From assembly GCA_021775575.1 (NCBI GenBank), contig JAJFHO010000200.1, forward strand, positions 1 through 33,521: DNA of 33,521 nt. The letters are read 5' to 3'. Shown here piece after piece: positions 1 through 33,521 of this stretch. The notes below the pieces were generated by a model. That model had not been told where the DNA came from. It made no database searches and saw only the letters and a program-made list of their open reading frames with translations. A program made the position numbers and the translations under genes. Source of the DNA: Hyphomicrobiales bacterium (GTDB lineage Bacteria; Pseudomonadota; Alphaproteobacteria; Rhizobiales; Methyloligellaceae). The first letter of the stretch is position 1. Each line of letters opens with the position of its first letter.

Positions 1-157
1 CTGCGGAATTGAAGAACACGCAAGCCTACTCGCGCTCCGGATAAATCCCGGAGGCCGCGAACGAATAAAGCGACGGTCCGGTGCGGGATATGATCCAGAT
101 CAACCCTGGCCATATGTCGCGGATTTTTTTGTCCCGGCGAATGTTTGCTCGCCCGCC
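1..157. other. Short non-coding left edge
   Basis: I see no gene here. On the minus strand the last codons before a TAG at 26-28 read SGIYPERE, but I see no start codon or family signal. Positions 33-51 resemble 13475-13493 (18 of 19 bases), where the minus strand reads AGIYAERP before a stop. This could be the tail of a decayed gene family or a short dispersed repeat. Confidence 0.3.
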
Positions 158-1852
158 CTACCGGCTGGCCTGATCGAGGCTTCGCTGGTGGATTTCGCCG
201 ATCGTCGTATAGGCCGAGATCAGCTCGAGGCTCGAGCGCACGTCGACCACCACGCTTTTCTTTTCGTCCAGCGCCTGGCCCACGATGGCATCGATGTCGC
301 AATCCGCGTCAATAGTGAGGCCCTTGGCTCCGAGGCTTTCCGCCCACCGGGCAAAGTCGGGCCGTGTCAGACCGGTTCCCGCGCCGCGGTTGGGAAATTC
401 ACGCTCCTGATGCTGCCGGATGGTCGCGTAGCTGCCATTGTTGGAGATGAAAATCTTCACCGGTACATTGTGGCGCTGCGCCGTTGCCAGTTCGTTGCCG
501 GTCATTAGCGCGCCGCCATCGCCGACGAAGCTGAGCACCTGCCTGTCGGGAAACCGCAATCCGGCCGCCACGGCTCCGGGAACCCCCATGCCCATGGCGC
601 CGCCGGCGGAACCCAGAAGCAGCGTGTGCCGGCCCCACGGCCAATAACGGTGAACCCAGCTTGAGAAATTGCCGGCATCGGTGACGATCACCGTATCGGG
701 TGTTGCGCGCTTGGTCAGCGCATGGACAAGAGCACCGAAGTCAACCCCGTCAGGCGCGTTGCGTGGCACATAGGCGGCGAGATCGGCGGCACGCTTGTGC
801 AGGCCATCACGCCACTCGGCGCGGCCGTCGACCGGTGTTGACGGGCTGGCGGCAAGGCGCTCGAGGAAGGCGCCGGGATCGGCAATGACAGGGCATTGCG
901 TCTCGAAGACGCGGCCAATCGCATTGGCATCGGCATAAACATGCACCAGCGGCTGATCCGGCTTCGGTGCGCGCGGCAGCGTATAATTCTGCGTCGTTGC
1001 GTCGGTAAGCCGCGTCCCGACGGCGATAATCAGATCCGCCTCGCCGAGCGCGTCGACCTGGGGACGTGGAATCTTGAAACCGAGATAGCCGGCAAAACTC
1101 GCATGCGCGTTGTCGAGCACATCCTGATGCTTGAAGGACAATGCAACCGGCAAATCGTGGGCGTCCGCGGCGCGCCCCAGCGCATCGCGGGATTCTTGGT
1201 CGCGCAACGCGCCGCCCGCGATCAGCAGCGGGCGGGCCGACCTTGCCAGCAGTTCCAGAACGGTATCCATGTCGCCGCCGGCGGGCTCCACGGCGCGTGG
1301 CGGATGTCCCGGAATGCTCCGTGCGGCGGCGTCATCGTAAAGCATGTCCTCTGGCAGCGAGATGATAACGGGGCCGGGCGTGCCCGATTGCGCGATTGCG
1401 AATGCCTTCGCCACGGTCTCGGGCAACGTCTCTGGGTCGCTCACTTCCCAGACGCCTTTGGCCATGTCGGCGAAGAAGCTGGTGTAGTCGACCTCCTGGA
1501 ACGCGCCGCGCCCTCTGTCGGCCCGGCCGACCTGGCCGATAAGCAGCACAAGCGGCATGGCATCCTGCTGCGCTGAGTGAACGGCGATCGAAGCGTTCGT
1601 CGCGCCGGGTCCGCGGCTTACCGCCGCCACCCCGGGGCGTCCGGTAATCTTGGCGTCGGTGAGCGCCATGAAGCCCGCGCCACTCTCGTGCCGGCAGGTC
1701 ACAAGATCGATTGCGCTCGCATCCGCCAGCGAATCGAGCAGTGCCAGATAGCTCTCGCCCGGGACACAGAAGATGCGATCGGTCCCTTGGGCGGCAAGAC
1801 AGTCGACCAGCAGGTCGGCCGCGCGCCGTCCGGAAGTCTTGCCCGCGCTCAC
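158..1852 (-). CDS. Thiamine-diphosphate-dependent enzyme, acetolactate synthase-like
   Basis: The 564-residue protein has the three-domain layout of the acetolactate synthase/benzoylformate decarboxylase family. The N-terminal pyrimidine-binding domain carries the cofactor-activating glutamate (VPGESY, Glu33), followed by a central domain and a C-terminal diphosphate-binding domain with the GDG motif (444-446) ending at NN (471-472). Length and motifs are complete, so it should be active. It starts with GTG, overlapping the stop of the upstream acyl-CoA dehydrogenase gene by four bases (GTGA), so the two are translationally coupled. No small regulatory subunit of acetolactate synthase is nearby, and the acyl-CoA context argues against a branched-chain amino acid role. 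A 2-oxo acid decarboxylase or carboligase acting on a catabolic intermediate is more likely. The substrate cannot be read from the sequence. Confidence 0.85.
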   Translation of the reverse strand: MSAGKTSGRRAADLLVDCLAAQGTDRIFCVPGESYLALLDSLADASAIDLVTCRHESGAGFMALTDAKITGRPGVAAVSRGPGATNASIAVHSAQQDAMPLVLLIGQVGRADRGRGAFQEVDYTSFFADMAKGVWEVSDPETLPETVAKAFAIAQSGTPGPVIISLPEDMLYDDAAARSIPGHPPRAVEPAGGDMDTVLELLARSARPLLIAGGALRDQESRDALGRAADAHDLPVALSFKHQDVLDNAHASFAGYLGFKIPRPQVDALGEADLIIAVGTRLTDATTQNYTLPRAPKPDQPLVHVYADANAIGRVFETQCPVIADPGAFLERLAASPSTPVDGRAEWRDGLHKRAADLAAYVPRNAPDGVDFGALVHALTKRATPDTVIVTDAGNFSSWVHRYWPWGRHTLLLGSAGGAMGMGVPGAVAAGLRFPDRQVLSFVGDGGALMTGNELATAQRHNVPVKIFISNNGSYATIRQHQEREFPNRGAGTGLTRPDFARWAESLGAKGLTIDADCDIDAIVGQALDEKKSVVVDVRSSLELISAYTTIGEIHQRSLDQASR

Positions 1853-3003
1853 CGCGCCGCCTCTTTCAGCATTTCGCGGGCGATGATCAGTTGCTGGACC
1901 TGGGAGGTGCCTTCATAAAGCCGGTATAGCCGGACATCGCGATAGAAGCGCTCGATCCCGAATTCGGCGATATAGCCCGCGCCGCCGTGGATTTGCACTG
2001 CGCGGTCAGCGACCCGTCCGACCATTTCAGAGCAATAATATTTGCAGATCGCCGCCAGCTTGGTCACGGGTTCTCCCGCATCCTTGCGGCGCGCCGCATC
2101 CAGCACCATCGATCTGGCCGCATAAACCTCGGCCTCGCAATCGGCGAGCATCGCCTGGACAAGCTGGAATTCGGCAATCGGCTTGCCAAACTGCTTGCGT
2201 TCCATGGCATAGCGCACACTGTCCCGGATCAGGCGCTCCGCATTTCCGATACACATGCCGGAAATCGTCAGCCTGCCGCGGTCCAGCACCTTCATCGCGG
2301 TCTTGAAGCCCTGACCCTCGACCCCGCCGATCAGCGCGTCGGCGGGTATCCGGCAGTCCTCGAATACGACATCGCAGACATGGGCGCCCTGCTGCCCCAT
2401 CTTCTTGTCTGGCGGCCCAAGCGTCAGACCGGGCGAACCGGCTTCGACCAGAAATGCGGAAATTCCCGAGGCGCCCTTTTTTTCGGGATCGGTGCGCGCC
2501 ATGACCGTGAACAGACCGGCCGTGGGCGCATTGGTGATGAAGCGTTTGGTGCCGTTCAGCACATACTCATTGCCATCCATTCTGGCCGAGCTTCGTAGCG
2601 ACGCCGCATCGGACCCCGCGTCCGGCTCCGTCAGCGCGAAGGAACCGACAAGTTCACCGCTTGCGAGTTTGGGCAGATATTTGCGCTTTTGCTCCTCCGT
2701 GCCGTCGATGACAATGCCCTGACTGCCGATCCCGGTGTTGGTGCCGAACACGGAACGGAAGGCGGGGGACGTATGCCCCAGTTCCATGATGATCTGCACC
2801 TCTTCCCCGACGGTCAGTTCGAGCCCGCCATAGTGTTGAGGGATCGACAATCCGAACAGGCCGATTTGCCGCATCTCTTCCACGATCTCATCGGGCACCT
2901 TGTCGCTTTCGCCGACCTCGCCCTCGCGCGGAACGAGCCGCTCCGCGACAAACCGGCTTATCGTGTTCCTCAACTGATCGAACGTTTCGCTGTCCAGAGC
3001 CAT
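1849..3003 (-). CDS. Acyl-CoA dehydrogenase
   Basis: A 384-residue FAD-dependent acyl-CoA dehydrogenase. The FAD/substrate signature FALTEPDAGSDAAS lies in the first half, FITNAP in the middle domain, and the C-terminal helical domain has QIHGGAGY followed by LYEGTSQVQQ. The glutamate of that last motif (Glu364) is the catalytic base of the medium/short-chain type. Electrons would pass to electron-transfer flavoprotein. An in-frame ATG at 3051 exists, but the family N-terminus and a GGGAAA stretch upstream favour the ATG at 3003. The gene is followed by the ThDP enzyme with a 4-base overlap. The exact acyl chain is not predictable. Confidence 0.9.
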   Translation of the reverse strand: MALDSETFDQLRNTISRFVAERLVPREGEVGESDKVPDEIVEEMRQIGLFGLSIPQHYGGLELTVGEEVQIIMELGHTSPAFRSVFGTNTGIGSQGIVIDGTEEQKRKYLPKLASGELVGSFALTEPDAGSDAASLRSSARMDGNEYVLNGTKRFITNAPTAGLFTVMARTDPEKKGASGISAFLVEAGSPGLTLGPPDKKMGQQGAHVCDVVFEDCRIPADALIGGVEGQGFKTAMKVLDRGRLTISGMCIGNAERLIRDSVRYAMERKQFGKPIAEFQLVQAMLADCEAEVYAARSMVLDAARRKDAGEPVTKLAAICKYYCSEMVGRVADRAVQIHGGAGYIAEFGIERFYRDVRLYRLYEGTSQVQQLIIAREMLKEAAR

Positions 3004-3247
3004 GCTCGTATTTTCCCGTCTTTCGCGGGGCGTTGTTTGGTGCCCCGACACCAGCTGCGCAAATTCCTTGCCCGGCGGCGGGTGTGGCGCGCGCCTGTCG
3101 CGCCCTGTAATTTTGCCTTGCAGAACAAAGTTCTACGGCAAGATTGGCGAGTATAGGCGTGGCGGATGCGTTGCCGCAACCGACCCGCTCCAACAGGCGC
3201 GGCATACCGAAAAATAATCCCCAATTGGCCGAAAGGGCTCCGGAAGC

Positions 3248-5377
3248 TCAGTCCTCCACGCCGCCGGGCACGACCAGACAGTCGAGGGCCAGACATCCTT
3301 GCCCTTCGCCCAGCACCAGAAAAGGATTGAGATCGACACTCGCCAGTGCATCGCCATGCGCGGCGGCGAACCGGGACAGTGCGACCAGTGCGTTGGCCAG
3401 CGCATCCATGTCGGCGGACGGGCGGCCGCGAACGCCTCGCAAAAGCTTCGCTCCCCTGGTCTCGCCAATCATGGCCAACGCCTCTTCATGGTCGAAAGGC
3501 GCCAATCTGAAGGAGACATCCTCAAACACTTCGACGAACACACCGCCGAGACCGAACATGACGGCGGGACCGAAAACCGGATCGACCTGTACGCCGAGTA
3601 TGGTCTCAATTCCGCCACCGATCATCGGCGCGACGATCACGCCGTCGGGACGTGCATCGGGGGCCTGTTTTGTTACACGCGTCTGCAATTCGTCGTAAAG
3701 CTGGCCTGCACCCTCCGGCGTGGCGACATTGAGCTCCACGCCGCCGATCTCCGTCTTGTGGGCAATACCGGCGCCATTGATCTTCATTGCCACAGGGCAA
3801 TCGAACGAGGCCGTTGCCTCGGCGGCCTCACCGCCGCTTTTGACAAGCCTGGCCTCGACGACGGGAATACCGGCGCCGGCAAGAATCTCACGGGAGTCCC
3901 ATTCGCTCAACGCATGGGCCGGAAGCGCCTTGAGCGGGCCGGCGGCGTCCGGCACGGATGGCCTGGTCCCGGCAAAGCTCTTGCCGAAACCGACAAGCGC
4001 CGAAGCGGCGGCAATTGCCCGGCACGGGTCTTCGAATGTCAGATAGCCCGCGTCCCGGTAACGCGCGACGATTTCGGGCGGTCCGATCAGAGACAGAAAA
4101 ATCAGCCGGTCCGGGAAACGCTCGCGCAACTCGTCCAGTTCCTTCAGCAGCGGCTCGACGATATAGGGCGAGGCGGCGACGACTGTGAAAAAACCGACAA
4201 CAACGTCATAGCCGCCTTCATCGAGCATGATCGAAAAGTTCTGTCCCAGCAGGGTCAGGTCATTGAAGACCTGGGCCGTCGCATCGACCGGGTTGCGCGG
4301 CGCGGCGAAGGGCAGGACTTTTTTCAGCTCCTCCTGCGCTTGTCCGGGCATCGGCGCGACATTCAAACCGAGCTTGTTGGCGTGGTCGGCCATCTGGACG
4401 CCGACGCCGCCGGAGATCGTTATCAGTCCGATCCTGTTGCCGCTGGGATAGATGCCTGCCGTGCAGGCATAGGCGATATCGAGCATCTCTTCGGTCGTGT
4501 CGGCCCGGTGCGCGCCATACTGGGCGAAGACCGCGTCATAAATTTCGTCCGCTCCGGCGATCGAGGCAGTGTGTGAAGCGGCCGCGGCCGCGCCTTCCTC
4601 GCTGCGGCCGACCTTCATAAAAATGACCGGTTTGTTGCTGGCGCGCGCCAGCTCCAGGCTTCGAATGAGCGCGGGGCCGTCCTTGATGCCTTCCGCATAG
4701 GCGGCGATGGCCTTGACCTCGTCAGCCTCCGCCGCCCAGCCGATGCACTCCGCAACGTCCACATCGCATTCATTCCCGGTGGTAATGATATGACTGACGC
4801 CCAGCCCCCAGCTGCGCGCCACGGCATATAGATGGGTGCCATAAGCGCCGCTCTGGCTGATGATGGCCAGCGGGCCGGGCTCGGCATAACCCGCGTCGCC
4901 GGTGCTTGAGAATGTCGCGAAAAAGCGCGGCCCGAAGCTCAGGATACCAAGGCAGTTCGGCCCCAGGATGCGAATGCCGGTGCGCGCGGCGATATCGCTC
5001 AATTGGGCCTGCATGGCTTCGCCGTCGCCTCCGATTTCGGCAAAGCCGGAGCTGAATATGATGGCTGACTTGGTGCCCGCGGCGGCGCAATCTTCGATTG
5101 TCGCGATCACAATCTTCGCCGGCACCGCGATGATGGCGCAATCGACAGGCTCGGGGATGTCGCGGATGGAAGGATACGCCTTCAGTCCCTGAACCATGTC
5201 GCGGTTCGGATTGACCGGATAAATCCTGCCGGCAAATCCGGCCTCCAGCATATAGCGCAGCGGCCGGCCGCCGATGCGGGCCGGGTCGTCGGACGCGCCG
5301 ATCAGGGCGATTGCCGCGGGCTCGAGCAGCGCCCTCAATCCGGCGCACCGGTCGGGAAGGGGGAAATCTTTCTGCAA
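3248..5377 (-). CDS. Acetate/acyl-CoA synthetase, ADP-forming, fused subunits
   Basis: This protein interconverts acyl-CoA + ADP + phosphate with acid + CoA + ATP, or activates an acid. From the start chosen here it has about 709 residues: a CoA-binding Rossmann domain (IALIGASDDPARIGG near the N-terminus), a succinyl-CoA-synthetase-like ligase domain with the phospho-histidine in SHTASIAGADE (about His269), and a C-terminal ATP-grasp domain (PVAMKINGAGIAHKTEIGG). The open frame runs up to an ATG at 5506, but that would overlap the divergent dehydrogenase gene and add 43 residues with no family similarity. A TTG at 5377 preceded by CGGAG at good spacing fits the family N-terminus. Neighbouring acyl-CoA genes suggest it activates or releases a catabolic acid. 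Confidence 0.85.
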   Translation of the reverse strand: MQKDFPLPDRCAGLRALLEPAAIALIGASDDPARIGGRPLRYMLEAGFAGRIYPVNPNRDMVQGLKAYPSIRDIPEPVDCAIIAVPAKIVIATIEDCAAAGTKSAIIFSSGFAEIGGDGEAMQAQLSDIAARTGIRILGPNCLGILSFGPRFFATFSSTGDAGYAEPGPLAIISQSGAYGTHLYAVARSWGLGVSHIITTGNECDVDVAECIGWAAEADEVKAIAAYAEGIKDGPALIRSLELARASNKPVIFMKVGRSEEGAAAAASHTASIAGADEIYDAVFAQYGAHRADTTEEMLDIAYACTAGIYPSGNRIGLITISGGVGVQMADHANKLGLNVAPMPGQAQEELKKVLPFAAPRNPVDATAQVFNDLTLLGQNFSIMLDEGGYDVVVGFFTVVAASPYIVEPLLKELDELRERFPDRLIFLSLIGPPEIVARYRDAGYLTFEDPCRAIAAASALVGFGKSFAGTRPSVPDAAGPLKALPAHALSEWDSREILAGAGIPVVEARLVKSGGEAAEATASFDCPVAMKINGAGIAHKTEIGGVELNVATPEGAGQLYDELQTRVTKQAPDARPDGVIVAPMIGGGIETILGVQVDPVFGPAVMFGLGGVFVEVFEDVSFRLAPFDHEEALAMIGETRGAKLLRGVRGRPSADMDALANALVALSRFAAAHGDALASVDLNPFLVLGEGQGCLALDCLVVPGGVED

Positions 5378-5498
5378 ATCCGCTCCGGGCCAACAGGGGT
5401 TTATTGTTTGTCTTGAACGCGGCTCCGACAATAGCCGTATCGCGCCGTCCGATCTATATTGCCGTCCGGTCCAATCGCAAACCGGGACATGATCCGCC

Positions 5499-6284
5499 GT
5501 GAGCATTCATCGACTCTTCGACCTGACGGATAAGGTCGCCATCGTCACCGGCTCGACCAAGGGCATCGGCAAGGCGATTGCCCAAAGCTTTGCGCAAGCC
5601 GGCGCCAGGGTCGTCGTCTCGTCGCGCAAGGAAGACAAATGCGCCGAAGTGGCCGCCGCGATTAAGGGCGGCGGCGGTGAAGCCATCGCCGTCCCCTGCA
5701 ATATTTCCCATAAAGAGCAGCTTCGCGCGCTTGTCGACGCGACGCTGAAGATGTGGGGGCGGGTTGACGTGCTCGTGTGCAACGCTGCCGTGAACCCCTA
5801 TAACGGGCCGCTGGCTGAAATCCCTGACGAAGCCTATGACAAGATCATGGACACCAATGTGAAGAGCAATCTTTGGCTCTGCAACATGGTGATCCCGCAG
5901 ATGGCCGAACGCAGGGACGGCGCGGTTATCATCGTCTCCAGCATCAGCGGCCTGAAAGGCAATGACAAGCTCGGCGCCTATGGCTTGTCGAAGGCCGCCG
6001 ACATGCAGCTCGCCCGCAATCTGGCGGTGGAATGGGGCCATTCCAATATCCGCGTGAACTGCATCGCGCCGGGGCTTGTGCGCACCGATTTCGCCAAAGC
6101 GCTGTGGGAAGACCCGAAAGCCAACGCGCAGGCCATCGCCTCTTATCCCATTGGGCGGCTGGGCGAACCCGAAGACATCGCCGGGGCGGCGCTGTTTCTG
6201 GCCTCCCCCGCCGGGAGTTTCGTTACCGGCCATACGCTTGTCGTCGATGGCGGCAGCACTATCGGCAGCGGGCGGTATACGTGA
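5499..6284 (+). CDS. Short-chain dehydrogenase/reductase (SDR)
   Basis: A 261-residue classical SDR. It has the NAD(P) motif TGSTKGIG (17-24), NAAV in the central strand (95-98), Asn120, and the catalytic Ser148, Tyr161 and Lys165 (YGLSK). The C-terminus has the usual LFLASPAGSFVTGHTLVVDGG. It probably oxidises or reduces a hydroxy/keto acyl intermediate in the cytoplasm. The start is GTG, and the gene diverges from the acyl-CoA synthetase with about 120 bases between starts. In the levulinate pathway an SDR reduces the 4-keto group, so a comparable role beside the phosphotransferase module at 7655-13230 is possible but unproven. Confidence 0.88.
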   Translation: MSIHRLFDLTDKVAIVTGSTKGIGKAIAQSFAQAGARVVVSSRKEDKCAEVAAAIKGGGGEAIAVPCNISHKEQLRALVDATLKMWGRVDVLVCNAAVNPYNGPLAEIPDEAYDKIMDTNVKSNLWLCNMVIPQMAERRDGAVIIVSSISGLKGNDKLGAYGLSKAADMQLARNLAVEWGHSNIRVNCIAPGLVRTDFAKALWEDPKANAQAIASYPIGRLGEPEDIAGAALFLASPAGSFVTGHTLVVDGGSTIGSGRYT

Positions 6285-6432
6285 GGGATTTTCTTGGCGC
6301 TGAGTCGTGATTGCGGTTTCGCATGCCGCAGATGTGCCGTGAGCTGACATTATGGACCGGATAACGGATAAGCATCTTGTGCCTGTCAGGTTCCGGTCTG
6401 GCAACCTGCGCTCAGACCCGAGGAGTTGCTTA

Positions 6433-7452
6433 ATGCTCAAAATCCTGACATTGGCGGTATTTGCCGTCATTCTCGCTGTTGCATCGCAATCCAACCAAGT
6501 GCTTGCTCAAATATCTGGAATGAAATTCAAGGATCTGCCGGCTGATGTCAGAAATCATGCCAACGAAATTCGCGGGAGATGCAAAGAGCTGGGCTGGGGC
6601 GGTAAACTGCACTCCCGGATGCAGGGCATCGCGATCACCGATCTTGATGGTGACGGTTCGCGCGGTCTGATCGTCGAAAATGAGAAACTCTGCGACGGTT
6701 ATTTCCCAGGCGCAAACTGCTCCAACGCGGGTTGTGATCTGCTTATCTGGAAACAGGTTGACCGGCGCTCATGGAAAAAGATATTTGATCACCAACTCAG
6801 CAAAATATTTATCAGTCTTGGAGGCGAGAATCGCAGGTTTCAATTGATGGTTGTCTCGATTTACGCTGGCAGTCCACAATGTAAGCCCGTTCCAGGAAAA
6901 AGTTATTTTAAGGGTGAAACTTGTGATGCATTGGTGCGCTATCAAAAAGGCAAGATGGTTTGGGAAAAAATTGAACCAGATGGTGCAGCAGCCGATGCAG
7001 GCAAAGAAGATTCAAGTTCCGACTTAAAGAAATGTGTCGGCCAATATGACTGGGATGGCGGCTCAACAAGATTTGAAAACCAGCCGGGGGGATTTGCAGG
7101 CTACACAAATTGCACAGCACCCGAAGACAGCTTGATAGCTATGAATTGTGTCGCTGGGCAAGAAGGCGTCAATGTAACGCTAGTTTACGACTCGGGAGTA
7201 AGAGACACTCAAAGAGTGAAAATACATTTCCAAATCGGGAAACAGGGATTCACCCGCAATGGCACGGCCAGCTGGAATGAAATGGCAGGCATTAGCCAAC
7301 CTGTCCTGAAGCTGAAAAAATCAGATCCACTGTTAAATGCCATGGCCAATGGACGAAATGCCAATATCAGGTCTGGCCGCAAGGGAATACAGATCCCCTT
7401 GATTCGCGCTGGAAACGCCATCAAAGCTATGCTGCATGCGTGTGGTGAATGA
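6433..7452 (+). CDS. Secreted protein of unknown function, AT-richer than its neighbours
   Basis: A 339-residue protein I do not recognise. The ATG at 6433 is preceded by AGGAG at 6421 and opens a clear signal peptide (MLKILTLAVFAVILAVA, cleavage probably after VLAQ), so it should be periplasmic or secreted. The first half has a calcium-loop-like DLDGDGS followed by several cysteines. The second half, from about KCVGQYDWDGG onward, looks like a separate beta-rich domain ending in GNAIKAMLHACGE, which loosely recalls the tail of invasion-associated-locus-B-like periplasmic proteins. Base composition is visibly more AT-rich than the flanking genes, which suggests transfer. It stands alone between two metabolic blocks. 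Confidence 0.7.
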   Translation: MLKILTLAVFAVILAVASQSNQVLAQISGMKFKDLPADVRNHANEIRGRCKELGWGGKLHSRMQGIAITDLDGDGSRGLIVENEKLCDGYFPGANCSNAGCDLLIWKQVDRRSWKKIFDHQLSKIFISLGGENRRFQLMVVSIYAGSPQCKPVPGKSYFKGETCDALVRYQKGKMVWEKIEPDGAAADAGKEDSSSDLKKCVGQYDWDGGSTRFENQPGGFAGYTNCTAPEDSLIAMNCVAGQEGVNVTLVYDSGVRDTQRVKIHFQIGKQGFTRNGTASWNEMAGISQPVLKLKKSDPLLNAMANGRNANIRSGRKGIQIPLIRAGNAIKAMLHACGE

Positions 7453-7654
7453 GACGCTCCAGCCCCGTTTGTGTGAGCAGGCTTTTGCTACTCTTGCCTA
7501 AGCTCCGACCTAAACATGGCGTGTCAGTTTTGGGTCAAAGGCTTACCACCAGAGGACAATCGCCGGACATTGTGCTTGCGGCCCCCAAGTCGCCGTCAGA
7601 CCGGGAGCAGCTGGGAATGACGCTCTTATTTTTGCGAATAGATCGAGATCCCCT

Positions 7655-8710
7655 CTAAACCCCCGCCAAGATCCGCCCCTTGTCGACAAGCGCTGCGACA
7701 CGCTCGCCGAAGATGGCGAAACGCTCATCTTTTGTCTGCCCGCGCAGAAAGCGGATATAGATCTGCTGCAGGATGACGGCGATCTTGAAGATGCCGAAGA
7801 CGTGGTGCCAGCCGGCGTGGGCGCAGTCGAAGCCGGTGGCGCGGGCATAAAGCTCCACCGCCTCCTCGCGCGTCGGGAACCCCTCATTCCAGGTCGGCAT
7901 CGACGCGCCCAATATCCAGCGCGGATCGTCTTGCCGCTCGCCCCAGAAGGCCAGCATATAGCCCAGATCCATCAGCGGATCGCCGCGCGTGCACATGTCC
8001 CAGTCGAGCACGGCGACCGCGCGGGCCGGATCACTGGCGTCGACCAGCAGATTGTCGAGCTTGTAGTCGTTATGCAGCAGCGAGACCCGGTCGCTAGAAG
8101 GCAGGCCCTTTTCCAGCCAGGCGATGATGGCGTCCATGCCGGGCATGTCGTCCTGTTTGGCCGCGTGCCAGCGCTTGCTCCAGCCCGATAGCTGGCGCAG
8201 GGCAAAACCCTCCGCCCGGCCGATGTCGCCGAGACCTGCGTCCGCCGGTTCGACGAGATGCAGTTGGCCCAGAACATTGATCGCCGTTTCGCCGAGGCGT
8301 CTGTTCAACTCGGGCGTCCAGTCATAGCCCTCCGGCAGCTCTGTGCGAATGACGATGCCATGGCGGCGCTCGATGACGTGGAATGGCGCGCCGATGATCG
8401 TTTCGTCTTCGCAAAGGACATAGCTGCGCGGCGCGAGCGGAAACGCACGCCACAAACCTTTCAGCACCCGGTGCTCGCGCGCCATGTCATGGGCGCCCGG
8501 CGCAAGGGGGCCGAGAGGCGGTCGGCGCAGCACATATTCACTTTCGCCAAAGCGGATGAGATAGGTGAGATTGGCATGACCGCCGCTGAACTGGGCCAGT
8601 TCAAAAGGGCCGTCGGTTTCCGGCAAATGCGCGCGCAGCCAGGGTTCCAGACCTGTCGTATCGAGGCGCTCGTCGGCGCGGACTTCGATGACCTCGCGGT
8701 CGTCTTCCAT
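7655..8710 (-). CDS. APH-family phosphotransferase (acyl-CoA dehydrogenase-associated, LvaA/ACAD10-type)
   Basis: A 351-residue aminoglycoside-phosphotransferase-fold kinase. The catalytic loop is HNDYKLDN (213-220, with Asp215 and Asn220), followed by LDWD (235-238) for metal binding, and the N-lobe has a GGHANLTY phosphate loop. In this subfamily the proteins are not antibiotic kinases. Bacterial LvaA and the kinase domains of ACAD10/ACAD11 phosphorylate the 4-hydroxyl of 4-hydroxyacyl-CoA so that an acyl-CoA dehydrogenase-like partner can remove it. The gene lies 20 bases downstream of the crotonase/hydroxyacyl-CoA dehydrogenase fusion in one operon, and an ACAD10/11-type dehydrogenase is at 12007. 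The assignment to this subfamily rests on motifs and context. Confidence 0.85.
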   Translation of the reverse strand: MEDDREVIEVRADERLDTTGLEPWLRAHLPETDGPFELAQFSGGHANLTYLIRFGESEYVLRRPPLGPLAPGAHDMAREHRVLKGLWRAFPLAPRSYVLCEDETIIGAPFHVIERRHGIVIRTELPEGYDWTPELNRRLGETAINVLGQLHLVEPADAGLGDIGRAEGFALRQLSGWSKRWHAAKQDDMPGMDAIIAWLEKGLPSSDRVSLLHNDYKLDNLLVDASDPARAVAVLDWDMCTRGDPLMDLGYMLAFWGERQDDPRWILGASMPTWNEGFPTREEAVELYARATGFDCAHAGWHHVFGIFKIAVILQQIYIRFLRGQTKDERFAIFGERVAALVDKGRILAGV

Positions 8711-8730
8711 GGTCCGGAACCTGTCGCTAC

Positions 8731-10833
8731 TCAGGACTGAAGATCGGCGAAGCTCTTGCCCGACTTCGCCAGCTCTTCGAGCAGCGGCGCCGGTTTGAGC
8801 ATGTCGCCATGTGCGTCATGGAGCTTCTTCATGACCTCATATATCTCTTTTGCGCCGACGAGATCGGCGTGGAACATCGGGCCGCCCCTGCCGATGGGAA
8901 AGCCATAGCCGTAGATCCAGACCAGATCGACATCGCTCGGACGGCTGGCGATGCCCTCGCCGAGAATATTCGCGCCTTCGTTGATCAGCGGATAGAGGCA
9001 ACGCTCGAGGATTTCCCGATCCGAAATCTCGCGCCGTTCGATACCCAGTTCCCCGGAAATCCCGACAATCAGTTTTTCGATCTCCGGGTCGGGAACGGCC
9101 ACGCGGCTGCCCTCGTGGTAAAGATAGTAGCCTTCCCGGCTCTTCTGACCGTGACGGCCCATTTCGTAGATCCGGTCGGGAATAATGGATGTGCGGTCGT
9201 CTGAAGGTATTGTAGCGCGCCTGTGCTGCCGGATCAGGTAGCTGACATCGAGCCCGGCCAGATCGCCCATGGCGAAGGGGCCCATCGGAAAACCGAAATC
9301 GTAAATGACCTTATCGACCTGCCGGGGAAGCGCCCCTTCCTCGAGCAGAAATTCAGCCTGGTTCTTGTAGGCGTAAAGCATCCGGTTGCCGACAAAACCG
9401 TCGCACACGCCGACCATGACGCCGACCTTGCCGATATCCTTCGACAGCTTCATCACCGTGGCGATGACATCGGGCGCGGTTTTTCCGCCCCGCACATTCT
9501 CCATCAGTTTCATGACATTCGCCGGACTGAAGAAGTGGGTGCCGATCACGTCGGCTGGCCGCTTGGTTGCGGCGGCAATCTCGTCGACGTCCAGCGTCGA
9601 TGTATTGGTGGCGAGGATCGCGCCGGGTTTGCAGGTCGCATCGAGCGTGCCGAAGATCTGCTTTTTCAGATCCATATCCTCAAACACCGCCTCTATGACG
9701 ATGTCGGCGTCCGCAATATCGGCATAGTCGGTGGTTCCGGTGATGCGCCCGAGGCGCGCGTCCATATCCCCTTGCGCAAGAGAGCCGCGCGACACGCTGC
9801 CTGCATAGGTATCGCGGGTCAGGGCCAGCCCCGTGTCGAGAGAATCCTTGCTGACCTCCAGGACCGTTACCGGCACGCCGCCATTGGCCAGGCTCATGGC
9901 GATGCCGCGCCCCATGGTGCCGCAGCCGATGACGGCGGCGGATTTGATTTCCCGGACCGGCGTGTCGGCGGGCACGCCGGGTATTTTATGCGCCTGGCGT
10001 TCGGCAAAGAACAGATGGCGCTGCGCCTTCGACTGATCGGACTGCACCAGCTCGTCGAAATTTTTCCGCTCCAGCGCCAGACCCTCATCGAGTGAAATCG
10101 TCAGCGCACTCTCCACCGCCTCGATACAGCGCTCCGGCGCGATCAGGCCGCGTGAGCGCCGGGCGACCTTGGCCCGCATGTCGGCGAAAATCTTCTCTGC
10201 GCCGCTGCCGTCGATCGTCAACTCACGGGTCCGGCGCGCTCCCTTGCCGCCGGCGACAAGCCCGTTGGCATAGTCGAGCGCGCCCTCAACCAGGTCGCCA
10301 TCGATGATCTCGTCGAAAAAGCCAAGCTCCCGGCCCATTTGCGCACCGACATAGTCGCCGCTCAATATGATATCGAGCGCAGGCGCGATTCCAACGAGCC
10401 GTGGCAGCCGCTGCGTTCCGCCGGCGCCGGGCAGCAGGCCGAGCTTGATTTCGGGAAGGCCGAACTTTGCCGAAGCGTCTCCCACCCGGTAATGACACCC
10501 CAATGAAATCTCGCAACCGCCGCCGACGGCACTGCCGTGGATCGCGGCGACGACGGGTGTTTCGCAGATCTCGATCTGGTTGATGAGGTTGGTGAGAAAG
10601 GGCTCCTCGCGCGGTTTTCCGAATTCGCGAATGTCGGCGCCGCCACAGAAGCAGCGCCCGCGTCCGGTCAGAATGATGGCCTTGATCGTGCCGTCCGCTT
10701 CAGCCTTGGCGATTGCGTCGGCTATGCCTTGCCGGACCGCGACGCCCATGGCGTTGACGGGCGGATTATTCAATGTAATCAAGGCAATCGAGCCATGCGT
10801 CTGAAATTCGACACCGTCCCCCATAGGCCCCAT
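8731..10833 (-). CDS. Enoyl-CoA hydratase / 3-hydroxyacyl-CoA dehydrogenase bifunctional protein (FadB/FadJ-like)
   Basis: A 700-residue fusion for two steps of beta-oxidation. An N-terminal crotonase domain (about 5-200) has the oxyanion-hole region [13 protein letters not shown] and both catalytic glutamates (Glu108, Glu128 in [15 protein letters not shown]). The NAD-binding domain begins at [10 protein letters not shown] (301-310). The catalytic His433 ([16 protein letters not shown]) and Glu445 are present, and two C-terminal helical domains follow. Everything needed for activity is visible. The start could also be the ATG nine bases inside. It leads a minus-strand operon with the phosphotransferase and diverges from the MDR oxidoreductase. 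No thiolase partner is in the window. Confidence 0.93.
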
Positions 10834-10953
10834 CCGCTTTTTGAAATTTGCTTTTGTTTGGCGAAACTGGAGTATGGTCGCGCCGGTCGGGGATGTCTAG
10901 CATCGCACGCGCGGCGTTCTGCCAGGATATAGTCAGGTATTTTCGGGGGACCA

Positions 10954-11988
10954 ATGAGCAAAGAGACGAACCGCCAAATCCTTCTCGCGGCACGGCCCGA
11001 AGGCGCGCCGAAGGCGAGCGACTTCGAGCTGGCCGAGACATCTGTACCCGCGCCCGGCGAGGGCGAGTTGGTCGCCCGCACGATCTATCTTTCACTCGAC
11101 CCGTATATGCGCGGGCGCATGAGCAATATGCAGTCCTACGCCAAGCCGGTCGAGATTGGAGACGTCATGCCCGGTGGCGCGGTCAGTCAGGTGGTCGCGT
11201 CGAACAATCCGAAATTCGCGACAGGCGATATCCTGTTCGGTTATTCAGGCTGGCAGGACTATGCGCTCACCAACGGCAAGGGTTTCCGCAAGCTCGATCC
11301 TGCGCGGGCCCCGATTTCCACGTCGCTCGGCATTCTCGGAATGCCGGGCATGACGGCCTATGCGGGTCTCAAGAATATCGGCGAGCCGAAAGAAGGCGAA
11401 ACGCTTGTCGTGGCGGCGGCCTCCGGCGCCGTCGGCTCTGCCGTCGGGCAGATCGGCAGGATCAGGGGATGCCGCGTGGTCGGAGTGGCGGGGTCGGCGG
11501 AGAAATGCGAATTCGTTGCCGAGGAGCTTGGCTTCGACGCCTGCATCAGCCACCGCGACCCGGACTTCGCCGGCAAACTCGCTGCCGCTTGCCCGAACGG
11601 CGTCGATGTCTATTGGGAAAATGTCGGCGGCAAGGTGTTCGAGGCGGTGCTGCCGCTATTCAACCATTTTGCGCGGGTCCCCGTCTGCGGCCTGATTGCC
11701 CAATATAATGCAACGGCACTCCCCGAAGCCCCCAACAAGATACCGGTGCTCATGCGCTCGGTGCTGAGCAACCGAATGCGGATACAGGGCTTTATCGTCT
11801 GGGACTTCGCCGATCAGGAAGGCGAATTTCAGGAGACCATGAGCGGCTGGGTGCGTGAGGGCCGCGTCAAATACCGCGAGGATTTCGTCGATGGGCTGGA
11901 GAATGCGCCGGACGCTTTTATGGGGCTGCTGGAGGGCAAGAATTTCGGCAAGCTTGTGGTCCGGGTTTCGCCCGACCCGACGCAGTAA
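10954..11988 (+). CDS. Zinc-free MDR oxidoreductase, NADPH-dependent (CurA/prostaglandin reductase-like)
   Basis: A 344-residue medium-chain reductase of the leukotriene B4 12-hydroxydehydrogenase/CurA group. It has the family segment LSLDPYMRGRM near residue 50, the nucleotide loop AAASGAVGSAVGQIGR, and no zinc-ligand cysteine/histidine set. Members reduce the double bond of alpha,beta-unsaturated ketones or aldehydes with NADPH. The ATG is preceded by TCGGGGGACC. The acyl-CoA dehydrogenase follows after 18 bases, so they form one operon. A role reducing an enone intermediate of the same pathway is plausible; the substrate is not known. Confidence 0.9.
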   Translation: MSKETNRQILLAARPEGAPKASDFELAETSVPAPGEGELVARTIYLSLDPYMRGRMSNMQSYAKPVEIGDVMPGGAVSQVVASNNPKFATGDILFGYSGWQDYALTNGKGFRKLDPARAPISTSLGILGMPGMTAYAGLKNIGEPKEGETLVVAAASGAVGSAVGQIGRIRGCRVVGVAGSAEKCEFVAEELGFDACISHRDPDFAGKLAAACPNGVDVYWENVGGKVFEAVLPLFNHFARVPVCGLIAQYNATALPEAPNKIPVLMRSVLSNRMRIQGFIVWDFADQEGEFQETMSGWVREGRVKYREDFVDGLENAPDAFMGLLEGKNFGKLVVRVSPDPTQ

Positions 11989-12006
11989 CGCGAGCAGGGG
12001 CTGATC

Positions 12007-13230
<1,224 letters not shown>

Positions 13231-13972
13231 CAAAGGCCCGTACGCCAGGCTGGGCATGGTTGCCAGCCGCGCCAGCCGTGGGGGCTGATCTGAGCCGGGG
13301 TGGAACGCCGCGCACAAGGACTAACGCTTGCGGCGCCCGGTCCCGGACTTGCGGCCGGCAACCAGCATCGTCATGTAATCCCCATTTCGCGGCTGAAGTA
13401 GGTCGCGGGAAAGATGCTTTATGGCAGCCGTGGCGGGATTGTGGCGATTAGCGCCCTTTTGACCAATTCAGGGCCGCTCCGCATAAATCCCGGCGCGGCG
13501 GCGAAACGCAGTTCAGGGGCCGCGGGACCGCCGAAGGGAAAGCCGCGCCCTCCGGGAGCTTATGGTTGGCGAATGAGTGGGCAGGTGTGCTCCTGGGCCG
13601 CATTATGACAAGCAGCTCAGAGTTTGCGGTGGCTGTTGGCCATGCCGTTTGGGGGGGCTAGAAGTTCTAGGAGAGAGCCTGCACGCAAGGCCTCACGTCA
13701 GCGGCACTCCCTCCCGACCTATTGGCCAACAGCCACCGTCGCCATGAAGCCTCTGATTCGCGGCAAAAGTGAGTCTTGGCGTGGCAGCTTTATGGCGACA
13801 GGCAGCGATTGCCTGGCGCATACGGTCGTTGTGCCTGATCTGCGCAGGCTGGCTTGCCACCGCCATTCCGGCTGGCATAAGCTTGCCGGAGCGGCGCACG
13901 TAGGAGCAGCATGGCGCATTTTTCGAATTCAGCGACGGTATGGAATCCGGTGCGCCGGGCCGGGGAATTGAC
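13231..13972. other. 740-base gap without a convincing gene
   Basis: Several frames are open here, but none looks like a known protein or has good codon use. Items seen are a weak 6-bp hairpin after the dehydrogenase stop (13248-13268) with no T-run, a short sequence resembling 33-51 of the window (13475-13493), and a long imperfect hairpin at 13626-13739 listed separately. Confidence 0.5.
13626..13739. ncRNA. Candidate structured RNA or small palindromic element
   Basis: A perfect 16-bp inverted repeat (arms 13627-13642 and 13723-13738, GGTGGCTGTTGGCCA core) encloses about 80 bases that can pair further. TTGGGGGGG pairs with CCCTCCCGA inside the arms, then two small hairpins follow, CTAGAAGTTCTAG (13658-13670) and GAGAGCCT...AGGCCTC. 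A layered long hairpin of about 110 nt resembles a structured RNA in outline, but I could not match it to 6S, SRP, tmRNA or RNase P signatures. A MITE-like palindrome is the alternative. The strand is not determined. Confidence 0.35.
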
Positions 13973-14677
13973 ATGCCGGTAACGCTGGCGGACGTCAACG
14001 AAGCGCTGCAAGCGGCAGGGCTGACTCCGCGCGGCGCTTTCAATCCCCGACCGGAAGATGGCGTTCCTGAACCGGCCGCCGGCCGGCCGGCAATGACGCT
14101 GGTCCTGACCGGCAACGCGGGGCCGGCCATGTGGGCGGCGTTCAGCGCCGCGCGTGACCCGGCGGTCGAGTTGCTGGATGACTGGTCGCGTGATGTGCTG
14201 GAGCCGCTGGCGCGATCCTTCGGGGCGCTTGCCCTGTTTCCTTTTCAAAAACCGCATCTGCCGTTTCAGCGTTGGGCGCAAAAGGCGGAGGCCTGTCACG
14301 CCTCGCCGCTGGGCATGTTTATCCATCCCGACCACGGGCTCTGGCATGGCTACCGGGGCGCGCTCGCCCTGGCGGAACGCCTGGCGCTGCCGCCCGCAGA
14401 CAGCCGCCCCCGGCCCTGCGACGAGTGTCCGGACCGGCCCTGTCTGAACACCTGTCCGGTCGGCGCATTCCGCGCCGGGGGCGATGGCGCCAGCTATGAC
14501 GTGCCGGCCTGCGCGCGGCATCTCGACAGCCCGGCCGGCGCTGACTGCATGGCACTGGGCTGCCGGGCGCGGCGCGCCTGCCCCGAAGGCCGGACCGCCC
14601 GTTACCAGCCGGAGCAGGCCGGATTCCACATGCGGGCGTTTTTGAAATCGCGCCGTGCCGACGGCAGTTTGGACTGA
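13973..14677 (+). CDS. 4Fe-4S cluster protein (QueG-like C-terminal half)
   Basis: A 234-residue protein with a cysteine-free N-terminal domain (first ~120 residues) and a cysteine-rich C-terminal ferredoxin-like part. The first cysteine set is CDECPDRPCLNTCPVGAF, and a second is ACARHLD...CMALGCRARRACP, enough for two 4Fe-4S clusters. The pattern resembles the ferredoxin tail of epoxyqueuosine reductase, but the cobalamin-binding QueG core is not evident. The ATG at 13973 has GGGGA upstream; a further in-frame ATG at 13940 lacks a clear site. It lies just before the corrinoid methyl-transfer operon, separated by a terminator-like hairpin, so a redox role there is possible but not shown. Confidence 0.7.
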   Translation: MPVTLADVNEALQAAGLTPRGAFNPRPEDGVPEPAAGRPAMTLVLTGNAGPAMWAAFSAARDPAVELLDDWSRDVLEPLARSFGALALFPFQKPHLPFQRWAQKAEACHASPLGMFIHPDHGLWHGYRGALALAERLALPPADSRPRPCDECPDRPCLNTCPVGAFRAGGDGASYDVPACARHLDSPAGADCMALGCRARRACPEGRTARYQPEQAGFHMRAFLKSRRADGSLD

Positions 14678-14710
14678 CCCGCCGCAGGCTGCGCCGGCTT
14701 CTATCGCGCA

Positions 14711-14755
14711 GAGACAAATCGCCACACGGGAAAGGGTGGCTCTTTGTCTCTCTTG
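14711..14755 (+). terminator. Hairpin terminator after the 4Fe-4S gene
   Basis: GAGACAAA (14711-14718) pairs with TTTGTCTC (14743-14750), and inside it GCCAC (14721-14725) pairs with GTGGC (14736-14740). A T-rich stretch follows. It sits 34 bases after the stop of the 4Fe-4S gene and separates it from the corrinoid operon. Confidence 0.6.
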
Positions 14756-14757
14756 TG

Positions 14758-14780
14758 TTAATATATTGCTGACATATCAG
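14758..14780. promoter_or_regulatory. AT-rich operator-like site A, upstream of the corrinoid operon
   Basis: The block TAATATATTGCTGACA matches 26115-26130 upstream of the dioxygenase at 15 of 16 positions. The full 23 bases (to ATATCAG) also share 16 of 23 with the site at 20741. The left and right 9-mers are imperfect inverted repeats (6 of 9). It lies about 106 bases before the corrinoid gene ATG. A TTGACC at 14801 downstream could be a -35 box, in which case this site lies upstream of the promoter. Confidence 0.5.
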
Positions 14781-14886
14781 TGTGAGAGCCGCTGCGCCTC
14801 TTGACCTCGGGCAACATGTACATATGGCGTCGGTGGCAAAACGGGTCTTGTCAGGATTCCGTGGCGGAGTGGAAAGGGAGACGGAG

Positions 14887-15531
14887 ATGTCCATTCAGGA
14901 AATTTACGATGCGGTGCTGGAATATGAAGAAGAAGACGTCGCCGAACTGGTCCAGGCGGAGGTCGATGCCGGCACCGATATCGAAAAAATCCTCAATGAG
15001 GGCCTGATCAGCGCGCTCGACGTGGTTGGCGAGAAATTCAGCGCCGGCACATTATTCGTGCCGGAAATGCTGATGGCCGCCGAGGCGGTTCAAGCCGGCT
15101 TGGAGATCGTCCGTCCGTTGCTCGTCGACAAGGGCGCCAAGGCGATCGGTACAGTGGTGCTGGGAACGGTCAAGGGGGATTTGCACGATATCGGCAAGAA
15201 CCTCGTCGGCATGATGTTCGAGGGTGCGGGTTTCAAGCTGATCGATCTGGGCACCGATGTGGATCCGGAAGAGTTCATCTCCGCGGCCCAGGAAAACGAC
15301 GCCGACCTTATCCTGCTTTCCGGCCTGCTGACGACCTCCATGCCGGAGATGGAAAAAGCTGTCGCCGCTATCCGCAAGGCGAATGAAAACCGCAATTTAA
15401 ACGTCAAGACCATGGTGGGCGGCCCGCCTGTCAATGCCGAATTCGCCGCGAAAATCGGCGCTGACGGCTACAGCATCGATGCCCCGACGGCTGTCGACGA
15501 TGCGCGCGCCTTTATGGCCGCCGGCATTTGA
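14887..15531 (+). CDS. Corrinoid (B12-binding) methyl-carrier protein
   Basis: A 214-residue carrier of the MtaC/MtbC/MttC/MtvC type. It shuttles a methyl group on the cobalt of a bound corrinoid between two methyltransferases. Residues 1-85 form the helical cap domain, followed by the Rossmann B12 domain with GDLHDIGKNL (Asp98, His100 as the lower cobalt ligand, Gly103), SGLL (Ser145) and VGGPPV (177-182). All B12-binding motifs are intact. The ATG at 14887 is chosen because the family N-terminus begins with MSIQEIYDAV and GGAG precedes it; a GTG at 14782 is in frame but adds unrelated residues. First gene of a five-gene plus-strand operon. I see no B12-box in the leader. Confidence 0.95.
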   Translation: MSIQEIYDAVLEYEEEDVAELVQAEVDAGTDIEKILNEGLISALDVVGEKFSAGTLFVPEMLMAAEAVQAGLEIVRPLLVDKGAKAIGTVVLGTVKGDLHDIGKNLVGMMFEGAGFKLIDLGTDVDPEEFISAAQENDADLILLSGLLTTSMPEMEKAVAAIRKANENRNLNVKTMVGGPPVNAEFAAKIGADGYSIDAPTAVDDARAFMAAGI

Positions 15532-15560
15532 ACAGTGGACACCAACCAAGGGACGGGACA

Positions 15561-16715
15561 ATGACCTGGACACATCGCGAACGCATTTTGGCGGCCCTGA
15601 ATCACGAGGAACCGGACCGTGTGCCGATCGATTTCGGTGGCGCCGAGTTCACGACGATCACGCTGGCCGGGTACGAGAAGCTGAAAAAATATATGGGCGT
15701 CGATGCCCCCACCGAGGTGATGTCGATCATTCACACCTGCGCCCACCCGGCCGAGGAAATTCTCAACCGGTTCGACGTCGACACCCGCAACGTCCAGCCG
15801 AGCGCTTATGAGGGTGGCGTCGATCACTGGATTGACGACAATACCTATATCGACACTTTCAATGTTCTGTGGAAGCGCACCGAAAAGGCCGTGGATCAGC
15901 ACTTCCTGCACCAGGATGGCCCCTTCCACGGCGGCAAGCTGACGGTCGAACAGGTCGAGGAATATGAGTGGCCGGACGGCAAGAATCCGGGCCTGGTCAA
16001 AGGCGTCCGGGAACGGGTCGAACAGATCAAGGCCAACGGCGACCATGCGGTTTGTCTCTACATACCGGGCGGCGTGATTCACCGCGGCTACGCCATGCGC
16101 GGCTTTGAGTCCTATCTCAAGGACCTCTATAAACGACCCGAGGCCTTGCAGCGGATGATGGACAAGCTCTGTGACTTCTGGTGCGACAATGCGGAATCGA
16201 TGATCGAGGCGGCTGGGCCAGAAAATGTCGACATTATCTATTTCGGCGAGGATCTGGGGACCCAGGACAGCTGCATGTTCGATCCGGACACCATCTACAA
16301 GGATTATTTAAAGCCGCGCCATCGCCGCATGGTCGAGCTGGTCAAGGGGCTGACCAACAACAAGGCCAAGGTCTGCTACCATTGCTGCGGCTCGGCCTAT
16401 CAGTTTATCCCGCATCTGCTGGATATCGGCGTCGATGCGCTGAACCCTGTCCAGGTCACCGCCAAGAATATGGAACCCGAGCGCCTGAAGGAAGCCTTCG
16501 GCGACCGGCTGACCTTCTGGGGCGGCATAAATACCCAGCAAACATTGCCCTTCGGCACGCCCGAAGAAGTTGTGACCGAGACCAAGCGGATCATCGATAT
16601 CCTGGGCAAGGGCGGCGGCTACATTCTCAACTCCGTGCACAACATCCAGGCCGAGGTGCCGCCGGAAAACATCGTCGCCATGTTCGAAACCGGCGTTGCT
16701 CACCGGTATCATTGA
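15561..16715 (+). CDS. URO-D family corrinoid methyltransferase
   Basis: A 384-residue TIM-barrel protein of the uroporphyrinogen decarboxylase superfamily, methyltransferase branch (MtaA/MtbA/MtvB relatives). It starts with THRERILAALNHEEPDRVPIDF, typical of this branch rather than of heme biosynthesis. The likely zinc site is YHCCGSAY (His274, Cys276). The usual distal cysteine region reads SVHNIQAEVPPENI, with Ser/His instead of Cys. The only candidate for substrate:corrinoid methyl transfer in the operon, so it probably demethylates the substrate. An ATG at 15528 overlaps the preceding stop, but the family start fits 15561, after GGGAC. Relatives act on methoxylated aromatics, methanol and methylamines; the substrate here is not readable. 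Confidence 0.88.
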   Translation: MTWTHRERILAALNHEEPDRVPIDFGGAEFTTITLAGYEKLKKYMGVDAPTEVMSIIHTCAHPAEEILNRFDVDTRNVQPSAYEGGVDHWIDDNTYIDTFNVLWKRTEKAVDQHFLHQDGPFHGGKLTVEQVEEYEWPDGKNPGLVKGVRERVEQIKANGDHAVCLYIPGGVIHRGYAMRGFESYLKDLYKRPEALQRMMDKLCDFWCDNAESMIEAAGPENVDIIYFGEDLGTQDSCMFDPDTIYKDYLKPRHRRMVELVKGLTNNKAKVCYHCCGSAYQFIPHLLDIGVDALNPVQVTAKNMEPERLKEAFGDRLTFWGGINTQQTLPFGTPEEVVTETKRIIDILGKGGGYILNSVHNIQAEVPPENIVAMFETGVAHRYH

Positions 16716-16717
16716 AA

Positions 16718-17320
16718 ATGATGGACAGCGCGGCCGGCAACCCCTCGACCCTGGTCATCTGTTGCGGCGCGATCGCCAACGAGATTGTCACCATCATCCG
16801 CGCCAACGGATGGGACCATATGAAGGTCGAATGCCTGCCGGCCAAGCTGCATAACCAGCCCGACGCCCTGCCAGAAGGCGTACGCGCCAAGATTCGCTCG
16901 GGCCGGGCGCGCGGCGAGGAAGTGATCGTGCTTTATAGCGATTGCGGCACCGGCGGCGCCATGGCCAGGGTGCTGGAAGAGGAGGGCGTTGAGAATATCG
17001 GCGGCTCGCATTGCTACGAGGTGTTCACCGGCTCGGAACCGTTCAAGGCGCTGATGGAAGACGAGCCGGGCAGTTTCTTCGTCACCGACTTTTTGGCGCG
17101 GCATTTCGAAAAGCTGGTTTTCAATGGCCTGGGGCTGGACCGTTTCCCGAAGCTCCGCGACGTCTATTTCGGCAAGTACCGCCGAATGGTCTATCTGGTG
17201 CAGCGCGAGAATGCGGAGAATCTGGCGCGCGCGGAAGCAGCCGCCGACAGCATCGGACTTGATCTGGAGGTGCGCCATACCGGTTATGGCGGCTTCCAGA
17301 AATTCCTGGAAACCAAGTAA
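16718..17320 (+). CDS. DUF1638 domain protein
   Basis: About 200 residues (the ATG at 16718 or the next codon) of the DUF1638 family. Motifs visible are ICCGAIANEI near the N-terminus, LPAKLHNQPDALPEGVR, YSDCGTGGAM and HCYEVFTG, with conserved cysteines and histidines that suggest a metal or cofactor site. The family is repeatedly found beside corrinoid methyltransferases, but I know of no firmly established activity. The gene follows the URO-D methyltransferase after two bases, with no clear ribosome site, so it is probably translationally coupled. A role in corrinoid loading, methyl transfer or cobalt redox is inference. Confidence 0.85.
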   Translation: MMDSAAGNPSTLVICCGAIANEIVTIIRANGWDHMKVECLPAKLHNQPDALPEGVRAKIRSGRARGEEVIVLYSDCGTGGAMARVLEEEGVENIGGSHCYEVFTGSEPFKALMEDEPGSFFVTDFLARHFEKLVFNGLGLDRFPKLRDVYFGKYRRMVYLVQRENAENLARAEAAADSIGLDLEVRHTGYGGFQKFLETK

Positions 17321-17389
17321 CCCGGTGGGCCCGGCCACGGAAATCGTCCGCCGAGCGCACCGCCAATCGCAGGAGCTTAACGCAGCGTC

Positions 17390-18253
17390 ATGACCGAGAC
17401 CGTCTTGAGTTCACCAGCCAAGGAAGTGGTAATCGGATTCGACCGGCCCTTTGTCGTCATCGGCGAGCGGATCAACCCTACCGGGCGCAAGAAGCTGGCC
17501 GCCGAAATTGCCGCAGGCAATTATTCGACCGTCGAGCGCGATGCCGCCGATCAGGTGGCGGCCGGCGCTCATGTGCTCGACGTCAACGCCGGCGTGCCCA
17601 CCGCGGATGAGGCCAAAATGATGACCGAGATGGTGCAACGGGTGCAGCGGCTCGTCGATGTACCGCTATGCATCGATTCCGCCATGGTGCCGGCGCTGGA
17701 AGCCGGCCTCGCCGCCTATGACGGCAAGGCGCTGATAAACTCGGTCACCGGCGAACAGGAAAGCCTGGAAAGCGTGCTGCCGCTGGCCAAAAAATACGGT
17801 GCCGCCGTGGTCGCCATCTGCAACGACGAGAGCGGTATTTCCGAAGACCCCGCCGTGCGGTTCGCGGTTGCGCGGAAGATCAAGCAGCGCGCCCTGGATC
17901 ATGGCCTGCCGGCCGCCGACGTGGTTGTCGATCCGCTGGTCATGCCGGTGGGCGCGGTGGGCAACGCCGGGCGTTCGGTGCTTTCGCTGGTGCGCAGGGT
18001 GCGCGAGGAACTGGAACTCAACACGATTTGCGGCGCATCCAATGTCAGCTTCGGCCTGCCGGACCGGCAGGGTCTCAATGCGGCCTTTCTGGCCATGTTG
18101 ATCGGCGCCGGGCTGACCTCGGCCATCGTCAACCCGCTGCATGCGCGGGTGATGACGGGGATCACCGGGGCGGAGGTGCTGGCCGGTCTCGACAACAGGT
18201 GCAAGAGATGGATGAAACGGTGCCGCGCCCAGCAACAGACACGGGCGGCGTAG
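17390..18253 (+). CDS. Methyltetrahydrofolate:corrinoid methyltransferase (pterin-binding)
   Basis: A 287-residue pterin-binding TIM barrel of the AcsE/MtvA type, related to dihydropteroate synthase and the folate domain of MetH. Motifs in order are IGERINPTGRKK, HVLDVNAG, PLCIDSA, LINSVTGE, VVDPLVMPVG and CGASNVSFGLPDRQ. In the cycle it would move the methyl group from methyl-Co(III) to tetrahydrofolate, giving 5-methyl-THF. The closest GGAG lies about 15 bases before the ATG, which is longer than usual. The C-terminus (RCKRWMKRCRAQQQTRAA) is basic and overlaps the next gene by 46 bases. A dihydropteroate synthase role is unlikely in this context. Confidence 0.92.
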   Translation: MTETVLSSPAKEVVIGFDRPFVVIGERINPTGRKKLAAEIAAGNYSTVERDAADQVAAGAHVLDVNAGVPTADEAKMMTEMVQRVQRLVDVPLCIDSAMVPALEAGLAAYDGKALINSVTGEQESLESVLPLAKKYGAAVVAICNDESGISEDPAVRFAVARKIKQRALDHGLPAADVVVDPLVMPVGAVGNAGRSVLSLVRRVREELELNTICGASNVSFGLPDRQGLNAAFLAMLIGAGLTSAIVNPLHARVMTGITGAEVLAGLDNRCKRWMKRCRAQQQTRAA

Positions 18254-20262
18254 GCCAGGACGTTCTCGCGGTTTTCCTGCCGTCGGGCCGGCGCGGCCGG
18301 TTTCCGGTCGGCACCAAGGTGCTGGCGGCGGCCCGGAAGCTTGGCGTCGATATCGATTCCATCTGTGCCGGCCGCGGTATTTGCGGCCGCTGCCAGGTTT
18401 CCGTGAGCAGCGGCGAATTCCCCAAATTCGGCATCCACTCGCACCCGGAGCATCTGAGCCCCCGGGGCGCGCTGGAGGATCGCTATGTGAAACAGCGCCC
18501 GCTCGCCGAGGGACGCCGCCTGTCCTGCTCGGCGCAGCTGACGGGCGACGCGGTGATCGACGTGCCGCCGGAAAGCCAGTTGCACAAACAGATCGTGCGC
18601 AAACAGGCGGAATCGCGGAGTGTCGAAATAGACCGTGTCGTGCGCCTGCATTATCTGGAAATGACCGCCCCCAGCCTGAGCGACCAGCGCAGCGACGTGG
18701 CGCGCGTGAAGGCCGCCCTTGTCGCGGAATGGGGGCTGGACGACATCGCTTTCGATCCGCGCCTGCTGGCCGAGCTGCCGGGGCTGCTGCGCGAGAGTGG
18801 CTGGAAGTTGACCGTGGCGGTGCGCAACGAACGGGAGATCATCGCATTGTGGCCGGGCTTCCATGACCGCGCTTTCGGGCTCGCCGTCGATATTGGCACA
18901 ACGACCATTGCCGCTCATTTGAACGATCTCGAAACAGGCGCGGTGGTTGCCGCCGCGGGCATCATGAATCCGCAAATCCGTTTCGGCGAAGACCTCATCA
19001 GCCGGCTGTCATTCATCCAGCAGAACCCGGACGCCCGCAGCGAGCTGACCGCCACGGTGCGCCGGGCCGTCGACGGCCTGATCCGCGAAACCGCCATCGA
19101 GGCCGGCGCCGAGCTGACCGATATCATCGATATGACGGTTGTCGGCAACCCGATCATGCACCACATTTTCCTCGGCATCGATCCCGCGCAACTGGGCTGC
19201 GCGCCGTTTCCCCTGGTTGTCGACGATGCCGTAACGGCGTGCGCCGGCGAGCTGCAATTGCGGAGCGTCAATCCGGCGACAGGCGTTTATCTTCTGCCCT
19301 GCGTCGCCGGCCATGTCGGCGCCGATACCGCGGCCATGATGCTGGCCGAGGCGCCGCACCGGAGCAGGGAGATGACCCTGCTTGTCGATGTCGGCACCAA
19401 TGCCGAGATCGTGCTCGGCAATAAGGATCGTCTGCTGGCCTGTTCAAGTCCCACTGGCCCGGCCTTCGAAGGGGCGCAGATCAGTTGCGGGCAGCGCGCC
19501 GCACTCGGCGCCATCGAGAGAGTGCGCATCGACCCTGAAACCCTGGCGCCCCGGTTCCAGGTGATCGGCAGCGCCTTATGGTCGAACGATCCCGGTTTCG
19601 CCGACGCCACGGCGCAATTCGGCGTTACCGGCATTTGCGGGTCGGGCATCATCGAGGCCGTGGCGGAGATGTTCATCGCTGGCCTGGTCACGCATACGGG
19701 TCTGATCGACGGCAAGCGCTTTCCCGGCTGTGAATGGCTCGAACCCGATGAGGAAGTATATTCCTACCGGTTGCAGGAGGGTCCGCCAAAGGTCCTGATC
19801 ACCCAGACCGACGTCCGCGCCATCCAACTGGCCAAGGCGGCGCTCTATGCAGGCGCCCGGCTGTTGATGGACATGCTCGGCGTGGAGACGCCCGAGCGTA
19901 TCGTTCTGGCCGGCGCCTTCGGTTCCTACATAGACCCGAAACACGCCATGATCCTCGGCATGATTCCCGATTGTCCGATCGACCATGTCCGTGCTGCCGG
20001 TAATGCCGCGGGCACCGGCGCGCGCATCGCGCTGTTGAACCGCGCGGCGCGCGGCGAGATCGAGGCGTTGGTGCGGCGCGTCGAAAAGGTGGAGACGGCG
20101 GCCGATCCGGGTTTCCAGAAATCTTTCGTCGCCGCCATGGCGCTGCCGCATGCGAGGCATCGCTTTGCGCATGTGGAGACGCTGGTTACGCTGCCGCCAA
20201 GGCGCGGGAAGAAGCCGAAAACCGGCAAGCGCGCCGTCCGGGACTTGGGAGAGGGCGGCTGA
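18208..20262 (+). CDS. Corrinoid protein reductive activator (RACo-like, 2Fe-2S + ASKHA domain)
   Basis: A 684-residue ATP-dependent activator that re-reduces inactive Co(II) corrinoid to Co(I). The N-terminal plant-type 2Fe-2S domain has Cys53, Cys59, Cys62 and Cys107 (CAGRGICGRC). After a linker domain the ASKHA ATPase part begins at VDIGTTTIAAHL (227 on), with later motifs VDVGTNAEIVLG, GTSGPAFEGA-like SPTGPAFEGAQI and LAGAFGSYID. The ATG at 18208 overlaps the preceding methyltransferase gene, as is usual in tight operons. It lacks the C-terminal ferredoxin of archaeal RamA. Presence of an activator shows that the corrinoid cycle is meant to run with frequent oxidation, as expected in an aerobe. 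Confidence 0.92.
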   Translation: MDETVPRPATDTGGVGQDVLAVFLPSGRRGRFPVGTKVLAAARKLGVDIDSICAGRGICGRCQVSVSSGEFPKFGIHSHPEHLSPRGALEDRYVKQRPLAEGRRLSCSAQLTGDAVIDVPPESQLHKQIVRKQAESRSVEIDRVVRLHYLEMTAPSLSDQRSDVARVKAALVAEWGLDDIAFDPRLLAELPGLLRESGWKLTVAVRNEREIIALWPGFHDRAFGLAVDIGTTTIAAHLNDLETGAVVAAAGIMNPQIRFGEDLISRLSFIQQNPDARSELTATVRRAVDGLIRETAIEAGAELTDIIDMTVVGNPIMHHIFLGIDPAQLGCAPFPLVVDDAVTACAGELQLRSVNPATGVYLLPCVAGHVGADTAAMMLAEAPHRSREMTLLVDVGTNAEIVLGNKDRLLACSSPTGPAFEGAQISCGQRAALGAIERVRIDPETLAPRFQVIGSALWSNDPGFADATAQFGVTGICGSGIIEAVAEMFIAGLVTHTGLIDGKRFPGCEWLEPDEEVYSYRLQEGPPKVLITQTDVRAIQLAKAALYAGARLLMDMLGVETPERIVLAGAFGSYIDPKHAMILGMIPDCPIDHVRAAGNAAGTGARIALLNRAARGEIEALVRRVEKVETAADPGFQKSFVAAMALPHARHRFAHVETLVTLPPRRGKKPKTGKRAVRDLGEGG

Positions 20263-20277
20263 TCTTTCCAAAGGCGG

Positions 20278-20649
20278 CTATATCAAGAACCCGAGAACTC
20301 CACCGGCAACTGCACCCGCTGCAACGCTCAGCAACAGCAGTGATGCGCGGCCATCGACGAATTCGTCGGTGAAAAGCTGCACCAGCAATGGGGCGGCAAG
20401 AGACATTGCGCCCGCGCCGATCACGGCCGCATACCAGGGTATCGTGAAAAATGCGAAATAGATGCCGATACCGGCGCTCGCAACCGCCAGAACAACTGTG
20501 CTCCAGAGAAACAGTGCCCCGGACGGGCCCTTCAGCGCGTGGCCGCGATATTCTCGCGGGAAGTGACCGGCGACAACCACGGCATACATGCAAATGGCGA
20601 GCACCAGCGCCATGAAGAGCGGAAATTCTGGCCAAGGGGGCAGCGGCAT
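20278..20649 (-). CDS. Small four-helix membrane protein, unknown
   Basis: A 123-residue hydrophobic protein with four predicted membrane segments (about 11-29, 45-66, 70-90 and 102-122). I recognise no family. It is convergent with the activator gene (15 bases apart) and divergent from the PanB-like gene, so it is not part of either operon. Reading frame and codon use look normal. Function unknown. Confidence 0.6.
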   Translation of the reverse strand: MPLPPWPEFPLFMALVLAICMYAVVVAGHFPREYRGHALKGPSGALFLWSTVVLAVASAGIGIYFAFFTIPWYAAVIGAGAMSLAAPLLVQLFTDEFVDGRASLLLLSVAAGAVAGGVLGFLI

Positions 20650-20717
20650 CGTGTTTTTACGGCTGTGGTGGGCAGTGGAAAGAGAGGGCTTGGCTCCGGC
20701 GCCGGACGTGGACCGGC

Positions 20718-20763
20718 TTGACCGGACAGCGTGTGCATTTATAACATACTAAGCATATATCAG
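20718..20763 (+). promoter_or_regulatory. Promoter with operator-like site B, before the PanB-like gene
   Basis: TTGACC (20718-20723) and TATAAC (20740-20745) are 16 bases apart, a good sigma-70 promoter. The -10 box overlaps the left half of an AT-rich site (20741-20763, ATAACATAC...ATATATCAG) that matches the site at 22578 at 15 of 23 positions and the one at 14758 at 16 of 23. A repressor bound here would block the start of transcription. Confidence 0.55.
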
Positions 20764-20785
20764 AAATACATTAGGGCGCAAACCA

Positions 20786-21676
20786 ATGGCCAAGGACCCC
20801 GGGACAGCCGCGGCAACCAAGCCCAAAAAACGTACCATTACGGAAATCCGGCAATCAAAGAAGACCGGGGAAAAGATGGTCTATATGTCGGTGCCGGATT
20901 ACACCTCGGCCCAATGGGCGGAGATGGCCGGCGTCGACGTCGCGGTCGTTGGCGACAGTCTGGCCATGATTGCGCACGGCCATCCCAACACCATTCCCGC
21001 GACGATGGACATGATGGTCATGCATGCCCAGGCGATCCGCCGCGGCGCGCCCAATACTTTCGTGCTGGGGTGCATGCCCTATCAGAGCTATAACAGCGTC
21101 GACCGTGCTCTGGTGAACGCGACCCGCTTCATGCAGGACGCCGGCAGCGACGCCGTCAAGCCGCAGGGCGGGAAAAGTCAGGCGCATATTCTCAAAGCGC
21201 TCGTTGACGCCGGCATCCCGACCGCCTCCCATATCGGACTGACGCCTCACACGGTCGCAATGTTCGGCGGGTTCAAGATTCAGGGCACGACCGCCGAGGC
21301 GGCCATGAAAATCCTGGAGGACGCCTTTGCGATCGAAGATGCCGGCTGCTTCATGCTGGAATTCGAGGCGGTGCCGGGACGGATTGCGCAATTGATCTCC
21401 GAACAGCTCGACATACCGACCATTGGGATCGGCGCCGGCGTCGGCACCGACGGGCAGATATTGCTGTGCCATGATTTGCTCGGCGTCTTCACCGATTTCA
21501 AACCGAAATTTACCAAACGCTTTGCCAGCCTCACCGACGTCGCGGTGACGGGCATCCGTGACTATGTGAAGCAGGTAAAGGAAGGCACTTTCCCGGACGA
21601 TGACCATACATATACCGTCCAGGAGGCTGAATTCGATAAATTTGCCAGACTATTGGAAAACAGAAAGCAGATTTAG
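20786..21676 (+). CDS. PanB-like protein (ketopantoate hydroxymethyltransferase family, altered metal site)
   Basis: A 296-residue TIM barrel clearly of the PanB family, which adds a hydroxymethyl group from methylene-THF to 2-oxoisovalerate. Family motifs are VVGDSLAM (Asp57), RRGAPN, HIGLTPHTVAMFGGFK, LEFEAVP (Glu194, catalytic base equivalent) and IGIGAGVGTDGQILLCHD. Against E. coli PanB, however, the Mg ligand Asp84 is Cys96 (VLGCMPY) and Glu114 is Gln127 (VKPQGGK), while Lys125 is kept. Two of three metal ligands are therefore replaced, so pantothenate synthesis is doubtful. The gene is followed by the GntR gene after 18 bases. A different acceptor or reaction linked to the corrinoid/folate operon is possible. 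It could also be a degenerating paralog, though the frame is intact. Confidence 0.85.
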   Translation: MAKDPGTAAATKPKKRTITEIRQSKKTGEKMVYMSVPDYTSAQWAEMAGVDVAVVGDSLAMIAHGHPNTIPATMDMMVMHAQAIRRGAPNTFVLGCMPYQSYNSVDRALVNATRFMQDAGSDAVKPQGGKSQAHILKALVDAGIPTASHIGLTPHTVAMFGGFKIQGTTAEAAMKILEDAFAIEDAGCFMLEFEAVPGRIAQLISEQLDIPTIGIGAGVGTDGQILLCHDLLGVFTDFKPKFTKRFASLTDVAVTGIRDYVKQVKEGTFPDDDHTYTVQEAEFDKFARLLENRKQI

Positions 21677-21694
21677 TGTAGTTGAAATTCTGCG

Positions 21695-22417
21695 GTGAAT
21701 GAAGTACCGGGACTCATGGCGGACCCAGAGACAAAGAACAACCGGCAGCGGGGCGTGACCGCTGAAAGCCCGGAAACACTGACCGACCGGGCTTACCGCA
21801 AGCTGGAGGAAATGATCGTAACCCTGCAATTGATGCCGGGAGACGTGCTTTCCGAACAGGCGTTATCAAGAGAACTCGGTATCGGCCGCACGCCTATTCG
21901 CGAGGCGCTTCAGCGTCTGGCGAGAGAGGGCCTTGTCGTGATCCTGCCGCGTAAGGGTATCCTGGTCTCTGAAACCAATCCCCGCAAACAGTTGCTCGTT
22001 CTGGAGGCGCGGCGTGAAATCGAAAGACTTCTGTCACGGGCCGGCGCTTTGCGGCGGACGGAGGAACAGGCGGGCCGGTTGCTGGCCATTGCCGATGGCA
22101 TGGAAAGGGCCGCGGCGGAGAATGACGACATTGCGTTCATGCGGCTTGACCAGGAACTGAACGGTCTGGTCGCGGAGTCCGCACATAATGAATATGCAAG
22201 CCGGGCGATGGGCCTCCTGCACGGACTGTCCCGCCGCTTCTGGTATGTGCATTACAGGCAGACCGCCGACATGCCGCTTTGCGCCCGGCTCCACGCGGTT
22301 CAGGCGCGCGCGATCGCGCAAGGCAACCCGGAAGGGGCCGCCGAGGCCGTCGACCAGCTTGTCGACTATACCGAAACTTTTACACGCGAGACGCTCACAT
22401 CCGATCTGCCGCGCTGA
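21695..22417 (+). CDS. GntR-family regulator, FCD domain
   Basis: A 240-residue regulator with an N-terminal winged helix (about 30-93; ELGIGRTPIREALQRLAREGLV is the recognition region) and an all-helical FCD ligand domain. The start is GTG, with an ATG 21 bases later as alternative. FCD domains usually bind a metal through Asp plus three His. Here Asp152 and His200 are present, but the His of DxxFH is Asn156 and the final His is absent, so metal-free ligand binding is likely. It is co-transcribed with the PanB-like gene, so it would regulate itself. It is the obvious candidate to bind the related sites at 14758, 20741, 22578 and 26114. Confidence 0.9.
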   Translation: MNEVPGLMADPETKNNRQRGVTAESPETLTDRAYRKLEEMIVTLQLMPGDVLSEQALSRELGIGRTPIREALQRLAREGLVVILPRKGILVSETNPRKQLLVLEARREIERLLSRAGALRRTEEQAGRLLAIADGMERAAAENDDIAFMRLDQELNGLVAESAHNEYASRAMGLLHGLSRRFWYVHYRQTADMPLCARLHAVQARAIAQGNPEGAAEAVDQLVDYTETFTRETLTSDLPR

Positions 22418-22551
22418 CGCGTGGCGTTAGCGTCGCTTGTTTCCCCTTAGGGCATTCCGGTTCATGCGGCCAGCCTTGGTCCCGGCCGCGTCCAGGCACA
22501 ATCAGCGTCACAATCTTCAATGTAGATTGGCCCCCGCGCGCTACGCCCCGC

Positions 22552-22618
22552 GCGGTTTACAAACCGCTGAAACATCATTAACATATGGCTAATATATCAA
22601 CGGCTCCGTTCAGCGGTT
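22552..22618 (+). promoter_or_regulatory. Promoter with nested dyads and site C, before the DUF6166 gene
   Basis: TTTACA (22556-22561) and TAACAT (22579-22584) are 17 apart. Site C (22578-22600, TTAACATAT...ATATATCAA) is a dyad with 7 of 9 matching half-sites centred near 22589. Perfect 10-bp arms AACCGCTGAA (22562-22571) and TTCAGCGGTT (22609-22618) flank it around nearly the same centre. GCGGTTTACAAACCGC (22552-22567) is another perfect dyad over the -35 box. Confidence 0.55.
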
Positions 22619-22631
22619 CAAGGGTTGGGTT

Positions 22632-22934
22632 TTGTCCAAGACATATAAAGGGGAGCGTACGATCGATGGGCTGAGAGTGGCCGTGAATGGCGAGCTGCTT
22701 GGCGAACACACGGAAGTCGAGAAGTTCACCGATTACGGATTCGAATGGTCCTATGAAGGCGAATCCCCGCAGCAGCTTGCCCTGGCAATTTTGGCCGATT
22801 TTACCGGAGACGATGAAGAAGCGGTTCGCTTGTCAGAGCCCTTTATGAGGTCGGTGATAGCAAATCTGGACAATGACTGGATTCTGACGGCCAAGGAGAT
22901 AAATGCGGCACTGAAGGAAATTCGCAAAGGGTGA
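22632..22934 (+). CDS. DUF6166 family small protein
   Basis: A 100-residue protein starting with TTG. The central segment FEWSYEGESPQQLALAILAD matches the DUF6166 signature (FEWGYxGxGPxQLALALL), a family of unknown function. It is acidic in the second half and has no signal peptide or membrane segment, so it is cytoplasmic. Its regulatory region is unusually elaborate for so small a gene, and it lies 93 bases before the TRAP transporter genes, with which it may be transcribed. A role in controlling or assisting transport is guesswork. Confidence 0.7.
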   Translation: MSKTYKGERTIDGLRVAVNGELLGEHTEVEKFTDYGFEWSYEGESPQQLALAILADFTGDDEEAVRLSEPFMRSVIANLDNDWILTAKEINAALKEIRKG

Positions 22935-23027
22935 GAATACGGGTGCGCGTCTCGCCAATATCCGGGGACAATCCGGGGATCAGAATAGAGCACCGCATAA
23001 TAAGTGAATGCCAATAGGGAGAGCAAA

Positions 23028-24086
23028 ATGAGGAAGAATTTGTGCTCACGCGCTGTGCTGGCAGCGTTTGTTATTGTCGCGGCGATGCTGACGGTTCGAC
23101 CGGGTGTCGCGGCTGAACATAATTGGAAATTGGCCGCCAGCTGGGGTGGTGGCCCGCTGATGGAGATCGGCGCCAAAGCCTTCGCCGCCCGCGTAAAGGA
23201 CCTTACCGACGGCCGTGTCGAAATCCAGGTATTCCCGTCGGGAACATTGTCGAAAGGTCTTGAGGTCCGCAGCGCTGTCGCCAAGGGTGTCGCGGAAGTC
23301 GGTCATACATGGATGGGCTATGACTGGGGCAAGGACAAGACCACCGTGCTTCTGGGCGGTTTTGCCGGGAGCATGGATACCGAGCGTATGCTGCACTGGA
23401 TTTATGAAGGTGGCGGGCTGGCGCTGTGGCGTCAGTTCAACGAGGAGAGATTCGGGATTGTTTCCTTCCCCTGTTTCGCCCGTACGGCCGAAGCCTTCCT
23501 GCATTCGCGCAAGCCGGTCAAATCGCTTGCCGACCTGAAGGGTCTCAAATTCCGCACCGCTGGCGCATGGCTGGCAATCTCCAAGGGTCTGGGCGCGGCG
23601 CCGGTCACCATGCCGGGCGGCGAGGTTTATGCCGCGCTAGAGCGTGGCGCTATCGACGCAACCGAATGGGGCACGCTCTATGAAAACAAGAGCACCGGAT
23701 TCCACAAGATCGCCAAATATGTGATCATTCCGGGCATTCACCAACCGACCGCGCCCTTCGAGGTCGTGATCAACAAGAAGGCCTGGGGGAAACTCTCCGA
23801 CCATGACAAGGCCCGTGTCGAACTGGCCGCCAAGCTCGTCACGGTTGAGAGCTGGATGAAAATTGGCGACGAGGATGCCAAGGCGCTTGCCTTCTACAAA
23901 AAGGAAGGCAATGAGATCATCGAGCTCGATGCCTCGGTGCAGAAACAGGCCAAACAGCTTGCTCTCGACTGGGCAAAAGAACAGGCCAAAACAAATGACT
24001 GGTTCAAGAAAATCCTTGAGCATCAACTCGCTTATGAGAAACTGTGGGCGAATGCAGCCAGCTACCGAAATGTGAAATATCAGTAG
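23028..24086 (+). CDS. TRAP transporter solute-binding protein (DctP family)
   Basis: A 352-residue periplasmic binding protein. The signal peptide MRKNLCSRAVLAAFVIVAAM is cleaved probably after GVAA. The mature part starts WKLAASWGGG and has the family core LKGLKFRTAGAWLA (its Arg normally binds the ligand carboxylate) and GGEVYAALERGAIDATEW, like the TakP-type group that binds 2-oxo or related monocarboxylic acids. The ATG at 23028 is preceded by GGGAGAG; an ATG at 23004 would put charged residues before the signal peptide. It is followed by a strong hairpin terminator, then DctQ and DctM. It likely imports an organic acid, possibly the substrate of the corrinoid operon. Confidence 0.92.
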   Translation: MRKNLCSRAVLAAFVIVAAMLTVRPGVAAEHNWKLAASWGGGPLMEIGAKAFAARVKDLTDGRVEIQVFPSGTLSKGLEVRSAVAKGVAEVGHTWMGYDWGKDKTTVLLGGFAGSMDTERMLHWIYEGGGLALWRQFNEERFGIVSFPCFARTAEAFLHSRKPVKSLADLKGLKFRTAGAWLAISKGLGAAPVTMPGGEVYAALERGAIDATEWGTLYENKSTGFHKIAKYVIIPGIHQPTAPFEVVINKKAWGKLSDHDKARVELAAKLVTVESWMKIGDEDAKALAFYKKEGNEIIELDASVQKQAKQLALDWAKEQAKTNDWFKKILEHQLAYEKLWANAASYRNVKYQ

Positions 24087-24096
24087 TTACTCTCTG

Positions 24097-24146
24097 CCGG
24101 CGGCCGGGAATCCTGGCAGGACTCCTGGCCGCCGGACCCAATTTTT
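24097..24146 (+). terminator. Hairpin terminator between dctP and dctQM
   Basis: CCGGCGGCC (24097-24105) pairs perfectly with GGCCGCCGG (24127-24135), with more pairing inside, followed by a T-run (24142-24146). Partial read-through would give more binding protein than permease, which suits TRAP stoichiometry. Confidence 0.75.
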
Positions 24147-24203
24147 CCAATGCCATGACAATCAGTGTATCGTTGATCGCTGCCGGGGGGGGCGCCGGGT
24201 TGA

Positions 24204-24737
24204 ATGCTGAGACTTGTGCGAGCAATTGAGAGAGTTTCCGAACTGAGCGGTTCGGTGATCGCCTGGGTCGTCTTCCCGCTGATCATTGCGACCTGCTTCG
24301 AAGTCTTCTCCCGCTATGTCCTGGACGCGCCGACAATCTGGGCCTATGAGGCAGGGTATATGACGATGGGCATTCATGCCCTGATCGGCTCCGCCTACAC
24401 GCTGCGGCATCAAGCCCATATTCGCATCGATGTGCTATATTCGCATTTCAGAGATCGCACCAAGGCGATTGTCGATATTGCCGGTTACCTGATTCTATTT
24501 TTCCCAGCCGTCATCTGGCTCAACATCGCACTGTGGGACTATTTGGCGGAGGCCTATCTTTCCGGCGAACAGTCCGGTCAATCGGCATGGAACCCGATAA
24601 TCTGGCCATTCCGCGCCGCATTTCTCATCGGCTATGCGCTTCTTCTGCTTCAGGGTATCTCCGAGCTTCTCAAGAATATTCTCTTTCTTTCGGGCCGGGT
24701 TGATGAATTGCCGAGCAGCAGCAGAGAGAAGTTCTGA
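24204..24737 (+). CDS. TRAP transporter small permease (DctQ family)
   Basis: A 177-residue protein with four membrane segments. It has the DctQ core RVSELSGSVIAWVVFPL at the N-terminus, FEVFSRYVLDAPTIWAYE near residue 33-50 and GSAYTLRHQAHIRIDVLY after the second helix, all typical of the family. DctQ joins DctM to form the sodium-driven membrane component that receives substrate from DctP. The stop overlaps the ATG of dctM by one base (24737), so the two are coupled. No unusual features. Confidence 0.92.
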   Translation: MLRLVRAIERVSELSGSVIAWVVFPLIIATCFEVFSRYVLDAPTIWAYEAGYMTMGIHALIGSAYTLRHQAHIRIDVLYSHFRDRTKAIVDIAGYLILFFPAVIWLNIALWDYLAEAYLSGEQSGQSAWNPIIWPFRAAFLIGYALLLLQGISELLKNILFLSGRVDELPSSSREKF

Positions 24738-26059
24738 TGGGAGAATATCTCGCTCTCGCAATGTTTCCGGTGTTGCTGATGGCCTTGTTCATGGGCTTTC
24801 CTGTCGCCTTTTCGATGATGGGCGTGGCGCTCTTTTTCGGCATTATCACGTTCGGCGAACCAGTCATTTTTCAGTTCGTCCAGAAAGTCGATGCCGTGGC
24901 GACGGCGTTCGAGCTTGCCGCCGTACCGCTTTTTATTTTCATGGGCGCGATGATGGAGCGCTCAGGGATGGCCGAGAAGCTGTTCGAAGCCATCCATCTG
25001 TGGACACGCCGGCTTCCCGGCGGTCTGGCGATCGGCACCATTGTCATGTGCGTCGTGTTTGCCGCTTCAAGCGGCGTCATCGGCGCAACGGAAACCGTTG
25101 TCGGTATGCTCGCCATTCCGGTGATGATGAAATATGCCTACGACAAGGGGCTTATCTCGGGCACCATTTGCGCCGGCGGATCGCTCGGCACCATCATTCC
25201 GCCCTCGGTGGTTGTTGTCGTGCTCGGCCCCGTTGCCGATGTCTCGGTGGGCACGCTTTTCGTGGGCATGATCTTCCCCGGACTTATCTTGGCCGGTCTT
25301 TACCTGGTTTACATCCTGGGGCGGTGCACCATCCAGCCAAAGGCCGGGCCCCGCCTGCCACCCAGCGATGACGAGCCCTCCTTATGGGAGAAGACCCGCA
25401 TTTCGATCATCGCCCTGTTGCCGCCGGTAGCGATGATCGTCTCTGTTCTCGGCTCCATAATGTTCGGTCTTGCCGCGCCTACGGAAGCCGCCGGATTGGG
25501 GGCGTTGGGTTCGATCCTCCTTGCCATTATCTACAGACAGTTTTCGCTCGGTGTTCTTCACGAGGCGGTCGTAAAAACTCTGCGCGTAACCTGCATGATT
25601 TTCCTGATCCTGCTCGGCGGGAATATGTTTGCCGGCGTGTTCATAGCGTCGGGCGGGGTGGTTCTCACCGAACGCCTTATCGCGGCGGCGCATCTCGGAC
25701 CGGCAATGACCCTGGTCGCATTCCTGACCGTCTGCTTTATCGCCGGCTTTTTTCTCGACTGGATCTCCGTTCTGCTCATCTTCATTCCGGTATTTGTTCC
25801 GATCGTGAAGACGATGGGATTCGATCCGGCATGGTTCTGTGTGCTGTTTCTGATCGTGATCCAGACCAGCTATCTGACCCCGCCGATGGCGCCGGCGATA
25901 TTCTATTTGCGCGGCATCAGTCCGCCTGAAATAACCCTGCGCCACATGTTTTCCGGTGTCGTGCCCTTCATCATTCTGCAGGTCATCTGCCTGGCTATCG
26001 TCGCGGTGTTTCCCAACCTGGTACTATGGTTGCCCGATCAGTTGCTCGGGTTCCGCTAG
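24737..26059 (+). CDS. TRAP transporter large permease (DctM family)
   Basis: A 440-residue protein with about 12 membrane segments. The DctM signatures are AVPLFIFMGAMMERSG, SSGVIGATETVVGMLAIPVM, GGSLGTIIPPS (the substrate/sodium loop) and FGLAAPTEAAGLGALGS in the second half. It forms the elevator-type transport domain of the TRAP system, using a sodium gradient for uptake. Length and motifs are complete. It ends the transporter operon; the next gene has its own TTGACA promoter at 26085. Confidence 0.95.
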   Translation: MGEYLALAMFPVLLMALFMGFPVAFSMMGVALFFGIITFGEPVIFQFVQKVDAVATAFELAAVPLFIFMGAMMERSGMAEKLFEAIHLWTRRLPGGLAIGTIVMCVVFAASSGVIGATETVVGMLAIPVMMKYAYDKGLISGTICAGGSLGTIIPPSVVVVVLGPVADVSVGTLFVGMIFPGLILAGLYLVYILGRCTIQPKAGPRLPPSDDEPSLWEKTRISIIALLPPVAMIVSVLGSIMFGLAAPTEAAGLGALGSILLAIIYRQFSLGVLHEAVVKTLRVTCMIFLILLGGNMFAGVFIASGGVVLTERLIAAAHLGPAMTLVAFLTVCFIAGFFLDWISVLLIFIPVFVPIVKTMGFDPAWFCVLFLIVIQTSYLTPPMAPAIFYLRGISPPEITLRHMFSGVVPFIILQVICLAIVAVFPNLVLWLPDQLLGFR

Positions 26060-26084
26060 CGCGGGGGACAATGCGCGGAACGGA

Positions 26085-26136
26085 TTGACAGAGGGCAATA
26101 CGCTGATGTATTTGTAATATATTACTGACACCTGAT
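26085..26136 (+). promoter_or_regulatory. Promoter with operator-like site D, before the dioxygenase gene
   Basis: A consensus TTGACA (26085-26090) is followed 18 bases later by TATTTG (26109-26114). Immediately downstream is GTAATATATTAC (26114-26125), a perfect 12-bp palindrome, within TAATATATTACTGACA, which matches the corrinoid upstream site at 15 of 16 positions. A repressor here would cover the transcription start. Confidence 0.55.
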
Positions 26137-26180
26137 TATCACTGGCCGTTTTGCGTGGCGCCATCTCGGAGCATGAAACT

Positions 26181-27083
26181 ATGACGCCTGAGGAAATCCT
26201 TTCGAACGAGCCGCGGGTTCTTACCAGGGAGCAGCGCGAGTCGTATTTCGAGGACGGTTATATCCTGCTCGAGAGAATCATTCCCGAAGACTGGATTGAG
26301 AAATTGCGCGCGGTGACCGAGGAAATGATCGACCGCAGCCGGAGCATTTCGGAGGCTGACGAGGTCTGGGACCTCGACAAGGGGCACACAGCGCAAGCGC
26401 CGCGTCTGCGGCGGTTGTCCAGCCCGAACGATCATCACCCGGTCTACTGGGACTTCGCTTCGAAATCGCTGCTGCCCGACATTATTGCCGATCTGGTTGG
26501 GCCCGATGTAAAATTTCATCACTCGAAGCTGAATTTCAAATGGTCGGGCGGCGGCGAGGAAGTGAAGTGGCACCAGGATATCAGCTTTTGGCCGCACACA
26601 AATTACAGCCCGTGCACCGCCGGCATCTATATGTATGACTGCGGACGGGAGCAGGGACCGCTGGCGGTTTACCCCGGCAGCCACGCGCATGAGCTCTACG
26701 ATCAGTTCAACGACAAAGACGAGTGGACGGGCTGCCTCAATGCAGAGGACTCGGCGAAAATTGACATGAACAAGGCCGTTTTTCTGGATGGTCCGGCAGG
26801 CTCGATGACCATTCACAATTGCCGCACGCTGCATTATTCGGCGGTCAACAATTCCGACCTTCCGCGGCCGCTTCTGCTCAATGTCTATGCGGCGGCGGAT
26901 GCCTTTCCTTATACGCACAATCCGCTGCCCTCGAAATATGATCAGGCGATCGTACGGGGCAAGCGGGCCCGCTGGGCGCATCACGATGCGCGCCCCTGCC
27001 TGGTGCCGCCGGACTGGTCGGGAGGGTATACGTCAATCTTCGCGCTCCAGCAGGAGGAAGACTGGACAACGGCCGCGCAATAA
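26181..27083 (+). CDS. Phytanoyl-CoA dioxygenase family protein
   Basis: A 300-residue non-heme iron, 2-oxoglutarate-dependent oxygenase. The iron triad is His131 and Asp133 (KWHQDISFW) with His218 (TLHYSAVNNS). Arg229 is placed to bind 2-oxoglutarate, and YPGSHAHELYD is the usual family turn. The ATG at 26181 follows CGGAG at fair spacing; an ATG at 26151 adds ten residues. Members hydroxylate CoA esters, compatible solutes, phosphonates or other small acids. The promoter shares an operator-like site with the corrinoid operon, so it probably acts on the same substrate or a product of it. The substrate is not readable. Confidence 0.88.
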   Translation: MTPEEILSNEPRVLTREQRESYFEDGYILLERIIPEDWIEKLRAVTEEMIDRSRSISEADEVWDLDKGHTAQAPRLRRLSSPNDHHPVYWDFASKSLLPDIIADLVGPDVKFHHSKLNFKWSGGGEEVKWHQDISFWPHTNYSPCTAGIYMYDCGREQGPLAVYPGSHAHELYDQFNDKDEWTGCLNAEDSAKIDMNKAVFLDGPAGSMTIHNCRTLHYSAVNNSDLPRPLLLNVYAAADAFPYTHNPLPSKYDQAIVRGKRARWAHHDARPCLVPPDWSGGYTSIFALQQEEDWTTAAQ

Positions 27084-27183
27084 CAGCAGCGAAAGGCCCC
27101 GCCCGAAACGACAGCCGTAAAGGCATGAAGGACAAAGGCGGGACCGGCGCTGGGGAGCCTCCAATCGCAATGGGAGAAAAGAG

Positions 27184-27954
27184 ATGATTACCGAGCGGCA
27201 GAGAGAATTCCGTGAAGTCTACAGGTCGCGGATCATGGGCTGGTATGACGGATACCTCCATGTCGCGATTATTTATGCGATGGGCGCGGCCGCCTTTTAT
27301 ATCTACCTGCAGCATATCGAGACTGTGCTGTGGTGGGAGTGGCTGGCGTTACCGGTAACATTCCTTTTCACCAATCTGTTCGAGTGGTGGATCCACAAAT
27401 ACATCATGCACCGCCCTATCAACATTAAGGGTCTGCGGGCGATTTATGAGCGCCATACGCTCAATCATCACCAGTTTTTCACGGACGAAGAGATGCGCTT
27501 CCGCGACCATACCGACTGGCGTGTAACGGTGTTCCCTCCCTACGCGCTCGTCGTGTTCATCCTCATGTCCATTCCCGCCGCCCTTGTGCTTGGATGGCTC
27601 GTCACGCCCAATGTCGGATGGTTGTTCATGTGCGCCACCTCGGGCATGTATCTCATTTACGAGTTCATGCATTTTTGCTGTCACGTCGACGAGAACTGGT
27701 TCGTGCGCAATGTTCCGCTCGTAAACACCATCCGCCGCCATCACACAGCACACCACAATGCGCGGTTGATGATGGAGGTGAATATGAATCTGAGCTTCCC
27801 GATTGCCGACTGGCTGTTCGGAACGTCGGATCTCGATCGCGGTCTGCTCGGGCACGTCTTCAACGGCTATGACGACACCCATCTCAAGTCCAATCTGCGC
27901 GGCCGGCCCAAACGGCCCGATCAGGCCGCGGCCGAACCGATGGGAAGTTACTGA
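27184..27954 (+). CDS. Membrane fatty acid hydroxylase/sterol desaturase family protein
   Basis: A 256-residue integral membrane di-iron oxygenase. Four histidine clusters are visible: HKYIMH (71-76), HTLNHH (91-96), HFCCH (163-167) and HHTAHH (186-191), between hydrophobic segments. The spacing fits the sterol desaturase/fatty acid hydroxylase superfamily. GGGAG lies just before the ATG. It follows the dioxygenase by 100 bases in the same direction with no terminator seen, so both oxygenases may be made together. It could modify a lipid rather than the imported substrate. Its relation to the corrinoid genes is only by position. Confidence 0.88.
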   Translation: MITERQREFREVYRSRIMGWYDGYLHVAIIYAMGAAAFYIYLQHIETVLWWEWLALPVTFLFTNLFEWWIHKYIMHRPINIKGLRAIYERHTLNHHQFFTDEEMRFRDHTDWRVTVFPPYALVVFILMSIPAALVLGWLVTPNVGWLFMCATSGMYLIYEFMHFCCHVDENWFVRNVPLVNTIRRHHTAHHNARLMMEVNMNLSFPIADWLFGTSDLDRGLLGHVFNGYDDTHLKSNLRGRPKRPDQAAAEPMGSY

Positions 27955-28050
27955 TAGCCCTCTTGATGAGGTCGGCTCCGCCAGCGCGGGTCGTCGGGCC
28001 CGGGTGTGTCGCAAAGAGCTCGTTGAGCCGCTGTATGACGAGGTGAATGC

Positions 28051-28239
28051 ATGCCAAACGATGTCAAGGCCGTCGTGTCGCTGATCGCCCTGCTGGTCGC
28101 CGGCGCGATCGCTTACTGGGAATATTCCGGCGGCCGCTCCGATCTTGCCTGGATCGTTATTGGCACCGGCATTTTCATGGTGATCTCCATGTGGGTTTTC
28201 CCCGAGGCTGGCGGAAAAAAACCGGGGCGCAAAAATTGA
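28051..28239 (+). CDS. Small two-helix membrane protein
   Basis: A 62-residue protein with two membrane segments (about 7-25 and 33-52) and a basic tail GGKKPGRKN. GAGG lies upstream of the ATG, and a strong terminator follows the stop, which supports it as a real gene. No family recognised. It ends the plus-strand run that starts at the dioxygenase. Confidence 0.6.
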   Translation: MPNDVKAVVSLIALLVAGAIAYWEYSGGRSDLAWIVIGTGIFMVISMWVFPEAGGKKPGRKN

Positions 28240-28273
28240 TCCTTTTTGAAAGTTGCCAGCCGTCTTCCTCCCA

Positions 28274-28317
28274 GCCCGCGCCATGCCGGCCAGTTGCCCT
28301 TGGCGCGGGCGTCCTTT
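28274..28317 (+). terminator. Rho-independent terminator after the small membrane protein
   Basis: GCCCGCGCCA (28274-28283) pairs perfectly with TGGCGCGGGC (28301-28310), followed by GTCCTTTT. On the minus strand there is no T-run, so it works for plus-strand transcripts. Confidence 0.8.
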
Positions 28318-28386
28318 TGGATGCCGCGCATTCGAGATAGTTTGCGCCTTCAACCATACTTTCCGTGTCGGATGTCCTGCCCCGGA

Positions 28387-29139
28387 TCAGTGATGGACGC
28401 TGTGGTGAAGTTCGTCGACGAGGCGATCAACTCGGTCAATGCGCACCTTGCGGCCGTTCAGGTTGATGAGACCGTCGTCTTTTATATCTCGCAATGTTCG
28501 CGATACCGACTCGGGCCGCGCGCCGATCATGTCGGCCAGATCGCGCCATGACATCGGCATATCGAGATACAGGGTGCCGTCGCTGGTGGTCTTGCCGTAG
28601 TGACTGCGCAGCAAGATCAGAATATGGATAATCCGCGTGCGAACGCTCAGGGCCGCGACCTGGAACAAGCGTTCCTCCGCTTCGCCGAGGGCCTGCGCGG
28701 TATGCTCCAGGAACCGCATGCCCAGTTGGGGATTGCTCAACAGCAAGCGGTGCATGATCGGCGCGTCCGCAAAGCAGATCCGGGAATCCTTGATCACTTC
28801 CGCGGTGGCCCGATGATTCTCCTTCGCCAGCAGCGGCCGGTAGCCCAGCGTGTCGCCTTGATGGGCGAGGCGGACAATCGCCGATAGCCCATTCTCATCG
28901 ACTTTCCGGACGGCGACCAAGCCACGTTCAACAATATAGAGACCCCTGCATTGATCGCCTTGCCCAAAGATAACCCGCCCAGCATCGTATGTCCGGCACA
29001 CGACATTGCGATTGAACAGACCAATCTCGGCGGGCGTCAATGCATCCCACTCGTTCTTGGTGCGGATGCGCGCGTCCAAGCAGGGCTCCGCAGTATCGTG
29101 TTTTAGTGGGTCCTTGTTCAATATCGCCTCATCATCCAC
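28387..29139 (-). CDS. Crp/Fnr family transcription regulator
   Basis: A 250-residue regulator with an N-terminal cyclic-nucleotide-binding-like beta barrel (IFGQGDQCRGLYIVERGLVAV) and a C-terminal winged helix (MSWRDLADMIGARPESVSRTL). Cysteines are present at about 20, 48 and 64, but they do not follow the FNR iron-sulfur spacing, and the cAMP-contact residues of Crp are not evident, so the signal is unknown. The recognition helix RPESVSRTL is close to that of FNR/FixK-type proteins. It is convergent with the preceding genes and transcribed alone. It is a second, weaker candidate for controlling nearby promoters. Confidence 0.88.
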   Translation of the reverse strand: MDDEAILNKDPLKHDTAEPCLDARIRTKNEWDALTPAEIGLFNRNVVCRTYDAGRVIFGQGDQCRGLYIVERGLVAVRKVDENGLSAIVRLAHQGDTLGYRPLLAKENHRATAEVIKDSRICFADAPIMHRLLLSNPQLGMRFLEHTAQALGEAEERLFQVAALSVRTRIIHILILLRSHYGKTTSDGTLYLDMPMSWRDLADMIGARPESVSRTLRDIKDDGLINLNGRKVRIDRVDRLVDELHHSVHH

Positions 29140-29180
29140 CCTATTTCAGGCTTGCTGATCCGATGCGCGTTTACACGATA

Positions 29181-29210
29181 GTACCCTAATCAACCAATTG
29201 AGCTATTCCC
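29181..29210 (-). pseudogene. tRNA-like 5' fragment
   Basis: Read on the minus strand this is GGGAATAGCTCAATTGGTTG and following, resembling the acceptor strand and D-arm of a tRNA. The closing GAGC of the D-stem and an anticodon arm are missing. It could be a decayed tRNA or chance. Confidence 0.2.
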
Positions 29211-29412
29211 ATTTGTCGGGGAAATGCGCAGCGTACTTAATATTCGACACCGGTTCGCCAGTTCTGTTTCTCCTGCAGGGTGCGGGGGCCGGCACGTCAT
29301 AGCGAGCAGCCGTCCCGAAGGAGCCGCCGCTGGAGCCTTCAAATATTCGCTTTTTGGCACAAAGCCGGCCTTTGGCGGCGGCATCCTGTACCAAGGATCG
29401 CCGCTCTTGATA

Positions 29413-30957
29413 TTAAACGGTCTGCGCCTGGCGCAACGGGTTGCGCATCATCAAAACCACCGGCACGCAAACGACAAGGATCAGCGTCAAAAGACGGAAG
29501 TCGGCGATATAGGAAATCAGTTCCGCCTGCCGGGTAACCGTTTGATTGATTGCCATGAGCCCCGACGGGCTGGTGATATCCCAGACATCCGGCATGCCGA
29601 AATGCTGCACGTAGGCGTTGAACGGCGAAATATGCTCGCTCAGGGCCGAATGGCTGACCTGGGTATTGCGGGCAAGGTAACTCGCCAGCAGGGCAATGCC
29701 CATACTCCGGCCGACATTGTTCAGCAGCGAATAAAAGGAGGTGCCGGCATCGCGCTGCTCGGGCGCCAGGGTCGAAAATGCCACCGTGTTTACCGGGACG
29801 ATGAAGCAGCTGAAGGATATGCCCTGGATGAAGTTGTTGATGACGATGGTGGTCATGTCGACATTGTCGGTAAAGGTCGAGAATTGCCACATCGCAAGGG
29901 CGGCGGTGGCCATGCCGAAAACGATCACCTTGCGCGGATCGATGAATTGGAGCAGCCGGCCAACGGCGAATGCCGACACCATGGCGCCTGCACCGCGCGG
30001 CGCCATGATTATGCCGCTGTCGATCAGCGTATAGCCGCCAAGATTCTGCACGAAGGGCGGGATCAGAACAAGGCTTCCAAACAGCATGGCGCCGAACAGA
30101 ACCCGCAATACGACGCCGGACATATAGTTCCTGTCGTGAAAGATCGCGGTATCGACGAAGGGCGTCGCCGAAGTCAGGGAATTGACGACAAACACCCACA
30201 GCGAAGCGCCGGCCATCAGGGTCAGGATGATGATGGTCGGTGAAGAATACCAGTCGAGCCGCTCGCCGCGGTCCAGAATGAACTGAACCGAAGCGACCGT
30301 GATCCCCAGCATGACAAAGCCGAGATAGTTGAACTTCCGCTTTTTGTTGTTGTGCGCGCGCGGCACCAGCAGCGCGATCATGACAAAAGCCATCAGGCCG
30401 ATCGGCAGATTGAGATAGAACGCCCAGCGCCAGCTGAAATATTCGGTGACATAGCCGCCGAGTGTCGGCCCGAAAACCGGACCGAACATAATGCCGACGC
30501 CCCACCAGCCCATGGCAATGCTGAAATCTTCGCGCCGGTAGACAGACATCAGCGACGACTGCGACAGAGGAATGAGCGCGGCGCCGAATACCCCCTGGAT
30601 GAACCGGAATATGAGAATCTCGGTCAATGTCTCCGAGGTTCCCGACAGCAGGGAGAAAACCATGAAAAAGGTGAGCGAGAGCAGCAGCAGGGGCTTGCGT
30701 CCGAAGATGCTGCTCAGTGCGCCCCACACCGGCGTCATCACCGCCACGGCGATCAGATAGGAGGTCAGGACCCACGCGATCTGATCCTGCGTCGCCGACA
30801 GCGACCCCTGCATTTGCCGGAGCGCGATACTCAATAACGACGTGTCGAAAACCTGGACAAGCGGCGCCAGAATGAGCGCGATGGTGATGAGTTTCAGCCG
30901 AAGCCCGTCCGGATACCCGTCCGGTACCCTTGATGCCGTCGCGGCCCGCGCCGTCAT
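29413..30957 (-). CDS. MFS multidrug efflux permease, DHA2 (EmrB/QacA) family
   Basis: A 514-residue protein with about 14 membrane segments. Family motifs are LDTSL-like VFDTSLLSIALRQMQGSL in the first helix, WVLTSYLIAVAVMTPVWGALSSIFGRKPLL (motif A region) and GWWGVGIMFGPVFGPTLGG (motif C, antiporter signature). It would pump hydrophobic compounds out using the proton gradient, with the EmrA-like adaptor encoded just upstream (4-base ATGA overlap) and an outer-membrane TolC-type channel encoded elsewhere. The MarR gene begins the operon. The substrate is not known. Confidence 0.92.
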   Translation of the reverse strand: MTARAATASRVPDGYPDGLRLKLITIALILAPLVQVFDTSLLSIALRQMQGSLSATQDQIAWVLTSYLIAVAVMTPVWGALSSIFGRKPLLLLSLTFFMVFSLLSGTSETLTEILIFRFIQGVFGAALIPLSQSSLMSVYRREDFSIAMGWWGVGIMFGPVFGPTLGGYVTEYFSWRWAFYLNLPIGLMAFVMIALLVPRAHNNKKRKFNYLGFVMLGITVASVQFILDRGERLDWYSSPTIIILTLMAGASLWVFVVNSLTSATPFVDTAIFHDRNYMSGVVLRVLFGAMLFGSLVLIPPFVQNLGGYTLIDSGIIMAPRGAGAMVSAFAVGRLLQFIDPRKVIVFGMATAALAMWQFSTFTDNVDMTTIVINNFIQGISFSCFIVPVNTVAFSTLAPEQRDAGTSFYSLLNNVGRSMGIALLASYLARNTQVSHSALSEHISPFNAYVQHFGMPDVWDITSPSGLMAINQTVTRQAELISYIADFRLLTLILVVCVPVVLMMRNPLRQAQTV

Positions 30958-32141
30958 ATCAGGTTTCTGGCCCAGTTCAAGGCGGCTCTGGCAAAGTCGG
31001 GCAGACGGCGCTTGTGCCCGGTATCGATCTCAACGATGACGCTCATTCCAGCGCGCAGCGGCGGTTCCCGCCACGGACTCTGCAGGGTGAGCCGCACGGG
31101 CAGTCTCTGCACCACCTTGACCCAGTTGCCGCTGGCGTTTTGCGGCGGCAGCAGCGCGAATTCGGCGCCTGTCGCCGGGCTGATGCTCGAGACCACGGCT
31201 TCGCGCACGTCGCCGGGATAGGTATCCACACGGATCGTCGCGGGCTGCCCGACCCGGACATGGGTGAGATTGGTTTCCTTGAAATTGGCGTCGACCCAGA
31301 GCTCGCCGGTGCCGACCAGAGAGAAGACGACGTTGCCTGTCCGGATATATTCTCCCGGTTGCAGGTCGAAATTGGTGACGATGCCAGCTGCCGCCGCATG
31401 CACACTGGTGCGCCTGAGATCGAGCGCGGCCTGATCGCGGGCAGCGCGCGCCTCGCGCACGCTCGGCTGGGATTTCGTCTCTGTGTCCGGTCCGCCCCCA
31501 AGCTTTGCGCCGACCTGCGCAATGTCCTGCATAATGGCGCTGATGCGGTCGCGCGCGTTGCGCAGATTGCGCCGCGCCGTGTCGAAATTCGTTCCCGAAG
31601 CAAAGCCCTTTTTGTTAAGCTTCTGCTGGCGCTCGAACAGGCGTCCGTAGAATTCGACATCGCCCTCGGCAAGCCTCATCTCCGCGAGCTTCTGTTTGTG
31701 CAGGGCGCGCAAGGCATTGATTTCCTGGCGGGCCGCCACGAGCTTTGCCTCGGCCTTCTCAAGCGCAATACGGAAGGGCTCCGGATCAATGCGGAACATC
31801 AGCATGCCGGGCTCAAGAAGCTGGTTCTCCTTCACCTCCACATGGACAACGCGCCCCGAAATATCGGCGCTGACGGCGATCTTCTCGGACTTCACATAGG
31901 CATTGTCGGTGGAGATGAAGCGACCGCCGGCCATATAGATGTATAAACCGGCCAGCACCGCGGCGACGGGGCCGATGAGCGACACCAGGGTAATCGTCAC
32001 CGCACGCCCTGCGCGCCGGCGCGCCCGCGGCGGTTTTCCCGGCTTAGCTGTCTTCGCCGCCGCCTTTTCGGCTGCCGGTGCTTCGCTGCGTTTCGGCGAA
32101 GGCGCCCTGCGCTTGGCGACCGTCTTGCGTTTCGCCGTCAT
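30954..32141 (-). CDS. HlyD/EmrA-family membrane fusion protein
   Basis: A 395-residue periplasmic adaptor. A basic Lys/Ala/Pro-rich cytoplasmic tail (1-50) precedes one membrane helix (about 50-72, ITLVSLIGPVAAVLAGLYIY). The periplasmic part has the biotinyl-lipoyl half-motif ISGRVVHVEVKENQLLEPG, a long coiled-coil hairpin (about 130-230) and the second half AAAAGIVTNFDLQPGEYIRTG. It connects the inner-membrane pump to an outer-membrane channel. It overlaps the MarR gene and the EmrB-like gene by four bases each, so all three are translationally coupled. The long lysine/alanine-rich tail is longer than in E. coli EmrA. Confidence 0.92.
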   Translation of the reverse strand: MTAKRKTVAKRRAPSPKRSEAPAAEKAAAKTAKPGKPPRARRRAGRAVTITLVSLIGPVAAVLAGLYIYMAGGRFISTDNAYVKSEKIAVSADISGRVVHVEVKENQLLEPGMLMFRIDPEPFRIALEKAEAKLVAARQEINALRALHKQKLAEMRLAEGDVEFYGRLFERQQKLNKKGFASGTNFDTARRNLRNARDRISAIMQDIAQVGAKLGGGPDTETKSQPSVREARAARDQAALDLRRTSVHAAAAGIVTNFDLQPGEYIRTGNVVFSLVGTGELWVDANFKETNLTHVRVGQPATIRVDTYPGDVREAVVSSISPATGAEFALLPPQNASGNWVKVVQRLPVRLTLQSPWREPPLRAGMSVIVEIDTGHKRRLPDFARAALNWARNLI

Positions 32142-32662
32142 GTGCTCTCGTCCGGAACCTTTTGCCGGCCTCTCTTCGCGCCGGCACCGCCAGCGCCGTC
32201 GCTATCCTCCTCCGCGCCGCACCGCTCCAGCGCCAGCAGATTGCCCTTGATCTTCAGCAGCAGCTCGACCAGCTGTTCGCTTTCGGATTCGCTGATGTCC
32301 TTCAGCGCCTCCCGGCGCGTGATTTCCGACAGTTTCCGCATCCGGGCAAGGACCGGACGAACGCTCGGATTGAGAAATAGCTTCCAGGCGCGGCGGTCCG
32401 CCGGGTCGGGCCGCCGCTCAACCCAGCCTTTCGCTTCCAGCCGGTCGATATGGCGCCCGAGCGTGATCGTTTCAATTTCCAGGATATCGGCGAGCTCGGT
32501 CTGGTTGATGCCTTCGCGGCGGCGCAGCCGCGCCAAAACGCGCCATTGCGCGCGGGTCAGCCCCAGCGTCACCGCCCGCGCATCGAAACGCTTGCGGAGC
32601 AGGCGCGAGGCATCCCCCAGAAGAAAGCCAAGCGAGCGCGTGAGGTAGGGATCATCAACCAT
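32138..32662 (-). CDS. MarR-family repressor
   Basis: A 174-residue winged-helix regulator. The helix-turn-helix is INQTELADILEIETITLGRHIDRLEAKGWVERR and the wing is DPADRRAWKLFL, the DxRxxxxxL family motif. The C-terminus has a non-conserved acidic/glycine-rich tail. It starts the efflux operon and lies just downstream of a perfect palindrome at 32670-32691, its likely operator, so it should repress itself and the pump until a toxic ligand binds. Confidence 0.92.
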   Translation of the reverse strand: MVDDPYLTRSLGFLLGDASRLLRKRFDARAVTLGLTRAQWRVLARLRRREGINQTELADILEIETITLGRHIDRLEAKGWVERRPDPADRRAWKLFLNPSVRPVLARMRKLSEITRREALKDISESESEQLVELLLKIKGNLLALERCGAEEDSDGAGGAGAKRGRQKVPDEST

Positions 32663-32669
32663 GCCGGAT

Positions 32670-32691
32670 TATAATAACTTATGTTATTATA
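32670..32691. promoter_or_regulatory. Palindromic operator of the MarR/efflux operon
   Basis: TATAATAAC (32670-32678) and GTTATTATA (32683-32691) are perfect 9-base inverted arms around TTAT, ending 7 bases before the MarR start codon. Size and position fit a MarR dimer site; it overlaps the leader or promoter. Confidence 0.75.
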
Positions 32692-32908
32692 TGCTAGCGT
32701 TATTGCGCCATAGGCTGAATCATTTCCTTAAGGGATGGCTGGCTGGATGCGGGGCCGATAAAGGAGCGCCCGGTCACCGGGTCGCTGCTGACAGATCCGG
32801 CGGCCCTTGCGTCCGTGGCCCGGCATCGGCACATGGCGGATGCAGATCGAAACGGCCGGATCGAACTCTTCTGCCGCCGGCAGAAAATTCTCATCCATTC
32901 ATTTTTTT

Positions 32909-32958
32909 TGGCGACCCCGACAGGATTCGAACCTGTGACCCCCAGATTAGGAATCTGA
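32909..32958 (-). pseudogene. 3' half of tRNA-Arg(CCU): attachment-site remnant
   Basis: On the minus strand the sequence has an anticodon arm with loop TTCCTAA (anticodon CCT), a variable region, a perfect T-arm ACAGG-TTCGAAT-CCTGT, an acceptor strand CGGGGTC, a discriminator G and an encoded CCA. No matching acceptor 5' strand (GACCCCG or GGCCCCG) or D-arm follows on the right, so only the 3' half is present. This is what site-specific integration into the tRNA 3' end leaves at the distal junction. The element lies to the right, and the intact tRNA should be at its far end. Confidence 0.75.
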
Positions 32959-33311
32959 ATTACAGAGATGCTACTGCTTACCCTGTAACACGATGCTCTG
33001 CTATTTAATCTTATTTCTCAGTAACTTGATATACGCTAGACTCTTATGGTCTACGGTTGATTTCGCTCCTTGCCGCTTACCCCATGCTTACCCGGCGCTC
33101 GAGTAAGCGGTCGTGCATCTCCGTGGCGCTGGATCAAATAGACCATTCGGAACTGCCACGAAGATTGGGACCAACAACAAGACGCTAGAGCCGAATTACC
33201 TCCTATGCCGTTTAAGCCGACAAAATTGAGTTCCTTTCAACCAGGTAGCGGAAACGCAACCACGTCCAGCGCTGCCCATCGCCTGTCCGGATGAGAGCCG
33301 GAAAACAGGAC
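32959..33311. other. Element left end with GCTTACCC repeats, no gene
   Basis: AT-richer DNA between the tRNA remnant and the integrase gene. GCTTACCC occurs at 32976-32983, 33075-33082 and 33086-33093, and inverted with one mismatch at 33101-33108. Such repeats are candidate integrase arm-binding sites. No credible gene is seen. Confidence 0.45.
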
Positions 33312-33521
33312 ATGCCGAAACTGACGAAACGCAAGGTTGATGCGATCCAGCCTGGACACAAGGACCAAGTTGTTTGGGATGAGGAAATCCCGGGCTTCGG
33401 TCTACGTATAAAACCTTCCGGCGCAAAATCTTTTCTGGTGCAATACCGCAATGTCGAGGGCCGCTCCAGGCGGTTGACGCTTGGCCGCTACGGCGTGCTC
33501 ACGCCAGACGAGGCGCGGCGG
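33312..33521 (+). CDS. Tyrosine site-specific integrase, N-terminal part (cut by window end)
   Basis: The first 70 residues of a phage/island integrase. [15 protein letters not shown] and [23 protein letters not shown], then [18 protein letters not shown], match the N-terminal arm-binding domain (DUF4102-like) of P4-type tyrosine recombinases. The catalytic domain lies beyond the window. It points away from the tRNA-Arg remnant and into the element. The start is ATG after ACAGGAC. Confidence 0.85.

Follow-up and report, generated by a model that had tools for sequence, protein, structure and literature searches.

A 33,521-nucleotide stretch of alphaproteobacterial DNA (contig JAJFHO010000200.1, referred to here, at its full length, as the window) carries two gene modules side by side: a corrinoid methyl-transfer operon with a URO-D-type candidate methyl-donor enzyme, and an organic-acid cassette that includes an altered PanB-like protein (PanB*). 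Our preferred reading, which we hold tentatively, is that the cassette oxidizes an imported 2-oxo or 2-hydroxy acid, the methyl or one-carbon unit of which would pass to H4F through the coupled operon.

Layout of the two modules

All genes named in the original prediction are present in the window, each detected by Pfam and each on the plus strand. That prediction listed the corrinoid operon correctly as far as it went; the CblC/QueG-like gene that adjoins the operon upstream, and travels with it in relatives, had been overlooked.

Module B, corrinoid methyl-transfer operon (13973–20262, + strand):
13973–14677 (frame open from 13940), +, CblC/QueG-like protein; 8 invariant Cys, fold matches
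14887–15531, +, corrinoid carrier, MtgC/MtbC-like; PF02310, PF02607; DxHxxG motif
15561–16715, +, URO-D superfamily methyltransferase, candidate MT-I; PF01208
16712–17320, +, DUF1638 protein; PF07796, 90.5 bits (cutoff 27)
17390–18253, +, pterin-binding methyltransferase (MT-II); PF00809; PRK07535, 347.5 bits (cutoff 259)
18253–20262, +, RACo/RamA-like activator, N-terminal 2Fe-2S domain; PF14574, PF17651, PF17650, PF00111

Between the modules:
20278–20649, opposite strand, small ORF

Module A, organic-acid cassette (20786–27954, + strand):
20786–21676, +, PanB-like protein, PanB*; PF02548
21716–22417, +, GntR/FCD regulator; PF00392, PF07729
22632–22934, +, DUF6166 small protein; PF19663
23028–24086, +, TRAP solute receptor, TakP/lactate-receptor-like; PF03480
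24204–24737, +, TRAP small permease DctQ; PF04290
24737–26059, +, TRAP large permease DctM; PF06808
26181–27083, +, PhyH-family Fe(II)/2-oxoglutarate oxygenase; PF05721
27184–27954, +, FA_hydroxylase-family membrane protein with His boxes; PF04116

Intergenic gaps range from −1 to 214 bp inside each module. Because 523 bp and an opposite-strand ORF lie between the RACo and PanB* genes, transcription as two units is more likely than as one. Relatives of that small ORF were sought among the loci compared, and none was found. Scans of the sequence for promoters (5 promoter-like sites versus 5.4 expected) and terminators (18 terminator-like sites versus 14.3 expected) were uninformative.

The corrinoid methyl-transfer operon

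The DxHxxG motif of the carrier reads DLHDIG, and the protein matches 14 NCBIfam families, below the cutoff in all 14. For the URO-D protein, the predicted model (pLDDT 93.4) retrieved MtaA (4ay7, E 1e-12) as its first Foldseek match, and its fold is also related to that of MetE (Z 16.5 for 3rpd and at most 15.7 for others). Residues H274, C276, and H360 are invariant in 32 sequences. The HxC metal motif (H274, C276) aligns with HICG of 4ay7, while His360 aligns with a Cys near the C terminus of 4ay7 that we take to be a metal ligand; the third Cys ligand is thus absent. Membership in the NCBIfam MtaA or CmuA families was rejected, as the scores (67 bits against a cutoff of 235.4, and 69 bits against 244, respectively) fall far below those cutoffs. 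Among 21 relatives sharing at least 55% identity, 19 come from metagenome-assembled genomes (MAGs) labeled Alphaproteobacteria or Rhodospirillales/-aceae, and the host bacteria are related to Rhodospirillum and apparently marine. The search of named genomes for URO-D proteins was built on two short peptide patterns and so retrieves only relatives that carry them.

Neither Pfam nor NCBIfam yielded a match for the CblC/QueG-like protein at E 0.001. Foldseek matched its predicted model to MMACHC (CblC; E 6.4e-4), and the predicted fold may be shared over most of the protein: comparison with MMACHC gave a VIA Z of 12.4 (rmsd 4.0, 189 aligned) and comparison with QueG a Z of 10.2, but with TM-scores near 0.5 and a model pLDDT of only 73.7. 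What sets the protein apart from CblC and QueG, besides the lack of a family match to either, is a set of eight Cys, invariant across 9 sequences, that probably form two 4Fe-4S sites; to our knowledge, human CblC lacks them. The protein is likely a partner in corrinoid reduction or processing.

In five related loci (L043, L046, L047, L048, and L049), tblastn placed MetV and MetF between the DUF1638 and pterin genes; Pfam identity was checked on the pair of L046 only. The window's own genome encodes MetV/MetF on another contig (C215; tblastn). The homocysteine domain PF02574, sought with the operon as the mark of a split methionine synthase, is absent from it and occurs in the genome on C232 and C64 only. 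Visual inspection of C232 and C95 identified the remaining pieces of a split MetH. Because these pieces lie elsewhere in the genome, the operon need not serve methionine synthesis.

The organic-acid cassette

PanB* matches the NCBIfam model for ketopantoate hydroxymethyltransferase (PanB) over its whole length (279.8 bits; cutoff 207.55). It nonetheless lacks the metal-site residues D84 and E114 of Escherichia coli PanB: the window protein and all 12 other aligned sequences (at least 77% identity) have Cys and Gln instead. Given these replacements, PanB* is probably not a pantothenate enzyme; together with the canonical PanB copy on contig C51, which makes PanB* the second in the genome, they led us to reject an ordinary PanB function.

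The original prediction held that an organic acid is imported, and the nearest solved relatives of the TRAP receptor, a lactate receptor and TakP (best PDB matches 2zzv, 2.2e-39, and 2hzk, 7.4e-39), support this. The receptor retains RTAG and DATEW motifs; the Arg is common to 2zzv and 2hzk, and DATEW is the same in 2hzk and reads DAADF in 2zzv. We take the Arg and the Glu-Trp motif to be the binding site of TakP-type receptors. The PhyH protein, aligned with EctD (3emr), keeps the HxD...H motif (HQD) and the Arg.

Distribution and linkage

Modules A and B stand side by side in the window and in four other loci (L043 to L046), from MAGs labeled Rhodospirillales or Alphaproteobacteria, with the gene order rearranged. 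Three arrangements across these five loci imply that the linkage survived at least two rearrangements. A chance neighborhood was set aside on the strength of this repeated linkage, although the kinship of the linked MAGs, whose URO-D proteins are 83 to 93% identical, weakens the statistics. PanB* (at least 77% identity) turned up in 7 of the 20 other genomes that have the URO-D protein, as against 8 of the 380 sampled class genomes that do not; the p-value of Fisher's test exaggerates this contrast, since the genomes are related.

Co-occurrence is far from universal. PanB* matches are absent from the other 13 of those 20 genomes (MAGs, mostly of unstated completeness). Within the window's own URO-D clade of seven genomes, no PanB* was found in those of L047 and G125. 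Of the 9 genomes that carry PanB* at 77% identity or above, 4 gave no DUF1638 match; one of these 4 (G064) is 68% complete. Module A occurs with no corrinoid gene nearby in stretches from seven sampled genomes and in a 5.9-kb fragment of an eighth, and in the 20-kb stretch retrieved from G782 (L110), PanB* accompanies PhyH and module B genes are absent. The predicted co-occurrence is seen in L043 to L046, yet each module also occurs without the other, and the proposal of a single island around the corrinoid cycle is not supported, given the seven genomes in which module A has no corrinoid gene nearby and the 13 URO-D genomes without a PanB* match.

Intermediate arrangements also exist. L049 combines operon B with TRAP and GntR proteins that group among those of the cassette (FastTree trees, supports not considered); PanB*, sought in the same genome, gave no match. 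In L112, PanB* neighbors MetF, MetV, a corrinoid protein, and a distantly related URO-D protein; in L111, its neighbors are GntR and the CblC-like gene. A different type of TRAP transporter lies next to URO-D in L056 and L059. Near the corrinoid genes of L099, three ORFs lacked Pfam matches, leaving that locus without a recognized methyl-donor gene. For GC-rich loci (at least L088, L089, L090, L093, and L099), ORF calling gave antisense frames, and tblastn with the window proteins was used.

Outside the class, no PanB* was retrieved: in a phylum-wide sample of 398 genomes, the 2 that match are the window's own and G028, which belongs to that class too. Plasmid matches at E 1e-60 or better comprise 110 records, 103 of them from Enterococcus, and a single one exceeds 60% identity (Methylobacterium nodulans pMNOD02, 82%). 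In the 28.9 kb read from this plasmid, genes for FA_hydroxylase-like, DUF6166, PanB*, and GntR proteins have an MFS gene in their vicinity, and neither TRAP nor PhyH was matched. Besides large genomes, module A is present in a 1.3-Mb, 29% GC, SAR11-like genome. Among lower-identity PanB relatives (45 to 51%), PhyH stands beside PanB in 4 of the 7 neighborhoods read (L096, L098, L113, and L114, as opposed to L095, L097, and L099); further copies occur in G357 and G064.

The window contig may be mis-binned: contamination of the MAG stands at 4.45%, and the window's URO-D protein was matched at E 1e-60 in none of 396 other sampled genomes of the same order. On the other hand, the GC content of the window is in line with that of other parts of the genome, which holds further URO-D genes on C85, C109, C215, and C92. 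Five COX1-family matches in the genome make oxygen respiration by the host likely, in keeping with the aerobic host originally proposed.

Relation to known systems

The aerobic corrinoid core is of a known kind, and the URO-D-type methyl-donor enzyme is what differs. MtgBCD of Ruegeria pomeroyi, an aerobic alphaproteobacterium, is a glycine betaine demethylase with a separate carrier, pterin methyltransferase, RamA, and DUF1638 and with H4F-linked C1 oxidation (PMC12478193). The earlier remark that such sets occur mostly in anaerobes is accordingly dated, as demethylation by an aerobic corrinoid system built on these core proteins has already been published (PMC12478193). The methyl-donor enzyme of MtgBCD belongs to the MTTB family (PF06253), in place of which the window has URO-D; the window further adds the CblC/QueG-like protein and the neighboring TRAP, PanB*, and PhyH genes. 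PF06253 has no match in the genome, and a control search was positive in Methanosarcina acetivorans. Excerpts of a study of the Phaeobacter inhibens split methionine synthase (PMC5764234) likewise describe corrinoid, pterin, RamA-like, and DUF1638 proteins encoded separately, the DUF1638 homolog being required for methionine synthesis together with the RamA-like protein; the window operon differs in its lack of a homocysteine domain, with split MetH pieces elsewhere. The window URO-D shares fold and partner type with MtaA, CmuA, MtvB/OdmB, and CdmB. A search of the open-licence literature yielded no paper describing this gene combination, in agreement with the original prediction.

Proposed mechanism and alternatives

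From the gene content, conserved residues, and repeated linkage observed, we infer the coupling of A and B, the methyl donor, and the reaction directions. A TakP-like TRAP transporter would import a 2-oxo or 2-hydroxy acid, on which the O2-dependent PhyH oxygenase and the altered PanB-like protein would act under GntR regulation. The URO-D enzyme would transfer a donor methyl to Co(I) of the corrinoid carrier, and the pterin-binding protein would hand it on to H4F; RACo, DUF1638, and the CblC/QueG-like Fe-S protein would maintain the cobalt in reduced form in a cell that respires oxygen, and MetV/MetF would oxidize methyl-H4F to methylene-H4F. The imported acid or its product would be the methyl donor, and both modules would thereby supply one-carbon units bound to H4F. 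Such coupling is consistent with the A-B linkage in L043 to L046, with PanB* near corrinoid or MetF/MetV genes in L111 and L112, and with the aerobic function of the same core in Ruegeria (PMC12478193) and, per the excerpts, Phaeobacter (PMC5764234).

That the modules are instead separate neighbors, A degrading one acid and B demethylating another compound, is possible but somewhat doubtful. Clustering would then reflect a common C1-H4F yield or joint transfer, and the solitary occurrences of each module, the spacer and opposite-strand ORF parting them, and the close kinship of the linked URO-D proteins (whereby linkage may trace to one event) all fit. Persistence of the linkage through at least two rearrangements argues otherwise, as do the cassette-type TRAP and GntR of L049, the different TRAP type adjoining URO-D in L056 and L059, and the recurrence of PanB* beside corrinoid or MetF/MetV genes in L111 and L112. 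Under a further variant of the coupled scheme, which we regard as unlikely, PhyH would hydroxylate a methyl of the imported 2-oxo acid and PanB* would act as a retro-hydroxymethyltransferase yielding methylene-H4F; in one Rhodospirillales lineage, the acid's heteroatom-bound methyl would reach H4F via the URO-D/corrinoid branch with its CblC-like helper.

Two other roles for module B appear improbable. It might run in reverse, as a variant methionine synthase that moves the methyl of methyl-H4F via the corrinoid to homocysteine or another thiol: the HxC site resembles that of MtaA, the fold is akin to MetE, and Phaeobacter relies on the same core for methionine synthesis (PMC5764234, excerpts). 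This role is rated low because split MetH pieces lie on C232 and C95, and PF02574 is confined to C232 and C64, outside the operon. TRAP transporters generally point to acid substrates, and the TRAP neighbors thus speak against demethylation of a halomethane or methoxy compound (as by CmuA/CmuB or MtvB/CdmB) with A unrelated, an equally slim prospect. According to excerpts of PMC13222342, the UroD superfamily does hold CmuA, MtvB, OdmB, and CdmB, but CmuA unites MT-I and carrier in one protein, whereas the window URO-D has no fused corrinoid domain and scores far below the MtaA/CmuA cutoffs.

Significance

Cobalamin-dependent demethylation via MTTB-type enzymes has been proposed as a main ocean route for the methyl groups of N-osmolytes (PMC12478193). 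A URO-D-type branch in the same marine setting would broaden the list of demethylated compounds, and the pairing of these genes hints at a new way for methyl carbon to enter the folate pool. The altered residues of PanB* suggest that PanB has been misannotated in some cases; the M. nodulans copy, annotated panB, is a candidate only. The PanB*/PhyH/TRAP cassette is a putative catabolic unit with a clear gene list, found in one very small AT-rich genome as well as in large ones. If the variant in which PanB* excises a C1 unit were true, the cassette would by itself constitute a catabolic pathway not described before and distributed across alphaproteobacteria, the SAR11-like genome included.

Gene content and layout of the region

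All genes named in the original prediction were found, every one on the plus strand; its start at 14758 left out one further gene (13973-14677), which co-travels with the corrinoid operon. Intergenic gaps from the carrier gene to RACo range from -1 to 69 bp, with 206 bp ahead of the carrier gene, and RACo is separated from the PanB-like gene by 523 bp. Because of this last gap, the region was divided into two modules:

158-13230: acyl-CoA catabolism genes (TPP enzyme, two acyl-CoA dehydrogenases, NDP-type acyl-CoA synthetase, APH-family kinase, and ECH-HCDH fusion)
13973-20262: module B, a corrinoid methyl-transfer operon (CblC/QueG-like gene at 13973-14677, carrier, URO-D, DUF1638, pterin methyltransferase, and RACo)
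20278-20649, minus strand: small membrane ORF between the modules
20786-27954, plus strand: module A, a cassette of a PanB-like gene with an altered active site (PanB*, 20786-21676), GntR/FCD, DUF6166, TRAP DctP/DctQ/DctM, PhyH, and an FA_hydroxylase-like gene

The membrane ORF has no relatives among the comparison loci; a membrane ORF of like size adjoins PanB* in locus L092. None of the acyl-CoA catabolism genes was seen beside the island in L043 to L046, the four other loci that carry both modules.

Joint and separate occurrence of the modules

A named search with the window URO-D protein yielded 26 loci, and module content was scored by tblastn using the window proteins as queries. URO-D identity was at least 55% in 21 loci (L043 to L063), 19 of which derive from MAGs labelled Alphaproteobacteria, Rhodospirillales, or Rhodospirillaceae, the others being labelled Acidiferrobacteraceae (L058) and Actinomycetes (L062). 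The latter MAG, which is perhaps mis-binned, carries URO-D at 75%, the carrier, and DUF1638. Judging from isolate names, we infer that the source MAGs are mostly marine.

The predicted co-occurrence was borne out in L043 to L046, giving five two-module loci with the window. All five contain the carrier, URO-D, and DUF1638 genes together with PanB*, GntR, DUF6166, DctPQM, and PhyH (cut by the locus end in L043). The pterin and CblC-like genes are each present in four (L044 lacks both), RACo in three (window, L043, and L046), and MetV plus MetF in two (L043 and L046). The FA_hydroxylase-like gene is found in three (window, L044, and L045), with L043 and L046 stopping near its place. A second URO-D paralog (∼50%) and an MtaA-like URO-D each occur in L043, L045, and L046; the L046 copy of the latter reaches 241.3 bits where the cutoff is 244 (PRK06252), and a copy placed by tree is also present on contig C109 of our genome. 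Module B sits between GntR and DUF6166 in L043 to L045, is divergent from PanB in L046, and lies upstream of PanB in the window. Since linkage persists through these changes in gene order, it argues for a functional tie between the modules, despite the close kinship of the URO-D proteins (83 to 93%).

Each module also occurs alone, as there are PanB* loci with no module B gene in the stretch examined and URO-D genomes in which PanB* was not found. Among 385 genomes sampled from the class Alphaproteobacteria, nine, including ours, have PanB* at ≥77%; window-type URO-D (E value of 1e-60) was not found in the other eight. Stretches examined from these eight contained no module B genes; GntR accompanies PanB* in 8/8, and all seven with enough contig (L088 to L094) have DctPQM and PhyH, with DUF6166 in five and the FA_hydroxylase-like gene in six. 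PanB* at ≥77% was present in 7 of 20 other URO-D genomes versus 8 of 380 class genomes without window-type URO-D (Fisher P = 1.3e-6, a value that is overstated, as the genomes are related and the 20 were chosen via the URO-D search). DUF1638 occurs in 75/385 class genomes and in 4/8 PanB* genomes besides our own (P = 0.048). The original prediction was right about the genes, which do co-occur in one lineage; to describe them as a single island built on a corrinoid cycle goes too far, given that the modules are also found separately.

One of these seven cassette loci without nearby corrinoid genes, L094, belongs to G297, an apparently SAR11-like genome of 1.3 Mb with 29% GC in the stretch examined. 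A Methylobacterium nodulans plasmid (L100) carries a partial version of the GntR-PanB*-TRAP-PhyH cassette.

The corrinoid methyl-transfer operon

The carrier protein contains the DxHxxG motif. For the URO-D protein, a high-confidence model (pLDDT 93.4) gave 4ay7, a methylcobalamin:CoM methyltransferase, as its top Foldseek match; by VIA, true UroD proteins and 4ay7 were tied (Z 28.0 to 27.4). All 32 relatives share H274, C276, and H360, and 4ay7 has His, Cys, and Cys at those places. This HxC metal site suggests activation of a thiol, thioether, or similar group; however, some UroD-type methyltransferases act without zinc (PMC13222342).

MetV and MetF, which would oxidize methyl-H4F to methylene-H4F, are encoded within the operon in L043 and L046 to L049 (tblastn; Pfam on the L046 pair) and beside another URO-D set on contig C215 of our genome. 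This placement is consistent with methyl-H4F oxidation. A methionine synthase role for module B is disfavored because split MetH pieces are located elsewhere in the genome.

Our genome has two further URO-D and corrinoid sets, on C215 (L036, with MetV/MetF) and C92 (L037, with a RACo-like gene), as well as URO-D paralogs without an adjoining corrinoid gene on C85 (L024, 64%) and C109 (L025, 54%); on C109, the MtaA-like URO-D adjoins the paralog on the opposite strand.

At several loci, genes of the 13973-14677 type lie next to those for URO-D or RACo. The window protein had no Pfam or NCBIfam match at an E value of 0.001. Eight cysteines common to nine sequences fall into two groups, predicted by our own motif reading to be of the kind that binds 4Fe-4S clusters. 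In a PDB profile search, six MMACHC entries led, all weak (best E value, 0.051) and over one stretch of ∼50 residues, with QueG lower at 0.35. With an AlphaFold2 model (pLDDT 73.7), MMACHC was the sole Foldseek match below 0.001 (E value, 6.4e-4), and VIA ranked MMACHC (Z 12.4, rmsd 4.0, 189 aligned) above QueG (Z 10.2) and reductive dehalogenases (Z 8.7 or below). A natural guess is a cobalamin-handling Fe-S protein that would aid RACo and DUF1638 in keeping cobalt reduced.

The PanB* cassette

Although the PanB-like protein scores above the PanB cutoff, it has Cys and Gln at the places of Escherichia coli PanB D84 and E114, as do 12/12 other aligned sequences at ≥77% (L043 to L046 and L087 to L094); five more distant relatives have Ser or Ala and Gln, respectively. 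As these residues are replaced while a PanB copy on contig C51 of our genome retains Asp and Glu, PanB* is probably not a pantothenate enzyme. The TRAP receptor is closest to a lactate receptor (2zzv) and TakP (2hzk); one Arg is common to all three, and 2hzk also has the DATEW of the window protein. In PhyH, HxD...H and Arg are retained, and the closest solved relatives of this protein include ectoine and leucine hydroxylases. Together, these features suggest a 2-oxo or 2-hydroxy acid substrate, which would be imported and hydroxylated before carbon-carbon chemistry by PanB*.

Hints of a common substrate or signal

In L049, the TRAP and GntR genes after operon B group among the cassette's own in FastTree trees, and PanB* was not found in that genome. 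A GntR of the cassette group lies upstream of operon B in L047, and TRAP genes of another type adjoin URO-D in L056 and L059. Because our genome (4.06 Mb) has 16 DctM-family matches, several being fragments of one gene, a TRAP gene within 20 kb of any given gene should be uncommon. PanB* neighbors MetF, MetV, a corrinoid protein (44%), and a distant URO-D (31%) in L112 and GntR, a CblC-like gene, and another PhyH in L111. Among seven neighborhoods of distant PanB relatives (45 to 51%), PhyH is a partner in four (L096, L098, L113, and L114) and absent beside the relative in L095, L097, and L099. A corrinoid gene set lies ∼3 kb from the relative in L099.

Relation to known corrinoid systems

Ruegeria pomeroyi is an established case of aerobic corrinoid demethylation that employs MtgC, MtgD, RamA, and DUF1638 (PMC12478193); in Phaeobacter inhibens, these components serve in methionine synthesis (PMC5764234). 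Their partner proteins there are of the MTTB or homocysteine-domain kind, in contrast to the URO-D type in the window; MTTB had no match in our genome. Among open-license papers searched for this set of genes or for its unusual members, none described the combination. Module B is a URO-D-type variant of the known aerobic corrinoid system that is linked, in some genomes, to an uncharacterized and more widespread organic-acid cassette.
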